64,000 nucleotides of DNA from Corallium rubrum (taxonomy: Eukaryota > Cnidaria > Anthozoa > Scleralcyonacea > Coralliidae): NCBI GenBank assembly GCA_964035015.1, contig OZ035998.1, positions 17,725,760 to 17,789,759 of the forward strand, given 5' to 3'. A model generated the notes under the pieces. The model ran no database searches. It had not been told where the DNA came from and was given only the letters and a program-made list of their open reading frames with translations. Below are positions 1 through 64,000 of this stretch, in pieces (positions within the stretch are counted from its first letter, which is position 1; each line of letters starts with the position of its first letter). Both the position numbers and the translations under genes were made by a program.

Positions 1-1335
1 AATATTTGAAATTCTAATTTTTTAAATAAAAAGGTAACGAAGGACAAAGAAACATTTAAGGATGATTTTTGGAAAAATTATTGACGCATGTCGCATCCAG
101 GGTTTGAACTCGATCAGGCTACTTTATTTTATTTTAATAACTGTGCCATACACATTATAAACATAGATACAGACATTAAGACAATAGCCTGGGTAACCGC
201 AACAGCTTGTGCCAATTACTGCGGCCCCAAAACAAGTACGATTTAATAAATACTACAAATACATAACGATATACAACATACATTAAATACATTGAATTTA
301 CTACGATATCTACTAAAAGCAACACGATGGTGGATTCACAAGGCTTCGAGCTGTGTTGCATTTTAAACATATGCTTTTCCATCTTCGTGGGTCGCCTACT
401 GAAGCAGGCGTCACAATTTTATCAAAAATGTTTACAAAGGACATTGCTAGAGCATTTAAAAATATTTGCATTTTCCAAAAGGCATTGAAGTGATTGAAAA
501 GTACTCAAACAACTGCCTGACTGGCTGCCATGGCTATACTATTAATTTATGGCATTTCAAATTCCTTTAAACTAATATAACAAAAACAATTTTTCATTCC
601 AAAATCTGAAGTGCTGAAACTGTTTTCAGAAGAAAAATTGTTCCTTTTTCAATTTTTACGCCAAATTTTAAACAAGCTACGCTAAATCACAAGTGGTTTT
701 ACAATAAGAAAACTATCTAAAAAAGCTAAGGCGCAGCGGCAGCCACAGGTGGAAAATACAACGAACATTGGCAAGCAAACATGCAATGGATATGATACGT
801 TAAAATACTTCAAGGACACACAAAATAGAAAAAAAATAACAGTGACAAGATCTAAACAGGAAAACTCGAACAGTTTTGCTACTAACTGAGAACGGCTGCT
901 GTATATTTTTATCTTAAAGTTTATTAACTTTTCCGTCTTTGTCTTCGTTGGTTTTCAGTTATCTAGTTTGTATTGCTTTTTTCTTCCTTCGAGTTTCGGT
1001 TTCATGAGTTTCCTTCTAGCGAAGATGCTGTTGCACTTTAACGTAAACGTTGATTTGTTTCTGTTCTTTTGAAAGGGATGTAGGTATCCCCAAAATTCCT
1101 TTCTCAAGTCTTTTTGTTAAGAATATATTATGTGGAAATCTTTTTTATCAAGAACTATATTGTTTATTCCCAGTGCCCCCACAATCTTAACCGCGCACGG
1201 TCCGTCCACACATATAAATATTCAGATCACAGAAATTTGTTCGCATATCACGCTTGTCCACGCGTGTCGAGATTAGCACCCTCACCGGGCTCCGGGCCTT
1301 CGGCCCTAACGCCCGAGCTCGGGGATTATGATTTT
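1..1335. repeat. Dispersed repeat, copy A
   Basis: This stretch is matched in inverted orientation by 50945-52093. Shared landmarks are the AAGGTAACGA block near position 30, the run of CCGGGCTCC and GGCCTTCGGCCC near 1285-1310, and the segment reading CCACAATCTTAACCGCGCA near 1180. A pol III B-box-like GGTTTGAACTC lies near 100. The left end may lie outside the window. No gene is seen. The family is not recognised; it could be a long composite SINE or a non-autonomous element. Confidence 0.6.
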
Positions 1336-1753
1336 AAGCTGTTAACACTTTTTGCAAAATGTTGAAAATATTTGAAAATATTTAATAAATACTAATTTGT
1401 ATAATAATAAATGATCACTCGTACCACTTCCACTGACTGCCAATGCCGTCAGTGTCTTGTTATGCCTGTAGAGGTATTCAGCGCCTGCCAAGATTTTGCA
1501 CCCTGCAAGTAGGTGATGCTAAACATTTCCCATCTGTGTTTGCGATTCCTCTCATTGCTTTCCATTTCTGGGTCTCAACCATTTGTTCCATGATATTCAT
1601 AATTCCTGCTGTCTTCTGTGGACTGTGGTGTGGCATTTGCACTTAACCACGTATGACTTTCCTCTTCTTGCCCTGCATATGTTTGACTCTGCATTATATT
1701 TTCCTGATGAGGGATATCATCGTATTCGTCTGTGTGGATGATTATCTTGATAC
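1336..1753. other. No gene recognised
   Basis: AT-rich sequence follows the dispersed repeat. Short open frames on both strands have no recognisable domain. From about 1440 the sequence probably continues the decayed 3' part of the non-LTR element to its right, but this cannot be shown. Confidence 0.4.
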
Positions 1754-2686
1754 TCAAGTGAGAGGATATGTTGTGCCACACGTACCTTCGTTTCCTTGTA
1801 CGCATCTCAAGCCTCGTTCCCCATCCTTTCGTTTCATGTAGAGCCGTTCGTCGCTCCCCTGTCTGCCCAGCATACCTTTTTCGCGTAAAATATCCTTTAT
1901 CAACATGTCAAGATCGTACAGTTCTTTTTTTGTAAACTGACACACATTCATAGCGTATCCTGCAACTGTGATGACTCTGCAGTTGGTTGCTTTCATTAGG
2001 TTCTTATCATGCAGTTCTAGGTCTACCAAACTCTCCAGTGTTTTCTGCTTTTCTTTTCTGGTCAATCAGCTTTCCCTGTTCTATCCCCAGGAACTTGTAA
2101 AAATCATCTTTCTTCGGATCCAAAGCTTCTGCTCCTGGTCGTCAATGAATGGGCTGTGTGTTCTCTTCATATGTCGCTCGAAGCCCCATCCTGTTTTCTC
2201 TTGTCTCTTCCAACAACTTTGTTATTTCTCCTTGTAAAAAGCCACACCTTATTCTGATCCATCTGCTTTGTATTTTTCGGACCCCCAATATTCATCTCCA
2301 ATGGCGTTTACTAATTGCTCATCAGTTTCCGCAGCACATTGATCACATTCTTTGGTATTCCCATCCATTCATACACCATGAGCATCCAATCGTGATGTAC
2401 TTTATCATAAGCTATTTGGTAATCATAGAAGGCCACTGCCAAATCCATTTTGTGCTCCCTCACTTCGTCCATTATGCATTTGTTAACAATTGAGTAGTTG
2501 GTCAACAGTACCAAGCACGCCTTCTGTGGCTCCTCGCTGTCTTTCGTCCCACATGTCATTTTGTATTGCATGATCTTTCATGTATCTTCCCAACAAGCCT
2601 GTGAACAGCTGATATGACGTATTGAGACACGTTATTGGTCTGTACTCTTTTTTTAAACGACAATACTCAATCTTTGGCAGAAACAT
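1754..2686 (-). pseudogene. Non-LTR retrotransposon reverse transcriptase remnant
   Basis: Three consecutive minus-strand frames together give pieces of one reverse transcriptase. The first (2686-2483) carries the KEYRPITCLN finger motif and a GTVDQLL segment. The second (2571-2311, another frame) carries the palm-like AYDKVHHDWM followed by EWMGIP. The third (2065-1754) resembles the region after the palm, with LGRQGSDERLYMKRKDG. Frameshifts and stops separate the pieces and the catalytic YxDD block is not visible, so the copy is dead. The style suggests a LINE; the clade cannot be assigned from what remains. Confidence 0.7.
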
Positions 2687-2704
2687 TGTCCTGCCAAATG
2701 TCAG

Positions 2705-2705
<1 letters not shown>

Positions 2706-2777
<72 letters not shown>
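2706..2777. repeat. (ATT)n microsatellite
   Basis: Uninterrupted trinucleotide run of about 70 bp just upstream of the reverse transcriptase remnant. Poly-Tyr and poly-Ile frames across it are artefacts. Confidence 0.97.
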
Positions 2778-2778
<1 letters not shown>

Positions 2779-3179
2779 TTGATTTATCTCAGCTTATTAT
2801 TTGACAATACCTGGAAACACTTGCTTCTGTCACATCCTGCAATTGTCTGGCCTTGAATGTTCTATCTTTTCATCAGTTTGTATCTTTAGATTCCAAAGTA
2901 TCTTCACTTCTGCATTGAGACATTATCAATAAAACTTTCTACGTTGTGGTTTTTCTACTTCTTCTTCTATTGTTATTGTCATTTCCTTATATTTGTTCTT
3001 ATTTGTTGTGTTGTTTTGTGTTGTAGTGTTCGCCAGTGCTTTGTTTTTACAAAAAACTGTCGTTACGAAAAGTGTATAGGTCCATTGGGGTTATAACTAT
3101 CGCTAAAACAGATCATTGGGTGCGGTTATGACTAAATGAGAACGAAATTTAAATTCCGCCTTAAGGTTGGAAGTACTTT
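2778..3179. other. No gene recognised
   Basis: T-rich sequence with no convincing open frame or repeat. It separates the LINE remnant from the GTTCC-rich block. Confidence 0.5.
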
Positions 3180-3545
3180 GTTTTGATTTTAGGAACGCAA
3201 TCTAGAGGAACTTTTTGTACCGCTTAGATTTCGGTACTCGCTGCGTTTGTTCCTCTTTGAAAAGGAACATATTCAAGCGGAACGTTTCGTTCTCATTTGA
3301 ATTCGGAAAGGTTTTGTTCCGATGTTCAAAATAGGAACGGGCCTCAATTAAGAACAAATTGTTCCGCATGAGCTAGAGCGCTTTAAATAGGACCTCTTTG
3401 TTCCTTTTTCTAAAGGTTATTTCGTTCCCTTTATTCGTTCTCATAGGAACAAGTAGTTCCGCATGAGCTAGACCGCTTTAAATTGGTCCTCTTTGTTTTT
3501 ATGTTAAACGTTATTTCGTTCCGTTTGTTTTTTTCCATACGAACA
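3180..3545. repeat. GTTCC/GGAAC-rich block with a tandem duplication
   Basis: About a dozen GTTCC or GGAAC pentamers occur in both orientations within roughly 350 bp. A unit of about 107 bp beginning GTTCCGCATGAGCTAGA is present twice (near 3361 and 3467) with a few differences. The block directly abuts the TAGCCAG array and so may be the outer part of the recombinase element, for instance a binding-site cluster. Function is inference. Confidence 0.6.
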
Positions 3546-3589
3546 AGTAAAGAAGTTAATATAGTCCAAAGCACCGGCAACAATAGTTC

Positions 3590-4186
3590 AGTAGCCAGTC
3601 GTTCTTATAGCGTAGCCAGGTGGTAGCCAGTCAATTTAACAAGGTTTTTATCTAGTAGCCAGGTAGCCATTACCCTAGCCAGGGAGGCTTTCAATTACCA
3701 TGCGTAATAACGTTTGCTTTTTCTCTATTCAGTTGTTTTGGATATCAATAAAGATATAGATCTAATTTGCATATAGGTTTAATATATTCTGACCGACTGG
3801 CTACGTAGCTCGGTAGCCAGTAGTTTACAGGGCGTAGCCAGGTAGTCAGTCAATTTAACAAGGTTTTCATCTAGTAGCCAGGTAGCCAGTTGTTCTGAAT
3901 ATAAATTAAGATATAGATCTAATTTGCATATAGGATTAATATATTCTGACCGACTGGCTACCGTAGCTCGGTAGCCAGTAGTTTACAGGGCGTAGCCAGG
4001 TGGTAGCCAGTCAATTTAACAAGGTTTTCATCTAGTAGCCAGGTAGCCAGTTGTTCTGAATATCAATAAAGATATAGATCTAATTTACATATAGGATTAA
4101 TATATTCAGACCGACTGGCTACCGTACCTCGGTAGCCAGTAGTTTACAGGGCATAGCCAGGTGGTAGCCACTCAATTTAACAAGGT
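3590..4186 (+). repeat. TAGCCAG iteron array, left arm, outer block
   Basis: About three and a half units of roughly 160 bp. Each unit has two TAGCCAG copies before CAATTTAACAAGG, two more after CATCTAG, an AT-rich stretch with ATAGATCTAATTT, and then the palindrome ACTGGCTACCG-TAGCT-CGGTAGCCAGT. Spacings of 158 and 161 bp were measured between successive GGCGTAGCCA starts. The outermost unit near 3590-3830 is the most diverged. The same units run in the opposite direction on the other side of the recombinase gene. Confidence 0.9.
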
Positions 4187-4189
4187 TTT

Positions 4190-4640
4190 TATCGAGTACA
4201 CCTGTTGTTTTGAATATCAATAAAGTTATAGATGTAATTTGCGGCATAATATATATATAACCTCGTTCTATCGGAAATCCAGATCTTACTACGTCTAAAC
4301 TGAATTTTGAAGCGGAATTTTTTTAAAGAACGAAGCATACACATACAAATACAACAGGATATATCACATCTGTACATCGTTCTCATAAAATAAAAATAGA
4401 AGAGTAAAGAGAATGGTCGATGAGTTATATTATGTTGTATGCATGTGTATGCCTCGTTCTTTTAAAACCCCCGCTTATATATACTTTAATACATATACTT
4501 TGACCCATGCCTCGTTTACCTTAGAATTTTGCACCAGCAATTTATTAAGTATAACGGGAATAATATATCGTGATGTTTACACGATAACAATTCTTAAATC
4601 GGTGTTCTAATAGTCTAAGTTAGTTTACGTCTCGTTGATA
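4190..4640 (+). repeat. Spacer module of left arm
   Basis: This non-iteron module interrupts the left array. It contains an internal inverted repeat, AAAGAACGAAGCATACAC near 4324 and GTGTATGCCTCGTTCTTT near 4445, about 100 bp apart. A 65-codon open frame (4413-4610) lies in it. The module recurs in reverse orientation at 8075-8530, and the 198 bp of the small frame are identical by eye in both arms. Whether the frame is translated is unknown; near-identity of the arms explains its conservation without selection. Confidence 0.85.
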
Positions 4641-4644
4641 AGAA

Positions 4645-5047
4645 CTTAATATATTCTGACCGACTGGCTACCGTAGTTCAGTAGCCAGTGGTCTACAGGG
4701 CGCAGCCAGGTGGTAGCCAGTCAATTTAACAAGGTTTTCATCTAGTAGCCAGGTAGCCAGTTGTTCTGAATATCAATTAAGTTATAGATCTAATTTACAT
4801 ATACAGTTAATATATTCTGATCGACTGGCTACCGTAGCTCGGTAGCCAGTAGTTTACAGGGCGTAGCCAGGTGGTAGCCAGTCAATTTAACAAGGTTTTC
4901 ATCTAGTAGCCAGGTAGCCAGTTGTTCTGAATATCAATAAAGATATAGATCTAATTTGCATATAGGGTTAATATATTCTGACTGACTGGCTACCGTAGCT
5001 CGTTAGCCAGTGGTTTACAGGGCGTAGCCAGGTGGTAGTCACTCAAT
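4645..5047 (+). repeat. TAGCCAG iteron array, left arm, inner block
   Basis: About two and a half further units in the same orientation as the outer block. They include two palindromic CTGGCTACCG/CGGTAGCCAG cores, near 4665 and 4825, plus a third near 4985 with one arm altered (CGTTAGCCAG). Confidence 0.9.
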
Positions 5048-5320
5048 TTAAGAAGGTTTTTATCTAGTACACCTGTTGTTTTGAATATCAATAAAGTTAC
5101 AGATGTAATTTGCGGCATAATATATATGTAACCACGTTCTATCGGAAATCCAGATCTTACTACGTCTAAACTGAATTTTGAAGCGGAATTTTTTAAAGAA
5201 CGAGGCATACGCATACAAATACAACAATATATATCACATTTGTACATCGTTCTCATAAAATAAAAATAGAACAGTGAAGGGAATTGTTCGTGAGTTATAT
5301 TATGCTGTATGCATGGAACA
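5048..5320 (+). repeat. Truncated second spacer module
   Basis: A second copy of the spacer module, matching roughly 4190-4440 with scattered substitutions. It stops near GCTGTATGCATGG, where unrelated sequence leads to the 3' end of the recombinase gene. Only the first half is present. Confidence 0.8.
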
Positions 5321-5479
5321 GAGGGCCTCATCCTACACATTGGCCCTCTTTAACTGATATATTTTCTTCGTTTTATTAGAAATTCTACATAATATGTTTA
5401 CTATATTATACACTCAGTATACATGTTATGTGAAAAGTTGCACGTATCAAGTTGTTTGTGTTTTGCGAAAGCAGCACCG

Positions 5480-7144
5480 TTAAATTAATTTCAAAGCTAC
5501 TGCTCTCATTCTCAACGTTCTTGCTTCTCTGCTCTCTTGGAAATGAAAAGCTGGATGACGGACGATGGCAGACCAGCGTAGTCCAAACTTCTCGATACCT
5601 CTTCTTATGTAATTGTCTTCTTGCTTGGTAAACCTCACCGGTTCCTTTCGTCCCAGGTGTCTGGCTATTTTGTTTACAGAATCGACTTCACTTTGACGTT
5701 GTTCATACGCGTTTTCTTTTGGCAAAGGCTCATCTTTTAACTGCTCGACGCAACTGTCCATTGCTTCACCTTCGACTCCCCGCAGCTTGTCCATGCATGT
5801 CTTACCTTTCATGGCGACATCCCGCGAACGTAACTTCTGGTAATGTACTCGGGCAACGTTCGAACTGTGTTTCTGATCTTCCAAAACCATCTTCTGTTCT
5901 TCCACGTCTAACACAATGGCACTTTCGGTCTCTATTATCTGTCGGTATCTTGTCGGGTGAATGTACTTTCCTATGGCCTGAAACACCAACACGCTCAATA
6001 GTTCAGTCAATTTCTGAAATTGCGCACCGTTTCGGTTTACGAGCAAGTACTCGCATTGCGGGAGAAGAAGAGGTCTGACAAAACGAACATAGTCGTCGAC
6101 TACTCCCAAGCTGACTTCGTCAAAATGCAAAGAATCGAAACCGTACTTTTTAGCGGTTTTAAAAATTGTTTGGTCTACCATCCCACCGTTGTGCTTCGCA
6201 TTTTCAAACATAGTGACTGTCAAATGTTGATATGTCATCGGACGACAACCCTTTATTTTAACAAACATAAATACTGCGAGGAATCGCGTGGTAAATGTTA
6301 AGTCGGTTGACGTAAAAAAATTCGACATTTTTCTGCACTCTTCTAAAATCTGCTTGTAGCGCTCGATGTGAAATGGAACGACTCTCTGCAACTCGGCTAA
6401 CGAAGCCCAGCTTCTTTTCGATTCCAGTGTCTCAATGTCCAAATCTGTCGTCCAGTGCGATCGCATCTGCTTTGCCAGACACTTCTTAGCTCGCTTGATG
6501 TACACTTCAGTCACCGAGAAGTTCTGAAGGACAGGGCCAGGTGGAGAGTTAAACTTGCGGAAGTCGAGTAGGTCACAAATGCTTGTTACGTAGCCGAGTC
6601 GGCCCGACTGACCCATCTGCCAGGTGTCTTCGAGGTAGTCGAGAAAATCCGTTAGAAATTTAGAAGAGCACAGAAAATAGTCGATAAGTTGCACGGTGGA
6701 CAACACGGTCGACTCCTCCTCGCCCGATTCTCCGCAACAAAACGTGAGAAATTTAAGAGCTCGCGTGGCCGAAATTTCTGCTTGTTTTGACGTTTTCCCT
6801 CTCCCCGTTGTACTTTGCAACCATAGCGAAAGAGAACGAGCGAATTCGTTATCCGATGAGCAACACGGCAGTGTCAGTTTGCTTTTCGTCGACGTAACTT
6901 CAATTACAGGCTTCACATTGTCGGTGAGAATTGTTGTTTTTTCATCGAAGTACGCGTACCAAGGATGTTTTACTTTGACGTGCTTTCGACAGCCTCTTCG
7001 ACTGGCAAATCCTGGATGGTCGCAGTTAGGAACAGGGCAATGATTAAGGCCTTCTTCGTCTCTCTGTAGATGTAACCGTCTAGGCTTCTTGAATGCCCCG
7101 TCGAGAGACTTCCAATCGATCGTACGGTTATTTCGACGAGGCAT
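5480..7144 (-). CDS. Tyrosine recombinase with C2H2 finger and SANT/Myb tail (Crypton-like)
   Basis: An uninterrupted 554-residue frame that starts at an ATG (MPRRNNRTID). Near the N-terminus is a C2H2 finger: C36, C41, H55, H60. Residues about 100-240 are helical and look like a core-binding (SAM-like) domain. Residues about 280-440 fit a tyrosine-recombinase catalytic domain: R301 in KGCRPMTYQHL, H396-x-x-R399 in IHPTRYRQ, H426 in KHSSNVA and the candidate nucleophile Y435 in VHYQKL. Residues 503-553 fit a SANT/Myb DNA-binding domain. Family knowledge: Crypton-type recombinases cut and rejoin DNA through a covalent phosphotyrosine and need no target duplication. The gene lies between inverted arrays of palindromic sites, its probable substrates (inference). 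All catalytic residues are present, so it may be active. A domesticated gene is the alternative. Confidence 0.75.
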   Translation of the reverse strand: MPRRNNRTIDWKSLDGAFKKPRRLHLQRDEEGLNHCPVPNCDHPGFASRRGCRKHVKVKHPWYAYFDEKTTILTDNVKPVIEVTSTKSKLTLPCCSSDNEFARSLSLWLQSTTGRGKTSKQAEISATRALKFLTFCCGESGEEESTVLSTVQLIDYFLCSSKFLTDFLDYLEDTWQMGQSGRLGYVTSICDLLDFRKFNSPPGPVLQNFSVTEVYIKRAKKCLAKQMRSHWTTDLDIETLESKRSWASLAELQRVVPFHIERYKQILEECRKMSNFFTSTDLTFTTRFLAVFMFVKIKGCRPMTYQHLTVTMFENAKHNGGMVDQTIFKTAKKYGFDSLHFDEVSLGVVDDYVRFVRPLLLPQCEYLLVNRNGAQFQKLTELLSVLVFQAIGKYIHPTRYRQIIETESAIVLDVEEQKMVLEDQKHSSNVARVHYQKLRSRDVAMKGKTCMDKLRGVEGEAMDSCVEQLKDEPLPKENAYEQRQSEVDSVNKIARHLGRKEPVRFTKQEDNYIRRGIEKFGLRWSAIVRHPAFHFQESREARTLRMRAVALKLI

Positions 7145-7441
7145 CCAACGGCCACGGTAAACTTCAAGAACTACTGCATGAACGGCGATGGTTAGTTGTG
7201 TTTACTTCTATCTTCAATATATCTCGCATATTTATACTCTGCTATGCATCTTGCTGTTCTTCCTTTGGGATTAGATAGATCGAGAAATTGAAAAGGCGTT
7301 CCTTTTGCTGGCTAACGTTGGGTTCATTACATACACTTTACTTCAGATTATTGAATCGGAACAAAACGTGTCAAAATTGCCGTTTTTGTTTGACAAAAGA
7401 CGGTTATATTTAATGCGAGAGAATATATAATATATATGTAA

Positions 7442-8072
7442 ATGAGATCTAACTTAAATTAATTGATATTCAGAACAACTGGCTACCTGGCTACTAGATG
7501 AAAACCTTGTTAAATTGACTGGCTACCACCTGGCTACGCCCTGTAAACTACTGGCTACTGAACTACGGTAGCCAGTCGGTCAGAATATATTAACTCTATA
7601 TGTAAATTAGATCTATATCTTTATTGATATTCAGAACAACTGGCTACCTGGCTACTAGATGAAAACCTTGTTAAATTGTCTGGCTACCACCTGGCTACGC
7701 CCTGTAGACCACTGGCTACTGAACTACGGTAGCCAGTCGGTCAGAATATATTAACCCTATATGTAAATTAGATCTATAACTTAGTTGATATTCAGAACAA
7801 CTGGCTACCTGGCTACTAGATGAAAACCTTGTTAAATTGACTGGCTACCACCTGGCTACGCTATGCGAACGACTGGCTACTGAACTACGGTAGCCAGTCG
7901 GTCAGAATATATTAACTCTATATGTAAATTAGATCTATATCTTTATTGATATTCAGAACAACTGGCTACCTGGCTACTAGATGAAAACCTTGTTAAATTG
8001 ACTGGCTACCACCTGGCTACGCCCTGTAGACCACTGGCTACTGAACTACGGTAGCCAGTCGGTCAGAATATA
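7442..8072 (-). repeat. TAGCCAG iteron array, right arm, inner block
   Basis: Four units of about 160 bp in the reverse orientation to the left arm. Each reads GGCTACCTGGCTACTAG, then CCTTGTTAAATTG, then two more CTGGCTAC copies and an ACTGGCTACTGA...CGGTAGCCAGT core. The core differs slightly from the left-arm core: its left half is ACTGGCTACTG rather than ACTGGCTACCG. The array begins about 300 bp upstream of the recombinase start codon, so it may also act on that promoter. Confidence 0.9.
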
Positions 8073-8074
8073 TT

Positions 8075-8530
8075 AAGTTCTTATCAACGAGACGTAAACT
8101 AACTTAGACTATTAGAACACCGATTTAAGAATTGTTATCGTGTAAACATCACGATATATTATTCCCGTTATACTTAATAAATTGCTGGTGCAAAATTCTA
8201 AGGTAAACGAGGCATGGGTCAAAGTATATGTATTAAAGTATATATAAGCGGGGGTTTTAAAAGAACGAGGCATACACATGCATACAACATAATATAACTC
8301 ATCGACCATTCTCTTTACTCTTCTATTTTTATTTTATGAGAACGATGTACAGATGTGATATATCCTGTTGTATTTGTATGTGTATGCCTCGTTCTTTAAA
8401 AAAATTCCGCTTCAAAATTCAGTTTAGACGTAGTAAGATCTGCATTTCCGATGGAACGAGGTTATATATATATATTATGCCGCAAATTACATCTATAACT
8501 TTATTGATATTCAAAACAACAGGTGTACTA
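8075..8530 (-). repeat. Spacer module of right arm
   Basis: Reverse complement of the left spacer module (4190-4640). The 198-bp small frame here (8309-8112) is identical by eye to the left one. Differences lie mostly in the outer half, for example GATCTGCATTTCC here against the complement of GGAAATCCAGATC there. Such identity points to recent duplication or gene conversion between the arms. Confidence 0.85.
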
Positions 8531-8534
8531 GATA

Positions 8535-8940
8535 AAAACCTTGTTAAATTGAGTGGCTACCACCTGGCTACGCCCTGTAAACTACTGGCTACCGGGCTAC
8601 GATAGCCAGTCGGTCAGAATATATTAATCCTATATGCAAATTAGATCTATATCTTTATTGATATTCAGAACAACTGGCTACCTGGCTACTAGATGAAAAC
8701 CTTGTTAAATTGACTGGCTACCACCTGGCTACGCCCTGTAAACCACTGGCTACTGAACTACGGTAGCCAGTCGGTCAGAATGTATTAACTCTATATGTAA
8801 ATTAGATCTATATCTTTATTGATATTCAGAACAACTGGCTACCTGGCTACTAGATGAAAACCTTGTTAAATTGACTGGCTACCACCTGGCTACGCCCTGT
8901 AAACCACTGGCTACTGAACTACGGTAGCCAGTCGGTATAA
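8535..8940 (-). repeat. TAGCCAG iteron array, right arm, outer block
   Basis: About two and a half units in the same orientation as the inner right block. They end near CGGTAGCCAGTCGG at 8936, after which a diverged spacer module begins. Confidence 0.9.
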
Positions 8941-9300
8941 GAATATATTACGTTCTTATGAATGAGACGTAAGCTAAGTTAACCTTTTATAGAACACCGA
9001 TGATAAGAATTGTTACTGTGTCGACATCACCACATTATTCCCGTTACTAATAAACTGCCGGTGCAAAATTTTAATCTAAATGTGGCATGTTTCAAAGTAT
9101 GTATTAAAGTATATATAAGCGGGGTTTTTAAAAGAACGAGGCATATACACATGCATATACAACATAATATAACACCATTCTCTTCGCTCTTTTATTTTTT
9201 ATGACAACGATGGATGCAGATTTGGAACATCCTGTAGTATTTGTGTGTATGCCTCGTTCTATAAGAAATTCCGCTTCAAAATTCAGTGGGGGCTTATATA
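8941..9300 (-). repeat. Diverged copy of the spacer module
   Basis: Recognisable by GAGACGTAAGCTAAGTTAA, TATATAAGCGGGG and AAAAGAACGAGGCATA in the order seen in the right spacer, but with many substitutions and small deletions. It marks the outer end of the right arm and looks older than the other copies. Confidence 0.75.
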
Positions 9301-9614
9301 CATCGTTTGTTTAAAGTTATAATCGACTTTAAATCCTTTAACTCGAAGGTTTCTTAAAGAGTGAGAAACTGTTAAATTCAATACTAATTAACAGCATCAT
9401 TTTAAAAAAACACACAATAAAGGAGATGTTATCCAGTGTAGCTAGATAGACACCTTACATTAAACCGCTTGCTTTTCGCTAATGCTTTCTTAAAGCAAAC
9501 ACTAGAATGTTAACTTGCTGTTCAACGTTATAAGTTATAAGATTGGTTGGATTTTTGTTCATAATTAAGAAATATACAAGAAAAACTGAAAAAAACCCTG
9601 AAAAAAACTTCATT
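9301..9614. other. No gene recognised; 3' flank of the acidic gene
   Basis: AT-rich sequence between the right arm and the stop codon of the acidic coding region. No repeat unit or clear signal was recognised. Confidence 0.5.
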
Positions 9615-9695
9615 TCACCACGGTCTCCATCGTTTTATCTTTGTCCAGTAAGTCTGGGAACTTAAGTGAGGGCGACGGGGTAAGCCTTGACTGTC

Positions 9696-9727
<32 letters not shown>

Positions 9728-10823
9728 CTTGTTCTTCTTCTTCGTCTTCTTCCTGTTCTTTGCTTTTTCTCTCCTCTTTACCTTCGCCGGCGCCTTTCTT
9801 TGGTTTTTCAAGTGCCTGGTAAACGGGACACGAACATGGGAGGACCTGAACTTGCACTGTCCGTCGAACTCGCTGAACGAATTCATATGTTTCCGGGTGT
9901 TTTTCTACCAAGGTGTCTAAATCAAACACATCACGTCGCTGGTCGATAACGAGCATCCATGCGTCTACTTCTGGTTCGGCTTGCGTCCAAAATTCTCTTT
10001 CTTTTTTATCCCTTTTCATCGCCGCCTTCCGTCTCCGTTCAATGAACGAGATTGCGTGGACGCGCGTCAGGTTTTGGACGTTAAAGTTTTCTCTTTGCAG
10101 TTCCTTTACCTTTGCTAAATATTTTGCATCGTTCAGAACCCAACAGGAAGGCGTCAAAATGCGCCCAAGGAAGGATTCTTGGCTAGCGCTGCGCTCCTCA
10201 TTCTCCACAGTATCCTCACAATTGGTATCTTCGGGAGAGCACTGCTCGACGACATTTTCCAGTGACTTTGAGGTGTAGTTTTCGCGTATTGCTTTTGATG
10301 GTGGTTCTTCGGAAAAGGTTGTACGTTCGTCGTCATTTTGTTGAATGTCTCTTGCTGCGGAAGTCGAAGGTCCTTCTCCAAGTTGTTGATTGGCAAATTT
10401 GCTTGCTCTGTCTTCTTCAACAACGGACGGTATGCAGCGACGCTCTTCCTGGTCACTTTGCGCTGAGTAGTCCCCGTCTGTTGGCGAGTTGTTAGCAGGT
10501 AACGTTTTCTGGCGTTGCGCACGTTGTGGTGTTTTTCGATCGAGTCGAAACCGGTCCACGGAAGGCACGGGGGACGGAATCAATGGCATATCGTCGTCTG
10601 CTTCCTCAACTTCGCTTTCTAACTGACATGGGGTGTTTTCTCCGTCAGAAAAGTACTGCAGGTCACGGTAAGGATTGGTTTCCCTTGAACGCCGTTTTCG
10701 GGTAATACGTTGTCGATTAAACTCCAACTCGAAACGTCTGTGGATTACGTTTTCTTCCCGTGGCATGTACTCACTTGTACTGGTATCCTCTTCTTCCAAG
10801 TCAGTGTGGCTAATCTCGCTCAT
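9615..10823 (-). CDS. Acidic low-complexity protein downstream of the SF3 helicase
   Basis: A 402-residue frame from the ATG at 10823 to a stop at 9615. The N-terminal half is Ser/Glu/Asp-rich and probably disordered, with a basic KRRSR cluster near residue 43. Residues about 215-335 look folded: a helical segment with a basic ERRRKAAMKRDKK stretch, then a region containing PCSCPVYQAL. The tail holds a run of about eleven glutamates and ends in aromatic-rich sequence. The function is not recognised. The frame is open upstream of the ATG and is the same frame as the helicase: only 38 sense codons separate its ATG from the helicase TAA. It may therefore be the C-terminal part of a longer protein made by readthrough or splicing, or a separate product. 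Being same-strand with the helicase and recombinase suggests one element. Confidence 0.6.
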
Positions 10824-10937
10824 CCGTGAGGGTACAAAGAGTTTGATTCCCTCGTTATTCTCGATGATGTGGTCTTCAGCGTTCTCAGGTTCGTACCATA
10901 ATTCTTCTGCATCTATCAGAGCGCGATGGGCGTTAAT

Positions 10938-12747
10938 TTAGTTAGCCATCCATGCCACACAATCCATCGCATGATCGTAAATCCACCGATCAACTCCTGG
11001 CAGGGTTTGGGGCAGTGATGACGTCTCGAAGACTGCGATGCGCCGTTTAACATTTTCGTCCTCCCGACCAAAATCTGGAACGTGGTTTGTTGTGATGTAG
11101 AAGGGGCTGTTATTCATTACACATCTAGGCGATCCGTGCTTCACGGCCGTCACCATCCAACCTCCCTGCAAAATGGTTTTGGCGAGATCTGACTGCAAGG
11201 TACCCTGCGACCACTCGTCGACGAATATCAGCTGTGTTTCCTCCGTGATCATCGCGGCCGAAAATTGCCGCTCGTTGGTAATAGATGCGATTTTGCCGCT
11301 GGGGATAATTCGATGAAATATGCACGCCCACGATGTCTTCCCGGAATCCTTGGGTCCCGCGACTACCAGTTTTCTCACTTTGTGTGGCATCTTGGAAGCG
11401 ATAAGACATTGGAAAAATTTGTTGACAAAGTTCACTCTCACCACTTGGTCTTGGAATGAGTTAAGGATTCCTTCTTCGAAGAATCTCGGTTCCGGCGCTG
11501 TAGTGCAATCGTATGGCACGAACGCTTTAGGTGACAGCAGGCCACGCTTTGTTTCGGGAATAGGACGGTAAACAAATCTTCGGGTTGTTATTTCAAAGCA
11601 CCATCCCTTTGACACTTCGATGAGATTGACGTCAAATTCAATTTGGGGAATAATTTCGCACGCTGGATGTGAAAGGACTTTCAGCAGGACTGGGAAATGC
11701 TTAAACACCATACCACGTATGGGCTCGTTGGTCAGTAGTTTATTTAGGTAGCTTCCAACGTCCATCATCTTTAGAAACGCCATACTCGCTTCGGCAGGTT
11801 TCGCGTAGATGTCTCCGCGATAGAGGGCGTGATCGCATATCTTTAGTATGGCTTGGATTTTGTTCAGCGTCGCTGGAATTTCGTCTGTGGTTGAAGATAA
11901 ACAAGGTTTATCTATTCCCACCGTGACCATGGAATCCATTTCGACCGTCAACCCATCCGACTGCAAAAGAGGTACTACCGCGTTTAGTTTATCGCAGAAT
12001 TCGACTCTGTTGACGACAACCAGACGACATGGCACCGTTGGGTAATGAGTGGGAGTACTTGATGGTCCTTGTACATCGCTGTCTTCAGCGGAACTTGTAC
12101 GGGAACATTCCGCCAGGCAGTAGGTGTTAGAGGTTTTCAGCATTTCCATGACGAGAGGATTGTTGTGGTCTTTGAGCACTTGGAAGAGCTGTCTGGCGGC
12201 TGTTTCCATAACTTTGTCCGTCGATATCCTGGTTATGATGGGTCGTATAGTCGGTTCGGTGTCTTGGTTGTGCAAAGCAGCGTAAAGCGTTTTCTCGTTA
12301 CATGCCTGTGTCACTCGGTAGGCGATAAAGTACGCCACCCCAGGATACGCTTTTTCCTCATGGCTACTGCTATCGCCGCTTTTTGATTTTTTGGCATTGG
12401 AGGAGAGAGCTGTGATACAGGAAAGAAAAAACTGTACTCCTCTTACTCTACAGAGCACTTCGTCCAGCTCAAGACGCTTGGATGAAATCTGATTTATTGC
12501 AAGTTGAATATCATCCTCATTAACTCTCCACACAGCTCGACAGCCGACAGCTCGTAGGTCATTGTCGATCTACAAACGTTCAGAAAGTAACACAATTGAA
12601 AGAAGCTGACAATGTGAGTTCCCGTCGACCAACTGATAAAATCAAAGTAAACAGATATACGTGACTTACCAATTTTAGAATGTTTGCTCGAAGAGAATTT
12701 TGTACTCGTTTACAACCGAGTTCTTTACGAGGACGCCGAGGGGGCAT
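10938..12747 (-). CDS. Superfamily 3 replicative helicase (spliced, two exons)
   Basis: Predicted join of 12747-12670 and 12569-10938, giving 569 residues. Exon 1 starts at an ATG and encodes 26 residues rich in Arg/Lys. It ends TTG|GTAAGT, and exon 2 follows TTTGTAG in the same phase. Without exon 1 there is no ATG at the beginning of the long frame. Numbering on the spliced protein: Walker A GPKDSGKTS at 431-439, Walker B LIFVDE at 473-478, a VKHGSP loop (motif B') near 502-507, sensor motif SPFYITTN at 514-521 and an arginine pair at 535-536. This order is diagnostic of SF3 AAA+ helicases, which form hexamers that unwind replication origins of small DNA viruses and some plasmids. The spacing is closest in style to the papillomavirus E1/parvovirus NS1 branch. 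The N-terminal 400 residues contain no HUH nuclease motif that I can see. The protein could initiate replication at the TAGCCAG arrays (inference). Confidence 0.75.
12570..12669 (-). other. Predicted intron of the SF3 helicase gene
   Basis: A 100-bp intron with donor GGTAAGTCAC and acceptor CGTTTGTAG. The join keeps the frame at phase 0. An intron implies nuclear transcription by the host and argues against recent bacterial origin or contamination. Confidence 0.65.
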
Positions 12748-12898
12748 CTTTCTTTTTAAAACCTTCCTGTTGTCAAATTTCGAAGAGTAGCTCTGGAGAA
12801 AAGGTTTGCTTAATCAACGTCCAAGCGCATTTATACAATTCTACTAGACGTTATTTGCATATAGACGAATCGCCAAAGGGAACGAAATTTTCGACTTT

Positions 12899-12907
12899 GG
12901 TTGTTGC

Positions 12908-12982
<75 letters not shown>

Positions 12983-13026
12983 AGTTGTTGTTGTTGTTGT
13001 TGTCGTTGTCGTTGTCGTTGTCGTCG

Positions 13027-13099
<73 letters not shown>

Positions 13100-13120
13100 C
13101 GTCGTCGTCGTCGTCGTCGT
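12899..13120. repeat. (GTT)n / (GTC)n microsatellite
   Basis: About 220 bp of trinucleotide repeat with GTC variants clustered near 13003-13024 and at the right end. It lies about 150 bp upstream of helicase exon 1. Long poly-Val, poly-Gln and poly-Thr frames across it are artefacts. Confidence 0.97.
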
Positions 13121-13430
13121 GATATTAATAGTCCCGAAATACAAGGTGGGCGACAGCTCACACCCTTTCCACGCAAGGAGAGTGGCTCAGAAGCTACCAA
13201 AATTTGCTAGCGTTTACATAGTTAAGACGCTACAGACTACTCTGACTGTGCAATCCCTGACGTAACTTTTTATATTATTAATGATCCAACTCCTTATACG
13301 CATATTTTGCGACACTAAGAATACAGCTATGACACACACGCAATGTTTTTGTGGGAGAAGGGTTCGGGGAGAAGTAATCCGAATGGTGAAAATTGTGGTC
13401 AGCCTCATCCCAACAACTCAACGTTACGGT
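13121..13430. other. No gene recognised
   Basis: Unique-looking sequence between the microsatellite and the minisatellite. No domain-bearing frame was seen. Confidence 0.5.
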
Positions 13431-13433
13431 CTT

Positions 13434-13503
13434 AGTTGTCCTATAGGGGTAATAATCCCCAAGTAGGACTCTAGTCTAATGTCCTAGGGGTGGTAGTTCC
13501 CCA
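13434..13503. repeat. Palindromic minisatellite, left part
   Basis: Imperfect units alternate AGGGGT and TCCCCA, with GTCC and GGAC at their edges (for example GTCCTAGGGGTGGTAGTTCCCC). The array continues on the far side of the LTR element at 18725, so the retrotransposon landed inside it. Confidence 0.75.
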
Positions 13504-13755
13504 TGTCGGAAATTCGCCTCCCAAATCTCAAACACTTCACAAAGGTGTTATTATTTATTAAAGGTTCACAAAATTCACAAGTTATTCACGGTTCACTTCA
13601 CAAACTTCCCTGTTGTTTTCACTTTTCCAACTGAATCTCTCGCTGACCATGCTCTCGTTCCAGTACTTTTACTCGTCCAAAAATAATTACGAATAAATTA
13701 AAGTTAATTATAGATTACATTAGCATTATCACGAAAATAGCAACAGTTTCCGACA
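13504..13755 (-). repeat. 3' LTR of the BEL/Pao element
   Basis: 252 bp with 9-bp terminal inverted repeats TGTCGGAAA/TTTCCGACA. It is the downstream LTR with respect to the minus-strand coding direction. Confidence 0.95.
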
Positions 13756-13765
13756 CTCTCCCCCC
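13756..13765 (-). promoter_or_regulatory. Polypurine tract
   Basis: The minus strand reads GGGGGGAGAG directly before the 3' LTR. This is the expected place and composition for the plus-strand priming site of reverse transcription. Confidence 0.75.
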
Positions 13766-13878
13766 ATATAGCTCTTTCAGAGATATATGTTTTCAAAGGA
13801 AACTAAGTGCTTCAATGTTGTGGTAATTTGTAAACAGTAAAATGTAAACAAGAGTTTTATGATAGTTCTGTCTATGCA

Positions 13879-16449
13879 TCATTCAATGTTTTTATCATCG
13901 CTGCCCAGGAAGTTGTGGAATTTCTCATCTCGTTGCACTTGGTTTAACCACTTGGCGGCGGCAGTGAAGGTTTTTGCGTTGTCTGAATATCTCTTTTCAG
14001 GTCTGCCTTTTCTAGCGATCAACCGCTTGAGGGTGGAAAGAAATTCTTCGGTTTCCATGCTCGTAGTTAGCTCTAGGTAGAGAGCCCGCATTAAACTACA
14101 TGCGTAGAGGATTATGTACGCCTTTCCTTCTTTCTTCTTGGTCACGCGATATCTTATAGGGCCAGCGAAGTCAACTCCAACTACCTGGAAGGGACGGTTT
14201 CCGTCTGTCCTGTCCACTAGTAGGTTTCCCGGCGGCGGTCTATCAACATGTTTAATTTGAAATCGTCGACAACCATGACATCCTTTTACGACTTTTCTTG
14301 CTGCTTGTCTCAGTCTCGGAACCCAGACTTTTTCTCGAATTTTCGCCATTGTCAGGCCTACTCCCCCGTGCAAGGTGCGTTGGTGAGCGTCTTCGACTAA
14401 TTTTGTAGTGTAAAGGTGGCTGTCGGGTAAATATATAGGATACTGACCTTGAAGACGACCCTTGCATACCAGGACACCTTCTTCATTCCTCTGTACACCA
14501 AGGCGTTGTCTATCTTCACTTCCCTTTTCGTCTTGGGTTGACTGGGCTCGCTTCACCCAAAAGGTGTGTTGGTCATTGATCTCTTGCGTTGTCAAAGGTC
14601 CCGACCGTCTCTTTTCCTTGGTCACTCGACAATTATGCGTAAACCGAGAGATCCATGCGTTGATTCGAATGGCTTTCCTTAGGGAAAACTTTGACAGAAT
14701 CTTGTCAAGTCGGTCGGTCGATTCTATGGCAGCGTTGAAAACTTCTCTTGTTGCCTTGGTTTCTGTTTCACTTTCACGAGTTGCGATCGTCACAATATCT
14801 TGAGGCCACTCGTCTTGGTTAATAAGCCACGACGGTCCGTTCCACCATAGTTGGTTGTCAGTGACTCTTCCTCCCCTACTTCCCAAATCTGCAGGGTTGT
14901 CCTGGGTTGGGACATGACGCCAGGTGATATCTGGGTGGGCTTGGATTTTTCTCACTCGATTTGCTACGAATTGCTTGTATTCTCCTCCGCCTTTTAGCCA
15001 CTGGAGCGCTACCGTGCTGTCCAGCCATCCATAGCATCTCTTGACAGGCATTTCGTCGAGCGCTTGTCGTACATTCGTTACTAAATTCGTTGCCATGTGA
15101 GCGGAAACGAGTTCTAGACGCGGGATTGTCAAATCTTGCTTGGCTAGTCTTGCTCGGGCAGCGACTAATCCCACGTTAATACCGGTACTTTGTTTCACAA
15201 TTGCATAGACGGTCGCACAAACTCCTTTGGCACTTGCATCTCCAAACGTGTGGAGCTCGATTTCTTGGATGGCTTCGCGTTGGGTTGTCAAAGTCCTTGG
15301 AACAGTGACTGTTTTAGGCAACTCTCTCACCCATCGACTGTATTCTGCAGCCAGTGGTTTTGGTAACGGCGCATCCCACGGTATCTTTGCCTTGCAAGCC
15401 TCTCTATAAATGGTCTTTCCTTTGAGATTCACGGGTGTCACGAGGCCCAGCGGATCGTAGACTCTTGCCAGGTTACATAAGAGCTCTCTCTTAGTCACAG
15501 TATCTTTCATATGGGGTATCACGAAACTGAACTGATCCTTTTGCTTGTCCCACGAAAGCCCGAGGAGACTGGACTCTGGATCATTTGATGCACCGAGCTC
15601 CTGCTTAGCAAACGTATCTTCCATTTCTACTTTGGGTTCTTCTCCTTCCAGTTCGGGGGCATTGGAGTGCCACTTATGCAATGTAAACTTTGCATCTTGA
15701 AAGATCTTGATGGCTCCTTCTTTCAACTCTTTTGCACTTGCCACGGTTGGTTTTCCACTCAGTAGGTCATCTACATAGAGGCTTCTACGCAATTCAGCTA
15801 CCAGCTCTGGTTCACGGGCTTCCCAGGATTCCAGGTGACATTCTACCACTCCGCCTAGTAGAAAGGGTGAACATACCAGACCAAACAATGCTCGGGTGAA
15901 TCTCAATGTTTCTACCTTGGACTGTTCGTTAGGTTTCCAATGGAATCTAAGGGAATCTCTCTCTTCTTTCTTGATTCGAACTTGAAGAAACGCCTGTTTA
16001 ATATCTCCTGTGAGGGTCACTGGGTGGAAGCGCATGCGCACAAGGACATTCCACAGGCGATTCTGAAGTGGAGGACCAGCGTATAAGCAATCATTCAGGC
16101 TTGGTGCTTGTGGGGTTTCTCGGGCTGACGCATCGTAGACAACACGTAGCTTGGTTGATTCTGCTTCCATTCGTACCACAGGTTTATGAGGGATATAGAA
16201 TTCTTTTCCTGTTGGTGGTTCCATTGCCATCTCAACTATCCCTTCTGACCTTTGCTGCTCGATCACCTCAGCATACATCTCTGTTTTGTCTATCCGTTGA
16301 AGCTTGTTTTGGAGTTGTGTCAGCCGACGTAGGCTTCCAGCCTTGTTGCTTGGTAGAGGAGGGTGGCTTCCTTTCCAAAGTAAGCCCGTTTCATACCATC
16401 CCTCTGGATCTCGTACCAGTTGCTCACGAAATTCTGCATGCACTGCCTG
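13879..16449 (-). pseudogene. pol: BEL/Pao pol: reverse transcriptase, RNase H, truncated integrase
   Basis: The frame continues directly from 16797-16450 after an in-frame UGA (16452-16450). Reverse transcriptase is marked by TGDIKQAFLQV, ALFGLVCSPF and the catalytic LYVDDLLSG. RNase H follows with FGDASAKG, the RLELVSAH glutamate and the GWLDSTVALQWL aspartate. The integrase zinc-binding region has the H-x-H and CHGC pattern, and the core shows the first two catalytic aspartates in VGVDFAGPI and RYSDNAKTF. The frame ends about 30 residues later, before the catalytic glutamate and the usual C-terminal domain. Only about 120 bp remain before the LTR, so the 3' end of pol has been deleted. This copy cannot integrate itself. 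Confidence 0.9.
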
Positions 16450-16797
16450 TCACTGCACGTCCAATCGACATAGATCTTCATAATCCCTCTGGGTTGATTG
16501 CGTTAAGAGCATTCTCGAATGGTCGAATTCCTTTCCAGGAGACATTATTGTCCATCCTAATTTAGTCTTTTCTTCTACTGGTTCTCCAGGAAGTCCAACA
16601 CGGGGTGCTTCTGAGGTCTTGATGAAGGCATAGGCACTTGCACCTAGAATTAGATGCACTGGCAGGAATGGTTTAGGGTCATTGTCCTCCATATGTACTC
16701 CCTGAAGGTGTTTACATGAACCAATGAGTTTCTGGTAGTCTGGATTTTCAATCATCAGCAGTTTCCCTCGGTCGACCCTTGTCACATTAACTTTCAT
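16450..16797 (-). CDS. BEL/Pao gag-pol, protease to reverse-transcriptase linker
   Basis: A 115-residue frame that overlaps the gag-protease frame by four bases (ATGA), shifted by -1. It contains the HLILGASAYAF and GEPVEEKTKLGWTIMSPG segments typical of the stretch between protease and reverse transcriptase in this family. It ends in a UGA that is in frame with the pol frame (context CAG-UGA-CAG). In intact BEL/Pao elements gag and pol are usually one frame, so both interruptions are either mutations or a recoding strategy. Confidence 0.7.
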   Translation of the reverse strand: MKVNVTRVDRGKLLMIENPDYQKLIGSCKHLQGVHMEDNDPKPFLPVHLILGASAYAFIKTSEAPRVGLPGEPVEEKTKLGWTIMSPGKEFDHSRMLLTQSTQRDYEDLCRLDVQ

Positions 16798-18323
16798 CTG
16801 ATAGCTCTGATCTGTAGCTTCCTAGAAATAGCAACTTCACGAGTAGTTGAGCCCAACATCATCTCTATTCGCCGAACTTCTCTGGACTGTGGTCGTTTTG
16901 GAAGTTTGTCCAGCAGTGCAGCTGAAGCATAGGAGCTTCCTGCCCCAGTATCAAGTAACGCCCGACATATCACTCCTTCCACATTCACGTTAACAACAGG
17001 ATAAACAACTTGGCTTGTGCCCCCCTCGGTGGCTGTCTTCAAGCTCTCTTTCACGGTGCAGATTGAGGTGTGGTGTTTTTGGTTGCATTTCTGACAAAGT
17101 ATTGTACTTCTGCATTCACTAGCTCGGTGTTTGGGGCCCGTGCAGTTGAAGCAAAGTTTCTTTTTAGCTAGAATCCCTTTCCTTTCATCTACGCCGACCA
17201 CACGCGTACACTCACGGGAACTGTGGTTTACATCATCACAGTACACGCATGAGCGTTTTCGAACATTCACATTAAAAAGACTTTCTCTGTTCTCCCTCGA
17301 TTCTTTCCGCTTCATTTTGTCTTTGTCATTGCCACTCTCTTTATCACCGGGGTTTATGTCTCTCCATTGCTTTAGTGCTTGAACAAGATGAGGTAAATCC
17401 CACTCTTGCCAGCTTTCATGCCCTCTGACTAGATCACTCTTTATTCCTGGTAACTTGTCAAGCACACTTCTCGTCATTCCATTCACTCGCTCTAATTTCC
17501 CAAGGGTTTCGAGAGACTGTACGTTAAACAAAAGAGTTTTATAAAAGTTATTTACCTCACAACGGTCAGCGCCCTTCACGACTGGCAACTCAAGAATGTT
17601 CTGGACATAAGCGTTAACAATTTCACTCGGTTTACCATACTCTCCTTTAAGGATGTTCTTCGCTCTCTCATATCCCTCGACGCTAAGCGGTAATCCATCG
17701 ATGTCTGTTCTTACTTTCGGTTTGACAAGCTCTTTCAAATATGCAAATTTCGTGACAGGCGAAAGATCAGCGTTGTCAATCTCGGCGACGAACTTGTTCC
17801 AAAAGGATAACCAATTTGCACATTTCCCATCGAATTGTGTAATGGAAAGTTTTGGCAGTTTTGTTGACAAAGTTTTCTTTACCTGGTTCTGTTGGCCAGT
17901 TTCCAACGATTTCTGAAATCGTAGTTGTTGCTCCAATAGCTCACGTTCACGACTCATTTTCAGCTCATGTTTCGCTTTCTCGAGTGCCATTTCTTGTTTG
18001 TCTGACTCAGCTTTTTCCAATGATCGATTTTCTCTTGCAACTTTGTCTTTCAAGCGTCGTAATTCCAGTGCTTGCTCGTCGGCTATTTTCAACTGCTCGT
18101 CGACTATTTTGACCCAGTCTTGCACTTGCTCTTCAGATTCCTCCTTACTGAATTTGAGTTCTACAATGTCTTCCTTCAAAGTATGACTCGCTTCGATTTT
18201 GGCTGTTATCGAAGCTTCGTGTCTGGTTATAACTTCGAGGTTTCCGGTTTCAATCACTCCATTACTCTTACTCACAGTAAATTTTAGTGTTCTAAGCTTT
18301 CCATCTTGTAGTTTAGTCTCCAT
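16794..18323 (-). CDS. gag: BEL/Pao gag with zinc knuckles and aspartic protease
   Basis: 509 residues starting at METKLQDGKL. Residues about 60-140 form a charged coiled coil. The middle (ITQFDGKCANWLSFWNKF) matches the BEL-type capsid-like region. Three zinc knuckles follow, near residues 360-420: CVYCDDVNHSSREC and CFNCTGPKHRASEC as CX2CX4HX4C, and CQKCNQKHHTSIC as CX2CX3HX4C. The retropepsin motif LLDTGAGSSYASA follows at about residue 460. The frame ends inside the protease region at a stop overlapping the next frame. Gag packages element RNA, and the protease would process the polyprotein. Confidence 0.9.
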   Translation of the reverse strand: METKLQDGKLRTLKFTVSKSNGVIETGNLEVITRHEASITAKIEASHTLKEDIVELKFSKEESEEQVQDWVKIVDEQLKIADEQALELRRLKDKVARENRSLEKAESDKQEMALEKAKHELKMSRERELLEQQLRFQKSLETGQQNQVKKTLSTKLPKLSITQFDGKCANWLSFWNKFVAEIDNADLSPVTKFAYLKELVKPKVRTDIDGLPLSVEGYERAKNILKGEYGKPSEIVNAYVQNILELPVVKGADRCEVNNFYKTLLFNVQSLETLGKLERVNGMTRSVLDKLPGIKSDLVRGHESWQEWDLPHLVQALKQWRDINPGDKESGNDKDKMKRKESRENRESLFNVNVRKRSCVYCDDVNHSSRECTRVVGVDERKGILAKKKLCFNCTGPKHRASECRSTILCQKCNQKHHTSICTVKESLKTATEGGTSQVVYPVVNVNVEGVICRALLDTGAGSSYASAALLDKLPKRPQSREVRRIEMMLGSTTREVAISRKLQIRAIR

Positions 18324-18451
18324 GGTTTCCCTTGATCGATTGTAATGTCTCTCGGTAATCTCAGTTTTTGGACAGTTTGTCGCTTTTCTTTGTTTGGCTT
18401 TGATCGGTCAGGTTCTTGCTCTTGTTCGAGCCACAATAATTCACTTAAATC

Positions 18452-18469
18452 CCGTCGTCGGAGGTGCCA
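18452..18469 (-). promoter_or_regulatory. Candidate tRNA primer-binding site
   Basis: On the minus strand, three bases after the 5' LTR, the sequence TGGCACCTCCGACGACGG begins with the TGG expected to pair with a tRNA 3' CCA. The tRNA species is not determined. Confidence 0.6.
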
Positions 18470-18472
18470 CTG

Positions 18473-18724
18473 TGTCGGAAATTCGCCTCCCAAATCTCAA
18501 ACACTTCACAAAGGTGTTATTATTTATTAAAGGTTCACAAAATTCACAAGTTATTCACGGTTCACTTCACAAACTTCCCTGTTGTTTTCACTTTTCCAAC
18601 TGAATCTCTCACTGACCATGCTCTCGTTCCAGTACTTTTACTCGTCCAAAAATAATTACGAATAAATTAAAGTTAATTATAGATTACATTAGCATTATCA
18701 CGAAAATAGCAACAGTTTCCGACA
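18473..18724 (-). repeat. 5' LTR of the BEL/Pao element
   Basis: 252 bp, one substitution different from the other LTR. It would contain the element promoter for the minus-strand transcript. Confidence 0.95.
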
Positions 18725-18815
18725 CCCATGTTGGACTTTGCCCAAGGGGTCGTAGTTCCCCAAGGGCATCCTACATGTCCAAGGGGTAATAGATCCCCGA
18801 GTTGGACATTCCTTA
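18725..18815. repeat. Palindromic minisatellite, right part
   Basis: Continues the pre-insertion array with TTGGACTTTGCCCAAGGGG, TAGTTCCCCAAGGG and GTCCAAGGGGTAATAG units. Confidence 0.7.
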
Positions 18816-19951
18816 CTTTCGACTAATTCTTATAATTACATCAATTCGTATGAGTCTATGGGGTTGAGGGTGACCTTTGGGAGCACTTCATCCCCAAACC
18901 GAATCTTTATTAAAATAGTAATGCTATATACAAAATTGATTCATATATTAAGATAATAAAGTGTCCACGATAAGTCATTTGACGCAGTTCGCATGACAGA
19001 CTCTATGTAGGAGTAGCGTTTTTGTGAAAACTTTTTAACCAACATATACAGTTTCTTTTGTTGGTTTGTTTGTTTGTTTTGGGGGGTTTTTTGTTGGGTT
19101 TTTTTTTGTTTTTGTTTTTTTTTTGGTTTTTTTTGTTTTAAATAAAGATGTGCAAAATCGTTGAATGGGTGGGATGGGAGGTAATTTGTTCGCTTTACCG
19201 AGCTTACGCATAGCTTATTGTGTAAAGCTCTTGATCACAATGGTTTCATATGGTGCGTGTTGAAGTCTTATAAGGACGACTAGGTGAAATTTGATTGGTA
19301 GTTTTTCCCACGAAAAAGAGGAAATACCGTTTCCATTGGCAGACTATTCATTGCCTTGTGTTTTGCACGTGCGAAGTCATGCTGGTCGGAAAGACTGACC
19401 TTTATACCCGTCTGGGGTTTATTTGAGTTGCTGACAGCTGAGAAATTGATCTTTGTCCGCATCCCTACCGATTTACAAGGCCTTTACGCAGCTTTACATT
19501 TTGCTTAGACGTTTTTGTCTCATTAACTTAAATTTATATTTGCTATAGGCGTATATAAATTGGCTTTATTTTATTGTTATTGTTATTATTCATTGTTTAT
19601 TATTACTTGTAAGTGCGTTACATTTTCTTAAGTTAGTAGTTCTTTTTATTTGGCATGGCTCACATATTCTTTAATTTTCTAAGGATTATTACCACAATAT
19701 GCAACGCAAATCTATGCATGATATATAGTTTACTTATTTTTCACCTGGCTCGGTTTTCTTTGTTTTTTTTCGGGGAATATATTCAATAGCCCCTGGCAAA
19801 AAAATAGATTAATATTCCCCTCTAATATTCCCCTCTAAGGCCTCTACCTACCTCGCTATAATATTCTCCTCTAATCTTCCCGTCTAATATACCCCGCACC
19901 ACTCTTTATCTTATGAATTCCTGTCAACCTCGCCATGTGAAAAATAAGTAC
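18816..19951. other. No gene recognised; low-complexity T/G tract inside
   Basis: AT-rich non-coding sequence. A T/G-only low-complexity tract lies at about 19059-19137, and short repeats of TAATATTCCCCTC lie near 19810-19890. No exon with splice sites was recognised. It is probably upstream flank or an intron of the receptor gene. Confidence 0.5.
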
Positions 19952-20044
19952 GTTATTTTGAGGCCCTTCGGGGATATGTGTTTATTCACCTCGGGCTTTG
20001 CCCTCGGTCAATAAATCACGTATCCCTTCGTGGCCTCAAAATAA
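19952..20044. repeat. Short hairpin (MITE-like)
   Basis: Inverted ends GTTATTTTGAGGC and GCCTCAAAATAAC enclose a palindromic interior (CCTCGGGCTTTGCCCTCGG). It lies about 110 bp upstream of the first Ig exon. Confidence 0.7.
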
Positions 20045-20156
20045 CCTATACATAATTATATAATAAGTTCAAACTGGAGGATTTTTTCAAATCTCGCTGC
20101 ACATTTATCCGTTACGATTACTTTGTGTTTACTATTGTTTTTTGTTCTTCTTGTAG

Positions 20157-20432
20157 TTCCTGCCAAAATCGTGTTCATATCAGAGACTGATATCCATCAA
20201 CTTAAAGAAAACGTCACTTTGAACTGCAGTGTCGTGGGAGACCCATTTCCTTACGTTACATGGACGAAGTTCAATTATTCGAGTGCCCTTCAGATGCCAA
20301 AGTTTGTCCTGGCAGACGACAACCAAACGCTGACAATAAAAAATATCTCACGTCAAGAACAAGGGATATACACGTGTACAGCAAAAAACAAATATCGTGA
20401 AGAGCAAAAAAATGTCACAGTTATCGTTGAAG
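20157..20432 (+). CDS. Ig-domain exon 1 of the receptor gene
   Basis: Acceptor CTTGTAG, donor GAAG|GTAAAT, 276 bp, phase 1 at both ends. One Ig domain: Cys in VTLNCSVVGDP, core Trp in YVTWTK, then GIYTCTAKN. Asn-X-Ser/Thr sites (NVT, NCS, NYS, NQT, NIS) suggest an extracellular glycoprotein. The hydrophobic run LLLFFVLLVV before the acceptor is translated polypyrimidine tract, not a signal peptide. Earlier exons, including the true start, were not found in the window. Confidence 0.85.
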
Positions 20433-20579
20433 GTAAATTTACTCTTTTATAAATCCAAAAGTGTTATCTTTCGACATGCATGGTTTTTATGTTATTCACA
20501 TTTGAATTTAGCTCATTTTTCTCATGTGACTAGAGTATAGTTAAAAAACTGATAGTCAGAGTCAGAAGACCCACCTACT

Positions 20580-20718
20580 GGTGGTGTGCATCTTACGTCA
20601 TTGTCCCCATGTTGGATGAATTTGACAAACATTTTTCATCATCTGCAAGTATAATTTCATCAAACATGACAAAAATATCTTTGTCCTTCGAATCTCAAGG
20701 GATTGGTTGCACACCACC
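20580..20718. repeat. MITE, GGTGGTGTGC family, short copy
   Basis: 139 bp with ends GGTGGTGTGCA and TGCACACCACC. It is the same family as 40637-41306, sharing TTACGTCATTGT and ATGAATTTGACAAAC. Confidence 0.75.
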
Positions 20719-21050
20719 TATTTAACCGTATCTATAAACAGGGCTTTTTTGGTGTTCTTCTGGTGTTAAAGGTAGGACGTACGGTAATTAAATTTATAGA
20801 GGTTGATAGTATACTAAATCCCAATATATATGGCGCTTTTGTTGTCACAGCAACAAATCCTCGCGTTATTATATAACGTCATTAATGGTAAAATATTGAA
20901 TTTTAAGAAATGTTGAAAAGGAATTAAAAAGTCTCTATCAACAATGTTTTGTTTTTTTTCTTTAACGTAATCCATTATTGTCACTATTGTAACAAAATTT
21001 TAATTCTACTATATTTCTTTTGAACTGTAACTGAATTACAGATTTAGTAA

Positions 21051-21131
21051 ATGATCAATTGTTAGAGATACCGTGTTACCCTTTTTAGTGTACTAAAAAG
21101 GGTAACAGGGTATTTCTAAACAATTGATCAT
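21051..21131. repeat. 80-bp near-perfect palindrome
   Basis: Arms start ATGATCAATTGTT and end AACAATTGATCAT. They meet around TTTTTAGTGTACTAAAAAGG with only a few mismatches. It probably is a small MITE, could form a long hairpin in RNA, and lies in the intron after Ig exon 1. Confidence 0.85.
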
Positions 21132-22352
21132 ATTAAACTCGGTTTGCAGACTGTTGTTGTTTCGTGTCTATTATATTTCACACGAGTGGTGTTCCACTGT
21201 TCGTGCACTTTTTCATGTCAGATCAATAAAAAATTCCGTATACTGGAATCTTCCCATTTAGACCGTTTCGTGTTCATAAACAACTTTACGAAGGAAAGCA
21301 TGAATGCTATGTTCCAATCATTCTATCCGTAAACTCAGCGTCGTCGCGCTCGAATCGCGCCGTACATATATGATTTACTATTTACTTGCCTTAGAGGTTT
21401 TTAAACCTCTAAAAGTATTAATTACTAAAAGCATCTCTGCATCTGCTCATGATTTGAAGACTGAAGTGTTATCATTTAAATTAAGGTAGATGTTAGAAAT
21501 AAGAAATCTGATATCTTGCCAGACCTAAACTTTCGCTATGTATATTCCCGATCAAAACACTTTCAAAAAAACTCGTGTATCTTTGCGTCTACTGGACCGA
21601 TTCTCGATCGACTGGAATTTTGTGACGTCACAGTGAAAACCACCTATTAGAAATAACGCCACAATTAACCGAAACAAACTGTAAAGAGATTTCAACATTT
21701 TTTAAAATTATTTAATTGATTTATCTATTAAAGTGCTTCTGAAATTAAATTTTTGCTTTTATATTATATGATAATATAAAAATATAGAAAATTCTAATAT
21801 TCGCACATATGTTCTTTAATATTTACGTATTTGAAAAACACTTCACTTTTCAGTTCAAAGTTGATAGCTAGGGCCGTGAAATGTCAACACAATAACGCGA
21901 CCACAACGACTATTTGACGTCACACGGTGGATCATTATCATAAACTTTGCTTGTCCACTAATTCACCTTGTGACATCACAGGTATTGTTACTTGTCTCAG
22001 TCCTTGCTGACATTTCGACTTAAGAAATGCTACGGTTTGGCAAGTTTAAATATAAAAATAAAGCACTTCTGAACACGTAAAACAAAGTGAGCATATTTAG
22101 TAATGTCAGTGATTTCTAATATTTTTATATTATGAAATAAAAAATTAGCGAAAATATTATTTCACAAGCACTTTATATTAATTAAATAAGATCAGCCAGA
22201 CTAAAACATACTTTTGTCTATCATGGCAATTTTTTTAAGTTGTTCGTAGGATTTAATCTACTCATCCAATATTTTCTTGGCGTTTACCACTGATATATGT
22301 AGATGGAATTGCGTATCGATTGATTACACTTATTGTAATGTTTTATTTTTAG
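21132..22352. other. Intron sequence without recognisable features
   Basis: AT-rich intron between Ig exons 1 and 2. No domain-bearing frame was seen. Several TGACGTCA-like sites occur (for example near 21621 and 21914) without evidence of function. Confidence 0.5.
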
Positions 22353-22682
22353 TTCGTCCAATAGCCGAAGTGAATTCAACATCTATAATTTACCTTAAAA
22401 GTATAAGTGAGAGAGTGATTATCAGTTGCAATGGTAAAGGCTATCCAAATCCTGTCGTGAGGTGGTTCAGGAATGGAACAGTGGTTAGTTTAGGAAATGC
22501 CAACTCCAGTTTAGATGTTTACCAAATAATTGTAAACAGTGAACCAAGTGGATTCTTGGAACCGATTACAAGCATTCTTTACGTTAACCCTGATCAAACC
22601 TACCAACAGTTTGGAAAGTACACTTGCAAGGCAACAAAAACCAAGGAAAATGAACTGGATCTTAAGCATGTTGAAATTGTTC
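22353..22682 (+). CDS. Ig-domain exon 2 of the receptor gene
   Basis: Acceptor TTTTTAG, donor GTTC|GTAAGT, 330 bp, phase 1-1. Ig hallmarks: VIISCNGKGYPNP, core Trp in VVRWFRNG, and FGKYTCKATK. It is the longest Ig exon here because of an extra loop rich in Ser/Asn between the core Trp and the last strands. Confidence 0.85.
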
Positions 22683-23478
22683 GTAAGTAACGTGTATTTT
22701 ATTACTTATCATAGGACACAAGATATAATAACCCTAGACTAGTTGTTTATGTAATGTTTAATAACGAGTACCAGTGTTTTACCGTTTGTTGACCTGATAA
22801 AACACGTGATGCGAGTTTATTGAACGGCACGGCACGGCGAGGACCGTAAAAATCACAGCTCATTATAGGCGCTTTGAAGTTTGCCGAGTTTCCAAACCAT
22901 GTATATCTCAATTGACTATGAGTTTTGGAAAGAGATTTTCAAGACGAAATTCAACAACTTCTAAAACTCGAAAGTTGCTATTATATAAAGTAGCTAAAAA
23001 GGAGACACCAGGTATTTAGCAATATAATCTATTTCGTCATATTGTTAATTATGACTTTGTAACAATTGCCGGGACATGAAGTCAAGATAATCTTGTTTAG
23101 TCGTATACAGGTATAACGCTTGTACAAACCAGGTTACACCAGTGAGCTCTATAACTGTAGTGATATCTGCTGGTCATTAACCGGGCAAAGATTAAAGCCA
23201 AACATGGCGGACATGTAGGCCTGAAGTACGTATAGTTCCAGTCTCCTACGCGGTCTTTTGGCCAAATCAGACTTGACCAGACGACTAGAAGACTAGAATG
23301 CCTGGCGCGTTGTTCGCGACAACGATATCACTCCTTAAATTGAATATTTAAAAGTACTGAGATTATCAGTATTCGACTAATCTTTTTTTATATGCAAATA
23401 TATGCCCATCATTCTCCAATCAGTTAACTCGTTGGATTTTGTATTCTAAGACTATTAATTCTGTTCTTCTTAATCTAG
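22683..23478. other. Intron, no feature recognised
   Basis: Between Ig exons 2 and 3. AT-rich; no repeat family or exon was recognised. Confidence 0.5.
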
Positions 23479-23742
23479 TCATTCCTAACGTAACGGTGGA
23501 CCCCCAAACAACAACAGTTTTAGAAAAAACAGATGTCACATTTAAATGTATCGCAGATGGCTCCCCTGAACCGTATGTATCGTGGAGCAGACATAATGAT
23601 AGCATCCCCGCACAGAATATAACCCTGAAAAGCAGCTTGTTAGTTTTACGGAACGTTACGAACCGCGATGAAGGGATATACACGTGTACTGCAAAAAACA
23701 AAGGGAATCCTGTGATGGTTAACGCCACCCTAACGGTTCATG
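23479..23742 (+). CDS. Ig-domain exon 3 of the receptor gene
   Basis: Acceptor AATCTAG, donor CATG|GTAAGT, 264 bp, phase 1-1. Ig hallmarks: VTFKCIADGSPEP, core Trp in YVSWSRH, and GIYTCTAKNKG. The last motif is almost the same as in exon 1 (GIYTCTAKNKY), which suggests domain duplication within the gene. Confidence 0.87.
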
Positions 23743-24718
23743 GTAAGTACTCGAATATGTTTATTCAATGATTGATATAGGAATCGTATTATTAGAGTTT
23801 GACACAAATTTGTATAGATTGTTTTCATCTGACGTCACGGCGAAAATATTGGTGTACCAAAACAATAAAATGGCGACCATATTAGTGTCCCATTTTTAGC
23901 TTATGAGAATTTATCTCTATTCTTATTCAAACATTGCATGACGAGTATTGTTTTACCATCCCATGCACCATGCAGTATAGTTTGTTCATGCATGAAAGTA
24001 GATTTGCACGCGTGCATGCAATTGTATTCATGCAGTCCTGCATGCACGCATGAAGTACCTTTTTACATGCATGTAGTCCTTTCAGCAAGCATGTATATTG
24101 CTAGGTGAGTTACATATGTTGCAATTTAGCTTTATAATATACTGGTTACCAAACTGGTTTGAAACTTATTTTACACAGCATTTACTTTCAGTAATGGATT
24201 ATAAGACTTATAAATGCACCGGTTAGAAAGGGTGGCTTTTGTTTCAGAGGTGGAAAACTTCCTTTGTGTTCTCGACTTTAAAAAACTTCTGTTAAGAACT
24301 TCCACTCATATTTTGACAATTATGCCAATGACAAGCTGGTGGTGGAAATCGGATAATATTGAGTCGATAAGGCAAGTTCTAAATAGAAAGACTAAAATTG
24401 TAAACCTGGAATGCACTACGCTTTAGTCGGATAAGATATTCTTTGAATTGCTCCTCGTTTCCATTTAGTTTTGACGAAACATGGCTTTTAAGTTAAACAG
24501 CGCACAACTCGGTAATAGTGGATGCACACCATGAAGAAGGTTCCGGAGTCGTCTGAACACTTTCGAAAACGTTCTGAAATTCAAACGGCTTCGTATGAAC
24601 GTAACAATATTCTGCCGATATAACTTTCGTACCGGCATCGCGTGAACGTGGACTTAAAATTTGTATGGTATTTATGGTAAAGAACGCATTTCTAAATTAT
24701 CTTTCCTCAATTTCTTAG
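23743..24718. other. Intron with a CATGCA-rich patch
   Basis: Mostly featureless. Between 23985 and 24100 many CATGCA and GCATGC words give short imperfect palindromes. Confidence 0.5.
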
Positions 24719-24985
24719 TAAAACCGCGAATAACAACCCATTTGGAGGATAAAGATGTTAAAAACGGTACGTCGTACATGCTCAACTGCTCGGCTTCTGG
24801 TGATCCTAGTTTGACCTACACGTGGACTAAGGATGATCGTCCATTCATTCCTAACTCTAAAAGAATTAATGGAAACAAAACATTAGTGATTTCTCCACTT
24901 AATATTGATAATGAAGGAACGTACGTGTGCACGGTCGCGAACATTGAAGGCAATGATTCAACGAGAGCAAGGATTACAGTTTTTG
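24719..24985 (+). CDS. Ig-domain exon 4 of the receptor gene
   Basis: Acceptor TTCTTAG, donor TTTTG|GTAAGT, 267 bp, phase 1-1. Ig hallmarks: YMLNCSASGDP, core Trp in YTWTKDD, and GTYVCTVANIEG. Two potential N-glycosylation sites lie before the core Trp (NGT, NCS). Confidence 0.87.
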
Positions 24986-25339
24986 GTAAGTTATTAAAAA
25001 TGCAAAGTATTTTATTATACGTTAACCTTGTTATTTCAATGGGTGTATTGAGTACTTTATATCCTAGTTACAAGGTGTCTTGGTAAACTTGGCATTGGTT
25101 AAATATACCTATTGCTTTGCTTATATACTCATACAAGAATAATGAAAATACATTTATCCCATGGTATACCATGCACCATCGATTTGTAAGCACTTTTCGT
25201 ATTGTCTAAATTCTAAAATATAACAAAGCATATTCAGTAAGCTTTAATTGCAGCGCAAAACATGGGCGAAAACCATCGAACATGCACCAGCGTAAAAAAC
25301 CCCATAATATTTAATCAATCGTTTTGTTCTTTGCATCAC

Positions 25340-25720
25340 AGAATATTTACCCTGGTTCCAGAGGTTTTCTCCCGTAATTTTATTGTGGTAAGACAGGAAG
25401 GGAGAGAAAACCTCTCATAGGAAGCGGTACGAACCTCACTTTCATGTAATTGTAAGGCTATATTTGGCTACAAATTTCATTGGCTAATATAATACACGTT
25501 TAACCAATCATATCATGCACCCTTACTATTAATAAGACGTTCAACGAATCAAAACTCTGTTTGAGGGTTATCCAATCGGAGATAGTGAACACGTTCTGTT
25601 CAGCTAGAATTCTATTGGAGAGGTTTGACAATCATCGTACAGCTTCCTACCAGAGGTTTTCTCTTCTCTCTCGTCTTACCGCTATAATTATACGGGAGAG
25701 AAAACTCCTGGGACAAGGGT
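25340..25720. repeat. Inverted-repeat pair with AGAGGTTTTCTC hairpins
   Basis: Two copies, near 25360-25420 and 25648-25712, each have CAGAGGTTTTCTC and a GAGAAAAC(C)TC partner with GTCTTACC/GGTAAGAC between. The copies are themselves roughly inverted to each other, so the whole block can fold back. It is probably an old MITE with palindromic ends. Confidence 0.6.
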
Positions 25721-26127
25721 ACAGAATACTCAGAGATAATTTAATAAAAGATCCACAACATATTTAGTGATGAACGGAATTCTAATTACATGCATAATTT
25801 ATGTCGAATAAAAAACAAAGAACTTGAAATTTATATTACGGATTATTAGTGCAAAATGTAACACGACAAAAGTGAACGAGGATAGAAGGTGAAAACGAAA
25901 AGTAAACTAAAAGAAGTGCTGAATATATCTTTTCTGAAAAAAGAACTCACGAAATGGTCTCACATAATCTAGCTTATTATTTCTATCATTCCCATCCAGG
26001 ACACTCTATTTACTTTAATTGACTTTCATGAAAGCTTAGTTAAAAGCTAAAATCTATAGTCTCGACGTCAGTAAAGATTTAGCACGGCTTTATCTGACAG
26101 TTTAACGGTACTCTGGCCTGAACGTTA

Positions 26128-26226
26128 TTTTGTTTGTTTGTTTGTTTGTTTGTTTGTTTGTTTGTTTGTTTGTTTGTTTGTTTGTTTGTTTGTTTGTTTG
26201 TTTGTTTGTTTGTTTGTCCGTTTGTT

Positions 26227-26265
<39 letters not shown>

Positions 26266-26692
26266 TTGTTTGTTTGTTTGTTTGTTTGTTTGTTTGTTTG
26301 TTTGTTTGTTTGTTTGTTTGTTTGTTTGTTTGTTTGTTTGTCCGTTTGTCCGTTTGTCCGTTTGTTTGTTTGTTTGTTTGTTTGTTTGTTTGTTTGTTTG
26401 TTTGTTTGTTTGTTTGTTTGTTTGTTTGTTTGTTTGTTTGTTTGTTTGTTTGTTTGCTTGCTTGCTTGCTTGCTTGCTTGCTTTCTTGTTTGTTTGTTTG
26501 CTTGCTTGCTTGCTTGTTTGTTTGTTTGTTTGTTTGTTTGTTTGTTTGTTTGTTTGTTTGTTTGTTTGTTTGTTTGTTTGTTTGTTTGTTTGTTTGTTTG
26601 TTTGTTTGTTTGTTTGTTTGTTTGTTTGTTTGTTTGTTTGTTTGTTTGTTTGTTTGTTTGTTTGTTTGTTTGTTTGTTTGTTTGTTTGTTTG
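26128..26692. repeat. (TTTG)n tetranucleotide array, about 560 bp
   Basis: About 140 units. Variant blocks (TCTG)n near 26232-26261, TCCG units near 26217 and 26340-26360, and (CTTG)n near 26456-26520 are clustered rather than scattered. Three long frames of Phe-Val-Cys-Leu repeats are artefacts of the period. Confidence 0.98.
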
Positions 26693-26982
26693 CTGTTTCT
26701 TTTTAGAGTTAGCTTAAAAATTTATTTTTTTTAAATCTTTTAAGCCAAAGTAGCGTCAAACTCTGTCTGATTTATTTGGTTGATGTGTTCGGAATTTATG
26801 TTGTTCTAGTACTTCCTATGCGCTTATGACTTCTATAATATATATTATTTATAATTCCTTGTTTTCCATAAACAGTATTAACCTATATTCTATACTCAGT
26901 AAACCTGTAATTAACCTGTTATTAGTTCACGATCACCTCGGTTTTCTTTGATGTACCGCGGTTGTTTATTTATAATAGTTAC

Positions 26983-27068
26983 TCCCAACCACGCATGAAT
27001 CAAGTTAATTGCCCCGGGCTAATATATATTGGTCCCGGGAAATTAACTTGATTTTTGCGTGGTTGGGA
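26983..27068. repeat. 86-bp palindrome with CCCGGG stem
   Basis: Arms TCCCAACCACGC and GCGTGGTTGGGA continue inward through ATCAAGTTAATT/AATTAACTTGAT to CCCGGG pairs around TATATATTGGT. It is a MITE-like hairpin in the intron after Ig exon 4. Confidence 0.85.
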
Positions 27069-27593
27069 AAATAAGTGTTAATCAATGGTCACAAATGTGA
27101 TAAAGGATTTATCATCGCGACCGAAGTGTTTTTAGGCAAACTCTGTGATAACGAACTCAGTATCTCAGTTTTCTTAGGCAAGCTCGTTGATCTTGAACTA
27201 AGTAAGTTAGTTACCTCAACCTCGGTAACTAACCTATACTTAAACCTGTTGTAGTCTTTTCGAAAATTTTCATAAGCGCCTTCTGAAGTTGAAACTTACA
27301 CTTTTTCCATGTTTCAAGAAACAGTGGGAGCCACTTTAAACTATTATAGCAAATTACTTCTGTGGGAAAATGAATTCCTGCTCTAGATCACCAAGCAAAT
27401 CATGTGTGCGGTTTTAATATACACATTTTTAAATGACCGCATTTTTACGAACTAATGTCAATACATCGTCACATTATAAATTACAGACATTTGATTTTGT
27501 TATGCTCTCTCTGTTTTTACTTTTTTTCTCTTTTAATCTATGCTAGTGCCAGAAACCTAACCACTCGATTTATTCTCTACAATTTCACACTAG

Positions 27594-27887
27594 CACGTCC
27601 TAAGATCCTGGATTCCCCAAAAGACGCTACGTTGAACGAAACGCAAACTGCGTCACTCTACTGTAGGGGTAATGGAATTCCAACACCAGATATTATCTGG
27701 AGAAAATATGGAAACATAATTCCAGCCAATACACAATATAACATTTCGTCCCAGAATGGAACTATGAACAGCAAGAAATCCACCTTAGTGATCACTGACT
27801 TGAACTATTCCAACAGAGGCAACTATTCATGCACCTTGACAAATAGGAAGGATCACGAAACAGCACTGGCAGTGCTGACGGTTTATG
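27594..27887 (+). CDS. Ig-domain exon 5 of the receptor gene
   Basis: Acceptor ACACTAG, donor TATG|GTGAGT, 294 bp, phase 1-1. Ig hallmarks: ASLYCRGNGIPTP, core Trp in IIWRKYG, and GNYSCTLTN. An open frame extends upstream through the acceptor, but that part looks intronic. Confidence 0.85.
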
Positions 27888-28892
27888 GTGAGTGAATACA
27901 TTTGTTGAACAGTTTTACTCAAGTCGTTTTATCTTGTGTGATTAACATCTAAACGTTTTAACTATTACTGTATTCCTATTTTTGTGTTGTTTTTAACTTT
28001 ATTTCGTCGTCTATACTTGGGATTCGAACAATAAAACGCATTAACACATTCTTTAACCAGACTTGTAAATTGTATTTTTTGCCACGAATTCTAATTTTTG
28101 AAAGACAGTTGTACTCACTTTGCTGCTGATCATATCGGGGTTTAACTATTACTGTAATATCATGTTTGCGGGAATTTCTTTTGTTCCCACAGGTCCATTA
28201 ACAACCAATATACCTAATTAAGATTCATTTTTACTAATCCTACCTCCGTTGACGTCAAACCAGGTTTGATTAGAAGTAATCGTACCCGGTTTGACGTCAA
28301 TGGACGTGACAACAAAATAAATTCCCTCAAACATGATATTACAAATGAATATTTCTGCCCTCGGGAATTTTACTAAATGACCCTCATCAAGCGGGACGTC
28401 TAATAAATTCTTATTAACCGAGAGTGCGTTCATTACGCGGAAATATGAGACCGAGCTCGCAGGGTGAGGTTTGTATACATAAAAGACCGAGGTCTGATAT
28501 TTTTCGTAATAACCAAGTTGCAAGTTTAAAAGCATTGTTGCACGTATTACCACCCAATTTAAACATTTTCATGCAAAAATGATTTTGTTGCAAGCAAGTA
28601 GAACTGGAGTCTACTAAGCAAGTAGAACTGGAGTCTACTTTTTTCAACAATTTTTTTCAACTTGCAGCAAAATCATTGTTGCATGGCAATGTTTAAGGTG
28701 GGTGGCAACACGTGCAACAACGCTTTTCAACTTGCAACACAACAAAGTTGCGTTGCAAGTTAAAGAAAAATTTTGCCCGTATTACCGCACCTTAACATTA
28801 TGTAGGGGGTTTGGTAAATCCGAACAGAAATGTTGAATTAATATGGCATTTAAGTGACTTAAGTCTCTTTTTATGTATTATTTATAAATTAG
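27888..28892. other. Intron with repeated GTTGCAAC-type words
   Basis: Between Ig exons 5 and 6. A 23-bp direct duplication beginning AAGTAGAACTGGAG lies at about 28595 and 28618. Many TTGCAAC/GTTGCAA words between 28510 and 28760 give a folded-back pattern. No exon was seen. Confidence 0.55.
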
Positions 28893-29189
28893 TTCGACCA
28901 AAAGCAAGTATTACTGTGCCTAAAAAGATGGTGAAAATTGGAGAATCTGTAAATTTTACTTGTGTGGTTTATGGCTTTCCTCAACCAAATGTATCGTGGA
29001 AGAAAAATGGAAGTGAAATCACTGGAAATGTACACTATCATATTTCCCTGAATGAAAACCAGCATGAAATAACATGGAACAGTAATCTGCGGATTGACCA
29101 AGTTTGGAGGAACGATACTGCCAATTACAGCTGTCATCTGATAAATGCAGCGGGGACCAATGATACCGCCGTGCCACTTGTTGTTTTAG
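28893..29189 (+). CDS. Ig-domain exon 6 of the receptor gene
   Basis: Acceptor AAATTAG, donor TTTTAG|GTAAAA (weak +5), 297 bp, phase 1-1. Ig hallmarks: VNFTCVVYGFPQP, core Trp in NVSWKKNG, and ANYSCHLINAAG. This is the last Ig domain before the FN3 series. Confidence 0.86.
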
Positions 29190-29200
29190 GTAAAATATTT

Positions 29201-29231
<31 letters not shown>

Positions 29232-29976
29232 CATGATTCGTACGTATGCAATGTACACGATGCGCATGTACTTCGTTTGCGGACTTGGTGCGATTTAGCA
29301 GACATTTAGTACACGTTTGGTATATATATTCTGTCATTACTCTCTAGTCGATCTATCTAAATCATTTTTAAATAAAAGGCTTAAAATATTAGTTTTAAAA
29401 ATGTAGGTAGTTTTACGATATCTGCTTTTGTTTTCGAGAAATAACGTTTTTATTTTTGTATTTTGTCCTTCTGGATGCCGCCTTTACGATTTGGTTTGAC
29501 GGCTCGAAATTACATAATGCCCAGTGATGATTTCGTTTCAATTTTGACGTTATTGAATGCTAGGAACAAGCAGTCAATGACGTCAAAATTCCAGAGAAAA
29601 TGCCCGCTGTACACCAACGTTGAGCCGTCGAAATGACGCCGTCTAACGCCGTCTATAAATATACGAGTGCGATAACGTTATAACTCAAAAACAAAATTAG
29701 ATATAATAAAACTGTAAACATCAAGCATGGTAAGAACGTCCACCAAATGTTTGTTACATGTATAAATGATAGAATATCAGATAGAATATACGATATAACT
29801 ATGGAGTATAATGAAGCATGTGTACTTAACAGATGCAAAATGCACGAAGTGCGTCTTTGAATGAACATTGCGTACAGTAACGCGCAAGGTCTAAAGGCCC
29901 ACATGCAGGCAATATTTCATCGCCAGAAAAATGTGACATTCGCGATTATGCAAGACTTAATTCGGCTCAGATGTGA
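29190..29976. other. Intron, short (TA)n then no gene
   Basis: A 25-bp (TA)n run follows the exon at about 29205. The rest shows no exon or clear repeat. Confidence 0.5.
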
Positions 29977-30011
29977 AGGAATACATTACTATAGCGAAGT
30001 AATGTATTCCT
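29977..30011. repeat. Perfect 14-bp hairpin
   Basis: AGGAATACATTACT, a 7-base loop, then AGTAATGTATTCCT. The arms are a perfect inverted repeat. Confidence 0.9.
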
Positions 30012-30307
30012 AGTAACAAAATCACGAAATCATAATTTATTACTTCCCTAAATATATATTTGAAAAAGTCTAGGTCTGGGATGATTCCCCAATATATGTT
30101 ACACCAAGTTAGCTAGGAATTGACAACCTGACCATGAATTTCATATACTTTTTGCGAAAATAACACGAGCACTTACGTTTCAATCAATCTGAGATACGAA
30201 AATACTTCGTCTCGGATGCTATTCACCGTTATTCACCTCGCCTTCGCGAATAATTGTTAAATAATTAATAAGGAGCTACTCCGCGTGACGAACCATACCG
30301 GACAAAT

Positions 30308-30385
30308 AGTGAAAACTCTATACTTGGCCCGGCTGGGATTCGAACCCGCGACCTTCGGTTTACTAGTCCAATGCTCTACCAACTC
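30308..30385 (-). repeat. tRNA-like SINE fragment
   Basis: The minus strand carries GAGTTGGTAGAGC (A-box region), an anticodon-arm-like segment with CTAGTAA as the loop (AGT in the anticodon position) and the B box GGTTCGAATCCCAGCC. The acceptor stem is missing on the 5' side, so this is a fragment and not a functional tRNA gene. Confidence 0.65.
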
Positions 30386-30650
30386 TATATCAAAGGCTTT
30401 TTTTAAATCAATAAACAGACCACTTCCCCAAGATCCCTCTTCGATTGTTTTTTGTTTCAAATTTTCAATCATACTTATCGGGGCATGGGATGTGTGTGCA
30501 TGGAATGGTTATTCCTGAAACTAAATTGGAGTTTTTTGAAAATATTGTCGACCTCAAGATAGTTGTATAATCGATTGTACATTAAGTTTCTCAAATATTT
30601 TACTGAACACAGATTAAACAGATATTGGTCTATAATTATTGTTAGCAGTT
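30386..30650 (-). pseudogene. CR1/L2-type LINE reverse transcriptase fragment
   Basis: Minus-strand pieces read NNYRPIS, SVFSKIFEKL and, after stops, IEEGSWGSGLFIDLKKAFD, the conserved fingers and first palm motif of CR1/L2-like reverse transcriptases. Several stops make it non-functional. It breaks off exactly where the tRNA-like fragment starts. Confidence 0.7.
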
Positions 30651-31106
30651 AAGATAGGAGTTAGTTACAAAAGGACTCAACGGAGGCGAGATCTTCACTT
30701 TTTCAGATTGGTTGTCACAGTTTTAAAGAAACTTGATTCTTTCCTCCGGTTCCTAATTAGTTATTTTACTTTTTATCGTGACATTGTGTCTAGAACTACC
30801 ATTTGGCAAAGTGATTTGCTGCGCCTTCTTAGGCAAAGAACTGAATCGGCCAAATCACTTTTTTTATTATGAATGTAGTTTTTGACCGCTCTATTTGGAA
30901 GTAACAGTTCATATATATGTTTGTTATTTTTTGTAATTATGATATAGGGCACTAGTTGATAACAGTGCTTTCATTTCTGTAAATAATGATTGCTTTTACC
31001 CTACTGAAATATAGATTTTCTATTTTTTATCTATCTATCTATCTAAAATAATATTTATGATAAATTTTGAATTGTGTAGGAAAGTTGTGTGTTTATTTGT
31101 TTTTAG
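30651..31106. other. Intron, no gene recognised
   Basis: Sequence upstream of the first FN3 exon. Part of it may belong to the LINE fragment. A short (TATC)n run lies near 31028-31045. Confidence 0.45.
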
Positions 31107-31394
31107 AACGCCCGGATCCTTTGAATGTCTCAATCACACACATTACACCCAGGTCAATAGCCTTAAAATGGCAAGTAATCTTCAATGGGAACAGTGAAAT
31201 ACGGTCGTTTAACCTGAGTTATGCTATGAATGGAAAGGAGGATACTTTACGATCTATGCACTTCCGTTCGAATGTAACAACCTTTACCGCAAAGTCTTTA
31301 ACGGCTTGGACATGGTATAATTTTTCCATAGCAGCAAATAATAATATTGGTACCAGTGCAATTAAATCCATCTCTGCAAAAACGTCGGAAGATA
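31107..31394 (+). CDS. FN3-domain exon 7 of the receptor gene
   Basis: Acceptor GTTTTTAG, donor GATA|GTAAGT, 288 bp, phase 1-1. Fibronectin type III features: the N-terminal RPDPLNVSI start, core Trp in IALKWQVIF, Tyr in FNLSYAMNG, and the TWYNFSIAANNNIG strand-loop near the end. This FN3 is the most diverged of the four. Confidence 0.82.
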
Positions 31395-31409
31395 GTAAGT
31401 TCTGCTGGA

Positions 31410-31630
31410 ATATATATATATATATATATATATAATATGTGTGTATGCATGTATGTATGTATGTATGTATGTATGTATGTATGTATGTATGTATGTATGT
31501 ATGTATGTATGTATGTATGTATGTATGTATGTATGTATGTATGTATGTATGTATGTATGTATGTATGTATGTATGTATGTATGTATGTATGTGTGTGTGT
31601 ATGTATGTATGTATGTATGTATGTGTGTCT
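31410..31630. repeat. (TA)n and (ATGT)n microsatellite
   Basis: A short TA run at 31410-31434 is followed by about 185 bp of ATGT units. It begins about 15 bp after the donor of exon 7. Open frames across it are artefacts. Confidence 0.97.
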
Positions 31631-31637
31631 AAACTAA

Positions 31638-31980
31638 GGGAGTGTTTACATGATTTACATGAAGCCGGCCCGAGCTCAGGCCGGACTGAGTTTTGCATTT
31701 TGGGTTTTGTTTACATGAGGCCGGTCTTAAAATTGCGCGTGGCCTTGGTTCCCATATAACGTCGGCTAAAAGGCGGGGTTTTTTTTAAGTCTGAATCAGA
31801 CTTATAGACGACTCTGTTTACATGTAAAGCCGGTCTGGAGTTATACTGGCACCTGCATGATATTAGGCCAGTGTGAACTGAATCTCAGGGTGGACTATGA
31901 AAACGATCTACAGTAAAACACTACAACCGACCTAACGCCAGTCCGGCCTGAGTTTGAGCCAGCCTCATGTAAACACTCCC
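31638..31980. repeat. MITE with GGGAGTGTTTACATGA termini
   Basis: 343 bp with perfect 16-bp inverted ends GGGAGTGTTTACATGA and TCATGTAAACACTCCC. Internal copies of GGCCGG and TTTACATG give more inverted repeats. Target duplication is unclear (CTAA on the left, CTAT on the right). Confidence 0.8.
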
Positions 31981-32479
31981 CTATATTAAACACTTATTTA
32001 CCTGCACGGAAAACTGTGGGTTTTGCGCCCCGAGACCGCTGTTGTTTTCCGAGGCGAAGCCCGGAAACACGATTTTCGACCGCCACACAAGCTCTTCAAT
32101 CAGAAAGCTAGAGGAACGTACTTTGACACATAATATATAACAAGAAACAATTAATGGATGAGGCTGAGGATGATATTGAGAATTATCCATACTGAGGACA
32201 ATGTTACCTGCCGAAGCCAAAGGCTGAGTTGCTGGTTTACCATTGTTCCGAGGCAAAATGGCACAATGGCCATTCCAAGCTCCTGTTTTAATCATTTGCA
32301 ACTCTCTTCGATGTGTCACGGGAACATGTACAATCTGAATTGATGAGTATAAAAAACGCCTCTATTACATACCTATTTAAATTTTAGCAATAATAAAACA
32401 TGAAATAACTATATCGAAATGCATTTATATACAGTAAAACTACTTTACGATAAAATTTTCGTCAATTATTACTCACATA

Positions 32480-32650
32480 TGGTATGGTATGGTATGGTAT
32501 GGTATGGTATGGTATGGTATGGTGTGGTGTGGTGTGGTGTGGTGTGGTGTAATATAACATAATATAACATAACATAACATAACATAACATAACATAACAT
32601 AACATAACATAACATAACATAACATAACATAACAAGGCATAGCACAGTAT
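32480..32650. repeat. Pentanucleotide array that changes unit
   Basis: GGTAT units (32480-32520) change abruptly to GGTGT (32521-32550) and then to AACAT/ATAAC units up to about 32640. Related CATAG and GCATA words continue at 32850-32900. Confidence 0.93.
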
Positions 32651-33049
32651 AGCATGGCATAGCATGGTACCCTGGCACAATTAAGGAATATGGGCCAGGT
32701 AAGTAAAGATTTCTGCTCCCCTATTGGTTGAGACTTTCCCGCAACCAAGGCATGCGCAGACGTACAAGTGGATTTAGCTGAATGATGCGAGATTGTAATT
32801 AGTGGTTACCTGGTCCTTATTTATTTTGAAATTGGACCAGGGTACCAGGCTAAGCATAGCATAGCATAGTATAGCATAACGTAGCATAGCATGGCATATA
32901 TGGGAGATGATGTGATAGGATTTTGTGTTTGTCATGGTATTATGTATGGTATTGTATGATGTGGTATGTTGTGGAGTGTGGTGCGACATTGTGCGTGTGG
33001 TGTGGTATTGCATCGAGATAACATAGTATTTTTTCACTTTCAAATATAG

Positions 33050-33337
33050 CTCCAACAAGTCCAGAAAATGTAAGCGTAACTTCTTTGAGTTCAACTGCGT
33101 TGAATGTGACGTGGTCTCCCCCAAAAGAGGAAAACGGTGTCATAAAAAATTACCTTATTTCCTATTATCGTGGAAAAATGAATCAGAACAAAACACTTAA
33201 TGTGTCCGCTAACTTGCGGAGTCAAATTATCACTGGACTGAAGCCATTCACTAACTACACCATCCAGATTGAAGCGTACACTTCTGCTGGTGCTGGCAAT
33301 AAAAGCGATCCTGTTGTCCGACAAACAAATGAAGCAG
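33050..33337 (+). CDS. FN3-domain exon 8 of the receptor gene
   Basis: Acceptor AATATAG, donor GCAG|GTAGAC, 288 bp, phase 1-1. FN3 features: APTSPENVSVTSL, core Trp in LNVTWSPP, GVIKNYLISYY, and the C-terminal LKPFTNYTIQIEAYTSAG. The wording is very close to exon 9 (LKPFTNYTFWVRGYTSAG), which indicates tandem domain duplication. Confidence 0.9.
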
Positions 33338-33603
33338 GTAGACACTGTTTTAGTATATTAAAGTAGTAATACAATTTCCTTTACATATTTTAAACATTTT
33401 TTGTTTGCTGCGCGCATGTGCACAGTAGACACTATGCAATACTGTAAGCTGTAAACTCTGGAAGTTATGTATTTACCAGGAAAAAAGTGGGATCTTGGGA
33501 TTCTGGATCCTGAGGAACATTTGCTAAGAGGTTAAGATTAAACAACCTAGTAATAATGTGTTACTCTGAGTGATGGACCTTATCGGACAAGTAGAGAAAA
33601 CTC
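33338..33603. other. Intron, no feature
   Basis: Short unique-looking stretch between exon 8 and the microsatellite. Confidence 0.5.
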
Positions 33604-33674
33604 TATTATTATTACTCTCTATTATTTTTATTATTATTATTGTTATTGTTATTGTTATTGTTATTGTTATTGTT

Positions 33675-33770
<96 letters not shown>

Positions 33771-33812
33771 ATTGTTATTGTTATTGTTATTATTATTATT
33801 ATTATTATTCTC
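33604..33812. repeat. (TTA)n/(TTG)n compound microsatellite
   Basis: Roughly symmetrical: ATT units at both ends, TTATTG units inside them and about 90 bp of pure GTT in the centre. Confidence 0.96.
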
Positions 33813-34867
33813 CACCTGAGTTCACTGTCCCACAATAATCATTCGAAATTAAAAAAACATTTTGGGTTCTTCGCTCGTACATGTATAAGAATTGTCACAT
33901 ATATTGTCATTCGAGGCTGTGAAGTGTTTCCTGGATTCTACCGTACCATATCCTGTTATAGCATTTGAAGATTACGAGGAACATTCAGTTCCTCGCATAC
34001 AGCGCAATGCATGCAGTGCAAGGCCAAATTTCCCATTGCTTTTGTGCACCTTTTCACGAACATTTGAAAACGCAAATTCAGGATTCGAGGAACGTTTTCT
34101 TGAAGTTAATGTGTAACTTCGGAAGCTGGGGAACTTGGGCGTATTGCTGATATTAATTCTATGTAACGTGAATGGTTGAATGCCAAAATATTTTTTGATC
34201 TGGGCTTTAATTTGTTGATATATTGACGCTTGTATTTCCAAAATGGTAATGAGGATGACGTCTATATATGTAGGCATAATTTGCATACCTAGCGTTCTGC
34301 ATGTTTCAGGAGAAATTTTATCAAATTCACATGTTAATGCCATACCTGAATAGTATATTCTATCTGTTTACCTTTTTTTTCACTCAAATCTTCAAGTGGT
34401 TTATTACTTGGTTTATTATACAATGAAAGAATGAAAGAAACAGATATGTGTGATATTTCGAAGTTTGAGGGGAGATTTCCTCGAGCATGTTTGCCCTCGC
34501 TACTTCCCCTGTAATGAGAAGAAAAGGTTGCACACTAATTTCGACCGCGCGGTGAAAGTTCGTCGTTTGTAGCACAAAAAACCCATCCGATCAACATCGT
34601 TTCCTTTCACATGTAAAGTCCGATAATTTGTCGTCCTATTCCAACCTTCAGTTTCGAAAAAATCTCCATGAATACCCTTGAAGAACACGGATTTATAAAC
34701 ATGCTAATTTCGCTTTCCTGTCAGCCATCAGTTCAGGGGGCCCCTGTGAGGTGCTTTTTAACAGCCGTGTCGCGTCTGATAGTGCGAGAAAGCGATCGTT
34801 AAAATCGTTAAAAGTACCGCGCCCGCAGGAGGTGCTGCACACAACGTGAAATTGGGCTGCCTGCCCA

Positions 34868-34868
<1 letters not shown>
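33813..34868. other. Intron, no gene recognised
   Basis: No exon with a domain was seen. Short frames on both strands have no recognisable motif. Confidence 0.45.
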
Positions 34869-34940
<72 letters not shown>

Positions 34941-34987
34941 TACATATATACATATATACATACATATATACATACATATATACATAC

Positions 34988-35060
<73 letters not shown>
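34869..35060. repeat. (TA)n microsatellite with TACA variants
   Basis: About 190 bp, with ACATATATAC units in the middle and pure TA on both sides. Confidence 0.97.
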
Positions 35061-35061
<1 letters not shown>

Positions 35062-35793
35062 CCTTGACGAGTGAAATATCGTATGGCGTTAGCCAGAAGT
35101 AAAATACTAAAGGTTGAAGTATTGAGATGTTGAGGTTTTTAACCCCTTGACTACCATGCAGGGCTATTCCCTTGACGAGTAAAATTGTCTCGCGTTAGCC
35201 AGAGTAAAGTGCTAAAGGTACGTCTACACGCGTGCTTGAGAGTCAAAGCGTTAAAGTTAAAGTCATTCAACTCTGTTAGCTGTTAGTTGTTAGCTCCGGA
35301 AGGTGCTGGCATCGCAGTTGTTATAGCTGTTATGTACACGTTAATTAAGCAATTCAGTCACAAGAAACAAAGTTAACTTATTTTCCTTTTCTCTTTGGAT
35401 GCAATTAGAGAGATTCTTGGTCGGGGAAAATTCTGAGTGTTATAATGTCTACATTTCACACCAAACCGAGACCAGTTGCGAGTTGCGACATATCCATGTA
35501 ATTCGTATTCAAGAAATAATGTAGTCATTCTCGTTTTCAATGCTTTTTAAACCACGATATGCCTTAATTAAAGTTAAAAATAAAATGCGCTACCTATACT
35601 CAAGACGACGGTGGTCAAAAGCATTATATACGAGAAATAGCTACGTCATTTATATGTCGGATACGATAAATGATATACTCCACAATACCAAATACTAAAC
35701 GATTTTTATTTAAAACTGATTTATATTTTGACAGCAGTTACTTTTGCATGAATGACGTAAAAATATATCTTGTTTCAAATTGTTTTCTTTTAG
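35061..35793. other. Intron with GGCGTTAGCCAGA repeat words
   Basis: Two imperfect copies of a unit with CCTTGACGAGT, GCGTTAGCCAGA and TACTAAAGG occur at about 35062-35115 and 35170-35220. A related unit lies at about 60010-60055. It is a small dispersed repeat. The rest is featureless. Confidence 0.55.
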
Positions 35794-36084
35794 TGCCATC
35801 GGAACCCTTGGATTTGAAATCCACCGTTTTGTCAAATACTTCTATAAATGTAACGTGGTCCGCTCCAAAGTATAAATATGGTATCATTCTAGGCTACTAC
35901 GTTTTCTACAAAGAAACAACGACACGCAATTCTCCTTTACATGGCCCAGTACATACCAATGACAGTGTTGCTCAAATTAATCATCTTAAGCCGTTTACCA
36001 ATTATACTTTCTGGGTGCGAGGTTACACTTCTGCTGGGCGAGGAAATAGAAGCATGGCGATAAGTAACATGACCAGTGAAGGAA
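35794..36084 (+). CDS. FN3-domain exon 9 of the receptor gene
   Basis: Acceptor CTTTTAG, donor GGAA|GTAAGT, 291 bp, phase 1-1. FN3 features: PSEPLDLKSTVL, core Trp in INVTWSAPK, GIILGYYVFYK, and LKPFTNYTFWVRGYTSAGRG. Confidence 0.9.
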
Positions 36085-36393
36085 GTAAGTAATTCTTCTC
36101 TTGTTGTCTTGATTTCTTAGGAATGTTCATTATATATAAAGTACATATTTTTCCGTGCAATTAATACGACAAATAAAACTCAAATTTTCAAAAGTTTCAA
36201 ATTTTCGAGGTTCTCATTAGCCATACGATATTTCTTCACTAGTGAGATATTGTCGCTTCCGCTTTCTGATCAATCTTGTGCCAGAGATGTGAAGGGTGTG
36301 AATACTGTTAACAAAGCGAGTCTCTCTTATTGACTGTGGTCTGAACAACCTTGTCAAGCTTGTTGCAAAGCTGAACTTATCCTCTATATTTAA

Positions 36394-36686
36394 AGGGTAT
36401 TGGCAATAAAAATTAAATTTGTTCCATTTGAAAGAATCCGTCAAATGGTTTCTAGCTCATAAAGTCATCAGGTTGGCAAGACAAAAATTTCACTTTACCC
36501 TGCTTATGTCGTCACATGCATAATTTTGCATATCGAAAATAATTCCAAGATGGCGGACAGCACGCTGCCTTTGGCCGAAATATTTCCAAAACCAAAACAA
36601 ATACGGAAACATTGTAAAAGGTCTTCTTATACCATTCGACGAGATCTTTCAAATGAGATAAACTTAATTTTTATTGCCAATACCCT
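36394..36686. repeat. MITE with TTAA target duplication
   Basis: 293 bp with termini AGGGTATTGGCAATAAAAAT and its inverse, flanked on both sides by TTAA. TTAA duplication is characteristic of piggyBac and Kolobok superfamilies. Confidence 0.85.
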
Positions 36687-37714
36687 TTAATCTTGTTTTA
36701 GCATCCAAGTTGTGGGATAATAATTTGTCTTTGCGCATGTGTCCATTCTTTTGTTTATTTCCTTTTATATAATTAACAATTGTACCATGAGCTCGAGTCG
36801 TATATGAGCTCATAGCCAACGAGGTGTAAAGCATCGAGTAGGCTATTAGTCATATACGACGAGAGGGAATGGTATAATTGTTTTATATACCGAAAACATT
36901 TATAAAAATAAAGAAAAACTGTTAATTCATAACAGAAATGAAACGCGCGCTTGAAAAAAATCAAACTTCCACCACCCATATTTCCACCATGCGCAATTAT
37001 ACCTTCTTTACATAGCAAGGTTTCCCTTGATTGGAGTTCAAAACAGTCTCGAAAAAACTGTTTGAGAGCTCTTAGAGTTTAAAAAAGCGTTGGAAAGATC
37101 GTATATGATGGCTTAAACAGCTCATGATTGTTAAAATGCTAGTCAGTGGTTCTCTATACTTATGGACATGTAAAGATTTAACATTTAAAAACGTTATCAA
37201 AAAGCCGGAAACGTTCGGAAAAACTACACTTTGTTGATTTACAGTCTTTATATAGCATACAAGTAACATAATTTACATTTATTTCTTAAGGAAAATATAT
37301 TTTACTGGTTACTACATTAATAGGTATACGTATGTTCTCGACTTGTATTAGGTCTAGCTTTGAACAAAACATTGTCAACTTGGTAATTTAATAAATGTGG
37401 GAAGGTTTTGTAAAGCACTCAACTGACTTTTTCAGTAGATTTTTTCGTTTAATTAGTAATTTTTCTATTTTGGGTTATGTGTTATTTGTTGACGGTTAGT
37501 TTTTACTCATTTCAGTATTTTCCCTGCTGCTGCAGTTTAGAATTAACAGCCAGTTTTATCTGTAATTAAGTACACTAGTCTGACTGAAAAACTCATGCCG
37601 CCATCTTGTTTTTTATCACTAATGATATATGAGCTGGCTAGTAACAGAACCAATGAGATTGCAGAACAGCTCATATATAGTGAGTATAGCTGTAATATAT
37701 ATAGGAGGTGATTG
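36687..37714. other. Intron, no gene recognised
   Basis: AT-rich. Two weakly palindromic patches carry GAGCTCATA/TATGAGCTC near 36786-36812. No exon was seen. Confidence 0.45.
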
Positions 37715-38525
37715 GGTATATTAGAATTAATATTGGGCATTTCACTCGATTACAGATGTTCTAGGGATTTTAGGTGAAGGAAAATTCGAGAGCAGGATAC
37801 ATACATTTTAAGACCAAACCGGGACCAGTTGCGAAAAATGCAACTACACAGGCCTTCCGGCAGGAATTGAACCCACGACCTTGCGATTCTAGTGCAGTGC
37901 TCTGACCACTGAGCCACGGAGGCCGTTGCCGAGAGCTTGATCGTGAGTTCTGTATATATTAAGGTGGTAATGCCAGGAGATAATTGGGTATATTAGAATT
38001 AATATTGGGCATTTCACTCGATTACAGATGTTCTAGGGATTTTAGGTGAAGGAAAATTCGAGAGCAGGATACATACATTTTAAGACCAAACCGGGACCAG
38101 TTGCGAAAAATGCAACAACACTGCTCTCGAATTTTCCTTCACCTAAATTCCCTAGAACATCTGTAATCGAGTGAAATGCCCAATATTAATTCTAATATAC
38201 CCAATTATCTCCTGGCATTACCACCTTCATATATACAGAACTCACGATCAAGCTCTCGGCAACGGCCTCCGTGGCTCAGTGGTCAGAGCATTGCACTGGA
38301 ATCGCAAGGTCGTGGGTTCAATTCCTGCCGGAAGGCCTGTGTAGTTGCATTTTTCGCAACTGGTCCCGGTTTGGTCTTAAAATGTATGTATCCTGCTCTC
38401 GAATTTTCCTTCACCTAAAATCCCTAGAACATCTGTAATCGAGTGAAATGCCCAATATTAATTCTAATATACCCAATTATCTCCTGGCATTACCACCTTA
38501 ATATATACAGAACTCGCGATCAAGC
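37715..38525. repeat. tRNA-derived SINE cluster
   Basis: Two SINE copies lie head to head. The minus-strand copy has its tRNA-like head at 37924-37851, and the plus-strand copy has it at 38264-38337. Each head starts GGCCTCCGTGGCTCAGTGG (A box) and carries GGTTCAATTCC (B box). Bodies share CGCAACTGGTCCCGGTTTGG and end in ATTACCACCTTAATATA. A tail fragment alone also occurs near 46975-47005. The two copies can fold into a long hairpin. Confidence 0.88.
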
Positions 38526-40066
38526 CACAGAATAAGGATCAACCAGAAGTCCAACTCTCTGTCGGCACCTTTGATGTAAGCGTCCTCGGGAAATGTCGGC
38601 CTCGCGATCCCGGCGCCATTTTGAAAGTAAGTGCAACCGGGAAATTATCCCCCTCGTCCTTACGACCCTCGGGCTCCTGTAGTCAATTACTCTTGGCCTT
38701 CTTGTGACCTTTTAATTAACTTTATATTGTTATCTATATATATAAATAATATTTAGTTAAGTAAATAAATAATTTACTTTAGAAAACGATTCTTTGAAGA
38801 TAGAATTCTTTGACCACGACCTTATTAAAACTTCAGTGAGCGGATACTACGGGTAAAAGTCCGTGGCAAAAAAAGTCCTGCACTCATGAAGCGGGTTTTA
38901 CATTTCTCGATTTTGCCGACATTTGTTTATAGAAAAAGATTGCTAACAATTTCGGAACTACGCATTGTTGAAATACATCGAGTACGTATGTTGTTATAAA
39001 TTTTATAAGCTTTCATTTGGTATATAATTAGTGTTACCTGTAACTTTTTAAAATGTTCAAAATGTTCTCACCATTGTTCGTAAAATAAGAATTGCATAAT
39101 GAGAAATGGACTCCTCACAAGTGTTATAGAATTTTGGATTTTGTTTTTAAATACTAAACGCACAGCCCTGAACAAGATATTAAACAAAGGGTACTGTCAA
39201 GTGCTATTCATGTCAGAACTTTTAATTTTCTTGCTGGGAAGTATTTTAAAATATGAAAAAAACATTATTATTTTGACGTGGACCGTCTGAAATGGATGAA
39301 TTTCTTAACTTTGTTTTGCCTTTTGTTGTTTTGGTGTTTGCTATAACCTCAGAAAGACTTCTGGCATGAAGCTAAGATATTTCTTGAACAGAAGCTAATT
39401 CAAATACGAAAGGAGTGGAAACGTTTGCAGATTTCTAGTTGAAGTTGAAAACGTTTTTGGTGCAAATTAGTGATCATACCTTTTGAATATATGAAAAAAT
39501 ATTGAAACTTTTATGGTCAATGGTCAGAACATTTTGAACATTTTAAAAAGTTACAGGTAACACTATGATTTGAACTATATACCGAATGAAAGCTTATAAA
39601 ATTTCTACTCAACATACGTACTCGATGTGTTTCAACAATGCGTAGTTCCGAAATTTTTAGCCATCTTTCTCTATAAACAAGTGTGTCGGTATCATCCAGA
39701 AATGTAAAACTCAGCTTCGTGAGTACAGGACTTTTTGGCCACGGACTTTTACCCGTAGTACCCGCGTACTGAAGTTTTAATAACCTCGTGGTCAAAGAAT
39801 TTCATCTCCAACGAAATGTTTTCTAAAGTAAATTACTTATTACTTAATAAATATTATTTATATATGTATAGATAACAATATAAAGTTAAATAAAAGGTCA
39901 CAAGAAGGCCAAGGGTAATTGACTACAGGAGCCCGAGGGTCGTAAGGACGAGGGGGATAATTTCCCGGTTGCACTTACTTTCAAAATGGCGGACTGGCGC
40001 ATGCGCATAAAAATAATGGGACACTTTTTTCCGCGAGTTGGACTTCTGGTTGATCCTTATTCTGTG
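38526..40066. mobile_element. 1.5-kb foldback element inside a SINE
   Basis: Long inverted arms of about 540 bp begin CACAGAATAAGGATCAACC and end with the inverse at 40066. Arm landmarks are CTCCTGTAGTCAATTAC, TTTTACCCGTAGTA-type words and GTTACAGGTAACAC. The loop is about 450 bp and has no recognisable frame. It is flanked by ATCAAGC on both sides (38519-38525 and 40067-40073), which splits a SINE unit cleanly. The arms have diverged noticeably from each other, so the element is not young. Confidence 0.85.
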
Positions 40067-40245
40067 ATCAAGCTCTCGGCAACGGCCTCCGTGGCTCAGT
40101 GGTCAGAGCATTGCACTAGAATCGCAAGGTCGTGGGTTCAATTCCTGCCGGAAGGCCTGTGTAGTTGCATTTTTCGCAACTGGTCCCGGTTTGGTCTTAA
40201 AATGTATGTATCCTGCTCTCGAATTTTCCTTCACCTAAAATCCCT
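40067..40245 (+). repeat. tRNA-derived SINE, part after the foldback
   Basis: The tRNA-like head at 40084-40157 and body match the plus-strand copy at 38264. It is the continuation of the SINE tandem interrupted by the foldback element and ends in a TA-rich tail. Confidence 0.85.
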
Positions 40246-40333
40246 ATAATATATATATATATATATAATATATATATAGCAACTTTCAACTTTTTGTTGT
40301 GTTTTTCTCATATATTGAGATCTTTTCTCATAG

Positions 40334-40621
40334 TTCCTACAGAACCCCGAAATCTATCGAAAGGTGATTTTAATAGCACTTCAATATCTCTGTCCTGGTC
40401 TGAACCCGAGAACCTTCGTGGAATATTAACCAAATATGTCATTCACTACCGTAAAAAAGGAAAGGAGGAAAACTATTTTATCAAAACGTCTGGCAAAAAT
40501 ACGCATTGGACAATCACTTCATTAGAATCCTACACTGAATACGACGTTTACGTACAAGCTTTTACCTCTGCAGGGGGTGGAGATTGGAGCGAACTTTTAA
40601 CAGCAGGAACGGATGTTGGAG
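40334..40621 (+). CDS. FN3-domain exon 10 of the receptor gene
   Basis: Acceptor TCTCATAG, donor GGAG|GTAGGA, 288 bp, phase 1-1. FN3 features: PTEPRNLSKGDF, core Trp in ISLSWSEPE, GILTKYVIHYRKKG, and LESYTEYDVYVQAFTSAGGG. A MITE terminus starts 15 bp after the donor. The next recognisable exon is almost 20 kb away. Confidence 0.9.
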
Positions 40622-40636
40622 GTAGGATAACGTATT

Positions 40637-41306
40637 GGTGGTGTCCACCTTACGTCATTGTCACCATGTTGGATGAATTTCAACCTCGTCCCCACGGCAT
40701 TTTGCCTCCACGTTGGGAGGTCGGCGAAAATGGCCCTGGCATAGGCTGGTCACGTGACACCCAGAATTTTGGGGTGTCTTGGCAAGAAAATTTATGCGGT
40801 CTTTGTGTTTCGTTTTTGTATAATACGTATACATGAATAAGAAATAAGAAATATTTAACGCTCTGCCGAATCACTCATGTGAACCTTTATCATGAATGCA
40901 ACTGGCTAGCATTATTCATCATGATCATACTCCCCACGATTATCCAGGATACATTTAAATGTCGGGAAGAAACATATATCTAATGTTGATCTTGACTTTA
41001 ACCAAAGCTATCGTTACAACTCTTTGGATGAACTTCGCAGAGTGGATTTATTGCAATTCATATTTTGATGAATAAATTACACTGTATCTGAATTAATCAA
41101 GTTTTTAAACCGGCCAATCCGATTATAGAATCGACCAGCCGATGCCAGGGCCATTTTCGCCGACCTCCCAACGTGGAGGCAAAATGCCCTGGGGACGAGG
41201 TTGGATGAATTTGACAAACGTTTTTCATCATCTGCAATTATAATTCCATCCAACATGGCGGATATATCTTTTTCCCTTTAATTTCAGTGGATTGGTTGCA
41301 CACCAC
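40637..41306. repeat. MITE, GGTGGTGTCC family, long copy
   Basis: Ends GGTGGTGTCCACC and TTGCACACCAC. It contains a second inverted repeat: CCTCGTCCCCACGGCATTTT near 40685 and its near-inverse near 41180-41200. That points to a nested palindromic insertion relative to the 139-bp copy at 20580. Confidence 0.75.
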
Positions 41307-42207
41307 TTATACCAAGCATAACGTCTCTGTAGTTTAGCACCTATTATATATTATGGTTGTTAATTAACTGTTAATTAACCTTGACGAATACTCAGACAAT
41401 TGCGCAGTCAGAGTTTACGCAATCTCGCTAAGGGATCGTTCATGGGTGATTTTATGTCACGAAACTGTTATTACGGCTATTTGAGAAATACAAAATGACA
41501 AGGCAACGCAAGATTGCCTTCCTTTTTTCTGTATAAAGTATAACACACAGGGTATTTTAATTCTTTTTTGCAGTCAAAGAAAAATTTTCGTGACATAAAA
41601 TCAGCCCGGCGCTAGCCCGCCTCATGGGTAAACCAACCACCACTCAGAGCCAATTAGTGTCAAATCTTCCACACTCTCTCATGTCGATGTGAAAGACAAT
41701 GAGCGTAAAGCTGTTTCGCATAGAGTAGTTCTAGAGATAGCAAGTCCTGCTGTTTTCTTTTTCAGAGTTAACCCTCGTCCGTATAATATCCTGTTCAAGC
41801 AATTGTTTCTACCTTATATTTATGTAGTAAAGTACTGCATAGTAAGCTCATTCGCAATTCAAAATATTTGCCTGTCTGTTGGTCTCGTATAAGAATTGTT
41901 TTCTTAATAATTTATTCTTCCAATCTTAATAATAATCCTTATAAAAATGTGCAAATAAATGCTGCTTTGGCGTATCTTTTTGTCGCTTAACCGAACTTAA
42001 TCACACTGCTCTTGTGATTATTTAATCTTTTTGAAACGAATTATGTAGTCAGTCGTACTTGCCACATACTTCTTCCTATATTTTCCCCTTAAAATAATGT
42101 AAATTATGCATTTAAATTATTCATTATATTTTGCATAATTTGTTTAATTATCTTGATCAGTGAAGTCTATATAGACCTTATTCATAAATGGCCGTGGGAT
42201 TAATATT
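41307..42207. other. Intron, no gene recognised
   Basis: AT-rich, featureless apart from short TTAATTAAC palindromes near 41363. Confidence 0.45.
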
Positions 42208-42319
42208 CTTTTATGTACATATAAATTAGCCCCTCTGAACTCGTTTTCATGTGCGAAATTCAAAAGAATCTTTACTCTAAAACGAGGTCAGAGGGACTAA
42301 TTTATATGCACATAAAAGG
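42208..42319. repeat. 112-bp hairpin (MITE-like)
   Basis: Arms CTTTTATGTACATATAAATT and its near-inverse AATTTATATGCACATAAAAG, with CCCTCTGA/TCAGAGGG further in. Confidence 0.85.
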
Positions 42320-43645
42320 TTATTCTGTCTGTCTTCCGAGTTCTGTTTTTGATTTTATTACTTGGGCTACCCTGTGGTAGGCCGAGTCTAGGTTTCCGCT
42401 CTTCTTTTTTCTCCTTTTTTGGGGGGTCACGATTTTGCATTTTTGCACTTTTTACTTCCGCTATTATTCAAGCTTCCGGTGAGTTGTTAGCTGTGTGACT
42501 GAGTGTTGTAAGTTCCTTGCTCCTTTCGCTTTTGGGGTTGGACAAAAAGTTGAACAGCTTCGCCTTTTGATCAAAGTCATGTTCTTGCACGTTGTTGGTA
42601 GATTTGGAAAGTGACTGGTTGACTTTGTAGTTTAACAGTGATCAAATGTGGCTGACAGCTATCTTGATCGTAAATATGTCACCAGTGTGAAGTATGCACC
42701 ACATTCAGCCTTCGATGCAGGTTCGGAAGACCCTGGCAAAGGCTGGTCACGCGATCCCGAGAATTTTGGAAGATTTTTATGAGTGGCTCACACTGTACCA
42801 AGGGGGTAGGTACAGTCACTGATAAACAGAGTAGTTTGCTTGCATATATATGTAACACTATTGGCGAACTATTTAAGCAACCAAGAATAACCGAACGCGT
42901 ACAAATAACAAGACACTGTCTTAATAAATTTATCAAGTCCATTAATGTTATGACCATCTTTAGTGAGTAGCGTCTATACTACAACAAATTATACTGACGC
43001 AAGCAACAAGTGTTTACTTGTTTCTGGACTTTATGAATCAAATTTATAAGGCATCAGTCTTCAGTACTGATCTATAATGGTCGTCGATCATGTTTGATTA
43101 TCTACATTGAAGTACAACCTCAAGAAGAACAGCAGATTCGAATATGCCGTTTGAATATCAATCGACAAAATACAAAAGCAATAGGTGAATTTCAGGGATT
43201 GCGCGCGCATCATTTTGCAAAGGAATTGACGGGCTCTTGGCGGGCTCCCCACAAAGTAAGCAATGGCAAAAAGACTTGCTCGTAAGCGAAACTCGATAGC
43301 GCGCAATCTCATAGCGAGCCAATAGAAGCAGAATAACAGTGTTAAACATCCAGAAACTGTATCTATACTTTGTTGATTTTAAACAATATGTTTACTTTGA
43401 GTGGAGTTTGCCAGTTTTTTTGAAAAATGATGCGCGCGCAACACACTGAAACTCGCCTATTAAATTTTCACAAATCCCAAACGTGTGCAGAAGAAAGATA
43501 AAAGCGCTATACTGGACACTAAGTGAATTTCAACAATCAACAGCATTCGAATATTGTATATGTAGCAGTCAGTACCTGTACTCCAGTAGTTCTATTGAAA
43601 GCGAGTTTCCGTTTCGTCGCATCCGGCTTTATTCTGACGAGTGAC
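42320..43645. other. Intron, no gene recognised
   Basis: No exon with splice sites and a domain was found. GCGCGC words near 43200 and 43434 are unremarkable. Confidence 0.45.
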
Positions 43646-44988
43646 AGGGGCGGATCTAGAGGGGTGCGAGCGTGGCTTGAGCCACGGTCAGATTTTCCTA
43701 ATTATTCCAAATTAAATAATATAATTGATATTTCAAAAATAAAAAACTATCAATAACAAAAGGATAGTTGACGTAAGAACGACATTAGCCACCGTAAAAA
43801 TACTAAACCGATTGTCAAAATAGCAGCGGATTTTCGCATCTTTGACAATCAGTTGCACCGCAATCGGTCTCCAGGTAGTTAGAAGTCCGAGAATGTGGCG
43901 AGAGCGGCCGAAAAAGTTACCGAACGTGCTACGAATTCTCTGAAGAAATTGGAGAACACTTCTGTTAAATTCAGCCACGGTCAGCGGAGCGATCTGCTAA
44001 ATTCAGCCACGGTCAGCGGACTATTAAGGGGTGCAAACCAATCAGGGAGCCTGAATAGTTTGGCTGAATTTGGCGGGAGCCACGGTCAGTCACCCTTGCC
44101 ATATCTTGTTACAATTTTTATTGCGAAATAATGCAATCAAATCTAGTCGGCTCCGGTCGGTGGTGCACGTCGGTCAGTCTGTCTTCACCGAGTTCTTTAG
44201 AGTGATATTAAAGAATGGCTGCGCGTATGGAGGGACAATGATTGTGCCTGTGACAGATAGTCGAAATACTAGATGATAAGTTCAGAAGAAAATTAAGGAA
44301 GAGATGTTGGTTAGTTTGGTGACCTTTGGTTTCTTTATTTATAGTTCAGACGCTAGTTATTAATACTGTAGGACTGTGTGGTGTTTATACTAAACTATAT
44401 AAATCTTTAAAGCATTGATCAAATTGAAGAACAAACATGAGATCAAACCGAGAGCCGCGACCTCTCTCTCTCATTACATTGTTTATAATTCTCATCGACT
44501 GAAACACAGCATTTCTATCATGGTTCAACTTTGAAATATTAGACAGATTTAGCAAACAGGACGTGGACGTCAAGAGGACGTCACTTGACCGGTGAAGACT
44601 GGGTCGAGGACGCCGTCGTGTTGTGAATAAAATCAGATTTAGCAAAATATCTGGGACGCTAGACAACGTTGTTTTTTGTTCTAGAACACTCTTTATCTAA
44701 TAATCCATGGACTATGTAGAAAGAAGCTTTGTAGATGTTTTTCTGCCATTGATTTGCCCAGTATTACATGTAAGACAAATTTTCTAACGCAGATATCAGT
44801 AGGAGAGATAATTGTCAGGTCGCTACTATTTTGAGTGTGTCTGTATTAATTCAGATGTTCTCGAAATATCATTTACCACATTATCGACAGAACTTCTCTT
44901 TTGTCCATTAGCTTAGTGTGATTATTACTTATGTTTTTATTTAAATAAATCCACGATTTCTATTTTCTGCTGTCGTCATGTTGTCGTG

Positions 44989-46098
44989 ATGCTTTTTTTT
45001 GTTTACCTGTGGTTGAAATTTATGGCGCGGTGTGGTTTGCAATCTGTTCGTGATGCTTTAACCCTTGCCTATGCTGAAAACTATATCAGTGATGCTGAGT
45101 TTGTGTTGCTGTATGAGTACAACCGTTCAAAACCCGTTTTTCCTTACTGGAAATTCAATGCTTTTAATTTGGAGACTTGGGATGACGAGGAGTGTCGGAC
45201 AGAGCTACGGTTTGGCAAACATGATCTCCCATTATTGATGCAGTGTTTGCAAATTCCTGAAAAAATTGTCTGCCAACAACGAACAACCTGTAGTGGAATG
45301 GAAGGGTTGTGTATTCTCTTGAAAAGACTGGCATACCCTTGTAGATACACTGACATGGCAACTCGATTTGGAAGGAACCCAACCGAAATGTGCCTTATCT
45401 ACAATACAGTACTGGATAATATCTATGATATTCACCACCATCGCCTTGAAAGCTGGGACCAACCATTTCTTTTGCCAGAACAACTCCACAGCTATGCCCT
45501 TGCCATTCACAACCGTGGTGCCCCTCTTCAGAATTGCTTTGGATTTGTGGATGGTACAGTACGTCCAATTCCTAAACCAAAATACAACCAAAGAGTGATG
45601 TATAATGGTCATAAGCGAGTCCATTCCATAAAGTTTCAAAGCATTGTTGTACCAAATGGTCTTATTGTGAATCTTGCTGGTCCATTTGAAGGCAAGCGAC
45701 ATGACAGCACTATGCTGTACGAGTCTGGTGTGCTGCCTAACCTGAGACGTGTTGCTTTTTACAACAACCAGCCACTTTGTTTATATGGTGACCCAGCATA
45801 CCCTTTGGGAGTCCACCTTCAAGGACCCTTTAAAGAAAGACAACGTACCCCCGAAATGCAAGCTTACAACAAAGCTATGAGTGAAGTACGAGTTTCAGTG
45901 GAATGGATGTTTGGAAACATCACAAAGTATTTTAGTTTTGTTGATTTTAAAAGGCAAATGAAAGTGAACTTGAGTCCTGTTGGTAAGATGTATTTTGTTT
46001 CTGCATTACTTGAGAATGCCCACACCTGCCTTTATGGAAACATTGTTTCACAAGCATTTCAGCTTGAACCACCTTCACTACAGCAATATTTCTGGTAA
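44989..46098 (+). CDS. PIF/Harbinger transposase (DDE_Tnp_4 type)
   Basis: About 370 residues. The start is either the ATG at 44989 or, more plausibly, the one at 45022 (MARCGLQSVRD). A helix-turn-helix-like region (LAYPCRYTDMATRFGRNPTEM) is followed by an RNase H-fold nuclease. The catalytic triad is visible as the Asp in GFVDGTVRPI, the Asp in YGDPAYPLG and the Glu in VEWMFGNI. Family knowledge: this enzyme cuts the element at its inverted repeats and needs the Myb-like partner for nuclear import and DNA binding. No stop or frameshift interrupts the frame. It lies about 450 bp inside the left terminal repeat. Confidence 0.92.
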   Translation: MLFFVYLWLKFMARCGLQSVRDALTLAYAENYISDAEFVLLYEYNRSKPVFPYWKFNAFNLETWDDEECRTELRFGKHDLPLLMQCLQIPEKIVCQQRTTCSGMEGLCILLKRLAYPCRYTDMATRFGRNPTEMCLIYNTVLDNIYDIHHHRLESWDQPFLLPEQLHSYALAIHNRGAPLQNCFGFVDGTVRPIPKPKYNQRVMYNGHKRVHSIKFQSIVVPNGLIVNLAGPFEGKRHDSTMLYESGVLPNLRRVAFYNNQPLCLYGDPAYPLGVHLQGPFKERQRTPEMQAYNKAMSEVRVSVEWMFGNITKYFSFVDFKRQMKVNLSPVGKMYFVSALLENAHTCLYGNIVSQAFQLEPPSLQQYFW

Positions 46099-46416
46099 TT
46101 AATTATGCACTTCTTTCTTATTTTGTATTCTTAATTATTACAAAACTGTTAATTTAATTGCAATGTTGAACATATTGTTTTGAACATTAGAAGACAAAAA
46201 TGTAATAATTTATTAAGATGATAATTAACATTCAATTAACATTTCTTATAGTAAGTAACAATTTATATTTAATTAACAATTTATATTCAATTAACATTTT
46301 TTATAATAATTAAAATTTATAAGCAAATTAACATGTTATAATAATAATTTGTATTATAATATGAATATAGATATATAATTTACATACATAATCAACAATT
46401 ATACCATGAGCTTAAG

Positions 46417-46468
<52 letters not shown>
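46417..46468. repeat. (AT)n microsatellite inside Harbinger
   Basis: A roughly 50-bp AT run between the two convergent genes. Confidence 0.95.
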
Positions 46469-46470
<2 letters not shown>

Positions 46471-47124
46471 TATTGGATGTTTTGGTGTGTAGTATCGCTG
46501 TATATTTTTATGAGTTGTGCTTTATTTTGATGAGCCCACAGGGTGAGTCAAAATACAAATAACAAGTAAAAATGTACAGCGATGCTACACTCCAAAACAT
46601 CTTATAAGAGATTTATTATACAACTGCTCTGATCTACAAATTTTTATGGAAAAAGAAAACTATAAAAAGGCCAGAGAAGTAGTGTGACTTGTACCAAGAC
46701 AAAATAATAAGCATACATGAAGTAGTCTCCTGTGTGATAAATTTGTTTGGCTCCAAATATCGCTGTATATTTGCACTCATTTTTAGCGTTATTTGGACAG
46801 TTTTTAATGCAGTTGTATAATAAGACTTCATATCCAGCCTAGTGGCAAATAGTATAATTGTTTTTATGTAGACAACCACTATAATTACATAATTTAAATG
46901 AAATTATTTTTTGCATTCACTTTACCAAATCCACCCAGTATTGAAGCTGCCTAATATAATAGAACATGCTATGTAATCGAGTGAAATGCCCAATATTACT
47001 TATAATATAATCATGATTTTTTTTCTCTCATTACATTGACTTCATATATAGTGGTTGTCAGTATGTCTGTGTTTATATATCTATATCAAAAATTTATACA
47101 GTGTCACCTGATGTAACAAAACAT

Positions 47125-47916
47125 TTAATCTTTTTCTTTAATTATATTGGCAAGCAATTGTGTTTGCTGCTGTTGTTGTTGCATAAATGTCATCATTTGC
47201 TGCTGCAACATGGCAAATTGTTGCTGCTGCTGTTGTTGTTGCTGTTGTTGCTGCTGCATCTGGTGCTGTAAATACTGCTCCGACAGCTTCATTTGTGTAG
47301 AGCATTGCTGTTGGGTTGTACGAACCAGCTCCATAAATTCCATTTTCTGGGTATTCTGGGCTTCTCTCTCTTCCTTCTTTTCCTTTCTTTCCTGTTCCTT
47401 TGCTTCTTTGTCTAATTCAATCTTTTCATTCAACCATGTAAACATATCTCCTGATCTCCTTCTCTTTTTTACTTGTTCTTGACTCTCATCACTTCCAGTT
47501 GTTCTCTTTTTTGTCTCACTAAACCTCTCCATTGCCCTCTGTCTCATGTCTTTTGCTTGTGCCTTTTCTTTTTCATTCTTCTGTTTCTTCAATATATCTT
47601 CGTTTTCCATCATCAGGTCAGTCTCTTCACCAATTTCTATTAATTCCTCCAGTAAGCTTTCTCTCTCTGTCAATTCTTGGCCACCTTCACCTGTTGCTCT
47701 CTTTTCTTGGGCCATCTTTGCCTTGTATTTTTTTGACAATGTACCAAAGTGATCCCTGGCAGAACGAGCAGTTATCTCAAAACCTTGAGTGTTTAAATTA
47801 TCTGCCACTTTTTGCCATCTTGCCCCTCGTTCCCTTGATTTTTGCTTGTGATTTAAAACACCCTCTACAGTCACTTCTTTTAGTAAAGTAAGGTCCTTCT
47901 CATCAGACCACACCAT
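47125..47916 (-). CDS. Harbinger Myb/SANT-like accessory protein
   Basis: 263 residues from the ATG at 47916. The N-terminal 80 residues fit a Myb/SANT-like DNA-binding domain with WSDEKDLTLLKEV, GARWQKVADNL and ARSARDHFGTL. A long charged helix with several basic clusters (KKRRR near residue 150) follows, then a glutamine-rich tail containing uninterrupted Q runs. In known Harbinger systems this protein binds the element ends and brings the transposase to the nucleus. Poly-Cys frames on the opposite strand are shadows of the Q tract. Confidence 0.88.
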   Translation of the reverse strand: MVWSDEKDLTLLKEVTVEGVLNHKQKSRERGARWQKVADNLNTQGFEITARSARDHFGTLSKKYKAKMAQEKRATGEGGQELTERESLLEELIEIGEETDLMMENEDILKKQKNEKEKAQAKDMRQRAMERFSETKKRTTGSDESQEQVKKRRRSGDMFTWLNEKIELDKEAKEQERKEKKEEREAQNTQKMEFMELVRTTQQQCSTQMKLSEQYLQHQMQQQQQQQQQQQQQFAMLQQQMMTFMQQQQQQTQLLANIIKEKD

Positions 47917-49010
47917 AACTGATCTAAATTAAAACATATTAAACATAAGATTTAATACTGTATTGAACAGGTATATCATTGCTATCATATTTATTTTAAT
48001 AATATAATGTATATAATACTTTTTCTTTAAGTTGTCCTCGTTCACTTCCATTTAGCGATAGTATATAAAGCTATATAAAGAACAAATAAATGAACAAAAT
48101 TTAATTTATTGTGGGTGGGGAATTATATGTTTATTTAAACAAAATAAACAGTGTTTATGAAAAATATATACGAAGATGGCAAATATTTGTAAACTAGACG
48201 AAGGAAAAACACTGCATTAAAAGTGTAAGCCTATTAAAATTGAGCATAAGAAAACAATTTAATTTAATTTAAGAAATAAAACAAAGAATGGATACAATAG
48301 TCTTCGGCGGATAATTTGTGTTTTGTTATGAATCATTCATGACACAGAGCCAGAGGAACTATTTAATACGAGTTTACACATACGTACTAAGTTCATAAAT
48401 AAAACAAAGTTATACAGAACTACTACTTCTAATAAATGTTTTATTTGTACTTACCTTTTACATAGGAAAACAAACCAAAACAACTCGCGTCGTAGACAGG
48501 ACGTGAAATCTCACAATTCACGTCCTAAAAATCGCTGAGACGACGTCGTCTTTAGCGCCGGAAGTGAAATTGACTAAAATCCACGCCAGCTCACGTCCTC
48601 TTGACGTCCACGTCCTGTTTGCTAAATCTGTCTATTATCTGCAAGACTCAGAGACTTGTCAGTCGCGGGATTTAACACTCTCTTATTCGTTTTACAGACT
48701 GTACAGAGCGACGATATTTCGAATCTATTTACTAACTCAGTTTACATCTTCTCTCATCAACTCCATTGTTGTTATTCTCGCTTTATCGAGGGAAAGACAG
48801 TATAAAACGTAAAGGGACTCCATTTCCTGATCTGGAGTTCTAAACAGTGATCTGACAAATGCTAGCTGATACCTATAAATTGTTAATATTCATATTACAC
48901 TAGCAGAGTTGCTTTGATTATTCTTGTTTCAAGTAGAAATTGGCTGGCATTCGACAGAATACTCAATAGAATTCTAACTAATGGCCAAAGGATACCACAA
49001 AACTCGTTAA

Positions 49011-50483
49011 AGGATGAGTGTCCACCTAATGCTTTGCGCGCTCACAATGCAATGAGATCAGTGAATGAGAGTGCACGCGATCACTTTGGTCATGTACGCT
49101 CGCGGCCATTTTTCGGGCCACGAAATTCAACAAGTGAAGCAATCCCTCGATATTTGAGCAATACTTGCAGTAAATTACTCAATTTATGTTTTTCGTGAGA
49201 GCAAAGATGATTTAGTAAGTAGTTATTGTCATATTTTTGATAATATTTGATTACACTCAGAGGGCCGTGGAGTTGTATATCGAGACAAGTATTCGTCGAT
49301 CGGCGTTTCTTACAAAACCAAACGAAGGCCAGACAGGAGAGATCATAACTAAATTAGATGCTACTAGAATAGCTAGACTCAAAGTTTTGTCATTTCAATA
49401 AGATTGCTGTTAGTTGTTTACAAGTGTTTACCTGTTGGATTGCATCTCCGATCAGGATTTGTTTTCATTAGGCGCTCTTGTCCTCGGCATATGTTTCTCA
49501 TTGTTTGGTTCTCAGCCGATGACATTATAAGCTTCCGAAAGTCGTTTGAATCGATTCGTAGCGATGTCTGACTCAGAATTTGTCGAAAATAATTATAAAC
49601 GACACTCCACAAATCTGCCAGCGTGTTCTATTCACAACGGCTTTGATTACAACGACCTTTCAAGTACATATATATTATTTCGCACTTTACAGACTGTGCA
49701 TATAAACACTTCTGTATGCTGTATACACGCTCCACGTTTCTGACGTATTTCTGCATGTCTGTTTGCTCATAGAATATAGGGAATAAAAGATTAAAAGGAT
49801 CTTATAGGCTTTGCTAGGAAACTACGTGTCGAAGAGAAATATATTACTTTTGACGCTCCGCGTGAAATTAATTGGCAATGATTTGTCTTTGTCTGAGAAC
49901 TCAAAAATATTTGGATGGTCTTCACTCTTGTGTTACTCTAGCCTATTCGAAGGGAAAGGAGCCTACAACTACAAACAAAACACTGCGATTAATTGCAATA
50001 TTGCATTTGAAAATTAAACGCCAGAGAACAAGAGCGCCGAATCAAAACAAATCCTAATCGGAGATGCAATGCAACAGGTAAACCACTTGTAAACAACTAA
50101 CAGCAGTACGAATTATGCGTCTTATTGAAATGACAAAACTTTGAGTCTAACTAGCTCTTATTAATGGCATCTAATTTAGTGTCTACGTTTAGTTATGATC
50201 TCTTGTTTGGCCTTCGTTTGGTTTTGTAAGAAACGCCGATTGACGAATACTTGTCTCGAAATACAACTCCACGACCCTGTGAGTGTAATCAAATATTATC
50301 AAAAATATGACAATAACTACTTACTAAATCATCTTTGCTCTCACGAAAAACATAAATTGAGTAATTTCCTGCAAGGATTGCTCAGATATCGAGGGATTGC
50401 TTCACTTGTTGAATTTCGTGGCCCGAAAAATGGCCGCGAAGGTGCACTGTGAGCGCGCAAAGCATTAGGTGGACACTCATCCT
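49011..50483. mobile_element. TTAA-flanked foldback element
   Basis: 1473 bp. Arms of about 430 bp begin AGGATGAGTGTCCACCTAA and end in the inverse. TTAA lies on each side (49007-49010 and 50484-50487). The shorter hAT copy at 61555-63089 has the uninterrupted site (AACTCGTTAAACATACATT on the complement), proving insertion. TTAA duplication suggests piggyBac or Kolobok mobilisation. The middle (about 49440-50040) holds no recognisable gene. Confidence 0.88.
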
Positions 50484-50944
50484 TTAAACATACATTACGA
50501 TTCATGTTGGATCAATTACTCCTAAACATTTTATTGAATAATTAGAAGATCTTGGCTTGAAATTAAAGAGAAAAGAAAAATTTTGATTTGAGTAAAATTT
50601 ATACAAAGATCTCGGTGAAAAACATGTATAAAACGATCCTACAATATGACTCTAGATCACTCTCAAAATGCAGGAAATGCGTTTTCGGAGACTCTAATTT
50701 CAAAATTTTCCGGGGTGGCATGCCCCCGGACCCCCCTAGATTGTGAGCCACGGTCAGATTTTAGGCTAGATCCGCCCCTGAGTGACGGCAACAAATATAA
50801 AATATTAAGCAAATGTTGTAAATCAATGTGTGTGTTTTTGAAGTGCACATGACATAAAAATTGACCTCGGCTTTTTATTGTTGTTTTTGATAGAACATTT
50901 AAAATAATAAAAAATGGCTTTTACATGCCTTTCAGATCTTATCC

Positions 50945-52093
50945 CATTCTTGAGTTATCCCCGAACCCGGGCGTAGGGCCGAAGGCCCGGAGTCCTGTGA
51001 GGGTGCTAATCTCGAAACGCGTGGAGTCATTTTAAACGCGTGGACAAACGTGATATGCGAACGAATTTCTGTGATCTGAATATTATTTATTTGTATATAT
51101 GTGTGGACGGACCATGCGCGGTTAAGATTGTGGGGCACTGAGGACAATATAGTTCTTGACAAAAAGATTTGAACTGACAAGTGACAAATAAATATTAAAA
51201 GACTTGAGAAAGGAGTTTTTGGGAAACGTATATCACTTTTGAAAGAACAGGAACAAATCAACGTCTACGTATAAAGCAAAACAAGTCTTGAGTAGAAGGA
51301 AACCCGTCAAACCGAAACTCGAAAGGAGGAGAAAGCAAGAGTGAAACTTGAAAACCGATTAAGAAATAAAGGCCAGCGGAAACGGTTTTAGTTTACGGTA
51401 AAAATATAGAGCAGCCGCTCTCAGTAATCACGGACATTAGTAGGAAAACTGTTCGAGTTTCCCACTTTCCTTATGTATATCCTATCACTGTTAATTTTGT
51501 TTTCTCTTTTGTGTGTCCTTAAAGTATTTTAAACTTATCCATTGCATGTTAGTTTGCTTGCCTGTTGTATTTTTTATCTATGGCTGCGTTATCTTTTTTC
51601 AAATAGTTTTCTTATTGTAAAACCACTTGTGACTAACGTAGCTTGTCCATAATTTGGCATAAAAATCTGAAAAGGAGCAATTTTTCTTCTGTAAAACGTA
51701 CAAATGCTGTTGAAATATTTATTAACATGTAGGTGAAAACAATTTCAGCACTTTGAAATGTCATAAATGAATATTACCGTGGCAGGCTGCCAGGTTTGAA
51801 AAATGTTTTCAGATGCTGTAGTGATGTTTTTTGTAAACATGGAAAGAAAGAAGTGTAAAATATAACCCTAATATTTTGACAAATTTTCCCCGCCTGCCTC
51901 GGTAGCCTGGTGGTTAACACAGTCGGCTTGCACGGTAACATGGTCGAGTTCGAATTCTGGAGGCGACTTCCAATTTTCTTTATCTCAATATTTTTCACGA
52001 AATATCATCCTTAAATTTTTCTTTGTTCCTCGTTACCTTTTTCTTCAAAAAAATAGAGTTATTAAAACTGCAATTTTTTTATTTCAAATATTC
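50945..52093. repeat. Dispersed repeat, copy B (inverted to copy A)
   Basis: Reverse-complement relative of 1-1335. A tRNA-like segment lies near 51895-51963 with CTCGGTAGCCTGGTGGTTAA (A-box-like) and GAGTTCGAATTC (B-box-like), which suggests pol III origin for one end. Confidence 0.65.
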
Positions 52094-52734
52094 TACTATT
52101 CACAGGAGTGGCTATTTCCAGGCCCCCAATAAAAAAGAGCGCAAATGTTTCTAATCAGCTGAGGGCATATCAGGAGGCATTTACAAAAATTCATGCCAAA
52201 GCGAGCGAGGGGTTATTGAGTCCATGTATTTCTAGTGTACTACTGAATTTCGGCTATGACGTCATTAGTTGCATGCATAGCATAAAATAGAAAATCAACT
52301 ATATCTTCTCATTAGTTTAACTGAACTGGCTCAAACTACTCAGAAGCAGGGGTGGATCCAGGAATTTTTCTGAGTACGTCAAACCCGGAAATATTATTTC
52401 TAGGGGGGTCCGGGGGCATGCCCCCCCGGAAATTTTTTAAAATTTGGTTCCCTGAAATGGCATTTCCTGCATTCTGACAAGACTATTTAGAAAAATCTTA
52501 CAGTTTTAACTTGTGTTTTTTATACAACGTTTTATGATTTTTTAAGGACTTGGCTTTTGTATTTTTTTTATCATTATTGGAGACAACATTTTAGGACTGT
52601 TTTGCTCCATATCAGAGCTCATCAGCATGCCTACGAATCACTATTGTACAGTGAATTCGACATGGACAGCCAAGGCTCCAAAATATTTTGTAAGGTCAAT
52701 CGCAGCCACTTGCTGCAATCCCTTAGCTGCCAAG

Positions 52735-53015
52735 CTGTCTGGTTTTGAGGCACCAGATACTCGCCTTAACACATACCTCTATCCAGCCAGACACTGTCTG
52801 ATTAGAAGAAGCAATATGAATAGACCATATGCGACATTTCATGGGCATCCTAGTCATCTTAATTCTTAACTACCTAATATTTACCCCTTCTTTACTCTGA
52901 GTTGTCTGGTTTTGAGGCACCAGATACTCACCTTAATACCTCTATCCAGCCAAACACTGTCTGATTAGAAGAAGTTTTAGTATCAATAGACCACATGGGA
53001 CATTTCATGGACATA
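52735..53015. repeat. Tandem duplication inside hAT element B
   Basis: A unit starting CTGGTTTTGAGGCACCAGAT is present twice about 170 bp apart, with small deletions in the second copy. Confidence 0.75.
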
Positions 53016-53101
53016 GAGAAGCTCATCTCTCTACATCATCCCAAGTCATACTCATACTAACTAGTAACTACCAAGTATTTTTTTTCTCTTTTCCTCCCCA
53101 G

Positions 53102-53102
<1 letters not shown>

Positions 53103-53167
<65 letters not shown>
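53103..53167. repeat. (AT)n microsatellite
   Basis: About 65 bp of pure AT dinucleotide. Confidence 0.97.
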
Positions 53168-53169
<2 letters not shown>

Positions 53170-54300
53170 TTTATTTCATCCTAATATAGATAGTACAAAT
53201 AGATATGAAAGAAGAAAATAATAATTTACAGTGATGGGGAATCTACAAGAAAGCAAAATTTGCTTGTTTGGTGTAGATGCCTTTTATTGAAAATAGAACT
53301 AGTATATACATTAATAATTAACAAACTATGGACAATACAGTATATACCCCCTCAAGCCCACTACATGACATCTACGTTATCGATGTTCCATAATCAGCCC
53401 AAGAAGGTATTTACTGTCATATTAAGTAACTTAATAATGTAACATTGTTGGTATAGCCTAGAAAATTGCTACTTCACATATATTGTATATATAATGATGA
53501 TGATGAAATAGTATATAAACCTAATTTCTGCCTTTTTTTAATAAATTAATGTTTACCTTTTTTTAAATTTACATTCTGTTGCTATTGATCTAAAATTGTT
53601 CCAAACTTTCGGCTACAGTAGCTAAGATGATTTAATTATAATATTCAGTGATGGATTACTTATATTTGTAACACATCTCATTATCTTAATAATTATATGA
53701 TGAATTTATTGAATTATTCATAAATATACTTGAGAGCTCTACATATCCCATCTAATTTAAATAATTTACGCTTTTTATGGTTGCACAAGTCTGAGGAACT
53801 AAAGATAAGATAGTATCCACTCACCTTAAAGCAATACAACGTTTCTTAACTTTCTTTCAAGAAACAGCTTTAGCATACTGAGGAATATATGCCTGCGTCG
53901 ATATCCCGATCACCCGATGTAATGGCTTGCCAATCTGCGCCGAAAACTCTTGACCCACGAGGAATCCACACGATTGGAGTTTCTTTGTCAAATCGCAACA
54001 GATCGTCTTCGACAATTCATCGTTTTCATTCTGTGTCTCTTAGAACGCCATAATCGAACTCAAGCAGAAGATTGACTGCCGGCTCAGGCAGCTTAGTTAT
54101 GCCGTAGTCTTGCACTCTTGCCGTAGTCCGTAGTCCGTGTACGTCGAAATATCCTTTGCTAGCCAATCAAAAGCCAAGAACGTCAAAATATTTTACTTCC
54201 GACGTAGTCCCACTACTTCCGCCGTATCTCTATTGTCTTTGTCCAATCAGTGCGAATCAGTGCGTTTTATAAAATAACATGTATGCTACGCAAGCGCTGA
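53168..54300. other. Interior of hAT element B, no gene recognised
   Basis: No domain-bearing frame. Repeated CGTAGTC and GCCGTAGT words near 54100-54235 form a short degenerate cluster. Confidence 0.45.
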
Positions 54301-55350
54301 TTGGTCAATACCCATGTTTGGATCAGGCTATCCAAACACGGAAATTTGCAAGCAATTTTGAGCGACGCCTTTTATAGACTTTAATCTAATTTTTTTAGTA
54401 CTGCATGACACAAATAAAATAGCATTGTAATTACTAAAATAGTATTGGTAACTACAGGTATGTGCATAAGGGCTTCAACAGGGAAAAGTTTTAAATAAGC
54501 GACGGCGAAGAACTAAATGTCGAATTACAAGCAAACAAATAATTTCCTGAACGAATCTTAAAGTTAAAAAAACCCACCGTCTTCGAGTCTTTTTCAGGCA
54601 GTAAAAAACAACAACACTATGTTTATATACTGTGAGAGAACTATAACCAAGCATGGAATTGTTTTGCGGCCCTGTTGTGTTCAAGAGCCAAGCTGAACTT
54701 GCTAAAATATACGGTAGTTCGTACTTTAATATGGTAAACAATACAACGTGATTTGGAAAGTACACGTTTTGAAAACGATCTTAAAACAGAATAACATGCT
54801 GTACAAATACCTTTCATTTCCTTGGCTGATGAACTCACTTGGTAAAAGAAAAAGACTTTGTCGATATGAAGTAAAATACCAAAGAGCTCTCGACATAAAA
54901 TCCAAATCTGGCGATGAAAATATTTTTCGGAAGCTTCACTTTCAGCGGCTTTTTACGGCCAAGAATATTTTTCTTGTATTTGCTCTAAAACCACGAGGCC
55001 GACGCTGAGGCGGTTGATTCTAGCAATGTTTAAGCGTTTTCCTAATAATATTCGCTGTTTTCGATGGCCAGAGTTCACTTCTTTATTGACATTCCCATCT
55101 TTAATGTTGAATTTGTCGGCAAAATAATTTTCGGATTACTTTCTTTCTCGTTTCGCTCGCCCTGCAGCTCGTCACCAAGACGTTACAAGGCGAAATGTGA
55201 TTGGTTGTTTATGCGTCTGGGGGAAAATAGGCGAAACGTGATTGGTAGTTGATGAATTTCGGGAGAATATGTATTCCTATCACTATTTTTTTTCACAAAA
55301 TCTGTTATTTTATTGTCGGTCATTTTATAAAAGAAATACCTAATGGGTTT

Positions 55351-55497
55351 CCATGTTTGGATAGCCTGATCCAAACACTCGGGATGTTGCTCGACTTTCT
55401 AAAGCTAAAAAACACTCGCCTGGCGGCTCGTGTTTTTTTACGCTTTTCGAAAGTCTCGCAACATCCCTCGTGTTTGGATCAGGCTATCCAAACATGG
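55351..55497. repeat. Hairpin MITE, ATGTTTGGATAGCCTGATCC family
   Basis: 147-bp nearly perfect palindrome from CCATGTTTGGATAGCC to GGCTATCCAAACATGG, with a second inner palindrome of GATGTTGC/GCAACATC. A related half copy is at about 54310-54345. Confidence 0.88.
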
Positions 55498-57420
55498 AAA
55501 CCACTGATCTCAAATAATATACTCATTATACTGGATAGAGCATCTATTGGTTCGCGCCTGGCAAAAATTGAAGTCGGAAGTGAGGCTGAAAATCTCGCGG
55601 CGGCCATATCCGGTGGGACCCACTTCGTAGTTATATCACTATTGCTGAAACATAGTTTTCGCTTCAAATGATCGGATTTTTAACGAAAACCAGCTAAATT
55701 TTACATTCCTAGCAAGAAAATGTACCTGTCGCTATGGAAGAACTTAAAAGTGGCTGGGATCATGGAAAATCAGCCGAAATTTCACGATTTTACTGAACGA
55801 AAATCAGCACCGACCACCAGGCTACAGTTTGAAGAATTATTAAGGACTAAAGTAAGGAACAAATAACATCTTGTATTCACTTTAGCAGTTTGACAGTGAC
55901 TTTATGACAAAGTAAAAATATTACCGTTTCTATATCCGTCTTTTTCAACGTATCTTGGATCAGACGATCTGAGCGTTTAATATACAAGATGTTTATTGGA
56001 AGTTTGTGAATTGTAGTTACTTTATTTAACAGGCAAATTTATAAGCATTTAACTCACTGTTTTACTATTATTCATGAAGTCGGATGAAGTCCTGTTACTA
56101 TAATATTGACGAAGATAATTCCTGTTCACCTAGCATTTATGGTGTGCATTTTCAATATTTGTATCTGTGATGAACTCATGGCTGACTATAGGCTTACTGG
56201 ACAGACTTTCCAAGGGTTTTCTATTTGACAAGTCAAATTGTCTGGTATTTGAAATAGTAGAATCATCTGAGACTGAAGTAAAATTATAATAATGGGGCAT
56301 GGTTTGGCCAGCTCTGATTTACATACAGAAATAATTATTTATTGGTTATAATCTACTATATTCTTTTATATTTTATATACTTCAGTGTACTGACACTACT
56401 GTACTTTGTGTAGACTTATATTTGAAACAGATAATAAGTCATGAGCTTTTTTCTAAAATAAACAAAGAGAAGGATGATTCCAAACTATTATTTACTACAG
56501 AAGTGTTTTTATTTCAAGATATTTTTGAAAATTTTCAATCTTTACTACATTTATCATACCTCAATTATCTTGCATCATACAAATTTTTAGGTTTCATGCC
56601 CATGCATCTATATGTCTTTTCCTTATTAGATCCACACATATCACTTGCTGATCTTGGCAGAAGACAAGATCAGTCATTAATTTTTTTTTTGAGATGAGTG
56701 ATCATACAGATGTTTATAAGATTTTACTTTAATTGAAGCTAGTGTAAGCTGCTCTGGATAGTACAAACAATTTTATTGAAATTAATTTAAGTTTTCTCTA
56801 ATATAGTACAAAGGTAAAGCCGCAAAGGACTAAAATGTCCAAAAATTTTAAAATACTATCTAGCACCAGGAGTACTGGCATGATCTTCCCTCCAATGCCC
56901 CCAAATTATTGCTGGTTTAAAATGTGGTTTTATCCATACTGATAGTTTGCTACATCAAAATTTTGATCAAAGAAAACTTAACAAGCATTCATAAATGACA
57001 ACAACCAAGAATGTTCCATTTGTAAGTGCAGTTTTTATTTTGTTGATTTTGTTATATCAGTTTACAATGGTTTTGAGACTCCTGGAAAAAATAAATAGTC
57101 ATTTTTATTAATCCATTTGCACAATTGCACCTACAAATACAGTGTGGTATAACCTTATCAGTCATATGTAAACTGTCCTTCCTAGAGATCTAGTAAGGGT
57201 CACCCCTCATTAGTCAATGTTACTACAAAAGAAAGCTGAACTAAACTAACTTTATTTATACTGGATACTGATAACTCTATCAGTCATATCTCAACTGTTC
57301 TTCCTCAGTGAGTCAGTGTTACTACAGGAGGAAACCGGAGTACCCAGAAGAAATCTCTTGGTGTTTTGTAAAGTCAAACTAGAAGCACTCCTCTAATGTA
57401 CATCCAAGTTGAAATTTTAA

Positions 57421-57570
57421 GCCTAGTTTACATGGGCAATTTTTCTTTGGCAATTTTCAACTTGACAAGTTTTATTTGCCTGTGTGTATGAGGAAATATG
57501 ACAAGTTTTTCCTTGACAAGTCTCCCTTTTGAAAAGCTTGTCAAGGAAAAATTGCTCATGTAAACTAGCC
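57421..57570. repeat. 150-bp hairpin MITE
   Basis: Arms CTAGTTTACATGGGCAATTT and AAATTGCTCATGTAAACTAG, with GACAAG/CTTGTC words inside. Confidence 0.88.
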
Positions 57571-58559
57571 TTTAATCTGATAAGTGCATCAAGTAGGAGT
57601 TAAACCCAGATCACAGAGTAACATCCTTAGATCTACAGTAATCCTGGATGCATGTAAGTGATGTAACTGGAAAGACTTTTTTTTTTTGCTTTCAGCAAAA
57701 TAAATTAATCTGCTAAATGTACAAGAAAACTGCATTGATCGAGTAGGAATCAAACTTGGGTGTAACTTCTTAATGGCCAGTAAGATGCTCTAACCATAAT
57801 AAACTACCACTAACTCAAAATGTTATACAGTATGTACATATTTTGTTTGAGACATACTGTAGACAAAATTGAATGTGTTGCTTAAACAAAAGTGGAATCA
57901 ACAGTCGAATTGAAAATACTATCAAGGGACAAGGGCTTGGACAAAATACATACTGTACTGTAACCATATTAAAACCATCTGAACTGGTTGAACATTAGCC
58001 CAAATTCGACAAAACATTAGAAAGCAAATATACTTACTACAAGACAAGTCAAGTCAAGCACATTCTATCATGGCCATGAATTCATTTACTATTAGTCAAT
58101 AACCAAACCTGGTAGTGAAAGTGTCCAACTTAAAATATTAACTGGAAGACAATGAGCACAAGTCAGACTCAACCGCGTTTCACTGAATTATAACCACAAA
58201 GAACTGAACAAACCGTTCTATTCAAGTTCGAATATTATCAACAGCGGGTAAGTTTATTAGTTTAAACAGACACAGTTATGACTTCTTGGGTTTAATCGGC
58301 ATGAAATAAATCAAAACTTAAACAAACACATCATCGTAAATCATCAAATAATACGCGTTACTAGAAAGAAACAAATACACAGGCAGTAGACATTTGTTTA
58401 CCGAGTTTGCTACTTTGCTAGCTTTGAAGCAAATAAACAGGTAAGTGTATTTTGTAAAAAAAAGCACTTTCGAAACAAAAAAATAGTTCAAAACACTAAA
58501 TTATTACTTAAAATAACATTACAAACCTCAATTCGGTGGTAACTCTTCGTAACATCCCA
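57571..58559. other. Interior of nested element, no gene recognised
   Basis: AT-rich and without long frames or repeats. Confidence 0.45.
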
Positions 58560-59260
58560 GAATTTGGCGAAAAACGCCGTTCAACTGCTTCGACTCCTAT
58601 TTACGCCATATTGTATGGGACCCAAGTGGGTCCCACCGGAAATGGCCGCCGCTAATCTATTTCCGACTTCACAGCCAGGACGGGATGCTCTATCCAGTAT
58701 AATGAGTATATTATTTGAGATCAGTGATGGAAACCCATTAGGTATTTCTTAAATCTTGACGTAGACGGCCATTTTGCCGTAGTCTAATTATCCACATTTG
58801 TAAATGGCATCCCTCTCTATCCCCACCGTATGAACAGTTTCGTTCAGGCTACATGAAGTAGACTAAGTGTTCTCCAGCCGAGGACTGGGACTGGGTCAGA
58901 GAATTATTAATTTTTTCCTCGATGTAGCAGCGCTAAATACGTACAAAAGTGAAATTTTTGAATATTTCAAAAATTCATAAATTCATATAAAATTTTTAAA
59001 AATTTGAATATTTTTAAAATTTGAAATTTTCAAATTTCAAATGTTTCCAACTAATTAATTAATTCATGAATAAATTAGTCTGGGATTTTTGTCTACGTCG
59101 CGTGACGTGTTAGACGTACCCTAAATCCGCCCCTGCTCAGAAGTTTAAGTTAGTTTGCTCAAACCAGTGAGAAGATATAGTTAATTTTCCGTTTTATGCT
59201 ATACACAACTAATGACGTCATAACTGAAATGTTGTATTCAAAAACTCAAGAATGAGATGA

Positions 59261-60462
59261 GATCTAAAAGGCATGCAAAAGCCATTTTCCATTATTTTAA
59301 ATGTTCTTTCAAAAACAATAATAAAAAAACGGGGGCGAATTTTCATGTCATATGCACTTTAAATATATCACAAGTAAATGTCCATTCAATACTTTAAATT
59401 CTGATTTACCGCGCTAGCTCGAGACTTGCAACAATCATCTAAATGTTCGAATTATCCACATGGCCGGTCTATGACAAGACCAAATACGCCAAGATTCTTG
59501 GAGTATTTTGGAATCACGTGACCAGCCTTTGCCAGGGTCTTCTAGCCACTGATCTCTATATACAACTGGATCGGATGGGCCATTGGGCGGGATTTTGCGT
59601 GCCAGTTGTATGATGACGTGACCACTACCCAAGAGGGCTGCCACTGAAGTTCATAGCTTTCGTAGATTGAAAACAGCCTAGAAAAGTAATTTTAAGAAAA
59701 TTTAAACGAATGTAAGGACACAAGAAGTACTTAATAAGGTTTAAGACGTTAATTTCTTGCATTTGTTTCTGTTACTGAGCCATAAAACCTTTAAATTTCG
59801 TTGTTTTTCTTCAGTGCCGACAACGAAGAAACTTCACGATAATATAAACTGAAAAACAGACTATACTGAAATCTACGAAGAATTCAATTCCAAGTCTTTT
59901 ATAGTAAGCTTAATGCCTTAACAATATTTCGTGTTGTGTACTTGCCATCTTTTGATCATGACTGTATTTGTTGTTAACTCATTCCTGTCCGGGGGGTTCC
60001 CCAGAGGTGAATAAAATCGTCTGGCGTTAGCCAGAATAAAATACTAAAGACCAATTCGGACAAGAAAGAGTTAAACAGTGAAAACTAAACGAACCGGCAT
60101 CTGTTGTTTGCTTTACGGCTTTTCCGACGCCCCCGGAACTGCACACATAATATTCCTACCCCCGGATAATATGGCCCTGCTGACGTCAAGATTGCTTATG
60201 CCGGTCAACTTTAGGATTGGGAACAAGTGCTAAGGCCGCAATGCGTCATATGTTCCAGTACCTAAGATTGCGGCGACTGCCACGAAATGTTTGACTGCTA
60301 GCCATAGGGAATGGCCTATCCAGTTGTATATAGAGATCAGTGCTCCTAGCTCTCCCCATTTTGAAAGCCAAAGACCCTGGGTACGAAGTTGATTGAAACT
60401 TATCTCAGCAACCCTATTAAAGCGCTGAATGAAGTTACCTTTTTTATCTTGTTTATTTGCAG
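59261..60462. other. Intron, no gene recognised
   Basis: Sequence between the old inverted repeat and the last exon. It has a GGCGTTAGCCAGAATAAAAT dispersed word near 60023, as in the intron at 35 kb. Two inverted copies of CCAGTTGTATATAGAGATCAG sit near 59550 and 60320. Confidence 0.5.
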
Positions 60463-60589
60463 TACCAGTAACTCCAAAAGAACCTCCAGACACTTTTATT
60501 CCAACTGGGAAGGATAAAGAAAACTTTAATCCATCGACTATGGCTGCTGTCGTCCTTCCGTCTTTTCCAATTACGAGTGGACCTATCAG
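60463..60589 (+). CDS. Exon 11 of the receptor gene, linker/juxtamembrane segment
   Basis: Acceptor TTTGCAG, donor ATCAG|GTATAA, 127 bp, enters in phase 1 and leaves in phase 2. It encodes about 42 residues: a Pro/Thr linker and then AAVVLPSFPITSGPI. A strand of this type, ending in a Gly-Pro-Ile turn, is typical of the membrane-proximal region of receptor protein tyrosine phosphatases, where it starts a degenerate FN3-like domain. That assignment is tentative. The rest of the gene continues past the right edge or beyond what I can recognise. Confidence 0.65.
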
Positions 60590-61554
60590 GTATAATTTAT
60601 AGTCATTTCATCTATAGCTGCATGGTTTTACGCCGAATATAATTCGAACTGTTATTTGTCGCGCTTTACGTTAACATGACATTAGCAAAATACTTAGAAT
60701 GACTGCTTGCTCTGCCTACCCTGACCTACAATAAAACCTGCATTTTTCCAACGACGTACACTGTCCTGCCCACCAGGGCCTTTTCATTTTTTTTACATTT
60801 AGACTTTGCTCACCTGCGTGCCTTTGTTTTTCACATTTCGCGCCATTTTAATTTTATTATAGTCGTCCAATTGGCTGGTTTTTCTTTTCCGGGGGGATTT
60901 CTCTGGTGAGAGCTTTCCGAGGCTTGCTGGTTTTGTTCGTTCTCGAGGCGACAACGTTTGGATTAGCATTTTCTTTTTACCAATAATTAAATAAATAACG
61001 TTTTTCTCTCGCCGTTCGCGTGGTTATACTGCTGGCGAAGGGTTCCGAGGAGCATAAAATACACAATTCCTCAGTAATACAATAATTCTGATGTTAGTGA
61101 TTTAGGTTTGTCTCAACTGAAAAAACTACCAAATACTAAAAAATATATCAGTTTACTTAATTTGTAATTGCTTTGTTAAGAACTGTTATTGTAATTCCTT
61201 TTCCATTCCTTGATTATAATTGGTCAGAAAGTTGGTAAGAATTCTCGATCTCTGCACTTTCAGTCGTATTTGCCCGCCTAAAATGCTATATATTATCTGT
61301 AGTTTCTGGAGGTATTATCTATAGGGAAAGGACTTATCATGCATGCATGTACTGACGTGAACCTATCCAACTAGGCAAATCGAAGAAAAGGCGGGAAATT
61401 AGCAACTGTTTTTGAATTGCGTTTTTTTAACGTTTTTATTTATTATTTCGTTTTTGTTCTGAGAGTGATTATCTTTACATTTTTAACTGAAAAATGTATA
61501 ATATAACAGTTATTGAATTCGACTTTTTTAAAACCAAAAATTCTCAGTTAGGTC
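60590..61554. other. Intron, no feature recognised
   Basis: No domain-bearing frame or clear repeat between the last exon and the short hAT-like copy. Confidence 0.45.
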
Positions 61555-63089
61555 AGGGGCGGATCTAGCCTAAAATCTGACTGTGGCCCCCAATCTAGGG
61601 GGGTCCGGGGGCATGCCCCCCCGGAAAATTTTGAAAATTAGAGTCTCTGAAAACGCATTTCCTGCATTTTGAGAGAGATCTAGAGTCATATTGTAGGATC
61701 GTTTTATACATGTTTTTCACCGAGATCTTTGTATAAATTTTACTCAAATCAAATTTTTTTTTTCTCTTTAAGTTCAAGCCAAGATCTTCTAATTATTCAA
61801 TAAAATGTTTAGGAGTAATTGATCCAATACGAATCATAATGTATGTTTAACGAGTTTGTGTGACATATAAACTAACCAGTCAAGCAGCTGGGTATCCTTT
61901 GGCTTTGGCCATTATTTAGAATTCTATTGAGTATTCTGTCTAATGCCAGCCAATTTGTACTTGAAACAAGAACAATCAAAGCAACCCTGCTAGTGTAATA
62001 TTAATATTAACAATTTATAGGTATCAGCTAGCATTTGTCAGACTCCAGATCAGGAAATGGAGTCCCTTTACGTTTTATACTGTCTTTCGGACTCTTTCCC
62101 TCGATAAAGCGAGAATAACAAGTGAGTTAGTAAATAGATTCGTAAATGTCGTCGCAGACGCTCTATACAGTCTGTAAGCTAATAATATAAATAATAGTTC
62201 GAAACGTCAAACGATTAAGAGAGTGTTAAATCCCGTGAGAGAGAGAGAGGTCGCGGCTCTCGGTTTGATCTCATGCTTGTTCTTCAAATTGATCAATGCT
62301 TTAAAGCTAGATTTATATAGTCTGAGTATAAACACCACAGTCTTATTAATATAGTAACTAGCGTCTGACGATCAACAATTTTAGTAGAGAGGAACTCGTA
62401 CTATAAATAAAGAAACCAAACAAACCAACATCTCTTCCTTAATTTTCTTGTGAACTTACCATCTAGTATTTCGACTATCTGTCACAGGCACAATCATTGT
62501 CCCTGCATACGCGCAGCCATTCTTTAATATCATTCTGAAGAACTCCGGTCAAGACAGACTGACGTGCACTACCGACTACCGGAGCCGACGATTTGATAAA
62601 TTGCATTATTTCGCAATAAAATTGTAACAAGATATGGCAAGGGTGACTGACCGTGGCTCCCGCCAAATTCAGCCACTCTATTCTGGCTCTCTGATTGGTT
62701 TGCACCCCTTAATAGTCCGCTGACCGTGGCTGAATTTAGCAGATCGCTCCGCTGACCGTGGCTGAATTTAGCAGAAGTGTTCTCCAATTTCTTCAGCGAA
62801 TTCGTAGCACATTCGGTAACTTTTTCGGCCACTCTCGCCACATTCTCGGACTTCTAACTACCTGAGACCGATTGCGGTGCAACTGATTGTCAAAGATGCG
62901 AAAATCCGCTGCTATTTTGACAATCGGTTTAGTATTTTTACGGTAGCTAATGTCGTTCTTACGTCAACTATCCTTTTGTTGTTAATAGTTTTTTATTTTT
63001 GAAATATCAATTATATTATTTAATTTGGAATAATTAGGAAAATCTGACCGTGGCTCAAGCCACGCTCGCACCCCTCTAGATCCGCCCCT
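61555..63089. mobile_element. hAT-like element A, short copy (opposite orientation)
   Basis: 1535 bp with ends AGGGGCGGATCTAG and CTAGATCCGCCCCT. The flanks TTAGGTC and GTAGGTC agree at six of seven bases. It lacks both nested insertions present in the copy at 43646-50779 and retains the uninterrupted TTAA site. Confidence 0.85.
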
Positions 63090-63366
63090 GTAGGTCTCAG
63101 ACCGCATTATATATTAGAGCTCAGTAGGGTTAACTGGCGAAACTATGTCAAACGGCCGGGTGTTCTCTTTCGTCAATCTTGCAATGCCAATGTTGATCGC
63201 GAGCAACATTTGAATTTTGATCATGATAGCCCTACAGCATTATAGTTTGAAAACAGTTTTGTTTCAAACGTCAAACATTGCATAATGTTAAGTTCTATTT
63301 GAAGTTATTTACTGTAACTTCAACAAACAGATTTTTTTACTGTAATAGTGATTTTTACAATCAATC

Positions 63367-63370
<4 letters not shown>
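63090..63370. other. Intron, no feature recognised
   Basis: Unique-looking sequence. Confidence 0.45.

Positions 63371-63446
<76 letters not shown>
63371..63446. repeat. (AT)n microsatellite
   Basis: About 75 bp of pure AT dinucleotide. Confidence 0.97.
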
Positions 63447-63452
<6 letters not shown>

Positions 63453-64000
63453 TTTTATTGGCTGTTAACCCTAATCTATTAAAGGATACACACATAGTTG
63501 GCTTCAAATCCACGTCAGCTGGCGTTAACAGACTTATTCTGTTTTCATGCCCCAAAAATCTTTCAATAAACTATTTGAATTTTTATTGTATAAAACGAAT
63601 ATATTACATTTTTATATATGCGTAATGTATGGATTACAAAAGACGTCACAGCGTGTACAGAACAACGGTCACGCCACTTGATTTTGTCTCGTGCTGTACT
63701 TTTTTGTTGCAACTTATTTGGCAATTGCCACTCTGCACTTGCCACATTGGCGTAACAAACCCCCCGACTTGTTAGTTTGTTTTAATTCAGAACAATGCAA
63801 ATGCTTCAAATAAGCGCCTTTCTTACTGTTTCGACTTTATAATATCTAATTCATTTGTTTATCACCGAATTAGCTAATCAGTCGCCAAGGATATTTATGT
63901 GCATATGCTTCTGATTTTCAAACTCATTCAGTTCATTTTTCTTTTTTAGCTTTTACAGAATCTTTGTTTTTGTGACGGATGAAACATTTCGTGACAAAAA
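63447..64000. other. Right edge of window, no gene recognised
   Basis: AT-rich. A pyrimidine run followed by TTTTTTAG near 63941-63951 could be a splice acceptor, with an open stretch (CTTTTACAGAATC...) after it. The window ends too soon to judge, so no exon is called. Confidence 0.35.

Follow-up and report, generated by a model that had tools for sequence, protein, structure and literature searches.

Corallium rubrum carries a mobile element of about 10 kb in which a tyrosine recombinase (YR) gene, a gene for an SF3 helicase with an acidic tail and large heptamer arrays travel together. In the 64,000-nucleotide stretch analysed here (the window; C8:17725760-17789759) it spans ~2980-12900, with its ends set by comparing families of copies. 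We think it probable that this is a YR DNA transposon which is autonomous and encodes its own replication initiator, and which lives in an animal genome much as an integrating plasmid would. It is best read as Crypton-like, with a replication module of papillomavirus type. An earlier note on this DNA had placed a candidate at 3180..12747; the position was roughly right, but not the exact ends, which fall at ~2976-2980 on the left and ~12900 on the right.

Recombinase, helicase gene and arrays form one mobile element

Three minus-strand frames lie in a row in the window, as the earlier note had described (YR, 573 aa; helicase, 543 aa; acidic, 440 aa), and they are the only ORFs above 150 aa listed within 2980-12900, a listing that spliced short genes would escape. 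A search of the host assembly (474 Mb, 312 contigs) returned 76 YR matches and 86 helicase matches, both lower bounds. The two genes were found to co-occur, as expected of a single element: a 12-kb search on the 5' side finds a helicase on the same strand for 51 of the 76 YR matches, at a distance of 2.7-9.3 kb, against about 0.08 pairs expected by chance under uniform placement. Furthermore, the same chromosome, C8, has two paralogous sites that lack 2976-12900 and hold a (TTG)n tract in its place, with flanks 89% and 83% identical on the left and 95% and 80% on the right. Linkage, empty sites and YR-type ends together identify the YR, the helicase-acidic gene and the heptamer arrays as one mobile element.

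The remaining 25 YR matches have no suitably placed helicase, and families A and B are mosaic (see below), so that the two halves can differ in history; both observations would suit a YR and a helicase that are two independent, often nesting elements. However, order and strand are constant in the 51 linked YR matches, left and right ends are common to copies, and the empty sites lack both genes together. Homologues of the two are not always apart, and the empty sites show both in one insertion. Independent insertion was rejected on these grounds; independence of the two genes is largely refuted, and we regard it as extremely improbable.

Among the 76 YR matches, 53 extend from residue 26 or earlier to residue 573, 49 of them without a stop. 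Family B YR ORFs (n=15) are 98.1-100% identical to one another, and stretches from different loci reach 99.9% identity across 5 kb; such near-identical copies at different loci point to recent spread.

Element ends and target sites

Comparison of families defines the left end as TTGT-(CCT/CGT)-CATTTCC and the right end as GACTTTGG-TTG. In 11/11 left ends (the window and 10 fetched; three more, selected by a TTGT-containing string, were excluded) TTGT stands directly before CATTTCC or is separated from it by CCT or CGT, and the DNA outside differs. In the window this core, common to the target, occupies 2976..2979 (+), with the body starting at ~2980. The left terminal region that follows (2980..3591, +), delimited by repeat search and comparison with family B, contains imperfect GTTCC/GGAAC-rich repeats at ~3134-3549; one family B left end matches 2966-3666 at 88.6% identity, and the others give 87.6-88.8%. 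The right terminal sequence (12872..12900, +) includes 28 bp that are identical between families A and B despite diverged neighbouring DNA; the match is 28/28 at six loci, L027, L031, L033, L035, L036 and L040, all of family B. TTG comes next at 8/8 right ends (the window's included, those within right-left (R-L) strings left out), and a (TTG)n tract begins there immediately or a few bases further on. By repeat search and end comparison, the window's tract (12901..13120, +) is a target microsatellite that includes the right TTG core copy and lies outside the element. Left flanks are TTG-rich in many copies, not all. The element sits between 3-4 bp TTG(T) direct repeats, in most cases at a (TTG)n microsatellite. 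Searches for terminal inverted repeats gave none, either at a minimum of 60 nt over 2500-14000 or at a minimum of 14 nt within each end region separately.

Exact R-L strings occur five times in the host assembly, and none was found for a reversed control. At C1:79902901 two elements abut: the junction is flanked by element body left and right, with a helicase-YR pair on either side. The other four strings have little or no right body and are weaker evidence. A right-left junction fits a circle, and tandem integration would yield the same sequence. YR-type integration via short TTG homology is well supported by the element ends and the empty sites.

A complete tyrosine recombinase

The YR gene (5480..7144, -) was delimited from its ORF, alignment and model; its first ATG is at 7144 and the frame is open upstream to 7201, giving an ORF (5480-7201, -) of 573 aa. 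The catalytic set is complete, as had been read from the letters: in 48 aligned sequences including the window's, R320 and H415-xx-R418 (ORF numbering) are invariant, and H445 and Y454 are conserved at ≥90%. Among 120 hits listed, 117 have the HPTR motif. The protein is laid out as an N-terminal C2H2-like stretch (identified by eye), the YR core and a C-terminal Myb domain, and the structure model shows a tyrosine-recombinase fold with matches to Xer/Cre, plus a TRF-like Myb domain. Two family B copies have 81-bp-type repeats with TTAGGGTT, which would suit a telomere link of this domain, but TTAGGG is absent from the window element and from the sampled family C and D stretches, and the link is not relied on.

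The close named homologues of the element proteins come from the octocorals Dendronephthya and Paramuricea. Searches at E up to 1 for the YR of the window and at E up to 0.1 for four relatives gave no DUF3504 match, and two YRs gave no match in PHROGs. The three ORFs above 150 aa in 2980-12900 gave no RT family match of the kind sought for a DIRS/Ngaro retrotransposon.

Helicase and acidic tail belong to one gene

The spliced SF3 helicase proposed earlier holds up. It consists of a short exon 1 of 26 codons (12670..12747, -), a 100-bp GT..AG intron (12570..12669, -) and the ORF at 10938-12569 (-), which belongs to exon 2 (9615..12569, -). The exon borders are supported by a Dendronephthya homologue (P0011), whose residues 1-26 match 12747-12667 and residues 26-571 match 12569-10950. 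In contrast, the acidic protein is not the separate gene it had been taken for. Its ORF (9615-10937, -; 440 aa) is in the same frame as the helicase, and long helicase homologues of ~860-930 aa, among the 120 listed of 161 found, span both the helicase and the acidic tail. Within exon 2 of the window copy the SF3 helicase (10941-12569) is parted from the acidic C-terminal part (9615-10937) by an in-frame stop at 10938-10940, and no such stop occurs in 3/3 other same-family copies checked. One of these three, C46, has its helicase frame broken elsewhere. In family B, 6/6 fetched stretches holding the whole helicase read through in a single open frame of 911 aa. A layout of three separate genes was rejected in favour of the single helicase-acidic frame seen in long relatives and in the checked copies of this genome.

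The predicted structure of the helicase has an SF3 fold with a Walker A motif. Its N-terminal domain is modelled as alpha/beta, in the order beta-alpha-beta-beta-alpha. One alignment of the model with Rep68 covers residues 15-569, at an rmsd of 15.6. A profile search with the N-terminal domain gave no PDB match there and six weak matches elsewhere, and in PHROGs two relatives gave weak primase-family matches in their helicase part. A helicase search with P0071 returned 42 matches, Clytia included; by eye, those listed shared no contig with the listed YRs beyond a single one.

Given an SF3 helicase of viral type, the element could be the remnant of a polinton-like or papilloma-like virus that lost its capsid genes and survived integrated, and polinton-like viruses with S3H or YR are described in the part of PMC4642659 consulted. 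We consider this origin unlikely: one element each of families A and B holds no further large gene, no relative was confirmed in IMG/VR, and the near-identical copies fit transposition. An ancient capsid loss could have occurred, so these objections bear on the origin of the element rather than on its present mode.

Heptamer arrays with a recurrent spacing

The YR gene is indeed flanked by large inverted heptamer arrays, with arms of 821 nt that are 96% complementary. Repeat search and heptamer positions place the left array, built of 161-bp units, at 3592..5069 (+), with a non-array spacer at ~4200-4645; a second, partial copy of the inter-array spacer follows at 5070..5315 (+), where 5189-5315 is 90% identical to 4319-4445. 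The right array (7479..8931, -) is inverted relative to the left and has its spacer at ~8077-8520, and by eye the outer end of this arm probably has a diverged further spacer copy (8941..9290, -).

TAGCCAG/CTGGCTA occurs in 79 exact copies in the window, where base composition predicts ~2.2 per strand; 72 are in the two arms, 2 between them and 5 elsewhere. The left array has 33 (27 +, 6 -), forming six inverted pairs, and the right has 39 (32 -, 7 +), forming seven. All seven pairs on the right and five on the left measure 25 bp and one on the left 24 bp, so that 12/13 are of the same size. A full 161-bp tandem unit comprises one inverted pair and four direct heptamers, at steps of 21, 11, 32 and 8. 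In two family B copies the heptamer is TAGCCGG, in 142-bp units with steps of 21, 11 and 31, and 34/34 inverted pairs measure 25 bp. One family C stretch has TAGCCCG at steps of 32, 11, 11 and 10 with no inverted pair in its arrays, and one family D stretch has mainly TAGCCGG at steps of 21, 11, 32-33 and 8, with nine pairs with a 10-bp gap. Arrays were therefore present in 4/4 family groups sampled; their heptamers are family-specific, their spacing largely common. Since the spacing recurs while the heptamers change, the pattern argues for arrays that are bound, functional sites.

The yeast 2-micron plasmid is a circular replicon with a YR gene and large inverted repeats. The element is like it in its YR gene, its large inverted repeats and a putative circular replicon stage, and unlike it in being integrated and dispersed, in having its own SF3 helicase and in an end junction outside the inverted arms. 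Acting on the inverted arrays that flank its gene, the recombinase might flip segments and so bring about multicopy replication, a 2-micron-like amplification with integration as a by-product. This would account for a YR gene placed between such complementary arms, for the inverted pair in each full array unit, and for the two YR copies with additional arrays in C98 and the repeated left-arm matches in C285. Against it, the element ends are the TTG(T) junctions, away from the arrays, and array copies are duplicated in direct orientation too, as slippage or unequal exchange would give. On balance we give such amplification a small chance, below that of a viral remnant.

Mosaicism between families

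Families A and B were compared at fourfold sites, helicase dS being saturated. The YR differs at 27/221 such sites and the helicase at 99/154, so the two halves have different histories, most simply through module exchange. As the heptamer differs between A and B and the helicase strongly so, but the YR little, the helicase protein is the more likely reader of the heptamers.

Relation to known elements

According to the part of PMC3212892 consulted, Cryptons have a YR, no terminal inverted repeats, 4- or 6-bp direct repeats in the first-described ones and a proposed circular intermediate, and no such terminal repeats are reported for animal Cryptons; the word helicase is absent from its main text. 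The element is like Cryptons in a YR with the catalytic tetrad (from the 48-sequence alignment and the Xer/Cre fold matches), in the absence of terminal inverted repeats and in short TTG(T) terminal direct repeats. It differs in its SF3 helicase gene, heptamer arrays and (TTG)n location, and in that no DUF3504 match appeared at the thresholds given above. In its workings it resembles a Crypton to which a replicon has been added, but we do not file it as a Crypton.

With polinton-like viruses and virophages, as far as PMC4642659 was consulted, it shares a YR and an SF3 helicase in an integrating eukaryotic element. Unlike them, it is ~10 kb long and has no capsid, packaging ATPase or polymerase ORF; in agreement with the earlier note, no capsid or ATPase family was matched by any of the three ORFs above 150 aa. 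For want of a capsid it is not filed as a polinton-like virus. IMG/VR scans for relatives gave 1, 6, 22 and 4 pattern stretches, none of them confirmed. Starships, the giant YR transposons of fungi, are likewise YR-mobilised eukaryotic elements in the portions of that literature seen; the coral element differs in its ~10 kb size, absence of visible cargo, helicase and host kingdom.

Proposed mechanism and implications

Papillomavirus E1 and polyomavirus T antigen bind an origin and recruit the host replisome. As in E1, T antigen and parvovirus NS1, the modelled helicase protein has its SF3 motor C-terminal to an alpha/beta N-terminal domain, and the short inverted and direct sites are a possible origin; the acidic C-terminal tail and the absence of capsid genes set the element apart from these systems. 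On the mechanism we propose, the YR would circularise the element by joining its two ends at TTG(T), and would then recombine the circle with TTG in a target. The helicase protein, with its alpha/beta N-terminal domain (perhaps origin-binding), SF3 motor and acidic tail, would bind the heptamer arrays as origin and recruit the host replisome, raising copy number before re-integration. We infer the circular, helicase-replicated stage from gene content and the right-left junction.

Animal DNA transposons are moved mainly by cut-and-paste, rolling-circle or self-synthesising enzymes. A more far-reaching proposal, which we offer tentatively, is of a capsid-less animal integrating plasmid: a papillomavirus-type initiator may replicate the circle on heptamer origin arrays, the YR may integrate it into TTG microsatellites, which would serve it as a safe haven, and recombinase and replication modules may be swapped between families, as in bacterial integrative elements. 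We found no description of an animal transposon with a YR and an SF3 helicase in the literature searched, which included the portions seen of PMC3212892, PMC4642659, PMC11071296, PMC6431247 and PMC10175614, Repbase and most subscription papers lying outside the search. Such a pairing is testable, since near-identical open-frame copies exist, the junction sequence is defined and microsatellite targeting is measurable. A YR element that brings along a replicative helicase and origin-like arrays would, if confirmed, mean that animals too have mobile DNA with a plasmid-like strategy, and it might connect YR transposons with small DNA viruses.

Flanking DNA and neighbouring insertions

The left flank of the element lies in a segmental duplication that is local and has three or more members, including those at 17.48, 17.73 and 18.23 Mb on C8 of the host assembly (G000). 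On the right, window 13281-19565 is also missing from L044 and L045, the paralogous C8 sites without the element. Because the alignment skips from 13280 to ~19565 at both, this stretch is, on the sequence comparison, an insertion separate from the YR-helicase element. Judged by eye, it looks like it contains a candidate BEL/Pao-type LTR element (window ~13494-18726), with ends TGTCGGAAA...TTTCCGACA. Further along, a DDE_Tnp_4 transposase gene (44917-46098) and a gene for a Myb/SANT-like protein (47125-47928) are convergent, and we take the pair to be, probably, a Harbinger/PIF-type element. Outside the element, the heptamer TAGCCAG was observed as two isolated copies at window 35090 and 35196, a spacing of 106 bp.

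Related copies and ends

In the family B loci L032-L035, 81-bp-type repeats with TTAGGGTT are located between the heptamer arrays; the YR (the tyrosine recombinase) carries a TRF-like Myb domain. In the C98 copy (L029-L031, ~24.7-47.8 kb), a single left end and a single right end enclose two YR genes, separated by 9381 bp, together with one helicase and additional arrays, an arrangement that looks like an internal duplication. Beyond anthozoans, helicase relatives (P0242, P0248) come from the hydrozoan Clytia and from one eukprot entry, presumably Aurelia. Finally, at L046, L047 and L039, which carry the exact right end-left end junction sequence, ~16-60 bp beside some left ends resemble, by eye, the right end of the element. 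This DNA may be left over as remnants, or it may represent target sites of a second type.
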